Of a stretch of DNA of 64,000 nucleotides, positions 1 to 64,000 are shown one piece after another. Source of the DNA: Streptomyces niveus (lineage in GTDB: Bacteria; Actinomycetota; Actinomycetes; Streptomycetales; Streptomycetaceae); assembly GCF_001723055.1 (NCBI RefSeq), contig NZ_MDCR01000114.1:1-64000 (forward strand), in the 5' to 3' direction. A program made the translations under genes and the position numbers. The notes under the pieces are model-generated. The model was given only the letters and a program-made list of their open reading frames with translations. It ran no database searches and had not been told where the DNA came from. Position 1 is the stretch's first letter. Each line of letters begins with the position of its first letter.

Positions 1-1381
1 GTCCCTGTGCGGTCTGGGCGCGCACCACGAACAGCGCGCCCAGACCGCACAGGGACAGCGCGGCGAGACCCAGCGTCAGCGCGCTGCTGCCGGTCGAGGC
101 CAGCGGACCGCCCGTACCACCGCCGTCGCCGCCGGAGTCGCCCGAGCCGCCGGTCGCGCCGCCGTCCGAGCCTCCCGTCGAGCCGCCGTCAACGCCGCCG
201 TCGGCGCCCTGCGAGTCGCTCGGACTCGGGTCGGGGCCGGGCGCGTCGCCGATGCTGAAGACGAACTCGACGAGGTGCCCCTCCGCCTTGTCCTCGGTGA
301 GCGTGAGGGTGTACGAGCCGTCCGCCAGCGGGTCAGGCACCGTGAACTCGTAGTCGGCGACGGTGCCTTCGGCGTCGGCGGTGGCGTCGGGATACGTCTC
401 CTCGCTGCCGGTGAGCACGACCTTGACCTTCGCGTCCTTGCTGTAGCCCCGGGCGGTGACGAGGACCTTCTGCCCTGCGGTGAGCGTCGGGTTGACGTCC
501 AGCGGTGTGCCCTCCTCGTCGGTGACGTCGAGGTCCGACGGCTCGTCGGTCGGGTCGGGGTCCGGCGGGGGTGACGAACCGGCCTCGGTGATCGTGTAGT
601 TGGCGGCCTGCGACTCGGACGGGTCGAAGGCGGCCGGGTCGGTCGGGGCGAACTTCGCGGTCAGCGTGTGCGCGCCGGCGGTGAGCGCCGACGTCTTCAA
701 CTCCGCGCCGCCGGTGGCGACATCGACCGCGCCCAGCACGGTGGTGCCGTCGAGGAACGTCACCTTGCCCGCCGCGTCACCGGGCGTGACGGCGGCCTTC
801 AGCGTGACCTCGGCCCCGACGGGCGCGGTGCCCGCGGGCGTCGCGGTGAGGCTCGTGGTGGTCGGTGTGGCGGCGGCGGCCTTGACCGCCCAGGAGTCGC
901 CGGTCACCTGGACCTGGGTGGTGAAGAACTCGGGACCGAAGTTGGTCGCGTTACGGCAGAAGAGCCGGATCTCGTACGTTCCGTCGAGCGGTCCCTCGGG
1001 GATCGCCGCCCTCAGCCGGGCCTCCAGCGACGTGCCCGTGGGCACGTCGGCCGTCACGGGGCCCTGGTCGTAGGGCGCGCCGGCGGTGGTCCGGCCGAGC
1101 AGGGCCGTACCGCCCGAGGGGACGACCACGGAGACCTGGAGCTGCGCGGCGAAGTCCACGGGGCAGGCGGCGTCGGTGGCGATCTTCGGGAAGGTCGGGT
1201 TGTCGGCGATCCTGCCCGTTGTCGTCGTGAACGTCAGCTCGCCGAGTTCCCCCTCCGCCCGTGCCTGGGGGGCGAGGCCGACGACGACGGCCGCCGCTGC
1301 CAGCAGCAGCGAGCAGCAGAGCAGCAGGGCGGTGACGGCGGACGTGCCGGGCCGTGCGTTCGGTGGTGCGGTGTTTCTCAT
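1..1381 (-). CDS. Sortase-anchored secreted surface protein with Ig-like domain (3' end outside window)
   Basis: The ATG at 1381 starts a signal peptide (RNTAPPNARPG, then a long Leu/Ala core ending APQARA). A secreted region of about 350 residues follows, then a Gly/Ser/Asp-rich stalk, a LASTG sortase signal (about 92-106 on the reverse strand), a hydrophobic helix and the start of an Arg-bearing tail. At least 460 codons are visible and the stop lies beyond position 1. The stretch with TTTSLTATPAGTAPVGAEVT and VTFLDGTTVLG is typical of bacterial Big_3_5 Ig-like repeats. LAxTG is the substrate type of Streptomyces class E sortases, so the protein is probably linked to peptidoglycan. It follows the PstS-like gene in the same direction beyond a hairpin. 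A role as a cell-wall partner of that binding protein is inference only. Confidence 0.8.
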   Translation of the reverse strand, partial: MRNTAPPNARPGTSAVTALLLCCSLLLAAAAVVVGLAPQARAEGELGELTFTTTTGRIADNPTFPKIATDAACPVDFAAQLQVSVVVPSGGTALLGRTTAGAPYDQGPVTADVPTGTSLEARLRAAIPEGPLDGTYEIRLFCRNATNFGPEFFTTQVQVTGDSWAVKAAAATPTTTSLTATPAGTAPVGAEVTLKAAVTPGDAAGKVTFLDGTTVLGAVDVATGGAELKTSALTAGAHTLTAKFAPTDPAAFDPSESQAANYTITEAGSSPPPDPDPTDEPSDLDVTDEEGTPLDVNPTLTAGQKVLVTARGYSKDAKVKVVLTGSEETYPDATADAEGTVADYEFTVPDPLADGSYTLTLTEDKAEGHLVEFVFSIGDAPGPDPSPSDSQGADGGVDGGSTGGSDGGATGGSGDSGGDGGGTGGPLASTGSSALTLGLAALSLCGLGALFVVRAQTAQG

Positions 1382-1487
1382 GGTGGGTTGCCCCCCAATG
1401 GGACTGTCGGGTCGGTGGAGTCGGGCCTGTTGGGCGGAGTCGGCGGTGAGGCGCGGTGGCGCTTCCCGGTGCCGGGGTACGCCGTGG

Positions 1488-1516
1488 GGCCGGGCACCCC
1501 TGAGGGGTGCCCGGCC
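1488..1516 (-). terminator. Hairpin terminator after the secreted PstS-like gene
   Basis: A perfect 13-bp inverted repeat (1488-1500 and 1504-1516) with a 3-nt loop lies 27 bases past the stop of the PstS-like gene and about 110 bases before the next start. No T-run follows, as is usual in Streptomyces. It may also attenuate rather than fully separate the two genes. Confidence 0.6.
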
Positions 1517-1542
1517 GGTGCGCGGTCAGCTGGTGGTGATGA

Positions 1543-2511
1543 TCAGCTCTCACCCTTGGTGGTGGTGCTGCCGCAGTTGGGAACCGTTCCGAAGCCGTAC
1601 TCCTGGGTCACGGCGGTCTGCGCGCAGACCTTGGAGGACGTGCCGACGAACGTGGCGGCGATGGTGGCGTTGGTCAGCTTGGCGGTCGGGACGACGTTGT
1701 AGACGTCGCGGTTGAACGGGAAGGCGGTGTTCAGCGTGCCGTTGGCCAGCGTGGGCTGGACACCGTCCACCGAGCCGAGCACGGCGAGGCCGCGACGGTC
1801 GATGACGTCGCCGGGCTGGTTGCCCTGCGCGATGTACTGGGCGATGGAGTACGGGGCGATGTCGCCGGCGCTGTTGAGCGCCTCGCCGTTGTGCTCCTGG
1901 ACGGTGTCGTCGACGCACGGGCCGAAGGTGGCCTCGGTCAGGCCCAGCGAGGTCAGGAAGAAGGAGCGGGTGCCGGAACCGGCCTGGGGCAGCAGCGGGG
2001 TGAGCGCGACGCCGTTCAGCGAGGTGGTGGCGCAGGTGTAGATGGACTTGAGCTGGGCGGTCGTCAGCGCCTTGGGCAGCGCGCTGTTGCCGCGGACCGC
2101 GAAGGTCACCGCGTCCTTGCCGAACGGGATGAACGTCAGGTCGGTCGTCGAGGTGTTGGCGACACCGCGCGAGGAGCGGGCGAAGTCGATGCAGCCGGTG
2201 TTGTTGTCGATCGCGTTGTTCAGCGCGGTGATGCCGGCGGAAGAGCCGTTGGGGCGCGGGATCACACAGTTGGCCGCACGCGTCTTGATGGTCGTCGTGC
2301 CGGTGGCGTTGTACGAGGCGATGAGGCTGCCACCGTCGATGGCGGTGCCCAGACCGTTCAGGACGTCCTGGGTGGTGTCCGAACCGACACCGGCGAGCAC
2401 GCGGTAGTTACCGGTGCCGGGGTCGGCGGACGCGGGCACCGCCAGGGCGCCGAGGGCGAGGGCGGTGGCGCCGACGAGGGCACCGACGCGTGCGCGGGAC
2501 TTGACGTTCAC
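1543..2511 (-). CDS. Secreted PstS-like phosphate-type substrate-binding protein
   Basis: A 322-residue protein starting at a GTG preceded by GGAGGA at a spacing of about 9. It has a Sec signal peptide (ARVGALVGATALALGALA, cleavage near VPASA) and no lipobox, membrane anchor or sortase signal, so it should be soluble outside the membrane. The mature part looks like a PstS-family periplasmic binding protein: GVGSDTTQDVLNGLG near the N terminus takes the place of the GAGST motif, RSSRG follows, and QAGSGTRSFF corresponds to the anion-binding SGT loop. Paired cysteines (CVIPRPN, GCIDF, YTCATTS, GPCVDD, KVCAQ, PNCGS) suggest disulfides. It is the third binding-protein-like gene in a row behind the Pst permeases, with its own 206-bp upstream gap. 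The true ligand is not proven. Confidence 0.8.
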   Translation of the reverse strand: MNVKSRARVGALVGATALALGALAVPASADPGTGNYRVLAGVGSDTTQDVLNGLGTAIDGGSLIASYNATGTTTIKTRAANCVIPRPNGSSAGITALNNAIDNNTGCIDFARSSRGVANTSTTDLTFIPFGKDAVTFAVRGNSALPKALTTAQLKSIYTCATTSLNGVALTPLLPQAGSGTRSFFLTSLGLTEATFGPCVDDTVQEHNGEALNSAGDIAPYSIAQYIAQGNQPGDVIDRRGLAVLGSVDGVQPTLANGTLNTAFPFNRDVYNVVPTAKLTNATIAATFVGTSSKVCAQTAVTQEYGFGTVPNCGSTTTKGES

Positions 2512-2717
2512 TTCTGTTCTCCTCCGTGATTACGGATACGAGGAATGGACGCTCAAGCGACAACACTGAATCGCGAGACCGAGAAATCGAGGGACGCAGC
2601 TGTGCGGAATTCCGAATTCTTGATCCACCGGCCCGTCGACCGGCACCGATTACCTTTCCGTATTCGGTGCCCGGCGACCACCAACTCATCAGGTTGATCA
2701 GGTTACGAGATGCTTTC
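2512..2717. promoter_or_regulatory. 206-bp intergenic gap, probable promoter of the secreted PstS-like gene
   Basis: This stretch is less GC-rich than the genes on either side and separates the membrane-tethered binding-protein gene from the secreted one. It should carry the promoter for the secreted gene. Apart from the GGAGGA ribosome-binding site I could not find a convincing PHO box or -35/-10 pair, so the call rests on position and composition. Confidence 0.3.
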
Positions 2718-5213
2718 CTAGATGACTCCTGGAGCGCCCGGCCCTGATTTCCGCGCGGAAAGGCGGAGCAGTATCGGACCGGAAAGGGCCGCGAGGCCGC
2801 CCGCGACGAGCACGCCGAGCAGCACCCAGCGGATGATCCCGAGGACGGTGGAGGGGGTCAGCCCGCCGGACTCGGCGACGTTCTGCTTGTCCGGGTCGGG
2901 GGGTGTCGCGCTCGCGTCGGGCGAGGCGCCCGCGTCCGGGTCGGCGGCCGGGTCGCCGCCGCCCGTGGCCGCGCCGGAGGCGCCGGCCCCGCCGTCGAGA
3001 CCGGAGGTGGATCCGCCGCCTTCCGATCCCCCGTTCCGGGCCCCGTCGCCGCCGCCCGAGCCGCTGGTGCCGGCGGAACCGCCGTCCTCCCCGGCCTCCT
3101 TGGCGTTCTGCAGGCGGTCGGCCGCCGCCAGGGCCTGGGTGCGCAACGAGGCGGGCAGCGGGGCGTATCCCGGCGGGAGCTGGCCCGGTGAGACGCCGGG
3201 TGCCTGGCCGGCGCCGACCGCGTACCGGACGAGGCCCGCGTAGTCCTTGCGGTCCGCCGCCGGGGTGTTGGTGTACCCGGCCGCGTAGACGAGGGAGGTC
3301 AGCGGGTAGGCGCCGCCCTTCGCCGCGCCCGGGTCGGTCCCGAGCACGCCGGGCACCGGCGACTTCTTCATGTCCGCCACGCCCGCGAGCAGGGCACCCG
3401 TGGTGGGCTTGACGAACGCGCCGTCGGCGTTGCGCAGGGCGGCCGTCTGGAGGCCGTACCGCGCGGCGGACGCGGCGTCCACGAGCGCGAGGACCATCCG
3501 TTCACCGGGCAGCGGAGGGGTGTTGACCAGCTTGGCGGGCGAGCCGTTGCTGCCCGCGGCGGGTGTGGTGGTCTCCAGGTTGTTGCCGCGCCGGGTGCGC
3601 AGCGCACCGTCGTGCATGTCCTGGACGTACGGGGCGACGTCGGTGGTCCCGTACTCCAGGGTCGCCCCGTCGATGGTCACCGTGGTCCGGGTGGGGTCCG
3701 CCTTGGGGAAGTCCGACACGGACTCGTCGGTGGCCAGGCCGATGTTCGCGAAGAACGGATTGACTTTCGTGCCCCAGGGGTCGGCGATGCCCGACAGGAA
3801 TTCCTTCGCCTCCCGGTCCGACCTCAGCCACTGCCAGGCCATTCGTGTGGTGTCCGTGTTCGCGAGCTGCACCATAAGACTCATGGGCGGCAGGGACGTA
3901 GGACCCCAGTTCTTGAACTCGGGGTTTATCTCCTGGAATTCCGGGTCGTGGAAGAGACTCGGCGGATTGTTCTTGACGTGCTCGGGTATTTCCCGGCGGC
4001 TTCGTGTCACGTCCTTCTGGTACGAGGAGGTGAGCAGTTTGGCCAGCAGTCTGGGGGTGAGTCGCATCGACGTGAGCTGTCCGGCGTCCGGCAGCTCGAC
4101 GAAGAAGCCGACCGCGAGGCCGCTCACCGCGACGGGCGCGTGGACCACGTCGGGTCCGTCCGCCGGTGCCTCGACCGGATCGACGGTGAACGCGAGTCCG
4201 GGGGCGCCGGCGGCCGGCCGGGAGATCGTGTCCCTGGCCCCGCCCTCGCCGCTCTGGCTGAAGGCGAACCTGGCGCCGCCGGGGGCCGAGCAGAGCGCGG
4301 GCTGCCAGGACGACATGGCGTCGGTCACCAGCTCCGAGCCGGTCACCCGGCGCTCCGCCCGGTCGGCCGGGCAGCTGTTGCCGACCGGCAGGAAGTCGAG
4401 CGGGACGACCATCCGCTGCGCCCAGTTGGAGGCGGTGAGCGGGGAGGACAGGAGCGGGGTGGCGGCGCCGCCGGCCGTCCCGTCGACGTCGTGGTCGCCG
4501 CGCGGCACGATGACCAGCCAGCAGGGCCGCCCCTTGACCGTGCTCCCCTGTTTCACGGGGGCGCCGCAGCCGAGCTGGTCGGCCTCCTGGTCGGTGTACA
4601 TGGGGAAGGTGAACTCGCCGGTGCCGTCCGCGTGGGTGATCCCGTACGGCTCCTCGTTGGTGTCGAGGCTCCCGAAGTAGGTCCAGTCGCGTGAACCGGT
4701 GGTCGGGGCGTCGCCGTTGGCGGGGTGGAACGGTACGTAACTCTCGCCCTGGCCGTTGTCGACGTACTGCGTCTCCGCCGGGTCGGGCGCCCCGTCGATC
4801 TGCCGCAGCGAGGTCCACCCGCCGCCGCTCGTCAGGCCGCTGCCGCCGAACTGGCACTGCTCGCGGCTGGGCCCGGCCGGGTCGTCGCCCCAGCACTGCA
4901 TCAGCTGAAGGTAGTTGTGCCGGAAGCCGGTCTCGGTGGGCTTGGCCCCGGTCCAGCTGACGCGTACGCCCTGGGCGCGCAGCTGCTCGGTCTGGTGGAC
5001 GGTGACCTTGAGGGAGGAGAAGTCGTCGTACTTCCCCTTCTTGCCGGTGACCGTGACGGCGGAGCCGGCCGCCCGCGCGGCGTCGGCCGCCTGCGCGGGG
5101 GTGGTGGTGGCGGGCAGCGGGAGCAGCGCCACCACCAGGGCGGCGAGCAGCGCGGTGATGCCCGTGGTCGTCCGTACGCGTACGGACGCACGCTTGCCGG
5201 AGCGCGTGCTCAT
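2718..5213 (-). CDS. Membrane-tethered large extracellular Pst-associated protein
   Basis: An 831-residue protein. The chosen start (ATG at 5213) overlaps the stop of the upstream gene in ATGA, and a signal peptide follows at once (TTGITALLAALVVALLPLPA, then AQAAD). About 640 residues of extracellular domain resemble a divergent phosphate-binding-type fold; the phrase FSQSGEGGARDTISR looks like an anion-binding loop. A Gly/Ser/Asp/Pro-rich stalk follows (about residues 670-780), then one transmembrane helix (VLGIIRWVLLGVLVAGGLAA) and a short basic tail. Translation is coupled to the PstS-like gene before it, so it is part of the pstCA operon. The frame stays open far upstream, but composition and the signal peptide fix the start here. 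Function beyond a Pst-associated surface protein is unknown. Confidence 0.75.
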   Translation of the reverse strand: MSTRSGKRASVRVRTTTGITALLAALVVALLPLPATTTPAQAADAARAAGSAVTVTGKKGKYDDFSSLKVTVHQTEQLRAQGVRVSWTGAKPTETGFRHNYLQLMQCWGDDPAGPSREQCQFGGSGLTSGGGWTSLRQIDGAPDPAETQYVDNGQGESYVPFHPANGDAPTTGSRDWTYFGSLDTNEEPYGITHADGTGEFTFPMYTDQEADQLGCGAPVKQGSTVKGRPCWLVIVPRGDHDVDGTAGGAATPLLSSPLTASNWAQRMVVPLDFLPVGNSCPADRAERRVTGSELVTDAMSSWQPALCSAPGGARFAFSQSGEGGARDTISRPAAGAPGLAFTVDPVEAPADGPDVVHAPVAVSGLAVGFFVELPDAGQLTSMRLTPRLLAKLLTSSYQKDVTRSRREIPEHVKNNPPSLFHDPEFQEINPEFKNWGPTSLPPMSLMVQLANTDTTRMAWQWLRSDREAKEFLSGIADPWGTKVNPFFANIGLATDESVSDFPKADPTRTTVTIDGATLEYGTTDVAPYVQDMHDGALRTRRGNNLETTTPAAGSNGSPAKLVNTPPLPGERMVLALVDAASAARYGLQTAALRNADGAFVKPTTGALLAGVADMKKSPVPGVLGTDPGAAKGGAYPLTSLVYAAGYTNTPAADRKDYAGLVRYAVGAGQAPGVSPGQLPPGYAPLPASLRTQALAAADRLQNAKEAGEDGGSAGTSGSGGGDGARNGGSEGGGSTSGLDGGAGASGAATGGGDPAADPDAGASPDASATPPDPDKQNVAESGGLTPSTVLGIIRWVLLGVLVAGGLAALSGPILLRLSARKSGPGAPGVI

Positions 5214-6919
5214 CAGAAGCCTTCCTTGCGTCGGTTCCGCGCGGCCAGCGCGCGGGCGGTGAGCGGCGGGCCGACGACCACGCCGAGCAGCAGGACCGCG
5301 GACAGGGCCATGAGTACGCCGCGCAGGCCGCCGGACTCGCCGGCGGCGAGCGTGACGGGGTTGCCGACGACGGAGGTGTCCCCGCCGGTGCCGCCGTCGC
5401 TGATCAGTTCGCCGGTGTCGGGGTCGATGGCGCCGCCGGCCGCGGCGCCCGCCGTGGAGCCCTCGGTCCCGGCGGTGCCCGCGGTGTCGCCGCCGGACGC
5501 GGCGCCGCCCGTCGCCGCGCCGCCGCCCGTTCCGGCGCTGCCGCCGCCCGAACCGCCGCCGGTGGACGCGCCGCCGGTGCCGCCGCCCGAACCGCCGCCC
5601 GTGGCACCGGGTTTGACGGGTGTCTTCTCCTTGGCGCCTGCCGTGCCGTCCGCGCACTGTGTCGGGCCGCGCTTGTCGCACGCCTTCGGGTACGGGGCGT
5701 TGTTGGCGAGGGTGTTGGAGCCGTCGGCGGAGAAGGTGGGGTTGCGGCACTTGGCGATGTCGGTGCTGCCTGCGGGGGCGCCGGGGATCTTCCTGACCTG
5801 TGCGAACCCGGCCTGGACGAGGTTCCTGGGCAGCGGTGAGTAGCCGAGTTCCTCGGCCTGTTGCTGGCCGTCGCAGAGGAAGTAGTTGGCGAAGGTGCCG
5901 AGTGTCTTGCCCTTGGCTGTGGTGAAGGGCTGTTCGGCCTTGGTCGGGATGATCATGTAGCTGTAGCTGGAGAGCGTGTACGTACGGCGGTCGGCCGACC
6001 GGTAGACGTTGTCGAGGATCTGCGTCAGATAGTTCGGCGAGTTCTTGTCCTCGTTGATACGGGCCTTCAGCAGGGCCACGGCGACACTGGAGGCGGTGGG
6101 CTCCACGTAGTAGCCGGACGCGTTGAGCATCTTGGCGACGGGGAAGCCGGTCGTGATCGCGTAGGAGTACTCGACGTAGGTGATGGCTCCTTCGGCGTGC
6201 CCCTGCTTGGTGAAGCCGGAGACGCCGAGCGAGCCGGACTTGGCGATGTGCGACGAGCCGGGGACGACGGGGAAATACGAGGTCATCCCGCAGGGTGTGG
6301 AGCGTCCCGCCCGGCCGCAGTAGTCGTTCCACAGGGCGGGGTGCTGCTTGGACATCCAGGTGGTCAGCTGGGCCGTCGTACCGGAGCCGTCGGAGCGCAC
6401 CACCGGGATGACGCGGGCCGCGGGCAGGTTGAGACCGGGGTTGTCGGCCCGGATCTCCGGGTGGTTCCACATGGTGATCTTGCCGGTGAAGATCTTGGTG
6501 ACGACCTCGCCGGACAGCCGCAGGTTGGTGACCTTCTTGCCACCGATCTTGAGGTTGTACATGAAGGCGGTGCCGCCCGCGACGATCGGCATGTAGGCGT
6601 AGCCGCGCTTGGGCGGCGCGTCCGTGGCGCCGGCTTCGGTCAGTCCGTAGGGGATCTCGGAGACGGCGAAGTCGGCGGTGCCGTTCTTGAACTGCTCACG
6701 GCCGACGGAGGAGCCGAGCGCGGCGTAGTTGACGGTCATGCCGCTGTTGGAGGCGACGTTGCGGCGCCACTGGTCGAGCGCGTTGGAGCTCCAGGTGGAG
6801 CCCGCGCCGCTGATCTTGGTGAACGAGGCCGCCTGGGCGGCCGGTGCGTGGAAGGCGAGCAGCGCGCAGAGCAACGACGCTACCGCCAGGGCGAGTCGGG
6901 AGACGGTGGCCGGTCTCAC
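5213..6919 (-). CDS. PstS-like phosphate-binding protein with C-terminal membrane anchor
   Basis: A 568-residue protein. The GTG at 6919 is preceded by AAGGAG and overlaps the pstA stop (GTGA). After a signal peptide (about residues 1-27, ending AAQAA) comes a recognisable PstS domain: ISGAGSTWSS, NYAALGSSVGREQ, TADFAVSEIPYG and VRSDGSGTTAQL match the GAGST, GSSGG, DFGASD and DGSGT elements of phosphate-binding proteins. From about residue 410 a Gly/Ser/Thr-rich stalk runs to a single helix (MALSAVLLLGVVVGPPLTA) and a basic tail. Ordinary PstS proteins are lipoproteins of about 370 residues, so the C-terminal tether is unusual. It sits directly after pstA in a translationally coupled operon and presumably delivers phosphate or a related anion to PstCA. 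Confidence 0.85.
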   Translation of the reverse strand: MRPATVSRLALAVASLLCALLAFHAPAAQAASFTKISGAGSTWSSNALDQWRRNVASNSGMTVNYAALGSSVGREQFKNGTADFAVSEIPYGLTEAGATDAPPKRGYAYMPIVAGGTAFMYNLKIGGKKVTNLRLSGEVVTKIFTGKITMWNHPEIRADNPGLNLPAARVIPVVRSDGSGTTAQLTTWMSKQHPALWNDYCGRAGRSTPCGMTSYFPVVPGSSHIAKSGSLGVSGFTKQGHAEGAITYVEYSYAITTGFPVAKMLNASGYYVEPTASSVAVALLKARINEDKNSPNYLTQILDNVYRSADRRTYTLSSYSYMIIPTKAEQPFTTAKGKTLGTFANYFLCDGQQQAEELGYSPLPRNLVQAGFAQVRKIPGAPAGSTDIAKCRNPTFSADGSNTLANNAPYPKACDKRGPTQCADGTAGAKEKTPVKPGATGGGSGGGTGGASTGGGSGGGSAGTGGGAATGGAASGGDTAGTAGTEGSTAGAAAGGAIDPDTGELISDGGTGGDTSVVGNPVTLAAGESGGLRGVLMALSAVLLLGVVVGPPLTARALAARNRRKEGF

Positions 6920-8205
6920 GGGGCGCTCCTTCGGGGGGTACGGGGTGGACTCGGCTGTGCGGTGGGCGAGTTGGCGCCGGGGCCGCTGGCGGCGGCAGGG
7001 GTGCGAGGGGCGCTCGCGGCGGCGGAGGTACGGGCGGCGAACCGCTCCGCGTCCTGCCGGGAGGCCCGCACCCGGCGGTGTTCCTGACGGCGGGTCAGCT
7101 GACCGGGGCCGCGCCCGCCGATGACGCGGGCGATGACGAACAGCAGCAGGACGAGCGCCATCAGGGCCGCCGCGGTGCCGAAACCCCGGGCGATCATGGT
7201 GGGTTCGGGTGACTTGACGAACTCGAAGGTGGCCAGCGGCAGGGAGAGCTGCGGCCCTTCGAACGGGTTGCCGTTGATCTCGGCGGTGAATCCGGCGGTG
7301 AGCAGCACCGGCGAGGTCTCGCCGACGCCGCGCGCGGTGCCCAGGATCACGGAGGTCGTCAGTCCGGAGCGCGCGGTCGGCAGGACGACGTGCCAGACGG
7401 TGCGCCACCTTGAGGTGCCGAGCGCGTACGCCGCTTCGCGCAGATTCCCCGGCACCAGCCGGATCACCACGTCGGCCGCCCGGATGATGATCGGCAGCAT
7501 CATCACGGAGAGCGCGAGGGAGGCGGCGAAGCCGGACCGGTCGAAGCCGAGCGCGAGGATGATCGTCGCGTAGATGAACAGGCCCGCGACGATCGACGGC
7601 AGCGCCGTCATCGCCTCGACCACGGTGCGGACGAACCGGGCGAAGCGGCCCGGTACTTCGTTGAGGAAGACCGCGCAGAGCAGCCCGGTCGGCACGGTGA
7701 TGGCGAGCGCGATGGTGATCTGCTGCAGGGTGCCGAGGATGGCGTGCAGGATGCCGCCGGCCGTCAGTGGATCGAGGGGGCCCGCCTCGGCCATGTCCTG
7801 GGTGAAGAAGTTCAGATGCGGCAGCGCCTTGCGGCCCTCCCACAGGGTGTAGATCACGACGACGGCGAGCGCGGTCACCATCACCAGGCCGAGGCTCTGT
7901 ACGACGACGGCGGCGATCCGGTCGCGTACGGCGGGCCCGTCCTCGTCGAAGGAGACCAGCAGGCCGTAGAGCGCCAGGAACAGGACGTACGCGACGACCA
8001 CGAAGCCGACGGTGCCGCTGAACGGCAGCAGCCGGGTGAACATCAACGCGGTCAGGGACAGGGCGGCAGCGGCGGCGCCCAGCATCGCGTACACGTCGGT
8101 GGCACGCAGCTGTCCGGGCGAGCGGCGCCGCTCCCCCACGGTCGGCGCGCGTAGATTCGGACCGGTGCCGCCCGGTGCGACCGGTCTCTCCGGCGCGATG
8201 GTCAT
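6916..8205 (-). CDS. pstA: Phosphate ABC transporter permease PstA-like
   Basis: A 429-residue inner-membrane permease of the phosphate family. It has about six core helices plus extra N-terminal helices (AMLGAAAAALSLTALMF and following). The segment REAAYALGTSRWRTVWHVVL is the EAA loop that contacts the ATPase, and GVGETSPVLLT is highly typical of PstA. The C-terminal 80 residues are hydrophilic, Ala/Pro/Arg-rich and probably cytoplasmic, longer than in the usual protein of about 300 residues. The ATG at 8205 has GAGGGGAC upstream; the stop overlaps the next GTG. It should pair with the PstC encoded just before it. No PstB ATPase gene follows, so the ATPase must come from another locus if the transporter is active. 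Confidence 0.9.
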   Translation of the reverse strand: MTIAPERPVAPGGTGPNLRAPTVGERRRSPGQLRATDVYAMLGAAAAALSLTALMFTRLLPFSGTVGFVVVAYVLFLALYGLLVSFDEDGPAVRDRIAAVVVQSLGLVMVTALAVVVIYTLWEGRKALPHLNFFTQDMAEAGPLDPLTAGGILHAILGTLQQITIALAITVPTGLLCAVFLNEVPGRFARFVRTVVEAMTALPSIVAGLFIYATIILALGFDRSGFAASLALSVMMLPIIIRAADVVIRLVPGNLREAAYALGTSRWRTVWHVVLPTARSGLTTSVILGTARGVGETSPVLLTAGFTAEINGNPFEGPQLSLPLATFEFVKSPEPTMIARGFGTAAALMALVLLLFVIARVIGGRGPGQLTRRQEHRRVRASRQDAERFAARTSAAASAPRTPAAASGPGANSPTAQPSPPRTPRRSAP

Positions 8206-8257
8206 CTGCGCTGTCCCCTCGTCGAGTTGGTCACTGCTGCGCTGACTCGCGGCTGTC

Positions 8258-9259
8258 TCATTCGCTGGCCGCGCCGGACCGGCTGCGCGCGACGATCGAG
8301 GACGCGGCGAAGTTGACGACGAGCGTCATCAGGAAGAGCGCGAAGCCCGCGGCCATCAGGGCCGACATGCCGAACTCGCTCGCCTCGCCGTAGCGCAGGG
8401 CGATCAGCGCGGCGACGGAACTGGAGCCGCTCTGCAGGACGTGCCACTGGATCTCGAAGACCGGCGAGATGATCAGGTAGACGCCGATGGTCTCGCCCAG
8501 CGCGCGGCCGAGCCCGAGCATCGTGCCGCCGATCATGCCGCCCTTGCCGAACGGCAGGACGACGCTGGAGATCATTCCCCAGCGGGTGGCGCCCAGCGCG
8601 AACGCGCCCTCGCGCTCGCCGACGGGTGCCTGCGAGAACACCTCGCGCATCACCGAGCAGGCGATCGGCGCGACCATCAGGGCCACGACGACGCCCGCGA
8701 TGAGGGTCGACGACGTGTAGACGGTCTCCGGTGCGAGCGGGTCGTTCGGGTCGGCCCCGGCCACCTCGAAGATCGGGATCCAGCTCAGATAGGTGGCGAT
8801 CCAGCGGGCGGTGGGCAGGATCTGCCCCTCGAAGAAGAACAGGCCCCACAGCCCGTACACGACGGACGGCACGGCGGCCATCAGGTCGACCACGCCGATC
8901 AGGGTCTGGCGCAGCCGGGGCGGGGCGTACTCCGAGATGTAGAGCGCACCGCCCACCGCGAGCGGTACGGCGACGACGATCGCGACCAGCGCGATCAGCA
9001 CGGTCCCGACCAGGACGGCCGCGATGCCGAAGCGGCCGGCGTCCGGTTCCCATGCCTCGGTCGTCAGGAACGACCAGCCCGCCCTGGACAGCGCTTGCCA
9101 TGCCCGGTACAGCAGGAACCCGCCGACCAGGAGCATGACGGCGAGCACCAGTCCCCCGCCGCCTCGGGCGACCCCCCGGAAGACCCGGTCGGGCAGGCCC
9201 GGGTCCGCGTACAGCCTCCGGGGCACGTCGATTTCCGCCCCACTCGCTCTTCTCGTCAC
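8258..9259 (-). CDS. pstC: Phosphate ABC transporter permease PstC-like
   Basis: A permease of 333 residues from the GTG at 9259 (a GTG 13 codons earlier is also open). The first helix is GGLVLAVMLLVGGFLLYRAW; core helices and the EAA loop (EREGAFALGATRWGMISSVV) follow, and GRALGETIGVYLII is the typical PstC signature. It is the first gene of the minus-strand Pst operon, 52 bp before pstA. Two 11-bp PHO-box-like direct repeats lie about 40-60 bp upstream, consistent with induction by PhoR-PhoP under phosphate limitation. In classical Streptomyces loci a pstS gene precedes pstC; here the binding proteins come after pstA. Confidence 0.88.
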   Translation of the reverse strand: MTRRASGAEIDVPRRLYADPGLPDRVFRGVARGGGGLVLAVMLLVGGFLLYRAWQALSRAGWSFLTTEAWEPDAGRFGIAAVLVGTVLIALVAIVVAVPLAVGGALYISEYAPPRLRQTLIGVVDLMAAVPSVVYGLWGLFFFEGQILPTARWIATYLSWIPIFEVAGADPNDPLAPETVYTSSTLIAGVVVALMVAPIACSVMREVFSQAPVGEREGAFALGATRWGMISSVVLPFGKGGMIGGTMLGLGRALGETIGVYLIISPVFEIQWHVLQSGSSSVAALIALRYGEASEFGMSALMAAGFALFLMTLVVNFAASSIVARSRSGAASE

Positions 9260-9299
9260 GTGGCCGACGCTCTCGGTGCGCGATTGACACGCGCGCACC

Positions 9300-9321
9300 G
9301 AGATGTGAACGAGGTGTGCCC
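9300..9321 (-). promoter_or_regulatory. Putative PHO box (two 11-bp direct repeats) upstream of pstC
   Basis: Read on the minus strand, GGGCACACCTC and GTTCACATCTC lie head to tail with no gap and agree at 8 of 11 positions. The second unit closely matches the Streptomyces PhoP direct-repeat unit GTTCACC-type consensus. Position, about 40 bp upstream of the pstC start, fits activation by PhoP. Only two units are clear and no binding data exist. Confidence 0.55.
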
Positions 9322-9849
9322 TAAGGGCAACTTCCCGTAACTTCCACCATGTCGGTCAGCAGGGCCCGGAACCTCTGCCAGGCCGCGCGGCAGGTCGAGT
9401 GCCGCTCGTAGGGGCGCGCGGAGACGGCGACGACGCCGCCTGCCGCGTCACGTAATAACCACATCCAGCCGTTGCCTCCCGCCGTGTGCTGTACGGCGCC
9501 GGCCAGTTCCGCGTGATCGCGGCACAGCGTCTCGAAGGCGCTGCGGCAGTGGCCGTACTCCCCGTACGGCCGCGCGGAGACGGCGACGACGCGCCCGTTC
9601 TGGGCGACCACCCGCCAGCTGTACGCGCCGTCGGCGTCGACGTCGATACGGCAGCGGGCCCCACCGGTGTCCGGTCTCTCCCCACCGTCCGCGCCGTCCA
9701 CGTCCTTGGTAACCGTCATGTCGAGATTCCACCCCCGCCGCCCCATCGGGAAGCGGGGCGGCAGGCGCAACTTAGTGAGACGGACGTGACACAGGACGTC
9801 ACAAACCCGACAGCGCCGCCGGGTTTCATGACGAAGTTGCCCTTAGGGC
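9318..9849. repeat. Element framed by a perfect 17-bp inverted repeat
   Basis: The 17 bases at 9318-9334 (GCCCTAAGGGCAACTTC) recur exactly in inverted orientation at 9833-9849. They bracket about 500 bp holding only the DUF1508-type gene, and the left copy contains its stop codon. Each copy has an internal GCCC-TAA-GGGC mini-hairpin. I see no flanking target duplication and no transposase, so it could be a non-autonomous mobile element, a pair of protein-binding sites, or paired terminators. Confidence 0.6.
9321..9719 (-). CDS. Small YegP/DUF1508-type tandem-repeat protein
   Basis: A protein of 132 residues from the ATG at 9719 (a TTG at 9770 is also open but has poorer context). It consists of two similar repeats. 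Repeat 1 reads YSWRVVAQNGRVVAVSARPY then CRSAFE; repeat 2 reads WMWLLRDAAGGVVAVSARPY then CRAAWQRF. The pattern W-x-L/V-x(n)-G-x-VVA-S-x-x-Y followed by a helix is that of DUF1508 (YegP-like) proteins, small alpha/beta proteins of unknown function. The gene lies inside the 17-bp inverted repeat, and its TAG stop lies in the left repeat copy immediately beside the PHO-box-like sequence of pstC. It is monocistronic. Confidence 0.7.
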   Translation of the reverse strand: MTVTKDVDGADGGERPDTGGARCRIDVDADGAYSWRVVAQNGRVVAVSARPYGEYGHCRSAFETLCRDHAELAGAVQHTAGGNGWMWLLRDAAGGVVAVSARPYERHSTCRAAWQRFRALLTDMVEVTGSCP

Positions 9850-10025
9850 GCCCGCAGTACACCGGAGGCAAGCCCTTTCACCGTGCGGCGCCCGACCGCC
9901 GCGCCCGACGGCCGCGCCGACGTCCGGCGCCCGACGTCCGAGCGTCGGCCGACTCACCTGGGTCGCGTTTTCTACAGTGTTGTAGATTTTGATCAGTCAT
10001 TACCTTCGAGCACCAGGAGAAGATC
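9720..10025. promoter_or_regulatory. 306-bp divergent intergenic region between the DUF1508-type gene and terD
   Basis: It holds the right copy of the 17-bp inverted repeat (9833-9849), a GC-rich stretch with clustered CGCCCGAC-like words (about 9888-9950), and an AT-rich palindrome (9971-9986) just before terD. It must contain promoters for both divergent genes. No other coding sequence is evident. Confidence 0.5.
9971..9986. promoter_or_regulatory. Palindromic operator candidate upstream of terD
   Basis: TCTACA-GTGT-TGTAGA is a perfect 6-bp inverted repeat with a 4-bp spacer, in an AT-rich island 39 bp before the terD start, where a repressor would cover the promoter. The TACA-N-TGTA shape resembles operators of several winged-helix repressors, but I cannot assign the regulator. 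Confidence 0.45.
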
Positions 10026-10601
10026 GTGGGAGTTTCCCTCTCCAAAGGCGGCAACGTTTCGCTCAGCAAGGAGGCCCCGGGCCTGACGGCGGTGCTCATC
10101 GGTCTGGGCTGGGACGCGCGCAGCACGACCGGCGCCGACTTCGACCTCGACGCGAGCGCGCTGCTCGTCAACGCGGCCGGCAAGGTCCCCTCCGACCAGC
10201 ACTTCATCTTCTACAACAACCTGAAGAGCCCCGACGGTTCGGTCGAGCACACCGGTGACAACCTGACCGGTGAGGGCGAGGGCGACGACGAGTCGCTGAA
10301 GGTCAACCTCGCGGGTGTCCCCGCCGACGTCGACAAGATCGTCTTCCCGGTCTCGATCCACGAGGCCGAGTCCCGCGGCCAGAGCTTCGGCCAGGTCCGC
10401 AACGCGTTCATCCGCGTGGTGAACCAGGACGGCGGCGCCGAACTGGCCCGCTACGACCTCACCGAGGACGCCTCGACGGAGACCGCGATGGTCTTCGGCG
10501 AGCTGTACCGCAACGGCGCGGAGTGGAAGTTCCGCGCCGTGGGCCAGGGTTACGCCTCCGGCCTCTCCGGTATCGCGACGGACTTCGGCGTCGGTGTCTG
10601 A
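10026..10601 (+). CDS. terD: TerD-family stress/tellurium-resistance protein
   Basis: A 191-residue cytoplasmic protein starting at a GTG with AGGAGA 8 bases upstream. It is TerD-like over its whole length. [19 protein letters not shown] is the family start, [10 protein letters not shown] and [22 protein letters not shown] carry the acidic calcium-binding loops, and [13 protein letters not shown] and [20 protein letters not shown] are conserved family blocks. TerD proteins bind calcium and are linked to tellurite, oxidative and other envelope stress; Streptomyces genomes carry many copies. The gene is single, is followed by a strong hairpin and is preceded by a palindrome, so it looks independently regulated. 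Confidence 0.93.
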
Positions 10602-10635
10602 CCCACGCACCACCTCGCGGGGGGCCGCCCTCGCA

Positions 10636-10674
10636 CCGACGGCGCCGCGGGGAGCGTTCCCGCGGCGCCGTCGG
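10636..10674. terminator. Strong bidirectional hairpin between terD and the convergent gene
   Basis: A perfect 16-bp stem (10636-10651 with 10659-10674) and a 7-nt loop sit between two convergent genes, 35 bp after the terD stop and 30 bp from the stop of the gene on the other strand. It should terminate in both directions. Confidence 0.75.
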
Positions 10675-10703
10675 CCGTTCGTCAACCCGTCCGGGCCGTA
10701 CGC

Positions 10704-12986
10704 CTATTGAGCGGCGGTCCCTGCTTTGCGGCGGCGCATCCACCACACCAGCGCCCCGCCGAGCGCGACGATCGCGACGGCGATGGCCGAGATGAGTCCG
10801 ACAGGGGTGCCGGAGCCGGTGTCGGCGAGATCGCCGTCGGGCTCCTTGCCCGTGACGGGGTCGGACGGTTCGCCGCCGGCGGACGAGGGGTCCGGTGCCG
10901 GGGACGACGGTTCGCCGTCGCCGGGGTCGGCCGGCTTCGTGGGACTCGGCGTGGGATCGGGCTTCGAACCCGGGTTCTCACCCGCGGTGTTGCCGCCGAG
11001 GAAGAGCGTGCCGTCCCTCTCCGCGTCGTTCGTCATCGCCTTGACCGAGGTGTCCTTGGTACGCGGCAGATAGCGGTGCTCGGAGCGGAACTGTTCGGCG
11101 CTGACGTTCTTCTTGGGCGCCTTGGACATGTCGACGCCACCGACGATGTAGATCATCGTGCCGCCCGCCGTCGGGACGTCGTACTGGAACTCCCCCTCGG
11201 TGTAGATCTTCCGGTACTCCTGGAACAGCTCGTTCTTGTCCCACTTCTCGTTCGGCGCGCGCAGCGGCCACTTCGAGACGTCGTTGCTGTTGATGACGGA
11301 GCGGTAGTCCGTGGGCGCCTCGGCGTCCTGCTGGCGTACGAACTCCGCGGCGACCCGGGCGTTGTAGACGCGGCGCAGGTCCGCGTACTGCGGCTCGGTG
11401 TTGATCTGCTTCTCGACCGCCGGGACGATCATGGCGTCGATCACCGTCTGCGCGGCCGCGGTCTCCGCCTCGTCCGGGGTGCAGATCGGCTCACCGGGGC
11501 CGGGCGTCGACGTGGTCTGCGCGGTGGACTTCAGCCGCAGCGGGGCGTCGAGGATGTAGATGCCGCCGTCCTGCTCGCGTACCTGGGCGGGCTTGGGCTC
11601 GATCCAGTTGCGCAGACCCGGCATGCACGGCTTGCCGTCCTCCTTGGGCAGCGCGGCCCAGTAGCGGCGGCCGAGGTCGGTCTTGGGGTCCATGGCCCGG
11701 TAGAAGTCGTGCTTCATCCGGAGGTCGGCCTCCAGCAGGACCCGTCCGGCGTCGGTCGTGCCGAACTTGGCGTCCATGATGCGGTCGGGCTCGTCCGGGT
11801 TGAGGTTGACCCAGAACTTGTCCGGTGTCAGGGCCAGCCAGGTGAGGAACGAGTCGGAGATCAGCTGGGCCTTGGCCTTGCCGCCCCAGCCGGTGTTCTC
11901 CTCCGGGTCCTCCTTCGCGCTGAACGCGTAGTCGACGCCCTTGCCCTTGACGGGCTTGCCCACGTACTGGAGTTCCAGGGTGGAGAAGTCCACCCCGCCC
12001 GGACCGCGCAGCGCGTTCGCCGCACCGGGCACGCCGCGCGCGGCCTCGATCTGGCGGCGCATGGTCTCCGGCGTCGGCTGCGACCGGTTGATCATGTCGG
12101 CGCCACCGGTCCTGGCCCCCGGCTGTCCCGGGGGTGTCATCAGTCCGTTGCCCTGCTTGTACGGGCTGCCGCCGGCCGGCGGGCGCTCATTGGCCGAGGA
12201 CAGGTGCTGGTACGTGGTGACGGTCCGGTTCGGCGCGTTGGTGCGCAGTTCCTGGACGAACTTGGTCGTGCCGGACTTCTGCGGCTGGCCGTGGACGATG
12301 GTGTAACGGGAGCCGTTCCACTTCGGGTCCTTGGACCAGGCACGGTCCTTCGGCGCCTGCGCCGGGTCGTGCTTGCCGTTGGACTTGATCTCGACGATGT
12401 GGTTGGTGCGCTTGTTGTAGGCGTCGAGGGTGCGCTTGTACTCCTTGCCGGTGTCGGGGTCCTTGAAGGTGACCTCCTTCTGGCAGATCCAGTCCGGACC
12501 CACCAGCCCCATGTCCCGCACGACCTTCGCCTCGAAGGCCTTGCCGCGCGGGTCGTGGCCGGAGGGCGGTATGTACGCCTCCCGCAGCCAGGTCCCGAAG
12601 TCGGACCACCGGTCGGGGTACTTGGTGCGCGCCCGCTCCCAGTACGCGTAGACGCGCTCCTTCGTCCCCTTCTTGTAGTCGTCCGGGTCGTCGCTGACTT
12701 CACCGGGCTCCGGCGCGGGAAGGCCGTCCCACTGGAGGCCGCTGTTGACGTAGTCGTAGGTGTCCCACAGTGACTTCACGCGGGAGGCGTCTCCGGCGGG
12801 CAGACCCCCCGGGCGCACGCCGGATATCTTGTACAGCTCGTCGCAGCGGATGTCCGGCTTCGGCGCGGCGCCGGCCGTTCCCGTCAGCGCCGGCAGCGCG
12901 CCGAAGGACAGCACGGCGGCACCGGCGACGGCGACGACGGCACGCATCAGCGCACGCGGACGTCCGTGTCTGGTCGAATGGTTCAC
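10704..12986 (-). CDS. Sortase-anchored secreted protein with PD-(D/E)xK-like nuclease signature
   Basis: A 760-residue protein from the GTG at 12986 (GGGGGAAA upstream). A signal peptide (about residues 12-41) leads to a large extracellular part. Near the C terminus a Pro/Ser/Asp stalk precedes LADTG (about residues 720-724), a helix and an RRRK tail, so it should be fixed to the cell wall by a class E sortase. Around residues 148-203 the pattern GKAFEAKVVRDMG, then TLDAYNKRTNHIVEIKS, puts Glu152, Asp188, Glu199 and Lys201 in the order and spacing of the E...D...ExK active site of PD-(D/E)xK nucleases, as in REase-type polymorphic toxins. The remaining region (about residues 300-700) is unknown to me. 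Activity is inference; the architecture is directly visible. It appears monocistronic. Confidence 0.7.
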   Translation of the reverse strand: MNHSTRHGRPRALMRAVVAVAGAAVLSFGALPALTGTAGAAPKPDIRCDELYKISGVRPGGLPAGDASRVKSLWDTYDYVNSGLQWDGLPAPEPGEVSDDPDDYKKGTKERVYAYWERARTKYPDRWSDFGTWLREAYIPPSGHDPRGKAFEAKVVRDMGLVGPDWICQKEVTFKDPDTGKEYKRTLDAYNKRTNHIVEIKSNGKHDPAQAPKDRAWSKDPKWNGSRYTIVHGQPQKSGTTKFVQELRTNAPNRTVTTYQHLSSANERPPAGGSPYKQGNGLMTPPGQPGARTGGADMINRSQPTPETMRRQIEAARGVPGAANALRGPGGVDFSTLELQYVGKPVKGKGVDYAFSAKEDPEENTGWGGKAKAQLISDSFLTWLALTPDKFWVNLNPDEPDRIMDAKFGTTDAGRVLLEADLRMKHDFYRAMDPKTDLGRRYWAALPKEDGKPCMPGLRNWIEPKPAQVREQDGGIYILDAPLRLKSTAQTTSTPGPGEPICTPDEAETAAAQTVIDAMIVPAVEKQINTEPQYADLRRVYNARVAAEFVRQQDAEAPTDYRSVINSNDVSKWPLRAPNEKWDKNELFQEYRKIYTEGEFQYDVPTAGGTMIYIVGGVDMSKAPKKNVSAEQFRSEHRYLPRTKDTSVKAMTNDAERDGTLFLGGNTAGENPGSKPDPTPSPTKPADPGDGEPSSPAPDPSSAGGEPSDPVTGKEPDGDLADTGSGTPVGLISAIAVAIVALGGALVWWMRRRKAGTAAQ

Positions 12987-13189
12987 GTCGGTTTCCCCCG
13001 GGGACCCCGTTCAGGCGGTCCTCGCGCGGCCCCTGGGCCCCCGTGGTCGATCGGGGCCGGCGAGACCCACCAACATAGGACTGTCATGTACGGGACGTCC
13101 CGCCGACACGCGCGGGCGACATGTTCCAACTCCCTTTGCTCACATGGTCTTTACGCGGGTGCTGGTACAGGCGGTTAGAGTCGCGCGGT

Positions 13190-13732
13190 ATGGAACGCGG
13201 TGAGGAGTTCGAGGACGAGGACGCGTATCTGGCCGACCAGGAACGCCAGCACGCGGCGGACCGGCTGCGCGGCGACAACCCCGTCCTGCGCAAATGGCTG
13301 GCCGCGCGGCGGGCGGCGTTTCCCGCGTGGGCGGAGCGGGCGCGGGCGTACGGGGCGTGGGACTTCGGCGCCGAGTCGGTCGACCGGCTCGAAGAGCTGA
13401 TCCGCGCCACCTTCAGTTCCCACGAGGACGCGCGGGCGCACGAGGACAGCCCCTTCATGCTTGTCGCGGCCTGGTATCTGGGCGAGGTGCACAACCGCGT
13501 CTGCGGCACCGTGTGGCAGCTCCATCCCGACGCGGCGTCGTTCCCGCCGTACACGGTGCGGCCGTTCGTGACGATCCCCTGGGAGCGGAAGGCCGAGTAC
13601 GCGGACGAGGAAGGCGTCGAGGACGACGCACGCCCGCTGTACGGACCGGTCAACGGGATCTGCCGGCTGTTCACGTGGGGACCGGACCGGCGTCTGCGCG
13701 ACGACATGAAGCGGTACGAGCCCTCGGCGTAG
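13190..13732 (+). CDS. Conserved hypothetical protein
   Basis: A 180-residue protein from the ATG at 13190; the frame opens 23 codons earlier, but that stretch has non-coding composition and looks like promoter. It is acidic and aromatic-rich (for example ERGEEFEDEDAYLADQERQ, AWYLGEVHN, RPFVTIPWERKAEYADEEG, YGPVNGICRLFTWGP), with no signal peptide or membrane segment, so it is probably cytoplasmic. I do not recognise a domain. It converges on the ApbE gene with only 12 bp between the stops and is divergent from the sortase-anchored protein gene. Confidence 0.7.
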   Translation: MERGEEFEDEDAYLADQERQHAADRLRGDNPVLRKWLAARRAAFPAWAERARAYGAWDFGAESVDRLEELIRATFSSHEDARAHEDSPFMLVAAWYLGEVHNRVCGTVWQLHPDAASFPPYTVRPFVTIPWERKAEYADEEGVEDDARPLYGPVNGICRLFTWGPDRRLRDDMKRYEPSA

Positions 13733-13744
13733 CGCCGGGCATCG

Positions 13745-14479
13745 TCAGGCCGCGGCGCGTACGGAGGGGAATCCGGGCGTGCGCAGTACCCGGCGCTTCT
13801 CGTCCACCGCGAACACCTCGCAGCCGTCCCTCGACGCGGCCCATCCGACGCCCCGCGCGCCCATCGCGAACGCCGCCGTCGCGGTGGCGTCCGCCTCGGT
13901 CAGGGACGGGGCGACGACCGTGAGGCTGAGCAGGCCGGTGGCGGGGCGGCCGGTGCGGGCGTCGAGGATGTGGTCGCCGCGCTCGTACCGGGCGGAGGTG
14001 GCCACCGCGCCGTCGGTGATCTCCAGTGCCGCGCAGAGCCGGTCGGCGTGTTCGGGGTGGCGTACGCCGACGCGCCAGGGCCCGCCGGCCGCGACGACGT
14101 CGCCGCCGGCGTTCACGCAGTACCGAGTGGCGCCGGCGGCCGACAGCAGTTCCGCCGCCTTCTGCACCGACCAGCCCTTCACCACCGCGCAGGGGTCGAG
14201 GCCGCGCCCCGGCAGCCGGGCGTCGAACGCGCCGCCGGTGGCGAGCCGGTAGTGCTCGCACAGGCCGAGGATCTCCGCCAGTTCCGGGCTGACGGCACCG
14301 GCCGGGATCTCGCCCCGGTCCAGCGCGGACACCTCGCTGTCGGGCCTGAACGGGCTGAAGCGCGCGTCGACTTCGCGCAGCCAGGCGAACACCTCGTCCG
14401 CGGCGGTCTCCGGCGCACCGGCCCCCTCGTCGACGCGCACCGAGACGGGGAAGCCCATGACGTGCTCGACCCGCAGCAC
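13745..14479 (-). CDS. apbE: FAD:protein FMN transferase (ApbE family)
   Basis: A 244-residue ApbE-type flavin transferase that uses FAD to attach FMN covalently to a Thr in a D-x-x-(S/T)-G-A-T motif of partner proteins. Visible signatures are FSPFRPDSEVSALDRG near the start, TGGAFDARLPGRGLDPCAVVKGWSVQKAA, the NAGGDV glycine motif, and GDHILDARTGRPATGL with the metal-binding Asp and Thr. There is no signal peptide, and it is somewhat short for the family (typically about 280-350 residues). It is the last gene of a minus-strand operon with a stop-to-start gap of 1 bp. Its obvious substrate is the FMN-binding protein encoded just before it. Confidence 0.93.
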   Translation of the reverse strand: MLRVEHVMGFPVSVRVDEGAGAPETAADEVFAWLREVDARFSPFRPDSEVSALDRGEIPAGAVSPELAEILGLCEHYRLATGGAFDARLPGRGLDPCAVVKGWSVQKAAELLSAAGATRYCVNAGGDVVAAGGPWRVGVRHPEHADRLCAALEITDGAVATSARYERGDHILDARTGRPATGLLSLTVVAPSLTEADATATAAFAMGARGVGWAASRDGCEVFAVDEKRRVLRTPGFPSVRAAA

Positions 14480-14480
14480 C

Positions 14481-14900
14481 TCAGGCGCCCCTCGCGTCGA
14501 TGGCGGCCTGGAGCGACTCCCGGTACCCGTCGCTGGTGATCGTGGCGCCGGTGACCGTGTCGATGTCGGCGCTCTGCGCTTCGAGCGTCTCCTCGATCAG
14601 GGTCGGTACGGCGGCGGTGGTCTGCGGGTGGTCGGGCTGTCGCAGCAGGCGTACGGCGCTGATCCGCTCGCCCTCGAAGGTCACCTCGACCTCCACCGGG
14701 CCCTTCTCGGTGGAGACGGTGGAGCCACGGACCACCAGCGGGGCGGTGGCGCCGGACTCCCCGTCCGGATCGGGCGGGTTGACCGGCGGGGCCGGTACCG
14801 GGGGCGCCGTCTCGGCGCTCGTGCCGAGGGACGGTTCGTAGCGCCACAGCGGGATCACCGCGGCGACGGTCAGTGCCAGGACGGGCAGGACTCGCTTCAT
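14481..14900 (-). CDS. Secreted/membrane-anchored FMN-binding domain protein
   Basis: A 139-residue protein with an N-terminal hydrophobic segment (KRVLPVLALTVAAVIPLW) that can act as signal anchor, a Pro-rich linker (about residues 30-50) and a compact FMN-binding domain. The motif Asp114-Thr-Val-Thr-Gly-Ala-Thr120 is the ApbE flavinylation site, with Thr120 as the predicted FMN attachment residue, followed by ITSDGYRESLQAAI. It should carry covalent FMN outside the membrane and pass electrons to or from the flavocytochrome encoded 12 bp upstream. It lies between that gene and apbE, so substrate, modifying enzyme and electron partner are made together. Confidence 0.92.
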   Translation of the reverse strand: MKRVLPVLALTVAAVIPLWRYEPSLGTSAETAPPVPAPPVNPPDPDGESGATAPLVVRGSTVSTEKGPVEVEVTFEGERISAVRLLRQPDHPQTTAAVPTLIEETLEAQSADIDTVTGATITSDGYRESLQAAIDARGA

Positions 14901-14912
14901 CGTCTTCCCCCT

Positions 14913-16250
14913 CTATCCGGCCAGGCTGAAACGCTCGGCGTGGATCTGCCGCCTGGGCACGGCCAGTTGACGCAAGGAGCGCAGCACCGCCGTGGTCATG
15001 CCGGGCGGTCCGCACACATAGACGTCCCGGTCGGCGATGTCCGGTACGAGCAGGGCCAGTTCGTGCGGGGCCAGCTTGTCCGGGGCGGCCGGCCCGGTGA
15101 TCAGGTGCAGTTGGGCGCCCTTGGCGTGGGCCAGTTCGGTCAGCTCCTCGTACAGGACCGCGTCCCGGTCGGTGGCGACGCGGTAGATGAGCACGACGTG
15201 GCCGTGCAGTTCCTCAAGCAGCGCGCGGACGGGGGTGATGCCGACGCCTCCGGCGACGAGCAGGGTGTCCTGTCGGGTGCGGTGCATCGTGGTGAACGCG
15301 CCGTACGGGCCCTCCGCGAACACCCGGGTGCCGACCTTGAGTTGGCGCAGCGCCGCCGTGCCGTCGCCGGCGGTCTTGACGGTGAGCCTGAGCCGGTCGC
15401 CGTCGGGGGCCGCCGAGAGCGAGAAGGGGTTCGCCTGCCACCAGCGGTCCCTCGTCAGGAACCGCCAGAGGAAGAACTGGCCGGCGCGGGCGGGCAGCCG
15501 GTCCAGGTGGCGGCCGGTGACGTAGATCGAGACGACGTGGTCGGACTCGGGGACGACGGCCGTCACCCGCAGCCTGTGGCGCAGGTTGCGCCACAGGGGC
15601 AGGACGAGGCGGCCGACGAGGACCGAGGTGAGGGCGACGCCCCACAGGGTGTACCAGTACGCCGTGGCGATGGGCGACGCGGTGAAGGTGGAGCCCGCCG
15701 CGACCTGGTGGGTGAAGGCCAGCACCACCGCGAGATAGGTGTAGAAGTGGATGAAGTGCCAGGTCTCGTACGCCAGTCGGCGGCGGGCGTAGCGGGCCGA
15801 GACGGCGCCAACCAGGATGATCAGGGCCATCGCGACGACGGCGCGCAGCACCCCCTCGACGGTCTCGGCGAGGTCGACCAGCTGGTCGACCGGGCCCATC
15901 GACGACGACTGGGCGTAGCCGAAGACGATGAACACGCCGTGCGCGAGCAGCAGCCACAGCAGGCCGAAGCCGACCCACCGGTGCCAGGAGGTCAGCCGGT
16001 CCATGCCGATACGGCGGTCGAAGAACGGCAGCCGGGCGACGAGCAGCAGTTGGAAGGCCATCAGCAGGGCCGCGTAGAGCCCGGCCAGCCGCCCGAGCAG
16101 GACGAGGGCGTTCGACGCGAACCCCGCCCGGACGAAGAACACGCTCACCACGATCACGTTGGCGGCGAACAGGGCGTACAGACCGGCGCGGGCCACCACT
16201 TGGGGGCGGACCGGCGTGGGAGGCGGCTGGACACGTTGGACGGTCGTCAC
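14913..16250 (-). CDS. Ferric-reductase-like transmembrane flavocytochrome
   Basis: A 445-residue protein from the GTG at 16250, chosen because AAGGAG lies 9 bases upstream; the frame is open 27 codons further. The N-terminal half has about six helices with paired histidines (SWHRWVGFGLLWLLLAHG, then ETWHFIHFYTYLAVVLAFTH) expected to bind two b-type hemes. The C-terminal half is a ferredoxin-reductase-type module: NPFSLSAAP binds FAD, VAGGVGITPVRALLEEL binds NAD(P), and VYVCGPPGMTTAV is the C-terminal nucleotide motif. It should move electrons from cytoplasmic NAD(P)H through heme to the outside, most likely to the FMN protein encoded next. The divergent two-component system may control it. 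Confidence 0.9.
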   Translation of the reverse strand: MTTVQRVQPPPTPVRPQVVARAGLYALFAANVIVVSVFFVRAGFASNALVLLGRLAGLYAALLMAFQLLLVARLPFFDRRIGMDRLTSWHRWVGFGLLWLLLAHGVFIVFGYAQSSSMGPVDQLVDLAETVEGVLRAVVAMALIILVGAVSARYARRRLAYETWHFIHFYTYLAVVLAFTHQVAAGSTFTASPIATAYWYTLWGVALTSVLVGRLVLPLWRNLRHRLRVTAVVPESDHVVSIYVTGRHLDRLPARAGQFFLWRFLTRDRWWQANPFSLSAAPDGDRLRLTVKTAGDGTAALRQLKVGTRVFAEGPYGAFTTMHRTRQDTLLVAGGVGITPVRALLEELHGHVVLIYRVATDRDAVLYEELTELAHAKGAQLHLITGPAAPDKLAPHELALLVPDIADRDVYVCGPPGMTTAVLRSLRQLAVPRRQIHAERFSLAG

Positions 16251-16402
16251 GGGCGGCGACTCCTTGATCGGTGTCTGGGAGTCCGAGCCTGCCTGCCGGG
16301 AGCTGTCGTTTTCCTGTCGGCGAACTTTCAACTGCTTATCGATATGGGCCGGGAGCCGTCCGGGCGTGGGGCGGCGGCGGGCGCGTACAGCACTATGGGT
16401 GG

Positions 16403-17101
16403 GTGGAAAAAGTGCGCCTTCTCGTCGTGGACGACGACCCGCCGATCGCCGATCTCGTGGCGACGGTCGCCCGGTACGAGGGCTGGGAGGCGGTCACCGC
16501 GCACACCGGCGAGGAGGCGCTGCTGCGGGCGGCGGAGTTCGGGCCGGACATCGTGGTGCTCGACCTGATGCTTCCGGGGCTGGACGGTTTCGCCGTGCTG
16601 GACCGGCTGCGGTCGTCCGGGACGATGGTGCCGGTGGTGTTCCTCACGGCGCGCGACGGTGTCTCCGACCGGGTCGCCGGGCTGACCCGGGGCGGCGACG
16701 ACTATCTCGTCAAGCCGTTCGCGGTCGAGGAGTTGATGGCCCGGCTGCGTACGGTGCTGCGCCGCAGCGCCGGGCCCGGTTTCCAGCGTTCCGTCCTGCG
16801 GGTCGCGGAGCTGACGATGGACGAGGACACGCGGGAGGTACGGCTCGGCGACCGGCTGCTGACGCTCACGCCCACCGAGTACGAGGTGCTGCGCTATCTG
16901 ATGCGCAAGTCGCCGACCGTGCTGACGAAGGCGCAGATCCTGGACCATGTGTGGGAGTACGGCTTCGGCGGCCGGTCCAACGTGGTGGAGCTGGTCATCA
17001 GCCGGCTGCGCCGCAAACTCGACGAGCCGGGTGACGGCGGCGCGCCGCTGATCCACACCGTGCGGGGCGTTGGGTACGTGGTGCGGGAGGTCGCCCGGTG
17101 A
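16403..17101 (+). CDS. OmpR/PhoB-family response regulator
   Basis: A 232-residue protein from the GTG at 16403; the frame is open further upstream, but the receiver fold starts here (EKVRLLVVDDDPPIADLV). Receiver features are the acidic DDD cluster, the phospho-acceptor Asp in VVLDLMLPG, the conserved Thr/Ser in VFLTARD and Lys in LVKPFAVEEL. The C-terminal winged helix has LTPTEYEVLRYLM, LDHVWEYGFGGRSNVVELVI and TVRGVGYVV. The stop overlaps the kinase start by GTGA. It is divergent from the flavocytochrome operon across a 152-bp gap, which suggests local control, but the signal is unknown. Confidence 0.92.
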   Translation: MEKVRLLVVDDDPPIADLVATVARYEGWEAVTAHTGEEALLRAAEFGPDIVVLDLMLPGLDGFAVLDRLRSSGTMVPVVFLTARDGVSDRVAGLTRGGDDYLVKPFAVEELMARLRTVLRRSAGPGFQRSVLRVAELTMDEDTREVRLGDRLLTLTPTEYEVLRYLMRKSPTVLTKAQILDHVWEYGFGGRSNVVELVISRLRRKLDEPGDGGAPLIHTVRGVGYVVREVAR

Positions 17102-18531
17102 GCGGCCGTCCCACCCGGCTCACCGCGACGTACCGCAGGCTGCGCCTGGGCACCCGGCTCGCGCTGGGGCTCGGCGTGCTGGCCCTGGCGGTGTTCGCCG
17201 CCGTCGGCACCGCCCTGTCGACGTACATGCGCGACTATCTGGAGCACCAGCTCAACGACCAGATGGCGCTGGTCCAGGGCACCCAGGCCAAGGACGCCGA
17301 GGTGCACGGGACGGTGGAGCGTCAGCCGTACTACCGCTGGTACACGGCGGTGTACGAGGTGACGGACGACCGGGCCGTGCTGCGCAGGCCGAGCGACGTG
17401 CCGGCGGACGCCGGGAAGCTCTCCGCCGTCGCCGAGGTGCAGCGCGACTCGGGGGCGAGGGAGGTCTTCCGCACCGCGTACATCGAGGGGCAGGGCGAGT
17501 ACCGGCTGCGCGCCTGCGAGGTCAGCCCCGGGGTGGTCCTGGTCACCGCGGCCCCCATGGAGCCCATCGAGAAGACGATGGACCAGCTGGTCACCGTCCA
17601 GCTTGTCGGCTTCTCGCTGGCCCTGGTCGCTCTGGTGGTGCTGGGCCGTTCGCTGCTGCGGCGCGGGCTCAAACCGCTCAGCGACATGGCGCACACGGCA
17701 CGCGACATCACCTCGCACGACTTCACCGACTCGGCGCGGCTGCCGGTACGCGTCGACTCCGACGACGGCGGCCCCGAGGTCGGGGAGCTGCGCACCGCGT
17801 TCAACACCATGCTGGAGCACATCGACGACTCGCTGGCCGTACGCACCGAGGCGGAACAGCGGCTGCGCCGGTTCGTGGCGGACGCGTCGCACGAGCTGCG
17901 TACGCCGCTGATGTCGGTACGCGGTTACGCGGACCTGTTCCAGTACGCGGCGGCCAACGAGCCCGCCGAACGGGACAGACACCTGGCACGTCTGCGCGCG
18001 GAGGCGGCCAGGATGGGGCTCCTCCTTGACGACCTGCTGCTGCTCGCGCGCCTGGACGCCGCCGATGTGGAGGCCCCGCTGCGGCTGGAGGAGACCGATC
18101 CGGCGGAGCTGCTGAACCAGGCGGCGGACGCGTTCCGGGCGGGGCGGCCGGACCGTCCGCTGTCGGTGAGGGTCGACGGCGGGCCGGTACGGATGCGGCT
18201 CGACCCGCTGCATATCCGGCAGGTCCTGGACAATCTGCTGACCAACGCGGCGGTGCACACCCCGGCCCGTACGCCGGTGTCGCTGGAGCTGTCCGTCGAG
18301 AGTGACGCCGCGGTGGTCCGGGTCGGCGACCGCGGTCTCGGTATCCCGGCCACCGACCAGGAGCGGGTCTTCGACCGCTTCTACCGCGTGGACAAGGCCC
18401 GCACCCGTGACAGCGGCGGCAGCGGGCTGGGGCTCGCGGTCGCGCGGTCCCTGATACAGGCGCACCACGGCACGACGGAGGTGGCCAGCCGCCCGGGTTC
18501 GACGGTCTTCACGGTCCGGCTTCCCCGCTAG
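17098..18531 (+). CDS. Sensor histidine kinase
   Basis: A 477-residue kinase partner of the regulator before it (GTGA overlap). It has two transmembrane helices (about residues 18-40 and 165-185) flanking an extracytoplasmic sensor of about 120 residues containing VERQPYYRWYTAVYEVTDD. A HAMP region follows, then the phospho-acceptor H box FVADASHELRTPLMSVRGYA, N box DNLLTNAAVHTPA, G1 VGDRGLGIP, F box FDRFYRVDKARTRDSGGSGLGLA and a short C-terminal strand. All catalytic elements look intact. It converges on the FecCD permease gene with 21 bp between stops. Confidence 0.92.
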   Translation: MSGRPTRLTATYRRLRLGTRLALGLGVLALAVFAAVGTALSTYMRDYLEHQLNDQMALVQGTQAKDAEVHGTVERQPYYRWYTAVYEVTDDRAVLRRPSDVPADAGKLSAVAEVQRDSGAREVFRTAYIEGQGEYRLRACEVSPGVVLVTAAPMEPIEKTMDQLVTVQLVGFSLALVALVVLGRSLLRRGLKPLSDMAHTARDITSHDFTDSARLPVRVDSDDGGPEVGELRTAFNTMLEHIDDSLAVRTEAEQRLRRFVADASHELRTPLMSVRGYADLFQYAAANEPAERDRHLARLRAEAARMGLLLDDLLLLARLDAADVEAPLRLEETDPAELLNQAADAFRAGRPDRPLSVRVDGGPVRMRLDPLHIRQVLDNLLTNAAVHTPARTPVSLELSVESDAAVVRVGDRGLGIPATDQERVFDRFYRVDKARTRDSGGSGLGLAVARSLIQAHHGTTEVASRPGSTVFTVRLPR

Positions 18532-18552
18532 GGCGCGTGGTGCGGGCGGGTT

Positions 18553-19632
18553 TCAACCGCCGTTCCGCTTCTCCCGCCAGAGCAGTCCGAGCAGATAGAG
18601 GCCGCCGAGGGCGCCGGTGACCAGCCCGACCGGAATCTGGAAAGGGGCCAGTACGCGCTGGGCCGTCGCGTCGGCGACGGCGAGGATCAGCGCGCCGACG
18701 AGCATCGCCGAACCGGGCGTGATGCCGGGGCCCCGGGTGACGCGCCGGGCCAGTTGGGGTGCGGCGAGCGCGAGGAAACCGATCGGGCCGGCCACGGCGG
18801 TCGCCCCGGCGGCCAGGGCGACGCCGAGCAGGAGGCTTGTCGCGCGCACCCGTTGGACGTTCACGCCCAGCGCGCCGGCGGTGTCGTCGCCCATCTCCAT
18901 CATGCGCAGGGGCCGGCCGGCCGCGAGGGCCGCGGCGGCGAGCACCGGGAGCGCGACGAGCAGCGGTACGACCTGGGTCCAGGTGATGGCGTTGAGACTG
19001 CCGAACGTCCACGCCTTGGCGCTTTCCGCGGACTCCAGATCGGCCCGGGTGATGAGGAAGGAGTTGAACGCGGCGAGCATCGCGCCGACCGCGATCCCGG
19101 CGAGGACAAGCCGGTTGCCAGAGACGCCGCGTGGCGCGGTGAGCGCGTAGACGACGACGGCCGTCGCCAGACCGCCGGCGACCGCCCCCGTACCGACACC
19201 CACGCCGGTGCCGGCGCCGCCCGCGAGGATGACAGTGAGGGCGCCGCTGGTGGATCCGGTGGTGAATCCGATGACGTCGGGGCTGGCCAAGGGGTTACGG
19301 GCCAGGCTCTGGAAGAGGGCTCCGGAGAGTCCGAGGCACGCGCCGACGAGCAGGGCCGCGCAGATACGGGGCAGCCGCTGGTCCACCACGATGAACCGGT
19401 CGGCGCCGGAGCCCGACCCGGTCAGCGCGTCGAGCACCTGCCAGCCGCCGATGCGGTAGGTGCCGGTGAACAGTCCGAGCAGTGCGGTGGCCAGGCACGC
19501 GAGGAGCAGGACGGCGGCGACGGTCACGGCGCGCGCGGAGTACCGCAGCGTGATGCCGCCGGGAAGTCGGCGGACGCGGGCGGCACGGGTACGGGTACGG
19601 GTAACGGTGCGGGGTGCGTACGACTCGGTCAC
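18553..19632 (-). CDS. Iron-siderophore ABC transporter permease (FecCD family)
   Basis: A 359-residue permease with about ten helices. The GTG at 19632 overlaps the preceding stop (GTGA). Family marks are QRLPRICAALLVGACLGLSGALFQ, ARNPLASPDVIGFTTG, RLVLAGIAVGAMLAA, AGPIGFLALAAPQLAR and FQIPVGLVTGALGGLYL. It forms a heterodimer with the second FecCD protein encoded just upstream. A basic N-terminal tail (RTVTRTRTRAARVRRL) precedes the first helix. No FecE-type ATPase is encoded in the locus. Confidence 0.92.
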   Translation of the reverse strand: MTESYAPRTVTRTRTRAARVRRLPGGITLRYSARAVTVAAVLLLACLATALLGLFTGTYRIGGWQVLDALTGSGSGADRFIVVDQRLPRICAALLVGACLGLSGALFQSLARNPLASPDVIGFTTGSTSGALTVILAGGAGTGVGVGTGAVAGGLATAVVVYALTAPRGVSGNRLVLAGIAVGAMLAAFNSFLITRADLESAESAKAWTFGSLNAITWTQVVPLLVALPVLAAAALAAGRPLRMMEMGDDTAGALGVNVQRVRATSLLLGVALAAGATAVAGPIGFLALAAPQLARRVTRGPGITPGSAMLVGALILAVADATAQRVLAPFQIPVGLVTGALGGLYLLGLLWREKRNGG

Positions 19633-20702
19633 AGGGCCGTCCTCCGCCGGCGGACGATGAACCACACCAGCACCGGCGCGCCCAGGAACGCGGTGACGAT
19701 ACCGACCTCCAACTCCCCCGGCGGCGCGACGATCCGCCCGATGATGTCGCTCATGAGCAGCAGGACGGCGCCTGCCGGGAGCGCGTACGCGAGCAGCCAC
19801 CGGTGGTCGGGGCCCAGCAGCAGGCGCAGCGCGTGCGGCACCGCGAGGCCGACGAACGCGAGCGGACCCGCCGCGGCGGTCGCTGCGCCGCAGAGCAGCA
19901 TGACGGCGCAGAACCCGGCGGCCCGTACCCAGCTCACGCGCAGGCCCAGGGCGCGGCCGGTCTCGTCGCCGAGGGCGAGGGCGTTGAGGGCGGGGCCGAG
20001 AAGGAGCGCGATCACCGTTCCGGCGGCGACGAACGGGGCGACGGCCACGAGGACGTCGATCCCACGGTTCTGGAGGGATCCGACGACCCAGAACCGGTAG
20101 GAGTCGAAGGCCGTCGAGTTGAACATGGTCAGGATGCCCGTACAGGCTCCGAGGCTCGCCGACAACGCGGCCCCGGCCAGGACGAGTCGGGTGTGCTGGT
20201 GGCTCCTGGCGGAGCCGGCCGCGAGTGTGTGGACGAGCAGCGCGGCCAGGATCGCGCCGACGAGGGCGAACCAGATGTATCCGGACACCTCGGTGACCTG
20301 GAACGCGGCGACCGCGATCACGACGGCGAGCGAGGCACCGGCGTTGACCCCGACGAGGCCGGGCTCCGCGAGCGGATTGCGGGTGATCGCCTGCATCACG
20401 GTCCCGGCGAGGGCCAGGGCGGCGCCCACGACGACGGCGAGCGCGGTACGGGGCACCCGCAGCCGCCAGACGATCAGGGCTTCCGGGCTGCCGTCGTCGT
20501 GCAGCAGTACGCTCCACACCGTTTCGAGCGGGACGGTACGGGAGCCCACGGCGAGGCTGACCAGAACGAGGCCGGCCACCAGGACAAGACAGCCCGTCAG
20601 CACGAGGAGACGGCGGCGCGCGAGGCGCCCGGAACCGCGTTCGGGGGGCCTGGCGGGAGAGATGTGAGCGACGGCACGGTCGCGATCCTTGCTCAATGAC
20701 AC
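19629..20702 (-). CDS. Iron-siderophore ABC transporter permease (FecCD family)
   Basis: A 357-residue permease, the first gene of the two-permease operon. It shows WRLRVPRTALAVVVGAALALAG, QAITRNPLAEPGLVGVNAGAS, TRLVLAGAALSASLGACTG, AAGPLAFVGLAVPHALRLLLG and GELEVGIVTAFLGAPVLVWF. The GTG at 20702 adjoins a DmdR-type iron box, so the gene should be repressed in iron-replete cells. The divergent lipoprotein gene is 25 bp away and should supply the substrate-binding partner. Confidence 0.92.
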   Translation of the reverse strand: MSLSKDRDRAVAHISPARPPERGSGRLARRRLLVLTGCLVLVAGLVLVSLAVGSRTVPLETVWSVLLHDDGSPEALIVWRLRVPRTALAVVVGAALALAGTVMQAITRNPLAEPGLVGVNAGASLAVVIAVAAFQVTEVSGYIWFALVGAILAALLVHTLAAGSARSHQHTRLVLAGAALSASLGACTGILTMFNSTAFDSYRFWVVGSLQNRGIDVLVAVAPFVAAGTVIALLLGPALNALALGDETGRALGLRVSWVRAAGFCAVMLLCGAATAAAGPLAFVGLAVPHALRLLLGPDHRWLLAYALPAGAVLLLMSDIIGRIVAPPGELEVGIVTAFLGAPVLVWFIVRRRRTAL

Positions 20703-20721
20703 TTAGGTGAGCCTAAGCTAA
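20703..20721. promoter_or_regulatory. DmdR/IdeR-type iron box in the divergent siderophore promoter
   Basis: The 19 bases read TTAGCTTAGGCTCACCTAA on the minus strand, matching the Streptomyces iron-box consensus TTAGGTTAGGCTCACCTAA at 18 of 19 positions. It fills the short gap between the divergent permease operon and the binding-lipoprotein gene, so one dimer pair could repress both in iron-sufficient conditions. Confidence 0.88.
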
Positions 20722-20727
20722 TTTCTC

Positions 20728-21777
20728 GTGTACCGCTTCCGTGACTTCCCCCTCACCCGTCTCAGCGCCGGCCTCCTCATGGCAAGTGCCCTGCTGCTCA
20801 CGGCCTGTTCGTCCGATTCCTCCTCCCCCGCCTCCCCGGACACGGGCGCCGCCCCGCAGTCCGGCACCACCACCCACACCGCCCCCAGAGCCGTGCCCGA
20901 CGGCATGGGCAGCGGCGTGAAGGACGGCCAATTCCCGCGTACCGTCGCCCACTTCGAGGGCAGAACCGCGATCGGTACGGCGCCCGAGAAGGTGGTCGTC
21001 ATCTCCACCGGGCAGGCCGACGCGCTGCTCACCCTCGGGGTCGTACCGGCGGGATCCACGCGCGGCGAGGACGCCGGGCTGATCCCTCCGTACCTGTCGG
21101 CGGCCTTCCCGCAGAAGTCGGCCGCGCTCGCCGATGTCGCCGACGTGGGCTCCCGGGTGGACCCGAGCCTGGAGGCGATAGCGAACATCAAGCCCGACCT
21201 GATCCTGATGAACATCGCCGGGAAGGACGCCGACGGCCTCTACAAGGCGCTGAGCGAACTGGCTCCCACGGTGGCGACCCAGGGCACCGGCGTCTACTGG
21301 AAGCAGGACTTCCTGCTCGTCGCCGACAGCATCGGCAAGACGGAGCAGGCGCGGAAGCTCCTCGACGCCTTCCACCGGGACGCCGAAGAGCTGGACAAGG
21401 CCGTGGAGAAGCCGGTCAGCGTGTCCTTCCTGCGGTTGAACGGTGACCGCCTGCGGGTCTTCGGGGTGCCGTCCTTCACCGGGAGCATCGCCGAGGACGC
21501 GGGGCTCGGCCGCCCCGGGAGCCAGCGGTTCGACGAGACCTCCGAGGACATCAGCAACGAACAACTGGACCGGGCCGACGCCGACTGGCTGTTCTACGCG
21601 GTGCAGGGCGACGACGCCGAGGCGACCGCGCTCACGCGGGCACCGCTCTGGCCGACGCTGACCGCCGTCGCGTCCAAGAGGGCCGTCCCCGTCGACGACG
21701 ACGCCTTCTACCTCAACACCGGTCCCACGGCGGCCCGCGGCGTCCTCGCCGAACTCGACAAGCGCCTGCGGCCCTGA
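20728..21777 (+). CDS. Iron-siderophore substrate-binding lipoprotein
   Basis: A 349-residue lipoprotein. The signal peptide ends in a clear lipobox (LLLTAC, then SSDSSSPASP). The mature part is a class III (FepB/FhuD-type) binding protein: TAPEKVVVISTGQADALLTLGVVPAG, VGSRVDPSLEAIANIKPDLILM, the long helix VADSIGKTEQARKLLDAFHRDAEEL, and NGDRLRVFGVPSF. The GTG at 20728 lies immediately after the iron box, so the message must have a very short leader. It should capture a ferric siderophore and deliver it to the two divergent permeases. Confidence 0.92.
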   Translation: MYRFRDFPLTRLSAGLLMASALLLTACSSDSSSPASPDTGAAPQSGTTTHTAPRAVPDGMGSGVKDGQFPRTVAHFEGRTAIGTAPEKVVVISTGQADALLTLGVVPAGSTRGEDAGLIPPYLSAAFPQKSAALADVADVGSRVDPSLEAIANIKPDLILMNIAGKDADGLYKALSELAPTVATQGTGVYWKQDFLLVADSIGKTEQARKLLDAFHRDAEELDKAVEKPVSVSFLRLNGDRLRVFGVPSFTGSIAEDAGLGRPGSQRFDETSEDISNEQLDRADADWLFYAVQGDDAEATALTRAPLWPTLTAVASKRAVPVDDDAFYLNTGPTAARGVLAELDKRLRP

Positions 21778-21813
21778 CCTGCGCGTACCCGCCCCTCGTG
21801 CTGTACTGGCCTG

Positions 21814-22725
21814 ATGGAACGCAAGCACACGCGGGCGTTCGTCTCGCACGCCCAGCGGCACGGCCGGGCGGCCTCCGACGCCGCCCGCGCCGAACAGGCG
21901 GATCTGGTGCGGACCCGGGTGCGGCTCATGATCGAGATCACCGCGCGGGCCGGGGCGTACCGCAAGGGCCTGGTCCAGGCCGCCGAACGGCTCAGCCCGG
22001 AGGAGGCGGAGATCCTGGCCGACCTGGAGGGGCACGGGCTCCAGGTGCCGCAGCTCAGAGACGTACTGCGCGGTGGGCATGTGCTGGTGGACGATCCGCG
22101 GCTGTACGAGAAGTGGCGGCTCGCCAAGGGCAGCCATCCCCGGATCTCCAGCCACCACCGCGACATCGACAAGAAGCTCTACCCGGACATCGGGATGCGC
22201 GGGCAGGTCGTACGGGAGAAGCTGCACGGCCGGACGGTGCAGGGCACCTGGGTGCAGCTGGAGAAGACCCCGGCCGCGTTCGGCGGGTCCAAGCTGCCGC
22301 GTCCGAGCGACCTGCGGCACCTGATGGATTACGTCGTGTACAAGTTCACCGACAGCAATGTCGGGCCCTGGGGGCTGTCGCGGATGACCGAGCGGCGGCC
22401 GATGTATCTCTCGCCGGTGCTGGCGATGCCCACGTCCCTGTCGCCACCGGTCGCGCGGTCCCTGACCCAGGCGCTGCGGCGGATCGAGGCCGACGACGAC
22501 GTCACGTCCGCGTCCCAGGAGCTGGCCGGCCGGTTCCCGCCGCCGGACCGGCCGGATCTGGCCGGCGAGCTGGGCCAGGCGCTGTCCGACCGGGGCGGCC
22601 GGGGCCTGTTCGGCAACTCCGACGTGTGGGTGACACAGACCCCGTCCCGTACCGCCGCCGAGGTGCTGCGCGAGAGCCGTAGGGCGACCGCCGCAGACGA
22701 CTGGCGGACAGGAGGTTCGTCATGA
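21814..22725 (+). CDS. Conserved hypothetical protein, first of a coupled pair
   Basis: A 303-residue protein with no signal peptide or membrane helix. The N-terminal 90 residues are charged and helical (RAFVSHAQRHGRAASDAARA, AYRKGLVQAAERLSPEEAEI). The middle contains KGSHPRISSHHRDIDKKLYP and LMDYVVYKFTDSNVGPWGLS. I do not recognise a family. The stop overlaps the start of the next gene in ATGA, so the two proteins are probably made in step and may interact. The start (ATG 21814) follows the lipoprotein gene by 36 bp, so read-through from the iron-regulated promoter is possible but not shown. Confidence 0.6.
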   Translation: MERKHTRAFVSHAQRHGRAASDAARAEQADLVRTRVRLMIEITARAGAYRKGLVQAAERLSPEEAEILADLEGHGLQVPQLRDVLRGGHVLVDDPRLYEKWRLAKGSHPRISSHHRDIDKKLYPDIGMRGQVVREKLHGRTVQGTWVQLEKTPAAFGGSKLPRPSDLRHLMDYVVYKFTDSNVGPWGLSRMTERRPMYLSPVLAMPTSLSPPVARSLTQALRRIEADDDVTSASQELAGRFPPPDRPDLAGELGQALSDRGGRGLFGNSDVWVTQTPSRTAAEVLRESRRATAADDWRTGGSS

Positions 22726-23489
22726 GCGAGGACCAGAGCGGCGCCCCTTCGGCGTCGCGGCCGAGCCCCGGCGAGGCGTCCGTTCCGCACGGGCTCGTCT
22801 CGGCCGTGGTCGATCTGGTGAACACCGGGCCGGTGCTGCTCGGTGCGTACACCATCGCCGAACTCACCGCGGTGGACGCGGTCGTGGACTTCCTGGAGGC
22901 CAGGCCGTCGGACGACGAACTCGCCGAGGCCGTACGCTCGTTGGCCGCACGCGAACTGCTCCTCGCGGGTTCCTCGGGCGAGGAGGTCCAGGTACGCGGG
23001 GACCTGGGCATCGCCGTAGCGTTCCAGCAGCGCGCCAGGAAGGTGCTCGACGCCCGTACGACCGGTACGGAAGCGGGCGAGCCGTGGCGGATCCTGCTGC
23101 TCCCCCAGCCCGAACAGATCTGCCTGATGATCCGTATCGACGCGCTCGGCGTGCACCAGATCGGCCTCCACAAGCTGGACGAGGCGCTCCGTACGCTCAC
23201 CGAGTGGCTGCCCCGCGGCCCCGCGGCGGACAGAGATCCGTCGACGGACACCGATGCCGTGCTCAGCGGCGCGGAGCGCTCCGCACTGGTGACCGTCACC
23301 GACTACACGGCGGTGGGCTCCGCCGAGACGGCGGGGACCAGCACGGACCTGGTGCTGGCCCGCAACGACGGGCGGCTGCATGTCCTGTCCCGGGACCCGG
23401 AGCGGCGGGAGCGGCTGGTGCCGGCCCCGGAGGGCGGCAGGGACAGGGACGGTGTCCGCGACCGGCTGGTGGACCTCCTGGCGGCCTAG
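22722..23489 (+). CDS. Conserved hypothetical protein, second of a coupled pair
   Basis: A 255-residue protein translationally coupled to the gene before it (AGGAGG before the ATGA overlap). The sequence alternates strands and helices (AELTAVDAVVDFLEARPSDDE, WRILLLPQPEQICLMIRID, GVHQIGLHKLDEALRTLTEW, SALVTVTDYTAVGSAE), with no membrane segment. The pattern faintly recalls ESX-associated EspG-like proteins, but I cannot support that assignment. Its TAG stop shares the palindrome CTAG with the stop of the convergent oxidoreductase gene. Confidence 0.6.
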   Translation: MSEDQSGAPSASRPSPGEASVPHGLVSAVVDLVNTGPVLLGAYTIAELTAVDAVVDFLEARPSDDELAEAVRSLAARELLLAGSSGEEVQVRGDLGIAVAFQQRARKVLDARTTGTEAGEPWRILLLPQPEQICLMIRIDALGVHQIGLHKLDEALRTLTEWLPRGPAADRDPSTDTDAVLSGAERSALVTVTDYTAVGSAETAGTSTDLVLARNDGRLHVLSRDPERRERLVPAPEGGRDRDGVRDRLVDLLAA

Positions 23490-24547
23490 CGACCGGCGGC
23501 CGTGCGGCTGGTCTCCGTGTGACTCAGCTCGACGGTCACGTGCGCGGACAGCGCGCGCAGGAAGTCGGCCGCGTCGAAGACCGCCCCGGCCGAGGCGGCG
23601 CCCACCGTCCTGGTCCGCCCCGTGAGGACGCGGTGGACCGCCTCCACCGCGAGCGGCGCCGTGACGGCGTAGATGTCCTGGCCCCGCGCCACCGCGCGCC
23701 GTTCGGCGCCGCCGGAGCGGACGACGACATCGACGAGGAAGGTCTGCGCGGAGCGCCCCCGCGCGTCGACGGCGGCCGGTGCCGGTGTGTCAGGGGCCGC
23801 CAGCTCCTTGGCGGCCTCGACCGTCATGTACGTGCACACCTCGGGGACGTCCACATGGCTGGGGATGGTGACGACGTCCGCCATCGTGAACTCCCCGACG
23901 ACGGCCCGGCTGCCCAGGGGCTCGGGAAACGGCCAGTGGAGGGTGGGCGGGGCGTCGGTACGGTACTCCAGCCGCCCCTTGGTGTAGCGGACGCGTTCAC
24001 CGCCCCGGCGCGTACGGGAGACCTGGCCCGCCAGCCGCGTGCCGTCCGTGGGGTGCCAGCCGCTCAGCCCGTACGCGATGTGCGCCTCGTCGGCGGCGGT
24101 CCAGTCGCCCATCGCCGCCGTGGCCAGCAGATCGCCGAAGCCGCCGAAGAAGGCCATGGCCGGGACGATCACCGTTCCCGCGGCGCGGGCGCGGTCCGTG
24201 AAGAGCGCGAACGTGTCCATGTTGGCCTCGACCTCGGCCGCCACGTCCACGTACGGGATCCCAGCGCGCAGGGCCGCCTCGATCACGGGGGCGGCGGTCG
24301 TGGCGAACGGCCCGGCGCAGTTGATCACGGCCGCCGCGCCCGCCAGCGCGCGGTCGAGCGCGGCCGGGTCGTCGACCGGGGCCGGCCGGACGTCGAGTCC
24401 GGGCCGGTCCGCGGCCAGTTGCTTCAGTTTGCCGGGGTCGCGGCCGGCGAGCAGGGGGGTCAATCCGCGTTCCAGCAGCTCCGCGACGACGAAGCGCCCG
24501 GTGTGTCCGTACGCGCCGTACACCGCGACAGTGGGGCCCGATTCCAT
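23486..24547 (-). CDS. Saccharopine-dehydrogenase-like NAD(P)-binding oxidoreductase
   Basis: A 353-residue protein from the ATG at 24547 with AGGAGGAG upstream. The N terminus is a Rossmann fold (VAVYGAYGHTGRFVVAELL), followed by VINCAGPFATTAAPVIEAAL and YVDVAAEVEANMD, typical of saccharopine-dehydrogenase-like and trans-acting enoyl reductase proteins. The later AMAFFGGFGDLLATAAMGDW is also seen in that family. The substrate is unknown. It is divergent from an AraC/GlxA-type regulator across about 100 bp and is the likely target of that regulator. Confidence 0.8.
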   Translation of the reverse strand: MESGPTVAVYGAYGHTGRFVVAELLERGLTPLLAGRDPGKLKQLAADRPGLDVRPAPVDDPAALDRALAGAAAVINCAGPFATTAAPVIEAALRAGIPYVDVAAEVEANMDTFALFTDRARAAGTVIVPAMAFFGGFGDLLATAAMGDWTAADEAHIAYGLSGWHPTDGTRLAGQVSRTRRGGERVRYTKGRLEYRTDAPPTLHWPFPEPLGSRAVVGEFTMADVVTIPSHVDVPEVCTYMTVEAAKELAAPDTPAPAAVDARGRSAQTFLVDVVVRSGGAERRAVARGQDIYAVTAPLAVEAVHRVLTGRTRTVGAASAGAVFDAADFLRALSAHVTVELSHTETSRTAAGR

Positions 24548-24649
24548 TGTTTCTCCTCCTGCGCTCGACCGTTCCGCTGTCCGCAATCCTGTCGACGGCG
24601 GGGCCCGTGGACGAGTGTCCGGAACGCCACGCCCCGTACAGTTCCGGAC

Positions 24650-25600
24650 ATGGACACTGTCGCGCTGGCCGTCACCGACGGAATGCTGCATTTCGAACTG
24701 TCCGTGGCGTACGAGATCTTCGGCTCCGCACCTGACGCCGTCACCACTCCCTGGTACCGCCTCAGCGTCTGCGGTCCCTCCCCCGTGCGGGTCGGCCGGT
24801 TCCTGCTGGAGCCCGACCACGGTCTCGACCGGCTGCGGTACGCCGACACGGTCATCGTCCCCGGCTGGGCCGACGTGGACGTGGACCCGCCCGCCGACCT
24901 GGTCGACGCGGTGCGCTCGGCCCACGAGGCGGGCGCGCGCGTGGCCTCCCTGTGCACGGGCGCGTTCGTACTGGCCGCCGCCGGCCTGCTGGACGGCAGA
25001 CGCGCGACGACGCACTGGGCGCACACCGATCTCCTGACGGACCGCCACCCACGGGTGAGCGTCGACCCGGACGTGCTGTACGTGGACAACGGCAGCGTGC
25101 TCACCTCCGCCGGCAAGGCCGCCGCGCTGGACCTGTGCCTGCATCTGGTACGCCTCGACCACGGCTCGTCGATCGCCAACACCGTCGCCCGGCGCCTGGT
25201 CGTGCCACCCCACCGGGACGGCGGCCAGGCCCAGTTCGTCACCACACCGCTGCCCGCCAGGACCGACCACCCGCTGGCCGCGCTGTTCCCCTGGGTGCTC
25301 GAACGGCTCGACCACCCGCTGAGTGTTGAGGACCTGGCCCGCCAGGCGCGGATGAGCTCACGCAACCTGGGCCGCCACTTCCGGTCGGTGGCCGGCACCA
25401 CCCCGCTGCGCTGGCTGCTGACCCAACGGATCCGCCGCGCCCAGGAGTTGCTGGAAACCACCGACGACACGGTCGACGCCATCGCGTCGGCCACCGGCAT
25501 GGGCACGGCCGCGACCCTGCGCCGCCACTTCAACCGCGCGGTCGGGGTGCCTCCGGACAGCTATCGCCGGACCTTCCGCTCCCCAGCAGGGCGGCTATGA
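24650..25600 (+). CDS. GlxA-type AraC-family transcriptional regulator
   Basis: A 316-residue regulator. Residues 1-170 form a DJ-1/PfpI-like (class I glutamine-amidotransferase-like) domain: VALAVTDGMLHFELSVAYEIF, DTVIVPGWADVDV, VASLCTGAFVLAAAGLLDGRRATTHW with the nucleophile-elbow Cys, and DNGSVLTSAGKAAALDLCLHL. The C-terminal part has the two AraC helix-turn-helix motifs: LSVEDLARQARMSSRNLGRHF and DTVDAIASATGMGTAATLRRHF. The start is the ATG at 24650. Its 3' end overlaps that of the convergent transporter gene by 71 bp. It probably controls the divergent oxidoreductase. Confidence 0.9.
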   Translation: MDTVALAVTDGMLHFELSVAYEIFGSAPDAVTTPWYRLSVCGPSPVRVGRFLLEPDHGLDRLRYADTVIVPGWADVDVDPPADLVDAVRSAHEAGARVASLCTGAFVLAAAGLLDGRRATTHWAHTDLLTDRHPRVSVDPDVLYVDNGSVLTSAGKAAALDLCLHLVRLDHGSSIANTVARRLVVPPHRDGGQAQFVTTPLPARTDHPLAALFPWVLERLDHPLSVEDLARQARMSSRNLGRHFRSVAGTTPLRWLLTQRIRRAQELLETTDDTVDAIASATGMGTAATLRRHFNRAVGVPPDSYRRTFRSPAGRL

Positions 25601-26984
25601 GGACGGCGCCGATCGCGAGCAGAACGGCGGTGACGGTGAGAGCGAGCGAGAAACCCTCCGTCGCGGCGTGCGCGGCGTCGCCCCGGGCGGCCAGGGCCTC
25701 GCTGCGGCGCGTGGCCAGGGCGACGAGCACCGCCACTCCCACCGCCCCGCCGATCTGCTGTCCGGAGCTGAGGACGGCCGAGCCGAGTCCGGCGTCCTCC
25801 TCGGTGGTGCCCGTGAGCGCGGCGACGGTCAGGGCCGGCAGGCTCAGTCCGCATCCGAGGCTCGTGAGGAGCATGCCGGGCAGCACCCCGGAGGCGTAAC
25901 CGTCGCTCGGCGCCACCCCGGACAGCAGCAGGAGTCCGGCCGCGCTGGTCAGGAACCCGGTGACGAGGGTCGGGCGCATGCCCAGCCTGATCACCGCCCG
26001 GGAGGACAGCCACATGCCCGCCAGGATGCCGCCGCCGTACGGCAGATAGGCGAGGCCGGCCGCGAGGGGGCGGTAGCCGAGCACGGTCTGCAGGTGCAGC
26101 ATCAGCAGGAAGGCCATCGCGTACATGGCGGCCGAGAACAGCAGGGTCGCGCCGTTGGCGACCGCGCGGAAGCGGAAGGACAGGAACGACAGCGGCACCA
26201 GTGGCTCGGTGGTCCGTGACTCGACCACGAGGAAGGCGACGGCGAGGAACACGGCCAGCACCAACGGCCCGGCGGCGGCGGTGTCCCCCCAGCCCGTCTC
26301 CCCGGTCCGCAGCAGTCCGTAGACCAGGGCCACCAGGGCGCCGGTGCCGAGAACCGCACCGGGTACGTCGAGGCGTACCGCGCGCTCGGCCCGGCTCTCG
26401 GGGACCAGGCGCGGGAGCAGCACCAGGGCGGCGAGGGCCACCGGCAGGTTGATCAGGAAGATCCAGCGCCAGGACGCGAGGCCGGTCAGCGCGCCGGAGA
26501 TCACCAGGCCGGCCGTTCCGCCGAGACCCGCGATGCCGCCCCAGAGGCCGAACGCCTTGGCGCGTTCCTCGGTGCCGGGGAACAGGAGCGCGATCAGTGC
26601 CAGCGCGGCAGGGCTGGCCATGGCCGCTCCCGCGCCCTGGACGAAACGCCCGCCGACGAGTTGCCACGGCTCCTGCGCGAGCCCGCAGACGAGGCTCGCC
26701 GTACCGAACAGCGCCACACCGGTCAGGAAGACACGTCTGCGGCCCAGCAGGTCGGCCATGCGGCCGAACAGCAGCAACAGCCCGCCGAAGGCGAGGAAGT
26801 AGGCGTTGACGACCCAGGCCAGGCCGGCGGTGCTGAAGCCGAGGTCGTCGCGCAGGGTGGGGAGCGCGACGCTCACCACGTTGTCGTCCAGGACGAGCAT
26901 GAACTGTACGAAGCAGAGCACCACCAGGGCCGGTCCCCTGCGCCCGACGGCCTTGGTGGTGGCGGCGGTTGTCGGCGACGTCAT
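25530..26984 (-). CDS. MFS drug transporter of the DHA2 (14-helix) family
   Basis: A 484-residue multidrug-efflux-type transporter from the ATG at 26984. Visible DHA2 features are FVQFMLVLDDNVVSVALPTL in helix 1, FLAFGGLLLLFGRMADLLGRR (motif A), GGRFVQGAGAAMASPAALAL (motif C region) and WRWIFLINLPVALAAL. The rest gives about 14 helices in total. Its last 23 codons overlap the 3' end of the convergent AraC gene. It is divergent from a second AraC-type gene at 27155, the usual arrangement of a transporter and its regulator. The substrate is unknown. Confidence 0.9.
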   Translation of the reverse strand: MTSPTTAATTKAVGRRGPALVVLCFVQFMLVLDDNVVSVALPTLRDDLGFSTAGLAWVVNAYFLAFGGLLLLFGRMADLLGRRRVFLTGVALFGTASLVCGLAQEPWQLVGGRFVQGAGAAMASPAALALIALLFPGTEERAKAFGLWGGIAGLGGTAGLVISGALTGLASWRWIFLINLPVALAALVLLPRLVPESRAERAVRLDVPGAVLGTGALVALVYGLLRTGETGWGDTAAAGPLVLAVFLAVAFLVVESRTTEPLVPLSFLSFRFRAVANGATLLFSAAMYAMAFLLMLHLQTVLGYRPLAAGLAYLPYGGGILAGMWLSSRAVIRLGMRPTLVTGFLTSAAGLLLLSGVAPSDGYASGVLPGMLLTSLGCGLSLPALTVAALTGTTEEDAGLGSAVLSSGQQIGGAVGVAVLVALATRRSEALAARGDAAHAATEGFSLALTVTAVLLAIGAVLIAALLGSGRSGDSCPEAPRPRG

Positions 26985-27140
26985 GCCGGGCGCCCCGTCC
27001 TGGTGGGCGGACGGTACGAACGGTGGCGGCGCCCGGGGCGCGGCTGGCTGATCGGCATGCAACGACGCTATGCACCGGCCGAGTTGGCTGCCAGCCGCTA
27101 CGGGGCCAGGTCGTATCGCGTTGAGGACACGCCAGAGGAC

Positions 27141-27156
27141 ATACCCTGGGGGGTAT
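27141..27156. promoter_or_regulatory. CsoR-like palindrome at the start of the AraC gene
   Basis: ATACCC-TGGG-GGGTAT is a perfect 6-bp inverted repeat whose outer bases and G/C core resemble CsoR-type copper-responsive operators. It overlaps the ATG of the regulator gene, and its G-run also serves as the ribosome-binding site, so the symmetry may be coincidental. Confidence 0.3.
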
Positions 27157-27955
27157 GACCGATGCCGTCGTGGGGGCCGTCCCCGCCGGAGTGGGCGCGA
27201 TCGTCGTCGGGAACCTCCCGCTGGCGTCCGGGCAGTGGTTCGTCCCGCACAGCCACCCGCAGCACCAGCTGGCCTGGGCGCGGCGCGGGGTCCTCGGCGT
27301 CGCGGTCGGTGACGCCTACTGGGTGCTGCCGCGGACACGGGCGCTGTGGCTGCCCGCGGGGGTCGTCCACCGGACCGGCGCGACCCGTGACGCGGTGCTG
27401 TGCAGCCTGTACTTCGAACCGGACCGGTGCGATCTGGACTGGACCGAACCGACGGCGGTCGCGGTCGACGGGCTGCTGGCCCACCTCATCACCCACCTCG
27501 GCCGCGAGAACCTCCCCGACGCCGCTCGGCTGCGGGCCGAGGCGCTCGTACCGGACCTGCTGCACCCGCTGCCCGCCACGCCCATCGATGTGCCGGATCC
27601 GTCGGACGACCGCGTACGGGCCGTGGCCGACGCGCTGTTGGCCGATCCGTCCGACTCCCGTGGCCTCGACGCGCACGCCCGGGCCGTGGGCGTGAGCCGG
27701 CGCACCCTGAGCCGCCTGTTCGTCCACGACACCGGCATGAACTTCGACCGCTGGCGCACCCATGCCCGCCTGCGCGCCGCCCTCCCCCTCCTCGCCGAGG
27801 GCCACCCGGTCTCCCGGGTCGCGCACACGGTGGGCTACGCGACGCCGAGCGCCTTCCTGGCGGCGTTCCGCCGCGTCGTCGGCACGTCCCCGGGGCGCTA
27901 CCTGCACGGCGACGCCTCGTTCGAGGCGCCCGCCACGGGCGCCGCCGACGGATGA
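27155..27955 (+). CDS. AraC-family transcriptional regulator with cupin domain
   Basis: A 266-residue protein. The N-terminal cupin has HSHPQHQLAWARRG and LWLPAGVVHRTG, whose histidines may bind metal or ligand. The C-terminal AraC domain shows LDAHARAVGVSRRTLSRLFV and PVSRVAHTVGYATPSAFLAAFRR. It is divergent from the DHA2 transporter across 170 bp and is its likely regulator. A short palindrome covers the start codon, and a hairpin lies at the stop. Confidence 0.9.
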   Translation: MTDAVVGAVPAGVGAIVVGNLPLASGQWFVPHSHPQHQLAWARRGVLGVAVGDAYWVLPRTRALWLPAGVVHRTGATRDAVLCSLYFEPDRCDLDWTEPTAVAVDGLLAHLITHLGRENLPDAARLRAEALVPDLLHPLPATPIDVPDPSDDRVRAVADALLADPSDSRGLDAHARAVGVSRRTLSRLFVHDTGMNFDRWRTHARLRAALPLLAEGHPVSRVAHTVGYATPSAFLAAFRRVVGTSPGRYLHGDASFEAPATGAADG

Positions 27956-27983
27956 CGGCCGGTGCCCGTCGGACCGGCCGTCA
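27953..27983. terminator. Hairpin terminator between convergent genes
   Basis: A perfect 11-bp stem (27953-27963 with 27973-27983) with a 9-nt loop begins at the AraC TGA stop and lies before the convergent monooxygenase stop. It probably works in both directions. Confidence 0.6.
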
Positions 27984-28041
27984 CCTCACCGAAGGACGAC
28001 GTCGACGCCTCGTTCCGCGCAGATCTCCCTGGTCATGGTTC

Positions 28042-29298
28042 TCACAGCACCGGGTCCGCCGTGTCTCGTGAAACCGACCAGGACTCATGGGTGTTGACCT
28101 GCTCCGCCGTGGCCTGGGCCAGTGTCCGGTAGCCGTCGGCCATCCTCAGCGCCTCGTCGGCCGGCAGGGCTCCGCCGTGGTCCGCGGCCCGGGCGATGAT
28201 CTCCTCGGGGCCCAGTTCCCGGTTGCGCAGGACGACGGCGTTGACGGTGGGGCGCCGCAGTTGCTCGTAGCGGCGCAGGGCCGCCAGCGGATCGGGGTCG
28301 CCGGCCAGGCACCAGGCCAGTACGCGGGTGTCGATGACGGACTGCGATCCGCCGTTCATGCCCATCGGGAACATGGGGTGCGCGGCGTCGCCGAGGAGGG
28401 TGACCCGTCCGGAGGTCCAGGAGGGCAGCGGGTCGCGGTCGAGCATGGGGTACTCGAAGATCGCCGAGGAGTGCTCGACAAGCTTCACCAGGTCGATCCA
28501 GGGCAGGCTCCAGTCCGCCAGGCCTGCGAGGGCCTCCGCCGGTGCGATGCGGCGGTTCGAGCGGTCCAGCGGGGCGGCGGGGCGCTCGTGCCGTACCTCC
28601 AGCACCCAGTTCATCAGGGCTTCGCCGCCCTCGATCGCCGGGTCCTCGATCGGATAGGCGACGAACTTCGCGCCGGGGGTGCCGCCGGCCACCACGATCG
28701 AACGGCCGTCGAGTATGTGCGGATACGGCGCCACTCCGCGCCACATGTGGACGCCGTTCCAGTTGGACGGGCCCTCGTCCGGGTGGAGTTGGGCGCGGAC
28801 GGCGGAGTCGATGCCGTCGGACCCGATGAGCAGGTCGGCGTCCTCGGCCGTCTCCGCGCCGCTCGTCCGGTCCAGGAAGTGGGCCCGGACGCCGTCCGCC
28901 GTCTGCTCGAAGCGCTGGAAGCGCAGGCCGGTACGGACCGCGTCCGGCCCCAGTCGCTCGCGCACCGCGGCCAGCAGCAGCAGGTGCAGCCGGCCGCGGT
29001 GGACGGAGTACTGCGGCCAGTGGTAGCCGGCCGCGAGTCCCAGCGGCTCCTCCCACACCGGTTCGCCCGCCCGGTCGTAGTACCTCAGCCGCTGGGGCGG
29101 CAGCGCGATGGCGGCCAGCTCGTCGGCCAGGCCCAGCTCCGCGAGTTCCCGGACGGCGTGCGGCAGCAGGTTGATTCCCACGCCCACCGCCTCGATGGTC
29201 CGCGCCGCCTCACACACCCTCGGCCGGAACCCGGCGGCGTGCAGACTCAGGGCACAGGTGAGCCCGGCTATGCCCCCGCCCACGATGGTGACGTTCAC
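28042..29298 (-). CDS. PhzS-like class A flavin monooxygenase
   Basis: A 418-residue protein from the GTG at 29298, the first start compatible with the FAD-binding fold. It has the GxGxxG dinucleotide motif (VTIVGGGIAGLTCALSLHAA), the middle DG motif (LIGSDGIDSAVRAQLHP) and the GD motif (VTLLGDAAHPMFPMGMNGG). Stretches such as GVGINLLPHAVRELAELGL, PQYSVHRGRLHLLLLAAVRE and EYPMLDRDPLP closely recall the PhzS family of aromatic hydroxylases. It should hydroxylate an organic substrate with NAD(P)H and O2. It lies 192 bp after the P450 gene in the same direction, so it is probably a late tailoring gene of the cluster, though it may have its own promoter. Confidence 0.85.
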   Translation of the reverse strand: MNVTIVGGGIAGLTCALSLHAAGFRPRVCEAARTIEAVGVGINLLPHAVRELAELGLADELAAIALPPQRLRYYDRAGEPVWEEPLGLAAGYHWPQYSVHRGRLHLLLLAAVRERLGPDAVRTGLRFQRFEQTADGVRAHFLDRTSGAETAEDADLLIGSDGIDSAVRAQLHPDEGPSNWNGVHMWRGVAPYPHILDGRSIVVAGGTPGAKFVAYPIEDPAIEGGEALMNWVLEVRHERPAAPLDRSNRRIAPAEALAGLADWSLPWIDLVKLVEHSSAIFEYPMLDRDPLPSWTSGRVTLLGDAAHPMFPMGMNGGSQSVIDTRVLAWCLAGDPDPLAALRRYEQLRRPTVNAVVLRNRELGPEEIIARAADHGGALPADEALRMADGYRTLAQATAEQVNTHESWSVSRDTADPVL

Positions 29299-29490
29299 GA
29301 ATGCGGCCCTGCCTTTGTCCGGCGCCTCGGTGACCGAGGCTGAGGGGTGGTGAGCATGGCCAGATGGTAGGCGGGGGCTCCCGTCCGGCGGTGTGACCGT
29401 CCTTTTTCGGACACCGCCTTTCCCCCACTTTGGCCGACAACTTCCGGCCACGACAGGCGAGTCGGGCTTGCGGGAGCGCGGGCGGGCATC

Positions 29491-30870
29491 TCAGTCCCGG
29501 AGGACCACCCGCGCCCGTACCCCCGGGCTCGGCCGCAGATTCACCAGCAGCTGGGGGCGGATCTCCTGGCCGGGCAGCAGGTCGACGCGCAGTCGCTGCG
29601 CCATCACGGCGGTCAGCAAGTGGCCCTCCATCATGGCGAGATGGCTGCCGGGGCAGACGTTCCCGCCCGTACCGAACGGCAGATAGGCGCTCTTGGGCAG
29701 GGCCTTCTCACGCGCGCGTGCGAAGCGGTCCGGGTCGAACCTCTCCGGGTCCTCGAACACCTCGGCCCGCCGGTGCAGGCTGTAGGCGTTGATGAAGACC
29801 ATCGTGCCCGCCTTGATCGTGTAGTTGCCCACGGTCGTGTCCCTGACCGCCTGCCGGGGGATCATCGACGCCGGCGGGTAGAGCCGCATGGCCTCCTTGA
29901 AGACCTGCATGCAGTACGGGAGCAGAGTCAGGTCCTCGAAGGTGACCGTGCGGCGGCCGAGGACCGAGTCCACCTCGTCGAGGACGCGTTCGCGCACCGC
30001 GTCGTGGGTGGCGAGCAGGTAGAGCGTCCAGGCCTGCGCGTCGGCCGACGTCTCCTGGGAGGCGCCCCACGCGGTCAGCGCCTCGTCGAGGAGCAGGGCG
30101 TCCGGCATGCCGCTGCCGTCCTCGTACCGGGTGTTCATCAGGTCGGTCAGCAGGTCGACCGTCTCCTCCCGGTCGGGCGAGGCCCGCCGTTCGGTGATGA
30201 ACTCGGCGATCCAGCGCCGGATCAGGGCGATGTTGCGGCGGGCGCGGCGGTTCCTGGGCGTGGGGACCCACAGCGGCAGCCCCACCACGCTGGTGATGGC
30301 GTGCATCTCCCACTCGAACGCCTCGGTGATCGCGCGGGCCAGTGCGCGGTTGTCCCGCGACGAGGCGCTGAAGAGGAGCTGGGTGACGATGTCCATCGTC
30401 AGGGAGTTCATCTCGGCGACCAGGTCGACCTCGGCCGGCTCCGCCCAGCGGGACACGAAGCGCTCCGCCTCGGCGACGATCGTGTCCGCGTGCTTGGGCA
30501 CCTGGCGGGGCGAGAGATGCGGCAGGACGATACGGCGCTGCCGCGCGTGTGTCTCGCCCTCGCTGACCAGCAGCCCCTGCCCCATCAGCGGCTCCAGCGC
30601 CCTGGTCTGCCGCTTGCCCCGGCCGTAGTCGGCGGCCCGCTCGATGAGGACCTCGCGCACGGTCGCGGCCGTGGAGACGACGACGGCCCGGCCGGGGCCG
30701 ATCCGGAAGCCGGCCACTCCGTCGGGGGCGTCGGCCGACAGCCCGGCGAGCGCCGTGATGGTGTCCCGCTGGAGTTCCCGCGCGTGGCCGAGGAGAAGCG
30801 AGGCGCCGGGGGCCAGCGGCGGCGGCTGGGCGGCGGTCGTGCTCGCCGCGGAGGCGGTACTGGCGGTCAT
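29491..30870 (-). CDS. Cytochrome P450 with atypical heme and I-helix motifs
   Basis: A 459-residue P450 overlapping the upstream desaturase gene (ATGA). The heme loop is FGTGGNVCPG (residues 399-408): Cys406 is the iron ligand, but the usual Arg at position 404 is Asn. The I-helix segment is GASQETS (269-275), with Ser in place of the second conserved Gly while the acid and Thr (Glu273, Thr274) remain. The ExxR motif is Glu326-Arg329 (KEAMRLYPP). The order YPP, PRQAVRDT and NAYSLHRRAEVFEDPERF resembles fatty-acid or terpene hydroxylating CYPs of the bacterial self-standing type. As part of the operon it presumably oxidises the alkyl chain of the product. No ferredoxin gene is adjacent. Confidence 0.88.
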   Translation of the reverse strand: MTASTASAASTTAAQPPPLAPGASLLLGHARELQRDTITALAGLSADAPDGVAGFRIGPGRAVVVSTAATVREVLIERAADYGRGKRQTRALEPLMGQGLLVSEGETHARQRRIVLPHLSPRQVPKHADTIVAEAERFVSRWAEPAEVDLVAEMNSLTMDIVTQLLFSASSRDNRALARAITEAFEWEMHAITSVVGLPLWVPTPRNRRARRNIALIRRWIAEFITERRASPDREETVDLLTDLMNTRYEDGSGMPDALLLDEALTAWGASQETSADAQAWTLYLLATHDAVRERVLDEVDSVLGRRTVTFEDLTLLPYCMQVFKEAMRLYPPASMIPRQAVRDTTVGNYTIKAGTMVFINAYSLHRRAEVFEDPERFDPDRFARAREKALPKSAYLPFGTGGNVCPGSHLAMMEGHLLTAVMAQRLRVDLLPGQEIRPQLLVNLRPSPGVRARVVLRD

Positions 30871-32036
30871 CGGACGGCCCTTTCATCGCTCGGGACACCC
30901 CGCGCGGGCTTCGCGGCCCTGGCGGGGAGGAGGGTGCCTGCCTTCTGGTGTGCGCGGGACTCGCGCACCAGCCGGCCCAGGGACGCGAACAGGCCGGGGC
31001 TCTCGGTGAGCCGGTAGGCCGAGTCCGGGGGCAGCGCGCTCACCAGACGGTCGTGCGCCAACTGGTAGTTGTGGTACGGCAGTCCGGGCATCAGATGGTG
31101 CAGCGCGTGCAGCCGCAGCCCGACCGGGGCCCACAGCTCGGCGAGCGGACGGTTGCGCGGGTGGTTGACGGTGTCCATCATCTGCTCGACCACGGACATC
31201 TCCTCCTCGTTGCCCACGTAGCGGTGGGCGGCGAGCAGCCGGGCGGAGTTGAGTACGGCCACGGCGGCGAAGAGCGCGCACCACTGCCAGACGCGGCCGA
31301 GCGAGACGGTCCCGGTGGCGACCAGCGCGGCGACGGCCCCCATCCAGAGCAGGCAAGCGGCTTCCTGGAGGCGCCAGTTGAGCTTCTCCTCGGGCTTGGG
31401 GAGCCGGCCCTCGTACTCCAGGTCGATCTTCAGCGAGGAGAGGTTCCGGTAGAGGTAGGTGCGCACGCGGGGGACGAACCAGGAGACCGGGGTGACGACC
31501 CCGAACCGGTACGGGCCGAAGAGCGGCAGCATCAGCGGCAGGACGAGCAGCTGGACGCTGCTCCAGAGGGACATCCGGGCGAGCGGCAGATACTCCGCGT
31601 CCTCCCCGGTGCCGTAGAAGCGCCGGTTGTGGTGCTCGCCGTGACAGTCGTACATGAACACCGGCACCAGCATCGGGATGCCGAAGATGATGTTCCAGCC
31701 GTTGCGGAAGCGGTTGAAGGAGCGCTTCGCGCGGAAGTGGGCGATCTCGTGGATGAAGGCGAAGCAGCGGAAGACGGCGAGGACCGAGACCACGAACGCG
31801 GCGGCGCCTCCGACGGTGAGGCCGCCGAGGGGGCCCACCGCCCAGAACGAGGCGACGGCGACCACGTACGAGCACAGGAAGTCCGCCCAGTAGACCGCGA
31901 GGCGGGGTTTGAACAGGCCGTTCAGGCTCTGGTGGGCCTCGCGTACCGAGAAGTCCCGCATGGCCCGCTGGACCTCGGGTTCCCAGACGATCGCGGGCGC
32001 GGCCGGCCCGGGCCCCTGTCGTTGGCGCTCAGCCAT
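30867..32036 (-). CDS. Membrane fatty-acid desaturase
   Basis: A 389-residue di-iron membrane desaturase or hydroxylase. It has three histidine clusters: HEIAHF (96-101), HGEHHNRRFYG (132-142) and LHALHHLMPG (309-318). Hydrophobic spans near residues 50-95, 115-130, 160-185 and 225-265 fit the usual fold with the clusters facing the cytoplasm. Such enzymes act on acyl chains linked to lipid, CoA or ACP. Its operon position between the SRPBCC protein and the P450 suggests that it introduces a double bond or hydroxyl into the lipid chain. The start overlaps the SRPBCC stop by 8 bp and the stop overlaps the P450 start. Confidence 0.9.
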   Translation of the reverse strand: MAERQRQGPGPAAPAIVWEPEVQRAMRDFSVREAHQSLNGLFKPRLAVYWADFLCSYVVAVASFWAVGPLGGLTVGGAAAFVVSVLAVFRCFAFIHEIAHFRAKRSFNRFRNGWNIIFGIPMLVPVFMYDCHGEHHNRRFYGTGEDAEYLPLARMSLWSSVQLLVLPLMLPLFGPYRFGVVTPVSWFVPRVRTYLYRNLSSLKIDLEYEGRLPKPEEKLNWRLQEAACLLWMGAVAALVATGTVSLGRVWQWCALFAAVAVLNSARLLAAHRYVGNEEEMSVVEQMMDTVNHPRNRPLAELWAPVGLRLHALHHLMPGLPYHNYQLAHDRLVSALPPDSAYRLTESPGLFASLGRLVRESRAHQKAGTLLPARAAKPARGVPSDERAVR

Positions 32037-32574
32037 GCCGCCGGCCTCCCTCGGTGCTCGAAGAGACGCCCTGCTGGGCGTAGTTGCGGACGAGCCTGCG
32101 GTGCCGGTGGGTGAACAGCGCGCCCATCATGCGGTGGAAGGGGACACGCATGGGCCGCATGTGCGGCCGTACGACATAGGAGAGCCGGTCGGTGATGCGC
32201 GTACCGCCCGGCGCGGCCTCGACGGTCCGCTCGTGTTCCCAGACCTTGGTGCAGGAGGTGGTCGACCGTTCCAGGAATCGGCGGCCCTCCTCCCGTTCGG
32301 CGATGGTGATCTCGTCGAAGTCGATCGGCAGGACGCCGCCGAGGAAGATCCACGACTTGCCGAGCGACGACCCGAGCGGCACGTCGCGGATGGACGGGTC
32401 GCGGCGCAGCTCCCTCGGCAGGGTCATGCGCATGTACGGCAGCAGTTCGGCGTTGACGCCGCCCATGCTCGTCACATCGGTCCACAGGGCCTGGGGGTCG
32501 ACTCCGGGGAGGACGGAGGTGCGTACGACCCGGTCCCACTTCTTCTCGTCGGCGGGCGGTCCGGCGGTGGCCAT
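32029..32574 (-). CDS. SRPBCC (START-like) ligand-binding protein
   Basis: A 181-residue protein coupled to the upstream fusion gene by TGATG. Secondary structure fits the helix-grip fold: WDRVVRTSVLPGVDPQALWT, a long beta region (GKSWIFLGGVLPIDFDEITI, EHERTVEAAPGGTRITDRLS) and a C-terminal helix with FHRMMGALFTHRHRRL. SRPBCC proteins bind hydrophobic ligands and in clusters act as cyclases, aromatases or carriers. Here it may hold the lipid aldehyde, amine or polyketide intermediate between enzymes. That role is inference from context. Confidence 0.7.
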   Translation of the reverse strand: MATAGPPADEKKWDRVVRTSVLPGVDPQALWTDVTSMGGVNAELLPYMRMTLPRELRRDPSIRDVPLGSSLGKSWIFLGGVLPIDFDEITIAEREEGRRFLERSTTSCTKVWEHERTVEAAPGGTRITDRLSYVVRPHMRPMRVPFHRMMGALFTHRHRRLVRNYAQQGVSSSTEGGRRHG

Positions 32575-35315
32575 CAGGCGGCTCCGTCCACGGTGTCGGT
32601 ACGGCGCTCGGGCAGGTGGAGGCGGAAGCCGAGGCGCGCGGCGTCGTCGCGCAGGGTGCGGACGAGCTGTCCGGAGAGGCGCTCGCCCTGGCTGACGACC
32701 GGGTCGTCCAGGCGGTGGGCGGCGATCATCGTCTCGGCGGTGCAGGCGTACGTGACGCCGTACGGCAGCCCGAAGTCGAGACCGGTGTCGCGGTCGCCCG
32801 GCATCCGGATCAGGCCGCCCGCGACCACCATGACGTCGGGGCGCTTCCTCCGTACGTCGTCGCCGACGTTCGGGGGCTGCGACACGTCGCACACGGCGGC
32901 GTTGCGGCGCAGCAGGTCGGGGCGGACGATCTGGTCGGGGGTGGAGGTGGCGGCGAGGATCAACTCGCCGCCGGGCAGGGCGTCTTCGGCGGAGAGCGAG
33001 GTCGTCAGCAGCCCGTCCGCGGCGAGTTGGCGCGCGATCCCGGCGGCGTCCACGGCGTCCGCGCCGTCCTTCGCCAGCCGCAGCGCGGCTCGGGCGAGCG
33101 CGCCGTACCCGGACTCCTCGCTCCCCGACGCCGACTCGCCGCCCAGGCCCACGAGATGGGCGGCAACGTCCTCGGCGACGGCGGCCAGACGCTGTTCGCT
33201 GCGCTCGGGGTGGGCGGGATTGCCGACCAGGACCAGCCGGCCCACCCGCTCGGCGAGCAGCAGGCTGGAGGCCCGGCCGATGGCGCCGGCCGCGCCCAGG
33301 ACCACCGCCCCCGCGTTGGCGAGGTCGGTCCCCTGGCGGTGCGCGGCCTGTTGCAGACCGTCGACCCCGGCGGCGACCGTGTAGGCGTTGCCGGTGGTGA
33401 TCGGCACCCCGCGGTCGTCGAGGGCGGCGGCGTTGGCGGTCACCACGGAGGTGTACGCGCCGAGACCGACGAGCTGCGCCCCGCGCCGTACCGCCTCGTC
33501 CACGGCCTGCTGCACCAGTTCGGTGGCCTGCTCGGCGGGCATGTCGAGCAACCGCCTGGCGCCGTAGGGAAGGGCGAAGATCTCGCCGTACGAGGTCTGG
33601 CCGCCGTCCGTCACGACGCGGCACGAGCCGACGAACATGGCGGCGGGGGTGTCGACGTTGCGGCACTGGTTCATCCGGTCGAAGAGGACGCGTACCTGAT
33701 CGCCGGGCAGACCGAGCCTGTTGTCGTAACTCGCGTAACTGGCCAGGTCGGTGGGGTGCGCCACGAAGGCCCAGCGGGGCTCGCCCTCGCGAGGGGCGAC
33801 GGGGTGCTCGACGGGCGGACGCTCGCCGGTGGCCACCCGCGCGTCCGCGTCCGGTGCCTTCGAGATGACACCCGCGGGCAGCAGATGACGGAAGAAGCGC
33901 GCGCTGTCCCCCGCCTCGATGAGTTCCAGCCCGCGGTGCAGTGCCTCCACGAGCGTCCGGCACTCGTCCTCGGAGACCGTGAGCGGCGGCTCGACCCGCA
34001 GGACGCTGTTGGAGAAGTACGTGGGCGCCAGCCGGATGCCCTCGTTGCGCAGCAGATAGCCGCAGAGGAACCCGGCGAGACCCTCCTGGCCGGCCAGCGA
34101 GCGGAAGAGTCCCTGGTGCGGGAAGACGTCCGGATCGGTCGTCAACTCCACGCCCATCAGCAGCCCTTGGCCCCGGACGTCGGTCACCAGGCGCGGATGC
34201 GCGGCACGGACCTCCTCAAGGCCCTTGCGGAGCAGGTCGGCCCGGTCGGCCACCTCACGCACCAGGGCCTGGCCGTTCTCGGTGAGCAGTTCGAGCGACC
34301 GGAGTCCGACCCGGGAGCAGAACGCGTTGCCGCCGAAGGTCGACGTGTGCCGCAGGCCGAAGTCCTCGCTGAGCGAGGACTCGCCGAAGAGCACGGCGCC
34401 GATGGGCACCATGCCACCGCCGAGCGCCTTGGCCAGCGGCATGATGTCCGGGACGACCCCGCTGTGCTCGCACCCGAACAGCCGTCCCGTACGGCCGAGT
34501 CCGGTCTGCACCTCGTCGATCACCAGGCGCGCCCCGTACCGGGTGCACAGCTCCCGCGCGGCCAGCAGGAACTCGTGGGACGCGAGGTGGATGCCGCCCT
34601 CGCCCTGGACCGTCTCCACCAAGAACGCGGCGATGTTCCCGCCGTCCTCGGCGAACAGCTCGGTCAGCGCCCCGACGTCGTTGAACGGGACGTGCCCGAA
34701 GCCGGAGACGGGTGCGCCGAACGGCTCCTGGTAGCGCGGGCGTCCGGTCGCGGACAGCGCGCCGAGTGTCTTGCCGTGGAAGGAGTCGCTGGTGGCGACG
34801 ACGCGGTGGCGTCCGGTGGCGGCGCGGGCGATCTTGATGGCCGCCTCGACCGCCTCCGCGCCGCTGTTGCAGAACCACGCCTGGGTGAGACCGGGCGGGG
34901 CGGCCTCGACCAGCCGCTCGGCGAGCAGTGCCGCCGCGCCCTGCACGGAGGGCTGCGTCAGGCTCGGTTCGGCCGACTCGCGCAGGTCGGCGACAGCCTC
35001 CCAGACACGGGGCGGGTTGTGCCCGAAGGGCAGGGCTCCGTAGGCGCCGGCGAAGTCGAGATACGCGTTGCCGTCGGCGTCGTAGAGGGACGTGCCCGAG
35101 CCGCGCACATAGGTGATGTCGAGGCCGAGCCCGTCGAGGGTCCGGGCGATGTACGGGTTGACGTGCCGCCGGTAGCGGTCGGCGGTGGTGTCGCGGGCCG
35201 CGAGTCCTTCGAGACGGCGGCGCAACTCGGCCCGCCTGTCGTCCCCGTGGCCGGGGGCGGCGTCCTTGTGCGGCGCCCCGGAGTCGTACTGCGTGTCCAT
35301 CACGTTCTCGTCCAC
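32574..35315 (-). CDS. Fused class III aminotransferase / acyl-ACP reductase
   Basis: A protein of 913 residues from the GTG at 35315, placed 7 bp after the PKS stop with GGTGA upstream (an ATG 5 codons later is also possible). Residues about 40-460 form a class III PLP aminotransferase: WFCNSGAEAVEAAIK, DSFHGKTLGALSATG, LVIDEVQTGLGRTG and Lys296 in MPLAKALGGG. Residues about 510-905 resemble cyanobacterial-type acyl-ACP reductase: VGLGAYTSVVTAN, ITTGNAYTVAAG and the Rossmann motif VVLGAAGAIGRASSLLLAE (about 671-689), with a Cys in NQCRNVDTP. The known parallels are PigE and TamH, which reduce an acyl thioester to an aldehyde and then aminate it, but there I recall the reductase coming first. 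The likely reaction is acyl-ACP to fatty aldehyde to primary amine, releasing the chain from the PKS. Confidence 0.85.
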   Translation of the reverse strand: MDENVMDTQYDSGAPHKDAAPGHGDDRRAELRRRLEGLAARDTTADRYRRHVNPYIARTLDGLGLDITYVRGSGTSLYDADGNAYLDFAGAYGALPFGHNPPRVWEAVADLRESAEPSLTQPSVQGAAALLAERLVEAAPPGLTQAWFCNSGAEAVEAAIKIARAATGRHRVVATSDSFHGKTLGALSATGRPRYQEPFGAPVSGFGHVPFNDVGALTELFAEDGGNIAAFLVETVQGEGGIHLASHEFLLAARELCTRYGARLVIDEVQTGLGRTGRLFGCEHSGVVPDIMPLAKALGGGMVPIGAVLFGESSLSEDFGLRHTSTFGGNAFCSRVGLRSLELLTENGQALVREVADRADLLRKGLEEVRAAHPRLVTDVRGQGLLMGVELTTDPDVFPHQGLFRSLAGQEGLAGFLCGYLLRNEGIRLAPTYFSNSVLRVEPPLTVSEDECRTLVEALHRGLELIEAGDSARFFRHLLPAGVISKAPDADARVATGERPPVEHPVAPREGEPRWAFVAHPTDLASYASYDNRLGLPGDQVRVLFDRMNQCRNVDTPAAMFVGSCRVVTDGGQTSYGEIFALPYGARRLLDMPAEQATELVQQAVDEAVRRGAQLVGLGAYTSVVTANAAALDDRGVPITTGNAYTVAAGVDGLQQAAHRQGTDLANAGAVVLGAAGAIGRASSLLLAERVGRLVLVGNPAHPERSEQRLAAVAEDVAAHLVGLGGESASGSEESGYGALARAALRLAKDGADAVDAAGIARQLAADGLLTTSLSAEDALPGGELILAATSTPDQIVRPDLLRRNAAVCDVSQPPNVGDDVRRKRPDVMVVAGGLIRMPGDRDTGLDFGLPYGVTYACTAETMIAAHRLDDPVVSQGERLSGQLVRTLRDDAARLGFRLHLPERRTDTVDGAA

Positions 35316-35322
35316 GGTGTCG

Positions 35323-38300
35323 TCACCATTCTTCGCGGTTCTCAAGAGTGCTCAGCAGTTCGGCCACTTCGGCCTCGGACAGCTCGTCGATGCGTTCCAG
35401 GGCGGCGCGTGCCTCGTCGTTGGACGTGAGCCGGCGCTCGGGCAGGGCGAGCCTGCGGGCGATCTCCCGGAGGCTGGCGCCCTCGGTCAGCGCCGTCAGG
35501 GGGATCGCCGTGCCGAGTTCGTTCTCCAGCCGGCTCTTGAGTTCGACGAAGACGACGGAGTCGACGTCGAAGTCACGGGTCGGGTGGTCGACGCTCAGCG
35601 CGCCGGGGTCGACCTCCATGGCCTCGGCCACGGTCTCCAGGAGGAGGGCGAGCACCCTCGCCCCGGGGTCGTCGCCGTGGGCTTCGTGGGCGTGGGCTTC
35701 GTGCGCGTGGGCTTCGTGGGCGTGGGCGGCCCCGGGGTCGTCGTGCGCGGCGGCCGGGGAGGATGGTGCGGTCGCGGAGAAGGGCGAGGCCTGCCCCGGG
35801 GGACTCTCCGCGACCGCGGTCTGTGGTGGCCCGCCGGTGCCGGCGGGCGATCGGGTGCCGGGGATCCAGTGCGCGCGCCGCTGCCAGGGATAGGTAGGCA
35901 GCGGGAAGGTGTCCGGCGGACCGGGGTGCAGGGCTTCCCAGTTGACGTCGCAGCCGGCCTCCCACAGGTCGCCGGCGGCCTTCCAGAGGCAGGCCGCCTC
36001 GTGGCGTTCACCGCGCAGCGTCGACACGGCGACGCCGTCCACTCCGCGGTCGCGCAGGGCTCGCCGCAGGTGCGAGGTGAGGGCGGGGTGCGGTCCGATC
36101 TCGACGAACGACGTCACGCCCGCGTCGAAGAGGGTGTCCACGGCCTCGGTGAAGAGCACGGGACGCGCCGCGTTCGCCGCCCAGTGCTCCGCGTCCAGGG
36201 ACCGGCCGTCGACCCGGCCGCCGGTCGTGGTCGAGAACAGCGCGATGCCCTCGGCCTTCGTACGGAGGCCGCCGAGCGCGCTTCGGATCTCCTCGGCGGC
36301 CGGCCCCAGACCGGGGCTGTGGAAGGCGTAGTCGGTCTCCAGCGCGGTGGTGCGCCAGGGGGGCAGCAGCGCCTGTACGGCGGCCAGCCGCGACGCGGGG
36401 CCCGACAGTACGACGGTCCCCGGCGCGTTGAGCGCCGCGATGCCGACGGTGGCGAGCGACGCGTCGCGTTCCGTCAGGCGGTCGAGCAGCGCCTGGACCT
36501 CGGGGGCCCCGGCCCGTACGGCGAGCATGGCGCCGCCGGTGGCGTGCCGGTGCAGCGCCTCGCCGCGGGCGAGGAGCACCTGGACGGCCTCCGTACGGCC
36601 GAGGGAGCCGGCGGCGACGGCCGCCGCCACCTCCCCGACGCTGTGGCCCGTCACCGCGTCCGGGGTCAGCCCCCAGGCGCGCAGCCGTGCGGTGACGGCG
36701 AGTTGGAGGGCGACGATGCCGATCTGGGCGAAGCGGGTGTCCTTGAGCGCGCGGGCCGAGTCGGGGCCGCGCAGTGTCTCCAGGAGCGGCGGGCCGCCGG
36801 CGCGGGTGATCGCCTCGTCCCAGCGGGCGAGTTCACCGGCCACGAGGGGGTCGCGGTCGGCCAGTCGCATGCCCATACGGGGCCACTGGCCGGACTGTCC
36901 CGAGTAGACGAACGCGAGCCTGGGCCGGCCCGCCCGGTGTGGCGGGGTCGTCGCCAGCCGTTCCCCGGCCCGGCGCACCGCGGCGGGCAGGTCCTCCGCC
37001 AGCTCGGCCGTGACGGCGACCCGTACGGGGTGGTGGGCACGGCGGCGCGCGGCGATCGAGGCGGCGGCCGTCAGCGCGGCGGCCGGGGCCCCTTCCAGGG
37101 CGCGGGCGGTGCGGTCGACGTGCGCGGCCAGTGCCTCGGGCGAGCGCGCGGACAGCGGCATCAGGACGGCCGGTCCCCCGGTGTCCGGAGCGTGGCCGCG
37201 CGCGGCCTCGGCCGCCGTCCGGGCTTCGCGTACGGCGGGGACGGCGTCCGGGTGGGCGAGGATGGCGTGGGCGTTGGTGCCGCCGAAGCCGAAGGAGCTG
37301 ACCGCCGCGTACCGCCGTGCGGAGTCGGTCCAGGACTCCTCCTGGCGGGCGATCGCGAACCGCTGCCCCGTCAGGTCGATGCGCGGGTTGAGCGCGTCGA
37401 TGTTGATCTGCGGGGGTACGGTGCCGTGCTTCAGGGCGCCCAGCGTCTTCAGTACGGAGGCGATGCCGGCGGCGAACTCCAGGTGCCCCAGGTTGGCCTT
37501 GACCGAGCCGAGCCAGCAGATGGGGTCCTCGGCGGTGGCGCCGTAGACGTCGCGCAGCGCCGAGAACTCGATCGGGTCGCCCAGCGGCGTACCGGTGCCG
37601 TGCGTCTCCACGAACGTGATGTCGGACGGCGCGAGACCCGAGGTCTTGAGCGCTCCGGACAGGAGCAGGGACTGGGCGACCGGGGAGGGGGCGGTGAGTC
37701 CGTTGGTGCGGCCGTCCTGGTTGGTGGTGGTGGCGAGGATGACGGCCTCGATCGGGTCGCCGTCGGCGAGGGCGTCGGACAGCCGTTTGAGGGCCACCAC
37801 ACCGAGGCCCTCGCCGCGGACCATGCCGTCCGCGTCGGCGGCGAACGCCTTGCAGCGGCCGTCCGGTGCCATCGGCAGGGCGCGCCCGGTCAGCGTGGAC
37901 GACAGGGGCGAGAGGATCAGGCTGACGCCGCCGGCGACGGCGCGCCTGCTCTCGCCCGTACGCAGACTCTGGCAGGCCAGGTGCAGGGCCACGAGGGAGG
38001 AGGAGCAGGCGGTGTCGACGGCGATGCTGGGGCCGCGCAGGCCGAGTTCGTACGAGACACGGTTGGCGATCATGTTGCGCGCGGTGCCGGTGGCCAGCCT
38101 GCTGCCGATTCCGTCGCCCGCGGCGAGCGCGGTGAGCAGATAGTCCTGGTGGCCGACGCCCAGGAAGATCCCGGTGGGCGTGCGGCGCATCTCGTCCGGT
38201 GTCCAGCCGGCCCGCTCCGCGCACTCCCAGACCGCTTCGAGGGTGAGGCGCTGCTGCGGGTCCATGAGGTCGGCCTCGGCGGACGAGATGCCGAAGAACC

Positions 38301-38616
38301 CGGAGTCGAAGCCGTCGACTCCGTCCAGCAGCGCGGCGTGGCGTGGGATACGGCCGAAGGCCGGGTCGTCGAGGCCGTCGAAGTCGACGCCGCTCCAGCG
38401 CTCGCCGGTCAGCGGCCGGACCAGGTCGCGGCCGGCGCGCAGCGAATCCCAGAGCGCGTCGGGGGTGTCGGCGCCGCCCGGCAGCCGGCACGCGGAGCCG
38501 ACGACGGCGACGGGCTCGCCGGGGTCGGGGGTACGGGAGCGCAACTCGGCGATCTCCCGGCGCAGTTCACTGATCAACGCGTCGTTGTCCGGCCCGCCGC
38601 CGGTGGCAGCGGTCAT
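35323..38616 (-). CDS. Type I polyketide synthase module, KS-AT-ACP
   Basis: A 1097-residue protein. The ketosynthase (about 35-460) has Cys204 in DTACSSSL, His339 in VETHGTGTPLG and His378 in KANLGHLEFAAG, a complete triad. The acyltransferase (about 565-860) has Ser659 in GHSVGE and YAFH (763-766) at the extender-selecting position, between the malonyl HAFH and methylmalonyl YASH forms. A linker with an Ala-His-Glu repeat (about 964-981) leads to an ACP with Ser1020 (DFDVDSVVFVE). No KR, DH, ER or thioesterase is present, so a single unreduced extension, or reduction in trans, is expected. It is coupled to the ACP gene before it, and the reductase/aminotransferase follows. I infer that it extends an acyl chain delivered by the acyl-AMP ligase and ACP. 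Confidence 0.93.
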   Translation of the reverse strand: MTAATGGGPDNDALISELRREIAELRSRTPDPGEPVAVVGSACRLPGGADTPDALWDSLRAGRDLVRPLTGERWSGVDFDGLDDPAFGRIPRHAALLDGVDGFDSGFFGISSAEADLMDPQQRLTLEAVWECAERAGWTPDEMRRTPTGIFLGVGHQDYLLTALAAGDGIGSRLATGTARNMIANRVSYELGLRGPSIAVDTACSSSLVALHLACQSLRTGESRRAVAGGVSLILSPLSSTLTGRALPMAPDGRCKAFAADADGMVRGEGLGVVALKRLSDALADGDPIEAVILATTTNQDGRTNGLTAPSPVAQSLLLSGALKTSGLAPSDITFVETHGTGTPLGDPIEFSALRDVYGATAEDPICWLGSVKANLGHLEFAAGIASVLKTLGALKHGTVPPQINIDALNPRIDLTGQRFAIARQEESWTDSARRYAAVSSFGFGGTNAHAILAHPDAVPAVREARTAAEAARGHAPDTGGPAVLMPLSARSPEALAAHVDRTARALEGAPAAALTAAASIAARRRAHHPVRVAVTAELAEDLPAAVRRAGERLATTPPHRAGRPRLAFVYSGQSGQWPRMGMRLADRDPLVAGELARWDEAITRAGGPPLLETLRGPDSARALKDTRFAQIGIVALQLAVTARLRAWGLTPDAVTGHSVGEVAAAVAAGSLGRTEAVQVLLARGEALHRHATGGAMLAVRAGAPEVQALLDRLTERDASLATVGIAALNAPGTVVLSGPASRLAAVQALLPPWRTTALETDYAFHSPGLGPAAEEIRSALGGLRTKAEGIALFSTTTGGRVDGRSLDAEHWAANAARPVLFTEAVDTLFDAGVTSFVEIGPHPALTSHLRRALRDRGVDGVAVSTLRGERHEAACLWKAAGDLWEAGCDVNWEALHPGPPDTFPLPTYPWQRRAHWIPGTRSPAGTGGPPQTAVAESPPGQASPFSATAPSSPAAAHDDPGAAHAHEAHAHEAHAHEAHGDDPGARVLALLLETVAEAMEVDPGALSVDHPTRDFDVDSVVFVELKSRLENELGTAIPLTALTEGASLREIARRLALPERRLTSNDEARAALERIDELSEAEVAELLSTLENREEW
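35676..35728 (-). repeat. 15-bp tandem repeat encoding a histidine-rich PKS linker
   Basis: About 3.4 copies of GTGGGCTTCGTGGGC (plus-strand reading) lie between the AT and ACP domains and encode Ala-His-Glu-Ala-His units on the minus strand. The copies are almost identical, which points to recent slippage expansion, so copy number may vary between strains. Confidence 0.8.
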
Positions 38617-38897
38617 GACGTGGCCGCGAGATGACGGGCCAGTTCGGTCACGGTGGCGTGGCCGAAGAACGACTCGGGCGGCACCTCGCGCCCCAGGGCG
38701 TCGGAGACGCGTCCCGACACGGCGACGACTCCGGCGGAGTCCAGCCCGAGGTCGCTGAAGGCGGCGTCGGGGTCGACGCGGGTCCCCGGGGGAAGTTCCA
38801 GGTCGGCGACTATCGCCTCTTCCATGACCGCGGCGATGTGCGCCTCGGTGTGGCGACCGCCGTTCCGCTCGTTCACGATTCCCCGTTCGGTGTTCAC
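38613..38897 (-). CDS. Stand-alone acyl carrier protein
   Basis: A 94-residue ACP between the acyl-AMP ligase and PKS genes, overlapping both by 4 bp (GTGA before, ATGA after). The phosphopantetheine site is the Ser in LGLDSAGVVAV, followed by PPESFFGHATVTELARHL, the usual helix 3-4 region. The first ten residues may be an unneeded extension, since another start is possible near NERNGG. It is the natural acceptor for the fatty acyl-adenylate made by the ligase and donor to the PKS ketosynthase. Confidence 0.9.
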   Translation of the reverse strand: MNTERGIVNERNGGRHTEAHIAAVMEEAIVADLELPPGTRVDPDAAFSDLGLDSAGVVAVSGRVSDALGREVPPESFFGHATVTELARHLAATS

Positions 38898-40825
38898 ACG
38901 TGTCCCTTCTCCAGCGCCAGTGACTGCGGTTGGGTCTGCGGTTGCGTCTGCTGGGGCGAGTGCGGGGCCACCGCGCTCCCCGGCCAGCCGGCTAGCGGGT
39001 TGAACCCGGCCGTGGCCCAGCGTCTGGCCGCCTCCCGGCGCCGTACCTTTCCGCTGGTCGTCCGTGGCACGGCGCCGGGCTTGAGCAGCTCGACCGCCCT
39101 GACCGCGATGCCGTGCGACTCGGTGACCGCGCGGCGTACGGCGGTGAGGACCGCGTCGTGGTCCCGGTCACGCCCGTAGTCGGCGAGTTCGACCAGCAGC
39201 ACCAGCTCCTCGGCGCCCACGACGCCGTCGACCGGCACCCCGACGGCGGCGACCCGGCCGACCGCGGCGTGGGCGGTCTCGACGGTCGCCTCCAGGTCCT
39301 GGGGGTGGTGGTTGACGCCGTTGTGGACGATGACGTCCTTGCGGCGGCCGACGATGTGCAACTGGCCGCCGTGCATGACGCCGAGGTCCCCGGTACGCAG
39401 ATAGCGCCGGTCCGAGCCCTGTACGGCCGCGCCGAAGGTCGCGTCGGTCGAGCCGGGCCGGTTCCAGTAGCCGCCGGCGACGCTGGGCCCGCTGACCCAG
39501 ATCTCGCCCACCTCGCCGTCCGGCAGGTGGACCTGCGCGTCGGGATCGACGACGGCGACCTCGGTGTCGTCGGTGAAGCTCCGCCCGCAGCCGACCAGGG
39601 TCAGTGCCCGGTCGCCGCCGCTCTCCCCCGCGCCGTGATTCCCGGGGCTGCTCACCCGGCCTTCGCGCAGGGCCTGTTGGGACGCCTCGGTCAGCGCGGG
39701 CTCGGCCTGCCGGTCGACGCAGCTCACACAGAGCGTCGCCTCGGCGAGCCCGTAGACCGGCATCATCGCGCGGGGCTCCAGCCCCCAGGGCGCGTACGCC
39801 TCGGTGAAGTCCTCGATGGTGCGCGGGCGTACGGGCTCGGCGCCGCTGAGCGCGTGCCGCAGACAGGACAGGTCGAGTCCGGCGCGGCGCTTCTCGGCGA
39901 CTTTGCGCGCGGCGGTGGCGTAGCCGAAGTCGGGCGCGATGGTGATCGTGGCGCGGGACTGCGAGATCTCGTGGAGCCAGGAGGCCGGGTCGCGCAGGAA
40001 GGCGGCGGGGGTGCTCATGCGTACGCTCATACCGGCCCAGAGCGGGTGGCAGATCATCCCGATGAGGCCCATGTCGTGGAAGAGCGGCAGCCATCCGACG
40101 GCGGTCTGTCCGGGGCCGGAGCCCAGGTTCCTGGCCAGGCCGGCCGAGTTGTGGACGAGGTTGGCGTTCGAGACCATCACGCCCTTCGGCTCCGAGGTGG
40201 AGCCCGAGGTGTACTGGAGCAGCGCCAGGCTCTCGGGCCGCCCCAGGGGCGCGGGCAGGGGGGTGGGCGGCGAAGCGGCACCGGCCGGGGAGCGTTCCGT
40301 CCCGTACGTCGTCGGGTCGAGCAGCAGGGGCGGCCGAAGCCCCGCCCGCTCGGCCAGGGTCCGCAGCCGCTCGTGCAGCGCGCGCTCGGCGAGGACGGCG
40401 GCCGGCCGGCAGTCCTGGAGGATCGCCAGGGCCCGCTGGTCGTACTTGTCGCCCGCGCGGGCGGTGGACAGGGCCGGCGGGTGGAAGGTGACCGCGACGG
40501 CGTCCGCCATGAGGCAGGCGAAGAACGACGCGACGTAGTCGAGCCCGTTGGGCAGCGCGATCAGGACGAAGGGCCGGTCGTGGCCGTCGCCGGGCAGCGG
40601 CGCCAGGGCGGCGCCGAGAACGCTCGCGCGCAGGTGCAGCCCGGCGTAGGTGTGGGTGCGGGGCTCGCCGGTGCTGCCCCGGTAGGTGACGGCCGCCCGG
40701 TCGGGCATCGCGGCCGCGTGCGCGGCGAGGGCGTGCGCGAGTGTCGGCACCTCGCGCGGGTCGGGCAGCTGGTGCGGGTCGGGCAGTCCGGGTGTGTCGG
40801 GCAGGTGGCGCGTGTCGTGCGGCAT
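38894..40825 (-). CDS. Fatty acyl-AMP ligase (FAAL)
   Basis: A 643-residue adenylating enzyme; the ATG at 40825 overlaps the upstream stop by one base (TGATG). Motifs are LLQYTSGSTSEPKGVMVSN (P-loop), GWLPLFHDMGLIGMICHPLW, MPVYGLAEATLCVSC, YLRTGDLGVMHGGQLHIVGR and PRTTSGKVRRREAAR with the catalytic Lys. These follow the long-chain FAAL pattern rather than CoA ligases. FAALs activate free fatty acids as AMP esters and hand them to an ACP; the ACP gene is next. It should choose the starter lipid of the cluster. Confidence 0.92.
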   Translation of the reverse strand: MPHDTRHLPDTPGLPDPHQLPDPREVPTLAHALAAHAAAMPDRAAVTYRGSTGEPRTHTYAGLHLRASVLGAALAPLPGDGHDRPFVLIALPNGLDYVASFFACLMADAVAVTFHPPALSTARAGDKYDQRALAILQDCRPAAVLAERALHERLRTLAERAGLRPPLLLDPTTYGTERSPAGAASPPTPLPAPLGRPESLALLQYTSGSTSEPKGVMVSNANLVHNSAGLARNLGSGPGQTAVGWLPLFHDMGLIGMICHPLWAGMSVRMSTPAAFLRDPASWLHEISQSRATITIAPDFGYATAARKVAEKRRAGLDLSCLRHALSGAEPVRPRTIEDFTEAYAPWGLEPRAMMPVYGLAEATLCVSCVDRQAEPALTEASQQALREGRVSSPGNHGAGESGGDRALTLVGCGRSFTDDTEVAVVDPDAQVHLPDGEVGEIWVSGPSVAGGYWNRPGSTDATFGAAVQGSDRRYLRTGDLGVMHGGQLHIVGRRKDVIVHNGVNHHPQDLEATVETAHAAVGRVAAVGVPVDGVVGAEELVLLVELADYGRDRDHDAVLTAVRRAVTESHGIAVRAVELLKPGAVPRTTSGKVRRREAARRWATAGFNPLAGWPGSAVAPHSPQQTQPQTQPQSLALEKGHV

Positions 40826-41829
40826 CAGTGTGCGGGCCCCTCTGCGAGCCATCGGTCGACGGCGACGATGGATTCGTGCAACGGCGTGTGGCGCAGGCCG
40901 AGTTCGTTCTGGGCGCGGGTGGTGTCGTAGTACAGGTGGTTGACCATGAGGGCGGTGTTCTCCGGCACCACGAAGGGGGATCTCATCGGGTCCCGGCTGA
41001 AGACGCCGAGCACGGCGCCCAGCCGTCCGGCGGCGCGGATCAGCGGACCGGGCACGGCGAAGCGGGGCTCACGGGAGCCGACGGCGCGGCAGATCTGGGC
41101 GCACAGTTCGCGGTAGGTGAGGTTCGCCGACGAGACGATGTAGCGGCGGCCCGGTCGGCCCTTGGTCATGGCCGCCCGCATGCCGTGCAGCATGTCCTCG
41201 ACGGCGCACATGGACACGCCGCCCGGCGGATAGCCGATCAGCTTGCCGCGCCGCGCGGTGTCCACGAGCATGGCCCAGCCGTAACGCGGGTGGCTGTACG
41301 GGGCGATGACCGCGCCCAGGTTGACGAACACGACCTCGGCGCCGCTCTCCTCGGCCGCGCGCAGCGCCTCCCGCTCGCCGGCCCGCTTGGTCAGCATGTA
41401 GCTGTTGCGGGTGACGGTCCGGACGACGTCGAAGTCCTCGTCGGCCAGCTCCCCGCGGGGCGGGTAGCCGATCGCCGAGATGGACGAGGCGTGTACGACG
41501 CGGCGCACGCCCTCTTCGCCGGCGGCGCGGACGATGTTGCCCACGCCGCGTACGTTGATCTCCTCCATCACGGAGTGCAGCCGGTTGAGGGTCACGGCGA
41601 CGCCGGCGAAGTGGTAGATCTCGTCGATGCCGCGCACGGCCTCGCGCAGCCCCCGCGGGTCCCGGATGTCCGCGTACCGGGTCTCGTACCGCCCGGCGTG
41701 CCGCACCAGACCTCCGGGGCCCTCACCGGGCTTGAGCAGGGCGACGACGTCGTCACCGGCGTCGATACGGTCCCGTGCGAAGGCCGATCCGAGGCTTCCG
41801 GAGGCGCCGGTGATCAGAATGCGGCTCAC
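40825..41829 (-). CDS. Extended SDR / NAD-dependent epimerase-dehydratase-like
   Basis: A 334-residue protein from a GTG that overlaps the upstream stop (GTGA). It has ILITGASGSLGSAFARD (nucleotide-binding TGxxGxxG), YHFAGVAVT, HASSISAIGY and the catalytic YMLTK (Tyr-x-x-x-Lys), all typical of extended short-chain reductases such as dihydroflavonol reductase or 3-beta-hydroxysteroid dehydrogenase-like enzymes. In an operon whose PKS lacks a ketoreductase, it is a candidate to reduce the beta-keto group in trans or to act on the aldehyde or amine product. Substrate assignment is inference. Confidence 0.85.
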   Translation of the reverse strand: MSRILITGASGSLGSAFARDRIDAGDDVVALLKPGEGPGGLVRHAGRYETRYADIRDPRGLREAVRGIDEIYHFAGVAVTLNRLHSVMEEINVRGVGNIVRAAGEEGVRRVVHASSISAIGYPPRGELADEDFDVVRTVTRNSYMLTKRAGEREALRAAEESGAEVVFVNLGAVIAPYSHPRYGWAMLVDTARRGKLIGYPPGGVSMCAVEDMLHGMRAAMTKGRPGRRYIVSSANLTYRELCAQICRAVGSREPRFAVPGPLIRAAGRLGAVLGVFSRDPMRSPFVVPENTALMVNHLYYDTTRAQNELGLRHTPLHESIVAVDRWLAEGPAH

Positions 41830-42956
41830 GGGGTCAGCGCCTTTCCGTAGATGGCGTAGGAACGTGCGGGGCTGGCGTCGGTGAGGCCCATGTAGGCGCG
41901 GCTCTGCCAGTTGTGTTCATGCACCCAGGTGGTGTGGACGGCCCGGTACGGCGGCACTTCGCCGAGTCCGACCCGGGCGATCTCACCGGCCAGTACGCGC
42001 CCGATGCCCCGGCCGGCGACCTCCGGCCGTACGCCGATGAGCAGCACCAGCGCGGCGCCGACGCGGCGCTTGAGCCACGGGTAGCGGATCAGGAATCCGG
42101 GGCCGGCGCGGCCGTGGGTGGCCGCCAGGACCTCGTTGGCGTCCGCCATCAGCATGCTGAATCCCACGGGTTCGCCGTCGAGTTCGACGAAGCGCACGAG
42201 CCGGGGGTCGAGGAACGGTCTGATCTCGTCGGTCTGGAAGCCGAGCACGGCCCGGCTCATCGGCACCATGTCGTGGTTGGTGGCGAAGGACGCGCTCAGC
42301 AGGTCGTGGATCAGGTCGATCTCCCGCTCCCAGCGGGCGGGCTCCAAAGAGCGGACACGCAGGCCCTGTTGGTCGACGACGGCCGCGCCGCGCCGGACGA
42401 GCCTGGCCAGCTGGTCGGCGTCGCGGTCGGCGAAGTAGCTGAAGGTGTCGGTCCGGAAGTCCGGGGTGAAGCCGGCGGCGGACAACAGGTCCAGGTAGTA
42501 GGGCGGGTTGTGGCTCTGGAAGGCGGCCGGGCGGCTGTCGAAGCCGCCCGTCAGCAGACCGAACTCCTGCGTGGAGCAGTAGGAGTGAGGGCCCGTCAGT
42601 CGCACCATGTCGCGCTCGCGCACCCATGTCCCGGCGGCGTCGAGCAGCGCGTCGGCGACCTCGGGGTCGTCGACGCTCTCGAACCAGCCGAAGTAGCCGT
42701 GCCGGCCGAACCGCTCGACGTGCGCCGGGTCGACGCTGGCGGAGATCCGCCCCACGGTCCGGCCCCTCGCGTCGCGGGCGACGAAGTGGTCGATCTGCGC
42801 CTCACGGAAATATGGATTTCTCCGGGGATTTACAAACCGGCGCATGTCGGAGGTCAATGGGGCGACCCATTTCGGGTCCTCGCGGTGAAGCCGTAACGGC
42901 AAGCGGAGAAAATCCTCCGTCATGCGTCGGCCACGTACGGGATGCACGGTAACCAA
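41826..42956 (-). CDS. GNAT-fold acyltransferase-like protein
   Basis: A protein of 376 residues from a TTG at 42956, preferred because AAAGGAAG lies 5 bases upstream; a GTG at 42947 and a TTG at 42989 are alternatives. The N terminus (VHPVRGRRMTEDFLRLPLRL, then EDPKWVAPL) is that of a large family with a C-terminal GNAT fold, and LVLLIGVRPEVAGRGIGRVL carries the acyl-CoA-binding loop. Members are mostly uncharacterised; some resemble N-acyltransferases. It is the first gene of the coupled lipid-amine operon, so N-acylation of the amine product is an attractive but unproven role. Confidence 0.7.
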   Translation of the reverse strand: MVTVHPVRGRRMTEDFLRLPLRLHREDPKWVAPLTSDMRRFVNPRRNPYFREAQIDHFVARDARGRTVGRISASVDPAHVERFGRHGYFGWFESVDDPEVADALLDAAGTWVRERDMVRLTGPHSYCSTQEFGLLTGGFDSRPAAFQSHNPPYYLDLLSAAGFTPDFRTDTFSYFADRDADQLARLVRRGAAVVDQQGLRVRSLEPARWEREIDLIHDLLSASFATNHDMVPMSRAVLGFQTDEIRPFLDPRLVRFVELDGEPVGFSMLMADANEVLAATHGRAGPGFLIRYPWLKRRVGAALVLLIGVRPEVAGRGIGRVLAGEIARVGLGEVPPYRAVHTTWVHEHNWQSRAYMGLTDASPARSYAIYGKALTP

Positions 42957-43286
42957 GACGTCTTCCTTTACGGCTGCCTCGGGGCTCAAACACTGTTGCG
43001 ATTCAAACAGGCTGATCGAGATCCACTCAACAAAATGCGGGGCCGGCGACCCTCCGAGAGGCGAGGTTCACTAAATGCGCAGGTCAGCGGCGTGCATATG
43101 AAAGTCAGATTCATTAACGACCGGTGACATGGGAGTCGTTTTCAATAACTGGGCAAATGGATTCCCCGTTGCATCGCCGCCGAACGAGGTGCTACGGTCA
43201 GCCGCCGTTGCGGCCCGATGGAATTGCGCAGTCTGAAATCGGGCAGTGCGGACTGTCTTCCGACAAGGCAAGAAAGGCGGCTTCTC
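42957..43286. promoter_or_regulatory. 330-bp divergent promoter region of the lipid-amine cluster
   Basis: This is the most AT-rich stretch of the cluster and separates the GNAT-led minus-strand operon from the FabH-led plus-strand operon. It holds no convincing gene. A plus-strand promoter candidate is TTGCAT (43169-43174) with TACGGT (43193-43198), 18 bp apart, for fabH. I found no clear inverted-repeat operator here, unlike at the TetR/MMPL promoter. Confidence 0.5.
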
Positions 43287-44294
43287 ATGCAGCCGGCTCC
43301 CGTAATATGCGGAATAGGAACTTCCTTACCGAGTCGCGTGGTGACGAATGACGATCTGGCAGCCGAGCTGGACACGTCCGACGAATGGATAAGCACCCGA
43401 ACCGGAATCCGCGAACGGCGGATCGCCGACCCCGGAACGGCCACGGGAGATCTCGCCCGCGCCGCCGGTGAGGGCGCGCTCAAATCGGCCGGGGACGCCT
43501 CGGTCGACATGGTCGTCCTCGCCACGACGACGCCCGACCACCGCTGCCCGGCCACCGCGCCCGACGTGGCGCAGCGGCTGGGACTGACCGGTGTACCGGC
43601 CTGGGACCTGTCGGCCGTGTGCAGCGGATTCCTCTACGGCCTCGCCTGCGCGTCCAGCTTCATCCGGGCCGGGACGGCGGAACGCGTCCTGCTCATCGGC
43701 GCCGACACCTACTCGACCATTCTCGATCCCAACGACCGCGCCACGCGGGCCATCTTCGGCGACGGGGCGGGCGCGGTGGTCCTGCGGGCCGGGAGCCCGG
43801 CCGAGGACGGCGCCGTCTCCTCGGTGAACCTGGGCAGCGACGGCACGCTCAGGGACGCGATCCTCGTGGCGGGCGGCGGCTCCCGCAGCCCCTTCCCGCC
43901 CGGTGAAGTACCGGGCGAGGGGCGCTACTTCACCATGCGCGGCAAGACCGTCTTCCGGCACGCGGTCGACCGGATGTCCGAGGCGTCGCGTACGGCCGCG
44001 GAGTCGGCCGGCTGGGACCCCTCGGACATCGACTGCCTCGTGCCCCACCAGGCCAACGCCCGCATCATCCAGGCGGTGGCCGACCGGCTCGGTCTGCCCG
44101 TCGAGCGCTGCGCGAGCAACATCGAGCGGCTGGGCAACACCGCCGCCGCCTCGATACCGCTCGCACTCGCCGACGCGGCGGGCTCCGGACGGCTCCGGCC
44201 GGGCGACCGCGTACTGCTCACCGCGTTCGGCGGTGGGGCCACCTGGGGCGCCGCGGCGCTGACCTGGCCCGACGTCACCCCCATGGCCGGCTGA
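43287..44294 (+). CDS. 3-oxoacyl-ACP synthase III (FabH-like)
   Basis: A 335-residue KAS III from the ATG at 43287 (AAAGGCGG upstream). Catalytic elements are intact: Cys in LSAVCSGFLYGLACA, His in CLVPHQANARII and Asn in SNIERLGNTAAASI, with GDGAGAVVLRAG and TAFGGGATWGAAAL. KAS III enzymes start chains by condensing acyl-CoA with malonyl-ACP. Inside this cluster it may make a dedicated starter or short chain on the neighbouring ACP, rather than serve general fatty-acid synthesis. Confidence 0.9.
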   Translation: MQPAPVICGIGTSLPSRVVTNDDLAAELDTSDEWISTRTGIRERRIADPGTATGDLARAAGEGALKSAGDASVDMVVLATTTPDHRCPATAPDVAQRLGLTGVPAWDLSAVCSGFLYGLACASSFIRAGTAERVLLIGADTYSTILDPNDRATRAIFGDGAGAVVLRAGSPAEDGAVSSVNLGSDGTLRDAILVAGGGSRSPFPPGEVPGEGRYFTMRGKTVFRHAVDRMSEASRTAAESAGWDPSDIDCLVPHQANARIIQAVADRLGLPVERCASNIERLGNTAAASIPLALADAAGSGRLRPGDRVLLTAFGGGATWGAAALTWPDVTPMAG

Positions 44295-44402
44295 ACGGAA
44301 CGTGCCGGGCCGGCCGTTCCCCGGCCGGCTCACGCGCGGCGGCCGACTCTCCCTACGTACAACCCTCCCGACGAGCAACTCCCGATGAAAGCAGGAAGCG
44401 TC

Positions 44403-44672
44403 ATGACGACACCCGTACAACTCCAGTCGGTACGCGAGCAGATGGTCTCGCTCCTCTCCCAGCGCTTCGGTCTGGAACCGGAGTCGGTCGCCCCCGAAGC
44501 GACCTTCGACGCCATGGAACTCGACTCGCTCGCCCTCGTGGAGTTCTCCATCGCGCTCCAGGAGGTCTTCGGAGTACCGGTCAACGAGGAGGAGTTCGGC
44601 GCCGAGAACACCGTCGACCAGGTGGCCGAGCTGATGGCGGCCAAGCTTCGTTCGCAGGGGCAGGCCGGATGA
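44403..44672 (+). CDS. Acyl carrier protein
   Basis: An 89-residue ACP from the ATG at 44403 (GCAGGAAG 5 bases upstream; an ATG six codons earlier is in frame but lacks a site). The attachment Ser is in AMELDSLALVEF, followed by FGVPVNEEEFGAENTVDQ. It lies between FabH and the KS, with ATGA overlap to the latter. It is probably the carrier on which the FabH/KS pair works, distinct from the ACP next to the acyl-AMP ligase. Confidence 0.9.
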   Translation: MTTPVQLQSVREQMVSLLSQRFGLEPESVAPEATFDAMELDSLALVEFSIALQEVFGVPVNEEEFGAENTVDQVAELMAAKLRSQGQAG

Positions 44673-45910
44673 CGGTGACGGGCGGCGGTCCGTTCCGGGC
44701 GGCGGTCACCGGCCTCGGCATGGTGACCGCCGCCGGTCCCGACACGCGCAGCAGCTGGGAGGGCATCCTGGCCGGGCGGCCGACGGCCGCCGAGGCACCG
44801 GAACTGGCGGGTCTGCCGGTCTCCTTCGCCTGCCGGGCCGACGCGTTCGACGGCGAGGCCGTGCTGGGACGCAGGCAGACCTGGCGGCTGGACCGTACGA
44901 CGCAGCTGGCGATGGCCGCCACGGCGGAGGCACTGGCGCAGGCCGGGCTCGATCCGGCGGAGTGGGACGGCGCGCGGGTCGGCGTCGTCCTCGGCACCGC
45001 GCTGGGCGGTGTCACGACGTGGCAGCGCGAGGCGGACCGGCTCCGCGAGCTGGGTCCGGACAGTGTCTCCCCGCTGCTCATCCCGATGTCGGCGGTCAAC
45101 ATGACCGCCGGCCATCTGGCCGCCGCGCACGGTGCGCGGGGGCCCAACTTCGCGACCGCGACCGCGTGTGCCTCCGGGACCACCGCGCTCGGCGCCGCAC
45201 GTGATCTGCTGCGGTCGAACATGTGCGACATCGTCGTGGCGGGCGGGACGGAGGCCGCGATCAGTCCACTGGTCGCCGCAGCCTTCGCCAAGATGGGCGC
45301 GCTGTCGAAGCGGTCCGACGATCCCGCCGGCGCGTCCCGGCCGTTCGACCGGCACCGGGACGGCTTCGTCCTGGCGGAGGGCGCGGCGGTGCTGGTGCTG
45401 GAGAGGCCGGAGCACGCCGCGGCGCGGGGAGCGGTTCCGTACGCGTATCTCAGCGGGTACGGGGCGTCGGCCGACGCCGGTCACGCGACCCGGCCGGACC
45501 CCGAGGGCAGGGGCGCCGAGAGCGCCCTGCGCGCGGCGCTGGCCGACGCGGATCTCGGCCCGGACGATGTCGACCACGTCAACGCGCACGGCACGTCGAC
45601 GCCGCTCAACGACGCCGTCGAGTCGGCGATGATCCGCCGGGTGCTGGGTGAACGCCACCCGGCGGTGACCTCGGTCAAGGGCGTGACGGGGCACTGCCTC
45701 GGGGCGTCCGGAGCCATCGAGGCCGCGGTAGGGGTGCTCTCGCTGCACCACCAGCTCGTGCCTCCGACGGCCAATCTCACGGAGATCGACGCGGGGATGG
45801 AGGTGGACGTGGTCGCGGACAAGGCCCGTTCCCTGCCGATGAGCACGGTGGTCAGCCACTCCTTCGGGTTCGGCGGCCAGAACGCGGTGGTCGCGCTGAC
45901 CAGCGCGTGA
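44669..45910 (+). CDS. Beta-ketoacyl-ACP synthase II-like (FabF-type)
   Basis: A 413-residue condensing enzyme with a complete Cys-His-His set: TATACASGTTALGAA, VNAHGTSTPLND and VKGVTGHCLGASGAIEA. The late SHSFGFGGQNAVVALT is also typical. It resembles FabF and stand-alone KS alpha enzymes; no chain-length-factor partner is present, so it is not an aromatic type II PKS. With the neighbouring FabH and ACP it makes a minimal fatty-acid elongation set, missing its own KR, DH and ER. It is coupled to the ACP by ATGA and ends before a strong hairpin. Confidence 0.9.
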   Translation: MTVTGGGPFRAAVTGLGMVTAAGPDTRSSWEGILAGRPTAAEAPELAGLPVSFACRADAFDGEAVLGRRQTWRLDRTTQLAMAATAEALAQAGLDPAEWDGARVGVVLGTALGGVTTWQREADRLRELGPDSVSPLLIPMSAVNMTAGHLAAAHGARGPNFATATACASGTTALGAARDLLRSNMCDIVVAGGTEAAISPLVAAAFAKMGALSKRSDDPAGASRPFDRHRDGFVLAEGAAVLVLERPEHAAARGAVPYAYLSGYGASADAGHATRPDPEGRGAESALRAALADADLGPDDVDHVNAHGTSTPLNDAVESAMIRRVLGERHPAVTSVKGVTGHCLGASGAIEAAVGVLSLHHQLVPPTANLTEIDAGMEVDVVADKARSLPMSTVVSHSFGFGGQNAVVALTSA

Positions 45911-45929
45911 GTGGGCGCGGGCGCGCGCC

Positions 45930-45968
45930 AGGGCCCGGCCACCGGATCTCCTCCGGTGACCGGGCCCT
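45930..45968. terminator. Bidirectional terminator between convergent KS and MMPL genes
   Basis: Arms of 17 bp (45930-45946 and 45952-45968) pair at 16 positions around a 5-nt loop, 20 bp after the KS stop and 79 bp beyond the MMPL stop on the opposite strand. Confidence 0.75.
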
Positions 45969-46047
45969 TCGCCGTGTCCGGCGCGTTCCGGGGCGGGCGT
46001 CGGCCCCGGTCCGCCACGAGGGCGGCCGGGGCTCGACCGGCCGGGGC

Positions 46048-48450
46048 TCAGCCTCTGGCCGCGGGCTCCTCCCGCAGCCGGCCGGCCGCCTCGTCACGCG
46101 CCGGGGCGTCGTCCGGCGGCGGCGCGGAGCCTTCGGTGAGTTCCACGCGGGGCAGCACCCGGTCGAGCCAGCCGGGCAGCCACCAGTTGGAGCTGCCGAG
46201 CAGTCGCATCAGCGCGGGCACCAGGACGACCCGGATGAGCGTGGCGTCGACGAGCACGGCGACGGCCAGCGCGAAGCCCATCTGTTTCACCTCGACCACC
46301 TTCGTGATCATGAAGGCCGCGAAGATCACCATCATGATGGTCGCCGCCGCCGTGATGACCTTCGCCGTGTGCGCGACCCCCTCGGTCACCGCGCGGGTGT
46401 TGTCCCGCGAGTGCCCCCACTCCTCCTTCATCCGGGAGATGAGGAAGACCTCGTAGTCCATGGAGAGCCCGAAGAGGATGACGAAGGTGAGCAGCGGGAG
46501 GTACGCCTGGATGAAGCCGCCGCTGGTGAAGTCGAGCAGCGACGCGCCGTGCCCCTCCTGGAAGACCAGGGTGAGGAGGCCGAAGGCGGCGCCGACGGAG
46601 ACGAGGTTCATCACGATGGCGCTCAGCGGCAGCAGCAGGCTGCGGAAGGCGAGCAGCAGCAGGATGAAGGAGAGGCCGAGCACCAGCGCGAGGACGAGCG
46701 GCGTGGCGCGCGAGACCTCCTCGGAGATGTCCACCGTCTGCGCGCTGAGCCCGCCGACGAAGGCCGATGTCCCGTCCCGCTCGCCCACCGTGTCCGGTAC
46801 GGCGGTGTCCCTGATCCAGTGGACGAGGTCCACGGAGGCGTCGCTGTCGGCGGCCTCGCGCGGCAGCACGGCCAGGGCGGTGGTCCGTCCGTCGGTGGCG
46901 ATCAGCCGGCCGAGCCCTTCACCGTCCTGCTTCGCCGCCTCCATGAGCGTGCGCAGTCCCGCCGCGTCGACGCCGCCGGTCTGCTGCCTCAACACATCGG
47001 TCACGGACTGCACTTCGGCGACGTCGTCGTTGTCGCGCAGTCGCTCGGTGAGCTGTTCCAGCGCGGCGAGGTCCGCGTCGTCCAGCGCGCCCGCGGGTTT
47101 GTCGAGCACGATCTGGAGCGGGGTGGCGGCGCCCGGTACGAACTTGTCGGCGACCAGTTCGTAACCGCGCCCCGCAGGGGCGTCGGAGACCGCGGAGGCG
47201 CCGACGTCGAAGCCGAGCTTGAGCTGGGCCGCGGGCAGGATGGCGAGCAGCAGCACGACGCCGGTGAGTCCGCCGACCAGTACGGGGCGGCGCATGACCA
47301 CCTTGGTCCAGCGCGCCCAGCCGGACCGGCTCACGTCGGTCGTACGTACGGAGCGCTTCATGCCCGGTACGGCGAGCTTGTCGATACGCGGGCCGAGCAG
47401 GCCGAGTACGGCGGGCAGCAGCGTGGTCGCGACGGCCAGCATCGCGGCCACGGCGATCATCACGCCGAGCGCCATGGTCCGGAAGACCGGCGCGCGCACC
47501 ACCAGGAGACCGGCCACGGAGATGATGACGGTGCATCCGGAGAAGAGCACCGCCTTGCCCGCGGTGGCCATCGTCGCGCCGACGGCCGCCGGTACGTCGC
47601 CCTTCCTGGCGGCCAGTTCCTCCCGCATGCGGGTGACCGCGAACAGGCAGTAGTCGATGCCGAGCGCGAGGCCGAGCATGGTCACCACGGCCTGGGAGAA
47701 CACGTCGAAGCTGACGACACCGCTGACCGCGCCGAGCGCGCCGAAGGACGTCACCAGCGCCACCACCCCCAGCAGCAGGGGCAGACAGGCCGCGACGAGG
47801 GTGCCGAAGGCGGCGAGCAGGACGAGCAGCGCGATCGGCAGCCCGATGGACTCGGCGCGGGCGAGGTCCTTGTCCTGCTGTTCGACCACGGCGGCGTTCA
47901 GCGCGCTGGATCCGGTGAGCATGACGTCGACGCCCTCGCCGTCGGCCGCCACGTCGTCCAGGGTGTCCTGGATGCGCGGCACCGTGTCCTGCCGGTCCCG
48001 TTCGCCACCGCCGAGTCCGACCGGTACGAGGAGAGTTCGGCGGTCCTCGGAGAACAGGGTGGGGTCGTCCGCCGCGTACGGGTCGGCGATGTCCAGCACC
48101 CCCTCCTGGTCGCGCAGCGCGGCGACGGCGGCGCCGACCGCCGCCCGGTAGGCGGGCGCGTCTGCGGTGTGCCGCGTCGAGTCGAAGACGACGACCGCGT
48201 CCTCCGAGACCGGGCTGGCGAACTTCTCCGTCAGCAGCGTCTCGACGCGTGCGGAGTCCGAACCGTCCACCTTCAGCGACGATCCCGTGAGGCTGTCGGT
48301 GAACTTCGGCACGAGCAGCCCCGCGCCGACGATGACCAGGGCCCAGACCGCGATCACGCGCCAGGCCCGCCGGGCGCACCAGGCCCCCCATCGGTACAAG
48401 ATCGGCCGGTCGACGCGGCCGTGAACGCTCCTGGCCGTTTCGGTCCCCAT
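46048..48450 (-). CDS. MMPL-family (RND-type) lipid exporter
   Basis: An 800-residue membrane protein from the ATG at 48450 with GGGAGAG upstream. It has two similar halves, each with an extracytoplasmic domain and five to six helices. The helix 4 motifs LALGIDYCLFAVTRMREE and FGLSMDYEVFLISRMKEEW carry the Asp-Tyr pairs used in proton coupling by MMPL proteins. MMPL transporters move lipids and lipopeptides across the membrane, so this is the probable exporter of the cluster product. It is divergent from a TetR gene across 119 bp containing two operator-like palindromes, and convergent with the FabF-type gene. Confidence 0.93.
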   Translation of the reverse strand: MGTETARSVHGRVDRPILYRWGAWCARRAWRVIAVWALVIVGAGLLVPKFTDSLTGSSLKVDGSDSARVETLLTEKFASPVSEDAVVVFDSTRHTADAPAYRAAVGAAVAALRDQEGVLDIADPYAADDPTLFSEDRRTLLVPVGLGGGERDRQDTVPRIQDTLDDVAADGEGVDVMLTGSSALNAAVVEQQDKDLARAESIGLPIALLVLLAAFGTLVAACLPLLLGVVALVTSFGALGAVSGVVSFDVFSQAVVTMLGLALGIDYCLFAVTRMREELAARKGDVPAAVGATMATAGKAVLFSGCTVIISVAGLLVVRAPVFRTMALGVMIAVAAMLAVATTLLPAVLGLLGPRIDKLAVPGMKRSVRTTDVSRSGWARWTKVVMRRPVLVGGLTGVVLLLAILPAAQLKLGFDVGASAVSDAPAGRGYELVADKFVPGAATPLQIVLDKPAGALDDADLAALEQLTERLRDNDDVAEVQSVTDVLRQQTGGVDAAGLRTLMEAAKQDGEGLGRLIATDGRTTALAVLPREAADSDASVDLVHWIRDTAVPDTVGERDGTSAFVGGLSAQTVDISEEVSRATPLVLALVLGLSFILLLLAFRSLLLPLSAIVMNLVSVGAAFGLLTLVFQEGHGASLLDFTSGGFIQAYLPLLTFVILFGLSMDYEVFLISRMKEEWGHSRDNTRAVTEGVAHTAKVITAAATIMMVIFAAFMITKVVEVKQMGFALAVAVLVDATLIRVVLVPALMRLLGSSNWWLPGWLDRVLPRVELTEGSAPPPDDAPARDEAAGRLREEPAARG

Positions 48451-48460
48451 GAACTCTCCC

Positions 48461-48513
48461 TAGACTGACTGGTCGGTCGTGTGACTTTAGCCTGCATCGA
48501 CCGGCCGGTCTAG
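48461..48513. promoter_or_regulatory. Two TetR operator-like palindromes in the MMPL/tetR divergent promoter
   Basis: The plus-strand TAGACTGACTGGTCGGTC (48461-48478) and the inverted TAGACCGGCCGGTCG (minus strand, 48498-48512) share the core of the palindrome at 49298-49317. Placement just before the MMPL start and before tetR fits autoregulation and repression of the exporter by the TetR protein. Confidence 0.65.
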
Positions 48514-48569
48514 AGTGGCTCCCTGAACGCGCCGCCCCGCCGGCGGTGGTCGGAGCAGAAGGTGGAGAC

Positions 48570-49202
48570 ATGGGTACGGCACGCGAAGAGGACGCATCGG
48601 CCGGACGCGGCGAAGGCGGCGAGTCACGCCAGACGGCCCGCAGGACCCAGATCCTGCAAGGCGCCACCGCGGTCTTCGCCCGGCTCGGTTACCACGGCGC
48701 GCGGATGGACGACATCGTCAAGGAGTCGGGCCTCAGCAAGGGCACGATCTACTGGTACTTCACCAGCAAGGAAGAGATCGCCGTCGAACTGGTCCACCAA
48801 CTGCTCAGGGCGGAGGAGGAGTCGATGGAACTCCCCCGCGAGGAGTGGGTGACACCGGAGGCCCGGCTCGGGGCGATGGCGGAGGACTTCACGCGGAGCC
48901 TGCGGGAGGACCCCGTACGCGCGCCGCTGGCGCTCGAACTCCTGGCGCTCGGGCAGCGCATCCCGGCCATCAAGACGTATTTCGCCGGATACCACGAGAA
49001 GTACCTGGCCGTGCTGGCCGAGTTGCTGGGCGCGGCTTCCGGTCGCGCGCCGACCGAGAAGCGGGTCAGATCCGCGGCGGTGGCGGTCACCGCGATGGTG
49101 GACGGCTGGGCGCTGCACGAAGCACTGAACCCGGAACACGCGGCCACCGGGGAGAGCCTCGGCGAGGCCGTCGCCGTACTGATCGACGGCCTGCGGTCGT
49201 AA
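48570..49202 (+). CDS. TetR-family repressor
   Basis: A 210-residue regulator from the ATG at 48570 (GGTGGAG upstream). Its helix-turn-helix reads ILQGATAVFARLGYHGARMD then IVKESGLSKGTIYWYFTSKEE, a textbook TetR DNA-binding domain. The C-terminal ligand domain (RLGAMAEDFTRSLREDP, LLALGQRIPAIKTYFAGYHE) is of the common lipid- or drug-sensing type. It is divergent from the MMPL gene and likely controls it through the palindromes between them. The effector may be the lipid product or an acyl-CoA. Confidence 0.92.
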   Translation: MGTAREEDASAGRGEGGESRQTARRTQILQGATAVFARLGYHGARMDDIVKESGLSKGTIYWYFTSKEEIAVELVHQLLRAEEESMELPREEWVTPEARLGAMAEDFTRSLREDPVRAPLALELLALGQRIPAIKTYFAGYHEKYLAVLAELLGAASGRAPTEKRVRSAAVAVTAMVDGWALHEALNPEHAATGESLGEAVAVLIDGLRS

Positions 49203-49210
49203 GGGGCCGC

Positions 49211-49239
49211 GCAACCGGGCGCGGATCGCGCCCGGTTGC
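49211..49239 (+). terminator. Hairpin terminator after tetR
   Basis: A perfect 13-bp stem (49211-49223 with 49227-49239) with a 3-nt loop begins 9 bp after the tetR stop. Confidence 0.65.
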
Positions 49240-49297
49240 CATGCCGGACCTGACAGATACCTGTTGGATCCCTGCGGGAGCGCACCGCCGGTAACAC

Positions 49298-49317
49298 TAG
49301 ACCGGCCGGTCGGTCTA
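49298..49317. promoter_or_regulatory. Third TetR operator-like palindrome upstream of 49449
   Basis: TAGACCGGCCGGTCGGTCTA is a near-perfect 20-bp palindrome sharing its first 15 bases with the site before tetR. It suggests that the genes from about 49363 onward belong to the same TetR regulon. Confidence 0.65.
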
Positions 49318-49362
49318 TGGGTAGCATTCCAGCCATGTGACGCTTCACGGGGGGTGGGGGCC

Positions 49363-49452
49363 ATGGGGGCGGAGAGGCACGCAGGACTTATTCTCGCGGC
49401 ACCTCACGCCCACCCTCGCGTTACTCACGGGTATTGGCGTGAGGCGCGATGA
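49363..49452 (+). CDS. Possible 29-residue leader peptide
   Basis: A short frame (GAERHAGLILAAPHAHPRVT...) begins at an ATG after a G-rich Shine-Dalgarno-like run and ends with a TGA overlapping the ATG of the next gene (ATGA). The tight overlap and the His-rich content make a translated, coupled leader possible, but coding evidence is thin. Confidence 0.25.
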   Translation: MGAERHAGLILAAPHAHPRVTHGYWREAR

Positions 49453-49895
49453 GAATTGGCGCGTTCTCTCTTCGGTACGCGACCGTGCTGTTCGCCGTCC
49501 TGCTGGCCTACAAGGCATTCCTCTCGCACACCCTCGTCCTGCCCGGCGACGCGGCGGACCTCGCCCCGGACGTGCTGGTGACTTCCACGCACTACTACTC
49601 GGCGAATTACGCGACCGCCCAGGAACCGCACTCCCGGTACAGCGCGCCGCCCAAAGCCCGCGCGCTTTTCCACATCGAGGACTTCCGCGTCCTGCGCAAG
49701 ACTCACTGCGAGGGCTCCGTCAACCCGGTGGCCGATCCGCACGGTCAAGGCGCGGAACGCCCGTACGCCACCGCACCCGCGCACGCGGCGACCGAGCCGC
49801 GCGCACCACCGTCCGGGCTCGACCGAACCCTGTTATCGGCCTGGTGCGATTCCCCCGCACATATCCGGGCCCACCTCCAGATATGGCGCGTATAG
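49449..49895 (+). CDS. Small hypothetical protein with N-terminal membrane segment
   Basis: A 148-residue protein. Residues 6-28 (FSLRYATVLFAVLLAYKAFLS) form one hydrophobic helix or signal anchor. The middle part has THYYSANYATAQEPHSRYS and ALFHIEDFRVLRKTHCEG; the C-terminal third is Pro/Ala/His-rich with less convincing coding character. I recognise no family. It lies downstream of the third TetR palindrome and 92 bp before the carbonic-anhydrase-like gene, so it may be a membrane partner in that small unit. Confidence 0.5.
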   Translation: MRIGAFSLRYATVLFAVLLAYKAFLSHTLVLPGDAADLAPDVLVTSTHYYSANYATAQEPHSRYSAPPKARALFHIEDFRVLRKTHCEGSVNPVADPHGQGAERPYATAPAHAATEPRAPPSGLDRTLLSAWCDSPAHIRAHLQIWRV

Positions 49896-49987
49896 CCGGA
49901 ACGGGCCTCCCGGGGACGTCACCAACACCCCTCGGGAACCTCGGCTTCCACGGCACGTAGCGCACCATCAACAGGGGGAAATTCACC

Positions 49988-50578
49988 ATGAGTAATCTCA
50001 AGAGTCAGAACCGGCCAACCGACCATTCGGGACACGCGCGACTGGGCAAGAAGGCGCTCTTCATCACCTGCACGGACGCGAATTTCTCGCCGACCCGGCT
50101 GACCGGTATCGCGCCGGAACGGCTTTTCGAGCTGCGGAACATGGGAAACATCGTTCCCAAGAGCGGTACGGCCGCGATATCCAGCGAAACGGCGGCAATC
50201 CAGTACGTACTGAGCGAGTCAAACCTCCGCGACGTCATCCTCTGCGGCCACTCCCGGTGCGTGGCCGTTTCCTGCCTGCTGAGCCGCCACAACGCCCCCG
50301 TGCCGCCGGCCGTCAAGCGCTGGCTCTCGATCGGGCGCTCCCGGGTCGCCTGCGAGGACGCGATGGGCAAGGTCCCGGTCGGACCGCTGAGCCAGGCGGC
50401 CTGGGACACGGCCTCGCGGGCCCATCTGGCGGTCCAGCTGGCACATCTGCTGGAGTACGCGGAACTGGCCCGCCGCCACGCGGACGGTGAACTGCGCATC
50501 CACGGCTGGTTCTTCAACAGCCGGGGCCGGGTGGAGACGCTCCCCGTCCCCACCGCCCACCTCACGACGACGGCCTGA
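49988..50578 (+). CDS. Beta-carbonic-anhydrase-like protein lacking the dyad arginine
   Basis: A 196-residue protein from the ATG at 49988 (AGGGGGAA upstream). The beta-CA zinc ligands are present: Cys28, His88 and Cys91 (CTDAN and GHSRC). The fold motifs RLFELRNMGNIVP and SSETAAIQYVL are also there. In active enzymes the first motif is C-x-D-(S/A)-R; here Asp30 remains but the Arg is Asn32, breaking the Asp-Arg dyad that controls water activation. It could be an altered hydratase, a zinc- or bicarbonate-binding protein, or a relative acting on another small substrate. No signal peptide is present. A hairpin follows. Confidence 0.8.
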   Translation: MSNLKSQNRPTDHSGHARLGKKALFITCTDANFSPTRLTGIAPERLFELRNMGNIVPKSGTAAISSETAAIQYVLSESNLRDVILCGHSRCVAVSCLLSRHNAPVPPAVKRWLSIGRSRVACEDAMGKVPVGPLSQAAWDTASRAHLAVQLAHLLEYAELARRHADGELRIHGWFFNSRGRVETLPVPTAHLTTTA

Positions 50579-50598
50579 CCACCCGCCCGAGCTGGGGG

Positions 50599-50635
50599 CG
50601 CCGTCGGCCGGGACGCCACCTCCCGGCCGGCGGCG
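50599..50635. terminator. Bidirectional hairpin between convergent genes
   Basis: Arms of 14 bp (50599-50612 and 50622-50635) pair at 13 positions around a 9-nt loop, between the carbonic-anhydrase-like stop and the convergent carboxypeptidase stop. Confidence 0.6.
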
Positions 50636-50671
50636 CGGGAGCGCCCGGACATCCACCTGGTCCAGGCGCAC

Positions 50672-51682
50672 CTAAGCGAAGGGGTGTTGACGCGGGCCCT
50701 CCCCGTGAAGCGGACCCTCCCCTGCCTGCGCCCGCACCGCCGTGCCCAGTGACTTCCGCACCCCCTCGATCAGCTTCCCGCTGCTGTCGAACGCCGCCCG
50801 AAGGCCCTCCTGCGGGGTGGTGTCCGCGCGCTGGTGGAGGACGACGCCCAGGATCAGGCGTTTCGACGAGTGCGTCTGCGCCGTGGCCGCCCACATCAGG
50901 GCGCCTCCGGCCGGCGTGCTGGAGCCCGTCTTGAGGCCGATGACGCCGGACCGACCGAGGAGGGTGTTGGTGTTGGGGATCGTGGCGCCGGTGACGGGAT
51001 CCTCGGTGCCGGGCATCGCGACGATCTCGCGGAGCACCGCGTCGCGCATCACCGCGCGGGCCAGTTTCACCTGGTCGACGGCGGTGCTCCGGCTCGTGGA
51101 CTCGTACCCGCTGGCGCCGGTGTACATGGTGTCGCGCATGCCGAGCTTCGCGGCGGCGCGGTTCATCTTCGCGACGAAGGCCTCCTGGCTCCCGGCGTCC
51201 CAACGGGCCAGCAGGCGGGCGATGTTGTTGCCCGAGGGGATCAACGTCAGTTCGAGCAGCCGCCGTTCGGTGAGCCGCTGCCCCTCGTCGACCCGGACGG
51301 TCGACTCGTCGGCCGAACCGGACTCCTGTGCCGCCTTCCTGTCGACGGTGATGACCGGACCGGGGTCCGTGGTCCGGAGCGGGTGGTCCTTGAGGATCAC
51401 GTACGCCGTCATGACCTTGGTGACGCTCGCGATCGGCACCGGCTTCTGCTCCCCCTTCGTCCCGAGGCTCCCGACGCCCTCGACCCACACGCTCGCCTGG
51501 CCGTCCTCCGGCCACGGGAGGGAACGCGCCCCGGGGCTCAGGTTGTCGGAACCGCCGTCACCCGTGAGTCCCCACGTGGCGCCCACCAGGGCGACGACGG
51601 CCGCCGCGATCGCGGCCGTCATGAGAACGATCAGGCGCTTTCGCCGTGGGCGGGCGACGCGGGGGTGCGGGGCAGGGCGCAT
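50672..51682 (-). CDS. D-alanyl-D-alanine carboxypeptidase (low-molecular-mass PBP)
   Basis: A 336-residue serine peptidase that trims the terminal D-Ala of peptidoglycan stem peptides. It has a basic N terminus and one hydrophobic anchor (LIVLMTAAIAAAVVALVGA) and then the three penicillin-binding motifs: SxxK as ASVTKVMTAY, SxN as IPSGNNIARL and KTG as GLKTGSSTPAGG. The short C terminus (GEGPLHGEGPRQHPFA) lacks the amphipathic anchor of Gram-negative PBP5. It lies 134 bp downstream of a CseBC-like two-component system in the same direction, so cell-wall stress control is plausible. Confidence 0.92.
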   Translation of the reverse strand: MRPAPHPRVARPRRKRLIVLMTAAIAAAVVALVGATWGLTGDGGSDNLSPGARSLPWPEDGQASVWVEGVGSLGTKGEQKPVPIASVTKVMTAYVILKDHPLRTTDPGPVITVDRKAAQESGSADESTVRVDEGQRLTERRLLELTLIPSGNNIARLLARWDAGSQEAFVAKMNRAAAKLGMRDTMYTGASGYESTSRSTAVDQVKLARAVMRDAVLREIVAMPGTEDPVTGATIPNTNTLLGRSGVIGLKTGSSTPAGGALMWAATAQTHSSKRLILGVVLHQRADTTPQEGLRAAFDSSGKLIEGVRKSLGTAVRAQAGEGPLHGEGPRQHPFA

Positions 51683-51816
51683 GAGCGGTTACCTCCAGGG
51701 ACTCCGACGTGGCGGAACGCGCGTCGTTCGCGCATGTCAGCCACCCTGGAAGGCAGTTGTTTCCGTGCTGTGCGAAGCGTCGGTCCAACGCCGCTCCGCT
51801 GCCCATCCGTCGTGTA

Positions 51817-53076
51817 TCAGCCAGGCAGACGGAGGGTCGCCACCGCGCCCCCGTCGTCCGCCGCGTTGGCGAACGTCAGCGTGGCCCCGATGACCTGCGC
51901 CTGGCCCAGCGCGATGGTGAGGCCCAGGCCGTGGCCCCGGCCGCGTTCGGCCGCGCCCGTGCGAAAGCGCCGCGGGCCGTCCGCCAGCAGCGACTCGGGG
52001 AAGCCGGGGCCGTGGTCGCGTACGACGACGACCCCGTCGCCGACCGTGACCTCGACCGTCGCCCGCTCATGGCCGTGTCCCTGCTCGACTCCGTGCCGGT
52101 GGGCGTTCGTCATGAGGTTGGCGACGATACGGTCCAGACGGCGCGGGTCCGTCGCGGCCACCGGCTTGCCCGCGACCGTCACACGCGCCACCAGCCCCGT
52201 CCTGGCCACGGATTCGGCGACGACTTCGCCCAGCGGCACCGGCCGGATGTCGGCCTGTTCCGCGTCCGCGTCCAGGCGTGAGATCTCCAGCAGGTCCTCG
52301 ACCAGCGTCCGCAGCACCCGCACCCGGTCCCTGACCAGCTCGGTCGCCTCGCCCTCCGGGAGGAGCCCGGCTGAGGTGACCAGGCCCATCAGCGGGGTGC
52401 GCAGCTCGTGGGCGACGTCGGCGGTGAAGCGCTGCTCGTTCAGCAGCCGGTCCTGGAGGCTGTCGGCCATGGTGTCGACGCTGGCCGAGATCTCGGTGAT
52501 CTCGTCGCCCGTCCGGCGGCCCGCCCCGGTCCTGGCGGCGAGGTCACCGGAGGCGATGCGCCGGGCGGTCCGTGCCACCCGCCGCAGCCGCCGGTTGGGG
52601 AGTTCGGCGGCGACGGCGGACAGCGGGACGATGACGGCGAGCGTCGCCAGCGAGTACTTCCACATGTTCCGGTCGAGGGCGCGGCGGCTGAGCTGGTCGG
52701 GAGTCATGTCGAGCGAGACCGCCGCGAGAGCGCCGTCGTCCAGCCGCTGCGCGGCCCACATCCGGGGGCTGTACCGCCGGCTCTCGTCGTAGAGGTCGGC
52801 CTGTCCGTCTTCCCGGGCTTTCCGCACCAGCTCGGCGGGCATCTCCTCGGGGTTGTACACGACATGGGCGACGTCGACGCCGTCGGCACCGTCGGCGCTG
52901 CCGCGCTCGGTCGCGAGGGCGCCGTCCAGAGCGGTGTACGCCTTGGCCGCGCCGTCGTTCATGGACCGGTCGTACGTGCTGCCGTGCACCAGCACGCCGA
53001 CGGTGAACGCGATGGAGCAGCACGCGACGGCCACCAGCAGGGCGATCTTCCAGCGCAGGGAACGCCAGGAGCCCAT
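51817..53076 (-). CDS. Sensor histidine kinase, CseC-like
   Basis: A 419-residue kinase one base after its response-regulator gene. Two helices (about residues 9-31 and 137-158) flank an extracytoplasmic sensor with DVAHVVYNPEEMPAELVRK. A HAMP segment is followed by the H box FTADVAHELRTPLMGLV, N box IVANLMTNAHRHGVE, G1 VRDHGPGFP and G2 AERGRGHGLGLTIAL. The arrangement and sequence style match CseC, the envelope-stress sensor of Streptomyces. No sigE-type sigma factor or cseA is adjacent, so it is a paralogue rather than the canonical locus. Confidence 0.9.
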   Translation of the reverse strand: MGSWRSLRWKIALLVAVACCSIAFTVGVLVHGSTYDRSMNDGAAKAYTALDGALATERGSADGADGVDVAHVVYNPEEMPAELVRKAREDGQADLYDESRRYSPRMWAAQRLDDGALAAVSLDMTPDQLSRRALDRNMWKYSLATLAVIVPLSAVAAELPNRRLRRVARTARRIASGDLAARTGAGRRTGDEITEISASVDTMADSLQDRLLNEQRFTADVAHELRTPLMGLVTSAGLLPEGEATELVRDRVRVLRTLVEDLLEISRLDADAEQADIRPVPLGEVVAESVARTGLVARVTVAGKPVAATDPRRLDRIVANLMTNAHRHGVEQGHGHERATVEVTVGDGVVVVRDHGPGFPESLLADGPRRFRTGAAERGRGHGLGLTIALGQAQVIGATLTFANAADDGGAVATLRLPG

Positions 53077-53077
53077 G

Positions 53078-53794
53078 TCAGCGCCGCAACTTGTAGCCGA
53101 AGCCGCGGACCGTCTCGATGCGCTCGGTCCCGATCTTCCTGCGCAGCCGCTGGACGCAGAGATCGACCACGCGGCTGTCCCCGTCCCAGCCGTAGTCCCA
53201 GACGTTACGCAACAAGGTCTGCCGCTCCAGCACGATCCCGGGATGGGCGGCGAACTCCAGCAGCAGGCGCAGCTCGGTGGGCGCCAGCGCGACCGGTTCA
53301 CCGGCCCGGAACACCTCAAGGCCGCCGGTGTCGATGCTCAGGTCGCCGAAGACGAGCAGCCGGTGCCCGTCGGCGGCCGGCCCGTCCGGTTCGGACGGCG
53401 GCGCCTCTCCCCCGGCCGGACCCGGCGCGAACGTCGCCCGGCGCAGCAGCGAGCGCATCCTCGCCACCAGGACGGAGATGTCGACGGGCTTGACGACGTA
53501 GTCGTCGGCGCCGGCCTCCAGCCCGGACACGACGTCCAGCGCGTCGCCCCGCGCCGACATCATCAGGATCGGGTCGGTACTGGACTCCCGAATCCGGCGG
53601 CACAGCCCGATACCGTCCAGCCCCGGCAGCATCACATCGAGCAGCAGCAGGTCATGCCGCCGCTCCCGGAAGAGTTCCAGCCCCGTCAGCCCGTCCCCGG
53701 CCACGGCCACGTGGTAGCCGTACCGCTCCAGTGCCATCGCGACGGATTTCCGGATGACCTCGTCGTCCTCGACGAGAAGAACAGAGACGGACAT
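53078..53794 (-). CDS. OmpR-family response regulator, CseB-like
   Basis: A 238-residue regulator from the ATG at 53794. The receiver (SVLLVEDDEVIRKSVAMALE) has the phospho-acceptor in LLLLDVMLPGLDG, SARGD and VVKPVD. The DNA-binding domain (LAPTELRLLLEFAAHPGIVL, NVWDYGWDGDSRVVDLCVQ, ETVRGFGYKLRR) is strikingly CseB-like. It forms an operon with the kinase. Targets may include the neighbouring carboxypeptidase and the divergent amidase gene; this is inference from position. Confidence 0.92.
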   Translation of the reverse strand: MSVSVLLVEDDEVIRKSVAMALERYGYHVAVAGDGLTGLELFRERRHDLLLLDVMLPGLDGIGLCRRIRESSTDPILMMSARGDALDVVSGLEAGADDYVVKPVDISVLVARMRSLLRRATFAPGPAGGEAPPSEPDGPAADGHRLLVFGDLSIDTGGLEVFRAGEPVALAPTELRLLLEFAAHPGIVLERQTLLRNVWDYGWDGDSRVVDLCVQRLRRKIGTERIETVRGFGYKLRR

Positions 53795-54097
53795 TTCTTC
53801 CCACCTGTAGCGCGTGCTCGTTCGACGTTGCCCTGCCGGCGCCCGCCGCCGTACGGCCAACCAGGCCCTTGCGACCGTACCTCGCCCATGTATCAGCCAC
53901 GCATCATCACCGAGCCACCGCCATCGCTCACCCTCGCCCACCCTCGGAAAAGGCCGGGATCCGTGGGCAGGTGATGTTTCGGGGGTGGGGTGCGCTGGGT
54001 ATGACAGGCCGCCCCGTATGAGGGTGCGCCGCACGTGAACTTCTGAGGGGTGGGGCATTTGAGCCCGCGTACGTCGCACGCGTACCGAAGTCTGAGC
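53795..54097. promoter_or_regulatory. 303-bp divergent intergenic region between the CseB-like and amidase genes
   Basis: It separates two cell-envelope transcription units and must hold both promoters. I see short GC-rich repeats and a possible alternative GTG start for the amidase at 54050, but no confident -35/-10 pair or operator. Confidence 0.4.
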
Positions 54098-56767
54098 ATG
54101 AAGCGCCGGGTGTGGCTGACCCTGGGCGCCGTCGTCCTGGGGGGCGCCGGAGTGGTCACCGTCGCCATGGCCGATCCGCCGGAGGAGCCGGGCAAGGGCG
54201 GTCCCGAGAAGCGGTCGGCCAAGGTGCACACGGTGCAGCTGTCGAAGGGCGGGGCGAACGAGAGGGAGCTGCCGAGCACCAGCACGGAGCCGTTCTCGCT
54301 TGTAGGTGTCGGCTGGGACAGTGCGTCGGCCGAGATCGACGGTGTGGCTCAGGTGCGTACCAGGGAGGCGAAGTCCGGCAAGTGGTCGGGCTGGCAGTCG
54401 CTGGAGCTGGACTCGCACGGACCGGACGAGCCGGAGGGCGCGGCGCGGGGTGCCTCCGAGCCGCTGTGGGTGGGGCCGTCCACCGCGGTGCAGGTACGGG
54501 TGGAGTCGGACACGGCGCTGCCCAAGAGCCTGAAGCTGCACATGGTCGATCCCGGGGTGAGCGCGGCCGAGGCGAAGAACCCGGCCGACCCGGTCCTGGA
54601 CAGTGCCGCCTTCGCGGTGGAGGAGACCGCGTCCCCGTCGCCGGGTGATTCCGTTACGCCGACGGATGTCCCGACGGTTGTCCCGACAGAGCCGGCCGAG
54701 TCGGCCACCCCGACGGACACCGCGACGCCGGATCCGAGCCCGACGGACACAGCGACGCCGGATCCGAGCCCGACGCCCACCAAGCCGACCGCCCCGCCCT
54801 CGACGGTGAAGCGTCCGCCGATCATCGACCGCGCGCAGTGGGGCGCGGACGAGACGATGGTCGCCGACCCGGCGGAGTACATCGACAAGGTTCAGGCGGT
54901 CTACATCCACCACACCGTCGGCTCGAACAACTACAGCTGCGCCGAATCGGCCGCTCTGGTCCGCGGCATCATGACGTACCACGTCAAGACGGAGGGCTGG
55001 AACGACCTCGGCTACAACTTCCTGGTCGACAAGTGCGGCCGGATCTTCGAGGGCCGCGGCGGCGGCGCCGACCTGCCGGTCAAGGGCGCGCACACCTACG
55101 GCTTCAACAGCTACTCCACGGGCATCGCGCTGCTCGGTGACTTCGAGGGCGACGCCGCCACCGGCAAGGCCGCCGGGCGGCCGACGACCGCCGCGCAGCA
55201 GTCCGCCGCCCGGGTCGCCGCCTGGAAGCTGGGTCAGTACGGCGGCAACCCGAAGGGCTCCGTGACCCTCGTCGCGCAGGGCGACACGGGCAAGTACAGC
55301 GAGGGCCAGAAGGCGACGATGAGCGTGATCTCCGGTCACCGCGACGCCTTCGCCACCGCGTGCCCGGGCAAGAACCTCTACGCGAAACTCCCCGCGATCC
55401 GCGATTTCGCCGCCGGCCCCGGCCGTAACTCCGCCATCCCGAGCGCCGACTTCAACAGGGACGGCATCAACGATCTGGTGGTCGGCCTGCCCCTGGCCGC
55501 GAGCAGCGACGGAAGCGTCACGGTCCTGCCGGGCACCACCGCCGGACCGGGCTCCTCGGCGCGCAGGATCATCAACCAGAACAGCCCCGGTGTCCCCGGG
55601 AACTCCGAGGCCGGCGACCTCTTCGGCTCCGCCAACGCGTGGGGCGATGTCAACGGCGACGGCTACGCCGACCTGATCGTCGGCTCGCCCGGCGAGAACG
55701 GCACCACCGGGCAGACCGACACCGGCGTGGTGGCGGTGCTCCACGGCCCCGGCCTGAACACCGGCAAGGGGTACTGGACCGACGCGGCCACCCGGGCCGC
55801 GGGCGAGAAGCTCGGTGCCACGGTCACCTCCGGTGACTTCAACGCCGACGGCAACGCGGACATCCTCTCCATCGCCCCGGGCAAGCCCGGCCGTTGGTGG
55901 GCGTGGGACGGCAAGTCCGGCGCGGCCAAGTCCGGTTACCTGAACTCGACGGCGTACACCACCGCCGCCGGCTACGCCTCAGCCGTCAGCGGCGACTTCA
56001 ACAAGGACGGATACGCGGACGCCGCCGTCGGCTTCCGCGACCCGGGCGGTGTCGGCCGGCTGCTGTGGCTCAAGGGCTCGGCGACCGGGCTCCAGCGCGT
56101 CGGCGTCCTGGAGGCGCGCGGCGGCCGTTCGCTCGCGGCGGGCGACCTCAACGGCGACGGCTACACCGACCTCGCGGTCGGCCAGCCGAGCACCACGGAG
56201 TCCGGGCACACGCTCAAGGGCGGCGCGGTCACGGCCGTCTTCGGGTCGGCGACCGGACTGACCTCGACCGGACGCAAGACGTTCGGCCAGGACACCACCG
56301 GTGTCCCGGACACCGGCGAGACCGGCGACGACATGGGCGCCTCCGTCTCCGTGGGTGACGTCAACCTCGACGGGTACGACGACATCCTCAGCGGCCTGCC
56401 GGGTGAGGACATCACCCGAGGCGGTGTCGCCCGGACCAACGCGGGCCAGGTCATCCTGCTGCGCGGTTCGTCCACGGGCCCGACGGCCACCGGCTCGGCC
56501 GCGTACCACCAGGACACCGCGGGTGTGCCGGGTACGACCGAGTCCAACGACCGCCTCGGCTCGTCCGTCTCGCTCACCGACCTGTCGGGCTACAGTCGGG
56601 CCGATCTGGCCATCGGCGCCGACGGCGAGGACGGCGACAACGGCACGATCCTGCAGCTGGACAACAGCAGCACCAGCGGCATCGTGACCAGCTCGGGCGT
56701 CTACTACGGCACCACGGCGCTGGGCGCCCCGGCGGGCATCCGCATCGGCCGGACGCTGGCGCCGTAA
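54098..56767 (+). CDS. Secreted N-acetylmuramoyl-L-alanine amidase (PGRP-like) with FG-GAP repeats
   Basis: An 889-residue protein from the ATG at 54098, which begins a clean signal peptide (RRVWLTLGAVVLGGAGVVTV, cleavage near AMA); a GTG at 54050 is also open. Order: a beta-rich domain (residues about 30-170), a Thr/Pro/Asp linker with a direct repeat, and then an amidase_2/PGRP domain. The PGRP domain has WGADETM, AVYIHHTVGSNN, LGYNFLVDKCGRIFEGRGG and SVISGHRDAFATACPGKN with zinc-type histidines. From about residue 445 there are repeated FG-GAP units (for example SADFNRDGINDLVVGLP, WGDVNGDGYADLIVGSP), which build calcium-binding beta-propellers. It should cleave peptidoglycan outside the cell. 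Confidence 0.92.
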   Translation: MKRRVWLTLGAVVLGGAGVVTVAMADPPEEPGKGGPEKRSAKVHTVQLSKGGANERELPSTSTEPFSLVGVGWDSASAEIDGVAQVRTREAKSGKWSGWQSLELDSHGPDEPEGAARGASEPLWVGPSTAVQVRVESDTALPKSLKLHMVDPGVSAAEAKNPADPVLDSAAFAVEETASPSPGDSVTPTDVPTVVPTEPAESATPTDTATPDPSPTDTATPDPSPTPTKPTAPPSTVKRPPIIDRAQWGADETMVADPAEYIDKVQAVYIHHTVGSNNYSCAESAALVRGIMTYHVKTEGWNDLGYNFLVDKCGRIFEGRGGGADLPVKGAHTYGFNSYSTGIALLGDFEGDAATGKAAGRPTTAAQQSAARVAAWKLGQYGGNPKGSVTLVAQGDTGKYSEGQKATMSVISGHRDAFATACPGKNLYAKLPAIRDFAAGPGRNSAIPSADFNRDGINDLVVGLPLAASSDGSVTVLPGTTAGPGSSARRIINQNSPGVPGNSEAGDLFGSANAWGDVNGDGYADLIVGSPGENGTTGQTDTGVVAVLHGPGLNTGKGYWTDAATRAAGEKLGATVTSGDFNADGNADILSIAPGKPGRWWAWDGKSGAAKSGYLNSTAYTTAAGYASAVSGDFNKDGYADAAVGFRDPGGVGRLLWLKGSATGLQRVGVLEARGGRSLAAGDLNGDGYTDLAVGQPSTTESGHTLKGGAVTAVFGSATGLTSTGRKTFGQDTTGVPDTGETGDDMGASVSVGDVNLDGYDDILSGLPGEDITRGGVARTNAGQVILLRGSSTGPTATGSAAYHQDTAGVPGTTESNDRLGSSVSLTDLSGYSRADLAIGADGEDGDNGTILQLDNSSTSGIVTSSGVYYGTTALGAPAGIRIGRTLAP
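54711..54770 (+). repeat. 30-bp direct repeat in the amidase linker
   Basis: Two adjacent 30-bp copies (54711-54740 and 54741-54770) differ at one base and encode Thr-Asp-Thr-Ala-Thr-Pro-Asp-Pro-Ser-Pro twice. It is a flexible linker expansion between the N-terminal and amidase domains. Confidence 0.8.
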
Positions 56768-56773
56768 CACCTC

Positions 56774-56815
56774 GCAGCCCCGGTCTCCGCGACAACGGAC
56801 GGAGACCGGGGCTGC
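56774..56815. terminator. Strong bidirectional hairpin after the amidase gene
   Basis: A perfect 16-bp stem (56774-56789 with 56800-56815) and a 10-nt loop lie between the amidase stop and the convergent DUF4328 gene, followed by TTCGT. Confidence 0.8.
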
Positions 56816-56839
56816 TTCGTCATCGGGATGCCGGCGGGA

Positions 56840-57565
56840 TCAGCCGCGCGGCTCTCCCTCTTGGGCGGTCGACCCGTACCGCGCCTTGATGTGCTGCATG
56901 TGCGTCAGTGTGCGGACCAGCCGGATGGCGAGAACGGCACAGACGATGTCGAGAACGTCGGCGAGCATGAGAAGGCCGAGACCCGCGTTCGTCGGGCCGA
57001 CCGATTCGGCCATGTCGTAGACCGCGCCGCCGGCCAAGGCGACGAAGCCCTCCGCGACCCAGAAGCCCCACCACAGGTTGATCAGCCCACGGCCCGGCCA
57101 GTCGGGCGAGTGCGGTCCCGTGGAACGGCTCGCTTCCCAGATGTCGAGGTGGATCCGTCGCGGAAACCACAGGTTGACGACCGGGATGAGCCAGCTCCAA
57201 CCGGTCCAGCCGCGGCCACGCCGGTGGGTGCCGGGGGCGAAGACCTCGGCGTTGTCGCGCAGGCGGTACAGCCAGCAGACGTAGACGATTCCGGTGGAGA
57301 GGTAGAAGACGCTCTGAAGCGAGCCGGAGAGATTGTAGTAGCGCAGCCGTTTCTCGACACCGGGCACCGTCCACAGGACCGCCCGGGCGTCCGGCACGCC
57401 GCGCAGCAGGTCGTACAGATGGACGCCCGAGGCGAGAGACAGCACATCCGTGACGATCACGGCACCGAGCAGCAGGGAAGTGGCCAGCCCCAGACCGATC
57501 GGTGAGCGCAGTACCGCGAGGTAGGCGGGCGAAGGGGCGGCGGCATGCGTCGCACTGGTGTTCAC
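56840..57565 (-). CDS. DUF4328-type membrane protein
   Basis: A protein of 241 residues from the GTG at 57565; the frame is open 15 codons earlier but without support. It has about five helices (SPIGLGLATSLLLGAVIVTD, GSLQSVFYLSTGIVYVCWLY, WSWLIPVVNLWFPRRIHLDI, LINLWWGFWVAEGFVALAGG, LLMLADVLDIVCAVLAIRLV). The block GWTGWSWLIPVVNLWFPRR, followed by an aromatic helix, is characteristic of DUF4328 proteins, whose function is unknown. It is preceded in the same direction by the sigma-factor operon across a 111-bp gap. Confidence 0.75.
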   Translation of the reverse strand: MNTSATHAAAPSPAYLAVLRSPIGLGLATSLLLGAVIVTDVLSLASGVHLYDLLRGVPDARAVLWTVPGVEKRLRYYNLSGSLQSVFYLSTGIVYVCWLYRLRDNAEVFAPGTHRRGRGWTGWSWLIPVVNLWFPRRIHLDIWEASRSTGPHSPDWPGRGLINLWWGFWVAEGFVALAGGAVYDMAESVGPTNAGLGLLMLADVLDIVCAVLAIRLVRTLTHMQHIKARYGSTAQEGEPRG

Positions 57566-57676
57566 ACACCGACCAGCGCATCGCACGCCCCAGACGTCAC
57601 ACCAGGCCACTCCAGGAACGGCGGCGCGGCAACGTGGCAGTCGGGCGCCGGCCCCGCCGCTCCCCCTTGAGGCAGG

Positions 57677-58408
57677 TTACGACGCGCGTTTACCTGCGTC
57701 CTGGGCGTGCTCCGAGCTCCTGCCTCGCGAGGGAGAGGCCGCCGGGGGACTCTTCAACTGCCCCGGCGTATCCGTCCTGCCCGGCTTCCGCGGCGCCGAG
57801 GGCACGTCCTCGTCCGTACCGGACAACAACGTGGCGCAGTACGCGTCCACGGCACCCTCTCCACCCGCGGCCTCCGCCAGCCGCTGGAACGCCGTGCCCC
57901 GGTGGTTGCCGTTGCCCCTGCTCCACGCGTGGCACAGCGCCGCATGACTCCGGGGTACCGGATCGTGCGCCGACGCCGAGGCCGAGGGGCTCGGTGACGG
58001 GGTGCTCCGGCCCGTCGCCCCGGGTGTACCGCCAGGCGTACGCGGGGCGTCCACGCCCGGCCGGGACACGGTGCTTTTATCAGGCCCTTCGGCGGGCCGG
58101 GGCGGATCCGCGAGCACACCGGGGACGGCCGCCAGCGCCAGCCCGCCGAGCATGACGGTGGCGAGGGCCGCCCCGAGCGCCGCCCTCCACGAGACAAGTA
58201 CGGAGAACCGGCGCCGGGCCGGGCGCCAGTCGTCGCGCCGTCGGCCACGCCGCGGTGCGACGCGGTCGGCCGCGTGGCCGGCCACCCGGAATGCCGCGAG
58301 CGCCCGTTCGACGCCCTCCGGCTCGACGTCACCGCGTACGGCATCCGCGAACGCCTCGATCTCGGGCGTGCCGAGCGCCGCGTCCGTCGCTTCCGCCTTG
58401 CGTCTCAT
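57677..58408 (-). CDS. Membrane protein coupled to the ECF sigma factor (putative anti-sigma)
   Basis: A 243-residue protein overlapping the sigma-factor stop by ATGA. It has a cytoplasmic N-terminal region of about 70 residues with an Arg-rich end, one helix (AALGAALATVMLGGLALAAV) and an extracytoplasmic Ser/Pro-rich linker. The C-terminal part reads HAALCHAWSRGNGNHRGTAF and AVDAYCATLLSG. The topology and coupling are those of an anti-sigma partner, but there is no HxxxCxxC zinc motif, so the assignment is by context. Cysteines in the outer part might sense redox state or form disulfides. Confidence 0.7.
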   Translation of the reverse strand: MRRKAEATDAALGTPEIEAFADAVRGDVEPEGVERALAAFRVAGHAADRVAPRRGRRRDDWRPARRRFSVLVSWRAALGAALATVMLGGLALAAVPGVLADPPRPAEGPDKSTVSRPGVDAPRTPGGTPGATGRSTPSPSPSASASAHDPVPRSHAALCHAWSRGNGNHRGTAFQRLAEAAGGEGAVDAYCATLLSGTDEDVPSAPRKPGRTDTPGQLKSPPAASPSRGRSSEHAQDAGKRAS

Positions 58409-59034
58409 GTCTCATCCCTCAGCGTGCCCGACGCCGCGGGCGCCGCACTCTCCGCCCGGCTTCCCGAGGTCAACTGCTCGGCCAGACGCTTCAACCCCCG
58501 ATAGGCGGCCGTCCGAACCGCGCCCGCCCGCTTGCCCAACACCCGTGCCGTGGCGGGTCCGTCCAGCCCCACCACCACCCGCAACAGCACCGCCTCCGCC
58601 TGGTCCGGCGGCAACCCGACGATCTGTCTCAGCGCCCACTGTGTCGACATCGACTCCAGCACCGAGTCCACCGTGTCCCCCCGCGCCGGCAGCTCCAGGA
58701 CGTCCAGTTCGAGGAGCGACGTCTGTGGCCTTCGCTTCTGCCTGCGAAGGTGGTCCAGCGCCCGGTGTCGCGCGATGGTCGCCGTCCAGCCACGAAATCC
58801 CGCGCCGTCGCCCCGAAAACGCCCCAGGTCCCGGGCGATCTCCAGCCAGGCGTCCGAGGCGACATCCTCCGCGTCGTCCCCGACCAGCCCGCGCAGATAT
58901 CCGAGGAGCCCTGGATGTACGAGCCGGTACGCCGTCGCGAAGGCGTCCTCGTCCCCCTGCTGAGCAAGCGACACGGCACTCCCCAGCTCCACGTCGGACG
59001 CATGCGTACGACGCTGATCCCCACCCCTACCCAC
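58405..59034 (-). CDS. ECF-type RNA polymerase sigma factor
   Basis: A 209-residue sigma-70 family protein from the GTG at 59034. Region 2 is AFATAYRLVHPGLLGYLRGL, then AEDVASDAWLEIARDLGRF and WTATIARHRALDHLRRQKRR. Region 4 is LRQIVGLPPDQAEAVLLRVV and ATARVLGKRAGAVRTAAYRG. No other sigma regions are present. It is coupled to the putative membrane anti-sigma, the usual arrangement. Its signal and target promoters are unknown; the downstream DUF4328 gene is a possible target. Confidence 0.9.
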   Translation of the reverse strand: MGRGGDQRRTHASDVELGSAVSLAQQGDEDAFATAYRLVHPGLLGYLRGLVGDDAEDVASDAWLEIARDLGRFRGDGAGFRGWTATIARHRALDHLRRQKRRPQTSLLELDVLELPARGDTVDSVLESMSTQWALRQIVGLPPDQAEAVLLRVVVGLDGPATARVLGKRAGAVRTAAYRGLKRLAEQLTSGSRAESAAPAASGTLRDET

Positions 59035-59269
59035 ACATGCCTCTTCGATCGTCCAGCGTTCTTCCCCCTCCTCACAGCGCTACGCCGCACAGAAACGTCA
59101 CAGCCTGCGGAACTCTCGTCCGAGAGCCGTTCCTTCCCCTGACCAAGCGAGACCGCGTCCTCAAACGTCACAGCGAAAACCGGAGTTGGGGGGAAGCCCG
59201 CACTGCCGTCCGCAGGTGCGAGGACCAAGTCCGGGTACAGTCCGTGCCCATCAGATCCACGGAGGACGC

Positions 59270-59872
59270 ATGACTACTGATACGTCGGTGAAGTTGACCT
59301 ATGTCGTGACATGGCGGGAGATATCTGAGGGACTGAAGATGCAGATGCGGCACAGTCCGGTCGGACGGTGGTGCTACCGCGTCCTGTGGGGTCTGTGCGC
59401 GATTCTCGCCTTGCTGTCCCTGGCCAACCTGTTGACCGGGGGCCTCGACGCCGCGGGCCTGGAGGTGTGGAGGTTTCTTCTGATCGCCTGCCTCCTCGTG
59501 ATAGCCGTCCGCTGGCTGACGGCTCTGGCCCTGCTCGCCTACGCCCGGCATCTGGGCGAACACCGCGTGACAGTCGACGCGGACGGGATCAGTACCGTTT
59601 CCGAGCGGCACACGCATCAGACCAACTGGGGCTTCTACGGGCGCAGCGCCGAGAGCCGCCGGGTATTCGTGCTGCTCACCCCGGACGTGTGGGGAACCGG
59701 GTTGATGGTGCTCCCCAAACGCGGTCTGAGTGACCCGCAGGACTCCGAACGACTGCGGTCGCTGATCACCGAGCATCTCGCAACCGGGTCACCGCGGCGG
59801 TCGGCCCGCGGTTCCCGGGACGAGTCACACACTCCCGCCTCAGACCCGTACACCGAGCGCCAAGAATCATGA
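59270..59872 (+). CDS. YcxB-like membrane protein
   Basis: A 200-residue protein from the ATG at 59270 (GGAGGACGC upstream). Two adjacent helices (about residues 33-55 and 60-85: VLWGLCAILALLSLANLLTG, FLLIACLLVIAVRWLTALAL) separate an N-terminal strand region (VKLTYVVTWREISEG) from a cytoplasmic beta domain (HRVTVDADGISTVSERHTHQ, WGFYGRSAESRRVFVLLTP, GLMVLPKRGLSD). This is the layout of YcxB-like proteins of unknown function. It stands alone between divergent and downstream genes. Confidence 0.75.
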   Translation: MTTDTSVKLTYVVTWREISEGLKMQMRHSPVGRWCYRVLWGLCAILALLSLANLLTGGLDAAGLEVWRFLLIACLLVIAVRWLTALALLAYARHLGEHRVTVDADGISTVSERHTHQTNWGFYGRSAESRRVFVLLTPDVWGTGLMVLPKRGLSDPQDSERLRSLITEHLATGSPRRSARGSRDESHTPASDPYTERQES

Positions 59873-60097
59873 ACGAGGCTTCGTCACCGCGTGATCGGGC
59901 GCCCGGCCGACCGAACCAGCCGTAACACGAGGCGGCAGTCCAGGTAGGCGTCTGAGGCAGTTGGTGGCGATCTGTCCGGGGAGACGGTCGCCGGCCGGTG
60001 GCCGTTGACGGCTGTGCCGCGCGCGCCTACGTTGCCCTCACCCGTACGCCGGACATGTGCCGGTCATGACGGATCCCGAGGCCATGAGGGCAGGGCG

Positions 60098-61087
60098 ATG
60101 AAGGCAGTGCTCCAGGAGCGGTTCGGGCCGCCGGACGTCCTGCGGCTGGAGGAAGTCGACCGGCCCCGGGCCGGGGCCAGCCAGGTGCTGGTACGTGTGC
60201 ACGCCGCCGCGCTCAACCCGTACGACTGGCACATGATGCGCGGCGACCCCTACGCGGCGCGGCTGACGGGCGGCATGGGGCTGACCCGTCCGAAGTGCCG
60301 CGTGGCCGGTATCGACGCGGCCGGAGTGGTGGAGGCTGTCGGAACCGGCGTGGGCGGACTCCCGCCCGGCACCCCGGTACTGGGTTTCTGCGAGGGGGCG
60401 TTCGCCGAATACGCGTGCGCCGCGGCGGAGTTGCTGGTGCCGAAGCCCGAGCGTCTGTCCTTCGAGGAGGCAGCGGCCACGCCGATGGCAGCGGTGACCG
60501 CCCTGCGCGGCATCCGGACGGTGGGCCGGGTCCGGGCCGGGCAACGGGTACTGGTCAACGGGGCGGGCGGCGGCGTGGGCACCTTCGCCGTACAGATCGC
60601 GGTCGGCCTGGACGCGGAGGTCACCGGGGTGTGCAGCGCCGGCAGCATCGAAATGGTGCGCTCGCTGGGCGCCACGCACGTCGTCGACCACCGCCGCGAG
60701 GACTTCACCGACAGACACGCTCGCTACGACGTGATCCTGGACAACGTGGGCAACCTGCCGCTCGGCCGGCTGCGTCGGGCGCTCACCCCGACCGGAGTCC
60801 TGGTGGCCAACGGCGGCGGCTCACCCGGCCGGGTGTTCGGGGCGATCGGCTCCACGCTGAAATTGGTCGCGGTCAACGCCGTCGCCCGGCACAGCCTGCG
60901 CCCGATCATCCCGGCGACCCCGAGCGGTCCGGCCCAGGAAGATCTGCTCGCCGTGACCACGCTCATCAACGACGGTCAGGTCACCCCCGTAATCGGCCGG
61001 ACCTACCCCCTGACCGACACGGCCGAGGCCATGCGGCACATGGAGGAAGGCCACTCCCACGGCAAGACCGTGATCACTGTGCACTGA
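60098..61087 (+). CDS. Zinc-free quinone oxidoreductase-like MDR protein
   Basis: A 329-residue medium-chain dehydrogenase/reductase from the ATG at 60098 (AGGGCAGGGCG upstream). It starts AVLQERFGPPDVLRLEEVDR and contains LVRVHAAALNPYDWHMMRGD, AGIDAAGVVEAVGTGV and the nucleotide motif VLVNGAGGGVGTFAVQIAVG. The structural zinc cysteines are absent, as in QOR-type NADPH reductases that act on quinones or enones. It is monocistronic, and its substrate is unknown. Confidence 0.88.
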   Translation: MKAVLQERFGPPDVLRLEEVDRPRAGASQVLVRVHAAALNPYDWHMMRGDPYAARLTGGMGLTRPKCRVAGIDAAGVVEAVGTGVGGLPPGTPVLGFCEGAFAEYACAAAELLVPKPERLSFEEAAATPMAAVTALRGIRTVGRVRAGQRVLVNGAGGGVGTFAVQIAVGLDAEVTGVCSAGSIEMVRSLGATHVVDHRREDFTDRHARYDVILDNVGNLPLGRLRRALTPTGVLVANGGGSPGRVFGAIGSTLKLVAVNAVARHSLRPIIPATPSGPAQEDLLAVTTLINDGQVTPVIGRTYPLTDTAEAMRHMEEGHSHGKTVITVH

Positions 61088-61136
61088 CGCGCTGCCTGGT
61101 GCTGGGGCTGCCTGGCGCCGGGTCCTTCCGACACGG

Positions 61137-61841
61137 TCAGGCAGCGGTGGCACGAGAGGCCGCCACCGCCCGGCCACGCTCGGATTCCGGGAACCGCCGC
61201 AGCAGTTCGCGCAGTTGCGGTGCCGGGGTGTTCGCGCCGAAGACCGGGGTGCCGGGCTCCATGCGTACACCTTCGGCGAGCGCTCCGGCCTCGACCGGAT
61301 CGAAGCCGAGGGCATCCACCAGCGCGGTGACGGTGGCCACGGCCTGGGGTTCGTCCCCCGCGACGGCGATGGCGCGGCGGCCCGGCGCCCCCGTGGTGAG
61401 ATCCGGGCGGGCGCCGTCCTCCAGGTCGTGATAGCCCATGTGGTTGAAGGCTTTCACGACGCGGGAGCCGGGCAGGTGCGCCTGGACGAGTTCGCTGGAG
61501 GAGGTGCGCGGGTCGGTGAGGTCGTCGCGGATTCCGTCCACCTCCCACCAGTAGTTCATCGCGTCGACGACGAGCTTGCCGCGCAGTGCCTCCACCGGGA
61601 CGCCGCGGTACTTGCCGAGTGGCAGGGCGAGGATGACGAGGTCCGCCTCGGCGGCGGCCTGTTCGGCGGTGACGGGCTCGGCGCCGGGGGCGAGGACCTC
61701 CACGGTGAGGGCGATGCGCTCCGGCGCGCCCGAGCCCGCGATCCGGACCCGGTGGCCGGTCGCGACGGCGAGGCGGGCCAGCACCGTGCCGACCTTGCCC
61801 GCGCCCAGGATGCCGATCGTCGCGAGAGGGCGAGTGCTCAT
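61137..61841 (-). CDS. NADPH-dependent F420-reductase-like protein
   Basis: A 234-residue Rossmann protein from the ATG at 61841 (AAAGGAG upstream). It has [52 protein letters not shown] and [17 protein letters not shown], which follow F420-dependent NADP reductase (Fno-like, F420_oxidored) proteins. It may pass hydride between NADPH and F420 or act on a related substrate. It is the third gene of a minus-strand redox operon, 40 bp after an LLM flavin enzyme. Confidence 0.8.
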
Positions 61842-61881
61842 TGCGTACTCCTTTGCTGCGGTCAACCGCGGTCAACCGCGT

Positions 61882-62925
61882 TCAGTCGGCCAGTAGTTCG
61901 CGGACCTTCGGGATGACCTCGGTGCCGTACAGCTCGACCGCCCGCAGCCGGGCGCTGACCGGCTGGGCGCCGCTGGTGTAGACGAGGTCGAACCGGCCGA
62001 CGCCGAGCTGCCTGATGGTGGCGGCCATCTTGCGGGCGACGGTCTGGGGGGAGCCGACGTACATCGAGCCGTGTTCGACCTCGGCCTCGTACTCGCTCAG
62101 GGTGACCGGCGGCCAGCCGCGCAGGGCCCCGATCGTGTCCCGGACGATCCTGTAGTGCGGCCAGTGCAGGGCACGGGCCTCCTCGTCGGTGTCGGCGACG
62201 AACCCCGGGGAGTGCATGCCGACCGGGTGCACGGTGGTCCCGAACTGCTCGGCCGCGCGCCGGTAGAGGTCGATGTAGCGGCTGAAGCGGGACGGGTCGC
62301 CCCCGATGATCGCGAGCATGAGCGGCAGCCCGTAGCGCGCGGTACGGATGACCGACTGCGGGGAGCCGCCGACCCCGACCCAGGTGGGCAGGCGTCCGGA
62401 CTCGGTCTTGGGGAAGACGTCCGCGTTCCGCAGCGAGGGGCGCTGGCTGCCGTCCCAGGTGACCGGCTTCTCGTCCAGCAGCTGGACGAACAGGTTCAGC
62501 TTCTCCTCGAAGAGGACGTCGTAGTCGGCCAGGTCGTAGCCGAACAGCGGGAACGACTCGGTGAACGAGCCCCGGCCCAGGATGACCTCGGCGCGACCGT
62601 TCGAAAGCGCGTCCAGGGTCGAGAACCGCTGGTGGACACGGACCGGATCGTCCGAGCTGAGCACCGTGACACCGGAGGCGAGCTTGATCCGTTCGGTACG
62701 GGTGGCGATGCCCGCCAGCACCGTCTCGGGCGTGGAGACGGCGTACTCGGGCCGGTGGTGCTCGCCGAGCGCGAGCGCGTCGACCCCGATGGAGTCGGCG
62801 AGCACGGCCTCGTCCACAACCTGCCGGATCGCGCGGGCGTAGGAGACGGGACGGCCCTGGTCGTCCTGGGGGACGTCGCCGAAGGTGTCGAGACCGAAGA
62901 GGACGTCGAGCGGGGCGGCGGACAT
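61882..62925 (-). CDS. LLM-class flavin-dependent oxidoreductase
   Basis: A 347-residue luciferase-like monooxygenase. The TIM-barrel elements are DVLFGLDTFGDVPQ, LALGEHHRPEYAVSTPETVL, IKLASGVTVLSSDDPVRVHQ, GRAEVILGRGSF, PTWVGVGGSPQSVIRTARYG and VGSPQTVARKMAATI. Such proteins use FMN or F420 with oxygen or hydride transfer. Together with the F420-reductase-like protein it suggests a small flavin/deazaflavin redox unit. The DoxX gene lies 65 bp before it, and a divergent TetR gene probably controls all three. Confidence 0.88.
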   Translation of the reverse strand: MSAAPLDVLFGLDTFGDVPQDDQGRPVSYARAIRQVVDEAVLADSIGVDALALGEHHRPEYAVSTPETVLAGIATRTERIKLASGVTVLSSDDPVRVHQRFSTLDALSNGRAEVILGRGSFTESFPLFGYDLADYDVLFEEKLNLFVQLLDEKPVTWDGSQRPSLRNADVFPKTESGRLPTWVGVGGSPQSVIRTARYGLPLMLAIIGGDPSRFSRYIDLYRRAAEQFGTTVHPVGMHSPGFVADTDEEARALHWPHYRIVRDTIGALRGWPPVTLSEYEAEVEHGSMYVGSPQTVARKMAATIRQLGVGRFDLVYTSGAQPVSARLRAVELYGTEVIPKVRELLAD

Positions 62926-62990
62926 GACGGACTCCGTTTCGGAGGAGGAACTGGGCAGGGGGTGAATGCCTTCGGGCGCCTTCGGGCGGC

Positions 62991-63362
62991 TTACCAGGCG
63001 TACGGGCCGAAGCGGCCCCAGGCGATCACGATCGCGACGGCGAGCAGGACGATGTTGACGCCGACGTTCGGCCATTCGCCGCGGCGGGCGTGGATGACCA
63101 CCGCACCGATCATGATCAGTGCGACGCCGACGGCCGCGAGGGGCGTGAGCACGGTGGCGATGCCGGTCGCGGCCGGGAGGATCAGGCCGAGCGCGGCCAC
63201 CACCTCCAGTGCGGCGATGGTCTTGACCTGGCCCGCGCTGAAGCTCTTCGCCCAGGCCATCGACTCGGCGGTCTTCTCGTAGGGCTGGGCGAGCTTGCCG
63301 CCGCCGGCGGCGAGCATCCCTGCGGCGAGCACGGCTTGCAGGATCCAGAGGAAGACATTCAT
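62991..63362 (-). CDS. DoxX-family small membrane protein
   Basis: A 123-residue protein with four helices (VFLWILQAVLAAGMLAAGGG, IAALEVVAALGLILPAATGI, VLTPLAAVGVALIMIGAVVI, VGVNIVLLAVAIVIAWGRF) and the family block GGGKLAQPYEKTAESMAWAK. DoxX-like proteins are linked to redox and oxidative-stress functions, and some interact with flavin enzymes. It is the first gene of the redox operon. Confidence 0.85.
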   Translation of the reverse strand: MNVFLWILQAVLAAGMLAAGGGKLAQPYEKTAESMAWAKSFSAGQVKTIAALEVVAALGLILPAATGIATVLTPLAAVGVALIMIGAVVIHARRGEWPNVGVNIVLLAVAIVIAWGRFGPYAW

Positions 63363-63585
63363 GTCGGAGTCCGATTCGTTCGACGGAAGTTTGAAGGGAG
63401 ATCGAGGGAGATCGACGGGAAGGGATGCGGCCGGCGCCGGGCGCCTCGGTACCGAGCGCTGCGACGGAGGGTGCAGAGCCCGGGGCGAGGAGCCGGTGGC
63501 GAAGCCTCGGACAGCTTAAGCGGACTTCACCCCGTTTATATTCCGGTCGGCCGGACAGATCGCGAAGCGGGGATAGATTTGCCGC
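63363..63585. promoter_or_regulatory. 223-bp divergent promoter region of the DoxX operon and TetR gene
   Basis: It holds an AT-rich TTTATATT at about 63535-63542 and an imperfect palindrome TTCCGGTCGGCCGGAC (about 63541-63556) just upstream of the TetR gene. That is a reasonable TetR operator and -10 region. No gene is evident. Confidence 0.45.
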
Positions 63586-64000
63586 ATGGACCGAACGCCC
63601 CTGCCTCTTGGACGGCCCCGCGCCGAGCGCGCCGACGCCGCCCGCAACCGGGAGCAGCTCCTGGCGGTGGCCCGCGAGATGGTTGCCGAGCTGGGGGCGG
63701 ACAAGGTCACCATGGACGGCCTCGCCGAGGGCGCCGGTCTGGGCAAAGGCACCGTCTACCGGCGCTTCGGCACCCGCGCCGGCATCTTCCACGCCCTGCT
63801 CGACGACGACGAGCACGCCTTCCAGCGCGAGGTCCTGGCCGGGCCGCCTCCGCTCGGCCCCGGCGCGAGCCCCTTGGCGCGACTGGCCGCCTACGGCCGG
63901 GCCCGTATCGCCTTCCTCACCGCGCACATCACGATCGTCCGCTCCGCCCTGGACCACCACCGGGCTGTCCCCGCCGAGGGTGGCAGCGCCTTCACCCAGG
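63586..64000 (+). CDS. TetR-family regulator (3' end outside window)
   Basis: The visible 138 codons from the ATG at 63586 include a standard TetR helix-turn-helix: REQLLAVAREMVAELGADKV then LAEGAGLGKGTVYRRFGTRA, and the start of a ligand domain (LAAYGRARIAFLTAHITIVR). The stop is beyond position 64000. It is divergent from the DoxX/LLM/F420-reductase-like operon, which it probably represses. Confidence 0.88.
   Translation, partial: MDRTPLPLGRPRAERADAARNREQLLAVAREMVAELGADKVTMDGLAEGAGLGKGTVYRRFGTRAGIFHALLDDDEHAFQREVLAGPPPLGPGASPLARLAAYGRARIAFLTAHITIVRSALDHHRAVPAEGGSAFTQ

Follow-up and report, generated by a model that had tools for sequence, protein, structure and literature searches.

A gene cluster at about 29491-49202 of the window, the 64,000-nucleotide stretch of Streptomyces niveus DNA analyzed here, may produce an N-acylated lipid resembling ceramide, and do so without serine palmitoyltransferase (SPT), a reading to which we give roughly even weight. 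It encodes an aminotransferase-acyl-ACP reductase fusion that, taken alone, is a further member of the TamH/KecF group and widens that group. The surprise lies in the neighborhood of the fusion, where a ceramide-synthase-like GNAT acyltransferase occurs without SPT, which suggests that an amine is formed and then fatty-acylated as in ceramide making.

An aminotransferase fused to an acyl-ACP reductase

The fusion is encoded on the minus strand by a single open reading frame with a TTG start at 35345 (923 aa) or a GTG start at 35315 (913 aa) and a stop codon ending at 32574; the 913-aa form (32574..35315) was characterized by its reading frame, profiles, PDB sequences, a homologue alignment and an AlphaFold/PDB match. 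Its class III PLP aminotransferase half (33906..35228, minus strand, about residues 30-470) matches Pfam PF00202 (Aminotran_3) at 3.9e-84 over fusion residues 67-461 and carries Lys296 at 34428-34430. The acyl-ACP reductase (AAR) half (32601..33779, minus strand, about residues 513-905) contains GAAGAIG at residues 674-680 and Cys858 at 32742-32744. No Pfam family matched the C-terminal half above cut-off. Translated in frame (32577-33869), this half matched the N-terminal reductase part of the NCBIfam PigE model NF053554 (5.3e-29, strongest over profile positions 2-202) and the long-chain acyl-ACP reductase model TIGR04058 (2.4e-12), both below the curated cut-offs. Among PDB sequences it matched 4ppm (2.6e-15) and the AAR chains 6jzu/6jzq (about 1e-8), and its TYACTAETM motif places a Cys opposite the AAR-motif Cys. 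Lys296 and Cys858 are invariant across seven aligned homologues, and catalytic Lys, AAR Cys and GxxGxxG motif (GAAGAIG) are all present, as expected of TamH/KecF-type fusions. An AlphaFold model built on a thin alignment of seven rows reached a mean pLDDT of 58.2, with the AAR part mostly at 65-94 (a few blocks near 51) and a poor aminotransferase half; it superimposes on AAR 6jzq_A with a Z score of 32.9 (rmsd 2.6, 316 residues). Profiles, PDB sequences and fold match hence confirm the first-pass annotation in placing a Lys296 aminotransferase and an AAR on one polypeptide, and the profile search and structure prediction that it had proposed for each half pointed, for the C-terminal half, to an acyl-ACP reductase.

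The first-pass annotation had further described the domain order as opposite to that of PigE and TamH. This holds for PigE, in which the reductase comes first (PMC8341465, in excerpt), but not for TamH: in the excerpted text of PMC9594044, PtTamH begins with a transaminase and ends with an AAR-like reductase, and similarly organized distant homologues are noted in Streptomyces. KecF of the koreenceine cluster likewise has the aminotransferase before the AAR, and partial clusters occur in Streptomyces (PMC6498172, in excerpt). When 14 fusion proteins were laid out, 12 were aminotransferase-first, seven of them from clusters of the window's type, and two (L155 and L156) showed the reversed, PigE-like order. 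The published TamH and KecF orders and these layouts rule out a novelty based on opposite order. The whole fusion scored 472.3 bits against NF053554, below its cut-off of 850 bits, and its reversed order places it outside PigE.

The fusion very probably converts an ACP-bound chain to a primary amine. According to the excerpted text of PMC9594044, PtTamH and its ACP-ligase partner PtTamA convert fatty acids to amines; PtTamH gave no amine with acyl-CoA, the ACP partner being required, naturally acts on a plain acyl chain rather than a 3-oxoacyl chain, and has a transaminase that accepts fatty aldehydes. By analogy with TamH, the amine-forming off-loader role assigned to the fusion in the first-pass annotation is supported.

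A conserved gene set surrounds the fusion

The fusion follows FAAL, ACP and KS-AT-ACP genes, as had been noted before. The minus strand encodes a GNAT acyltransferase of the YghO/bCerS superfamily (41826..42989), an extended, HpnA-like SDR and possible ketone reductase (40825..41829), a FAAL-type fatty acyl-AMP ligase (38894..40825), a stand-alone ACP (38613..38897, PF00550) and a 1097-aa PKS module (35323..38616), for which Pfam and motifs gave a KS-AT-ACP layout and no KR, DH or ER. Beyond the fusion, on the same strand, lie genes for a small SRPBCC-like protein (32029..32574), whose L022 homologue weakly matches Polyketide_cyc2, a fatty acid desaturase with three His boxes (30867..32036) and a cytochrome P450 (29491..30870). 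A FabH-type KS III (43218..44294), a second ACP (44385..44672) and a FabF-type KS (44669..45910) are encoded on the plus strand, followed by an MMPL transporter kept among the cluster's relatives (46048..48450, minus strand) and a TetR-type regulator (48546..49202, plus strand). Two genes at the cluster boundary were compared in frame with the stretches taken from the relatives: the FAD monooxygenase matched none of these, and the MFS gene matched three at only 32-36%. Three of 72,556 plasmid records matched the desaturase, two in SPT-bearing loci and the third in a locus without sphingolipid genes. Within a small local set, the SDR was closer to HpnA (about 1e-30) than to the SDR of a Streptomyces SPT locus (3e-12) or the E. 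coli sphingolipid reductase epi (0.03), and it was rejected as a CerR/epi orthologue.

Searched at 1e-8 in 150 genomes of the same genus, the AAR half was found in five: three with this cluster type, and G429 and G411 (a fragment) in other contexts. All seven genomes with the cluster type contain the GNAT, which adjoins the SDR in each; the FAAL lies beside the GNAT-SDR pair in six, and about 12 kb away in G522. Fusion and GNAT-SDR-FAAL-FabH block occur together in Streptomyces viridiviolaceus, xanthophaeus, triticirhizae and zinciresistens, the block being on the fusion's contig in two and on another contig in two. The G522 fusion is merely 46% identical, and PKS, SDR, GNAT, FAAL, desaturase, P450 and MMPL are all kept there. 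A plasmid locus of Nostoc sp. C052 resembles the window by gene names and was rejected, as GNAT and SRPBCC had no match and the desaturase match covered 15 residues at 0.37-0.53. The swf clusters of sponge symbionts were likewise set aside as different, their operon comprising PKS, reductase/sulfotransferase and radical SAM genes in the excerpted PMC3908369.

SPT or fusion beside the GNAT

At a threshold of 1e-20, the GNAT was detected in 11 of the 150 genomes, at 13 loci. At ten of these, the retrieved flanks (up to 8 kb) contain an SPT-like alpha-oxoamine synthase; the remaining three loci, those of the window, G128 and G522, are the three aminotransferase-AAR fusion clusters. No SPT-like match was found within the window at 1e-5, nor in 39 kb of G128, the G522 contig, L020-L023 or L129-L132. 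Genome-wide, the SPT-like matches of the window's genome and of G128 lie away from the fusion clusters (for the former on contigs C7, C49, C461 and C582, with none on C18), and G522 has none at 1e-3. Contig C7 of the window's genome carries a second, parallel cluster with FAAL, ACP, KS-ACP-alpha-oxoamine synthase, SDR, MMPL and GNAT.

The window's GNAT is homologous to YghO over its whole length (25.5% identity, 97% of length, 1e-34); yghO is listed as aca, one of five dihydroceramide synthesis genes together with spt, acpR, aasR and epi (PMC9386255, in excerpt). It shares 35.4% identity (2e-51) with the GNAT of Streptomyces sp. NBC_01001, which adjoins an SPT-like gene. The seven fusion-linked GNATs group in a single clade (SH-aLRT 90), which in the tree without outgroup falls outside a 44-row side containing all 35 SPT-linked rows (SH-aLRT 99). 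Midpoint rooting groups them with five GNATs without nearby SPT, three of them from Rhizobiaceae plasmids and two from actinobacteria. A tree without outgroup holding them with the Streptomyces-type SPT-linked rows was not rejected (p-AU 0.086). Since the fusion-linked GNATs lie outside the SPT-linked side, descent does not establish ceramide-synthase activity. An SPT-like gene was absent nearby in six of 18 plasmid relatives of the GNAT and in 24 of 38 actinobacterial GNAT loci, many of the latter on short contigs. The Rhizobiaceae loci, inspected for a rival role of the GNAT, carry genes for a ThiF protein and a nitroreductase-like protein.

A predicted route to ceramide-like lipids

In the pathway that we propose, FAAL would load a fatty acid onto the small ACP and the KS-AT-ACP module would add one extender unit, leaving a 3-oxoacyl-ACP because the module has no KR. 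The AAR half, acting through Cys858, would reduce the thioester to an aldehyde, and the aminotransferase half would convert this to a 1-amino-3-oxoalkane. The GNAT would then N-acylate the amine, the job of a bacterial ceramide synthase; that it acylates the fusion-made amine is probable. Reduction of the ketone by the SDR is possible, with the balance about equal, and desaturase and P450 may act in tailoring and the MMPL protein in export. The identities of the domains, their catalytic residues, the conservation of the gene set and the pattern of SPT or fusion at GNAT loci are direct observations; substrates, step order, extender unit and product are predicted from them.

An unlikely alternative is a koreenceine-like cyclic imine or piperidine alkaloid, in which an iterative PKS or a second module and the fusion would give an amino-polyketone whose amine closes spontaneously on a ketone. 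KecF has the domain layout of the fusion, and non-enzymatic cyclization has been proposed for its product (PMC6498172, in excerpt). Two KS-AT modules are present in G128 and L021 and two KS in a single 1890-aa frame in G522, so that a single extension is not general, and in G429 a more distant fusion adjoins three KS and two SDR genes. Conversely, the window has a single KS-AT-ACP module, and a 1-amino-3-ketone would not be expected to close to a stable five- or six-membered ring. GNAT, desaturase and MMPL moreover indicate a lipid, and the GNAT was not found in fusion-bearing G411, nor is G429 among the 11 GNAT-positive genomes (the two genome draws look alike).

It is rather improbable that a free fatty amine is the end product, with the GNAT serving another substrate or self-protection. 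TamH chemistry does stop at the primary amine (PMC9594044, in excerpt), and export by the MMPL pump is possible. Of the fatty-amine pathway of the first-pass annotation, amine-forming off-loading is supported, but a free amine as end product looks incomplete because the ceramide-synthase-like GNAT is present in all seven cluster-type genomes, beside the SDR in seven and with the FAAL alongside in six. Class III aminotransferase domains acting on beta-keto thioesters are known from mycosubtilin, and the predicted PKS product is such a thioester, but amination of the 3-oxo group, with release of a 3-amino aldehyde by the AAR half, is very improbable, as aldehyde amination is reported or proposed for PigE and KecF and fatty aldehydes are substrates of the TamH transaminase in the excerpted sources.

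Returning to the ceramide-like reading, we tentatively propose, at slightly less than even confidence, a serine-independent route in which PKS extension and a reductive aminotransferase replace SPT. With the second chain attached by the GNAT, the products would be N-acyl-1-amino-3-oxo- or 3-hydroxyalkanes. Streptomycetes would in that case have two interchangeable routes, alpha-oxoamine synthase or PKS plus fusion, to the amine of a single lipid architecture, and the window's genome would carry both. If the reading is true, ceramide-like lipids need no serine and SPT start; surveys in which Spt-like proteins define the producers (PMC11334938, in excerpt) would then overlook these organisms, and enzymes for making N-acyl 1,3-aminoalcohol lipids would become available. 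Among the open-access papers searched, none was recognized to report an SPT-less aminotransferase-AAR cluster of this ceramide-like kind.

Comparison with known systems

The bacterial ceramide pathway (spt, acpR, aasR, epi/cerR, aca/bcerS/yghO) is mirrored in the window by a FAAL-type ligase, a dedicated ACP, an SDR and a YghO/bCerS-superfamily GNAT, and the desaturase resembles one in a Sphingomonas SPT locus. In contrast, the window has a PKS module and an aminotransferase-AAR in place of SPT, and its SDR and GNAT belong to other subfamilies. SgaAB of Pseudomonas fluorescens MYb115 also converts a PKS chain to a long-chain amine, that of sphingolipids, but through SgaB, an alpha-oxoamine synthase (PMC12134224, in excerpt), where the window has the aminotransferase-AAR. 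Of the two clusters in this genome, the one on C7 resembles SgaAB more closely.

PigE of prodigiosin synthesis shares both domains and gives the top NCBIfam match for the whole fusion and for its C-terminal half, although its AAR comes first and that of the window fusion last. KecF (koreenceine, Pseudomonas) equals the window fusion in domain order and proposed chemistry, as far as the excerpted PMC6498172 describes it, but is reported alongside KS pairs and separate reductases, with a product proposed to cyclize, whereas the window has a KS-AT-ACP module and a GNAT. PtTamH of tambjamine YP1 synthesis in Pseudoalteromonas tunicata is alike in its class III transaminase followed by an AAR-like thioester reductase, its ligase/ACP partner and its off-loading role; its amine ends up in tambjamine according to the excerpted source, whereas the window fusion comes after a KS-AT-ACP module and is accompanied by GNAT, SDR, desaturase, P450 and MMPL.

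Domain composition of the fusion protein

The 913-aa fusion is encoded on the minus strand (35315-32574) from a GTG start, with an alternative TTG start at 35345. The first-pass annotation had read it as an N-terminal class III aminotransferase followed by an acyl-ACP reductase (AAR), and both halves are borne out. The first half matches PF00202 (3.9e-84) in a Pfam profile search, and Lys296, like Cys858, is invariant across seven homologues. The second half matched no Pfam family over cut-off. Its in-frame sequence does match two models at scores under their curated cut-offs, PigE over its reductase portion (5.3e-29) and TIGR04058 for long-chain acyl-ACP reductase (2.4e-12), as well as the solved AAR chains 6jzu/6jzq at about 1e-8. 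An AlphaFold model, built from only seven sequences and weak in its aminotransferase half, aligns with AAR 6jzq_A over 316 residues (Z 32.9, rmsd 2.6). The C-terminal half thus matches AAR profiles and structures rather than an unrelated dehydrogenase family.

Gene cluster and its conservation

The minus-strand run from 42989 to 29491 comprises, in order, an acyltransferase of the YghO/bCerS superfamily (GNAT; 41826-42989), an adjoining SDR (40825-41829), FAAL, ACP, KS-AT-ACP, the fusion, an SRPBCC-like gene, a desaturase and a P450, placing the fusion after the FAAL/ACP/PKS set as originally annotated. FabH, ACP and FabF diverge from this run, and an MMPL transporter and then a TetR gene lie beyond them. 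The gene set is kept in G128, a genome of the same genus, and, within the extent of the fetched stretches, in S. viridiviolaceus, S. xanthophaeus, S. triticirhizae and S. zinciresistens; these named relatives suggest Streptomyces as the genus of the window. The set is mostly kept in a further genus genome, G522, whose fusion is 46% identical to that of the window and in whose stretch neither SRPBCC nor FabH was matched. No match to the window's FAD monooxygenase gene (position 28042) was seen in the relatives' stretches. G128 and the relative's stretch L021 carry a FAD-oxidoreductase-like gene and an extra KS-AT module, the latter with a weak DH-like stretch in L021; the window and the stretch L020 have one module.

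GNAT loci of the genus carry an SPT-like enzyme or the fusion

Within the genus, GNAT was found at 1e-20 in 11 of 150 genomes (13 loci). An SPT-like (serine palmitoyltransferase-like) alpha-oxoamine synthase lies close to ten of these loci, and the other three (contig C18 of the window's genome, G128 and G522) carry the fusion in its place. This clean pattern holds within the genus, and three out of three is a small number; wider support for the pairing comes from the four named species, all of which hold both genes. Five genus genomes have a fusion match; among them, G411 showed no GNAT and G429 is absent from the 11 GNAT-bearing genomes, and both fusions sit in gene sets other than the window's. 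The window's genome contains both kinds of GNAT cluster. Its second, ceramide-like cluster (contig C7, 61938-74000) encodes FAAL, ACP, an FA_desaturase_2 protein, a 1108-aa KS-ACP-alpha-oxoamine synthase fusion, MMPL, SDR and GNAT, and this SDR is CerR-like, with 49.5% identity to the SDR of a Streptomyces SPT locus.

Across actinobacteria, 34 of 296 genomes gave 40 GNAT matches at 1e-15. Apart from those in the window and G128 clusters, these were retrieved together with their flanking sequence, giving 38 loci. An SPT-like gene was located within 8 kb in 14 of the 38 loci, all among the 20 best-scoring, and none within that distance in 24, several of them on contigs below 10 kb. From 44 plasmid records, 18 GNAT loci were fetched; an SPT-like gene lies near 12 of these loci but not near the other six. 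E. coli YghO is among these plasmid relatives. In PMC9386255, yghO and CC_1154 are termed aca, one of five dihydroceramide genes with spt, acpR, aasR and epi; in PMC11087976, the acyltransferase of Caulobacter goes by the name bCerS and the reductase by CerR.

Other neighborhoods were also seen. GNAT relatives on two Rhizobiaceae plasmids (L036:6972-12066, L043:7016-12036) lie beside a ThiF gene, the former also near a nitroreductase-like gene. A Nostoc sp. C052 plasmid (L050:3702-12364) shows the row SDR, nitric oxide synthase oxygenase, SDR, desaturase, class III aminotransferase, SRPBCC, GNAT and acyl-CoA dehydrogenase; it resembles the window set by gene names, but was rejected as a counterpart because GNAT, desaturase and SRPBCC are not alike by sequence.

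The window cluster contains neither SPT nor a CerR-type reductase, and its assignment as a sphingolipid pathway was therefore set aside; the bacterial ceramide pathway, in contrast, has spt and a CerR/epi reductase (PMC9386255, PMC11087976). The window SDR is HpnA-like. In a GNAT tree of 56 rows built by a quick method, the seven fusion-linked GNATs form one clade (SH-aLRT 90) outside the side holding all 35 SPT-linked rows (SH-aLRT 99), their position relative to five SPT-less GNATs varying with the root chosen. The cluster may still function like a sphingolipid pathway. The window desaturase had three matches in 72,556 plasmid records, two in SPT-bearing loci (Sphingomonas parapaucimobilis, Diaphorobacter) and one in a locus that is not SPT-bearing (Sphingomonas panacis), an independent but small hint at a ceramide-like context.

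Proposed pathway

From gene content we infer every substrate and product of the following route. A fatty acid would be loaded by FAAL and ACP, and KS-AT-ACP, which lacks reducing domains and whose AT motifs (GHSVG, YAFHS) we take to look malonyl-like, would yield a 3-oxoacyl-ACP. The AAR half would convert this to an aldehyde and the aminotransferase half the aldehyde to an amine, which GNAT would acylate; the SDR could possibly reduce the ketone. The 3-oxo-amine would resemble 3-oxosphinganine minus the serine-derived carbinol.

Domain order and comparison with known fusions

Fourteen fusions were laid out (window, G128, G522, G429, L020-L023 and L152-L157), the plasmid ones drawn from six of 16 matching plasmid records. 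The aminotransferase comes first in 12 and AAR in two (L155, L156), L156 following a gene annotated PigD. On a Leisingera thetidis plasmid (L152:4612-8799), a single 1395-aa protein has aminotransferase, AAR and AMP-ligase domains and may by itself activate, reduce and aminate a fatty acid, with an MMPL transporter gene next; four further Leisingera plasmids have an AAR match inside an annotated class III aminotransferase. In an unannotated Paraburkholderia phymatum plasmid record (L153:4270-9050), a FAAL match directly follows an aminotransferase-AAR fusion.

The order of the window fusion is not new. It had been described as opposite to both PigE and TamH, which is correct for PigE, whose order is reversed, with the reductase first (PMC8341465), but not for TamH. 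PtTamH, which with PtTamA turns fatty acids into amines, shares with the window fusion an N-terminal transaminase and a C-terminal AAR-like reductase, and related Streptomyces proteins have already been mentioned alongside it (PMC9594044). KecF likewise has the order of PtTamH and of the window fusion, with partial clusters in Streptomyces (PMC6498172).
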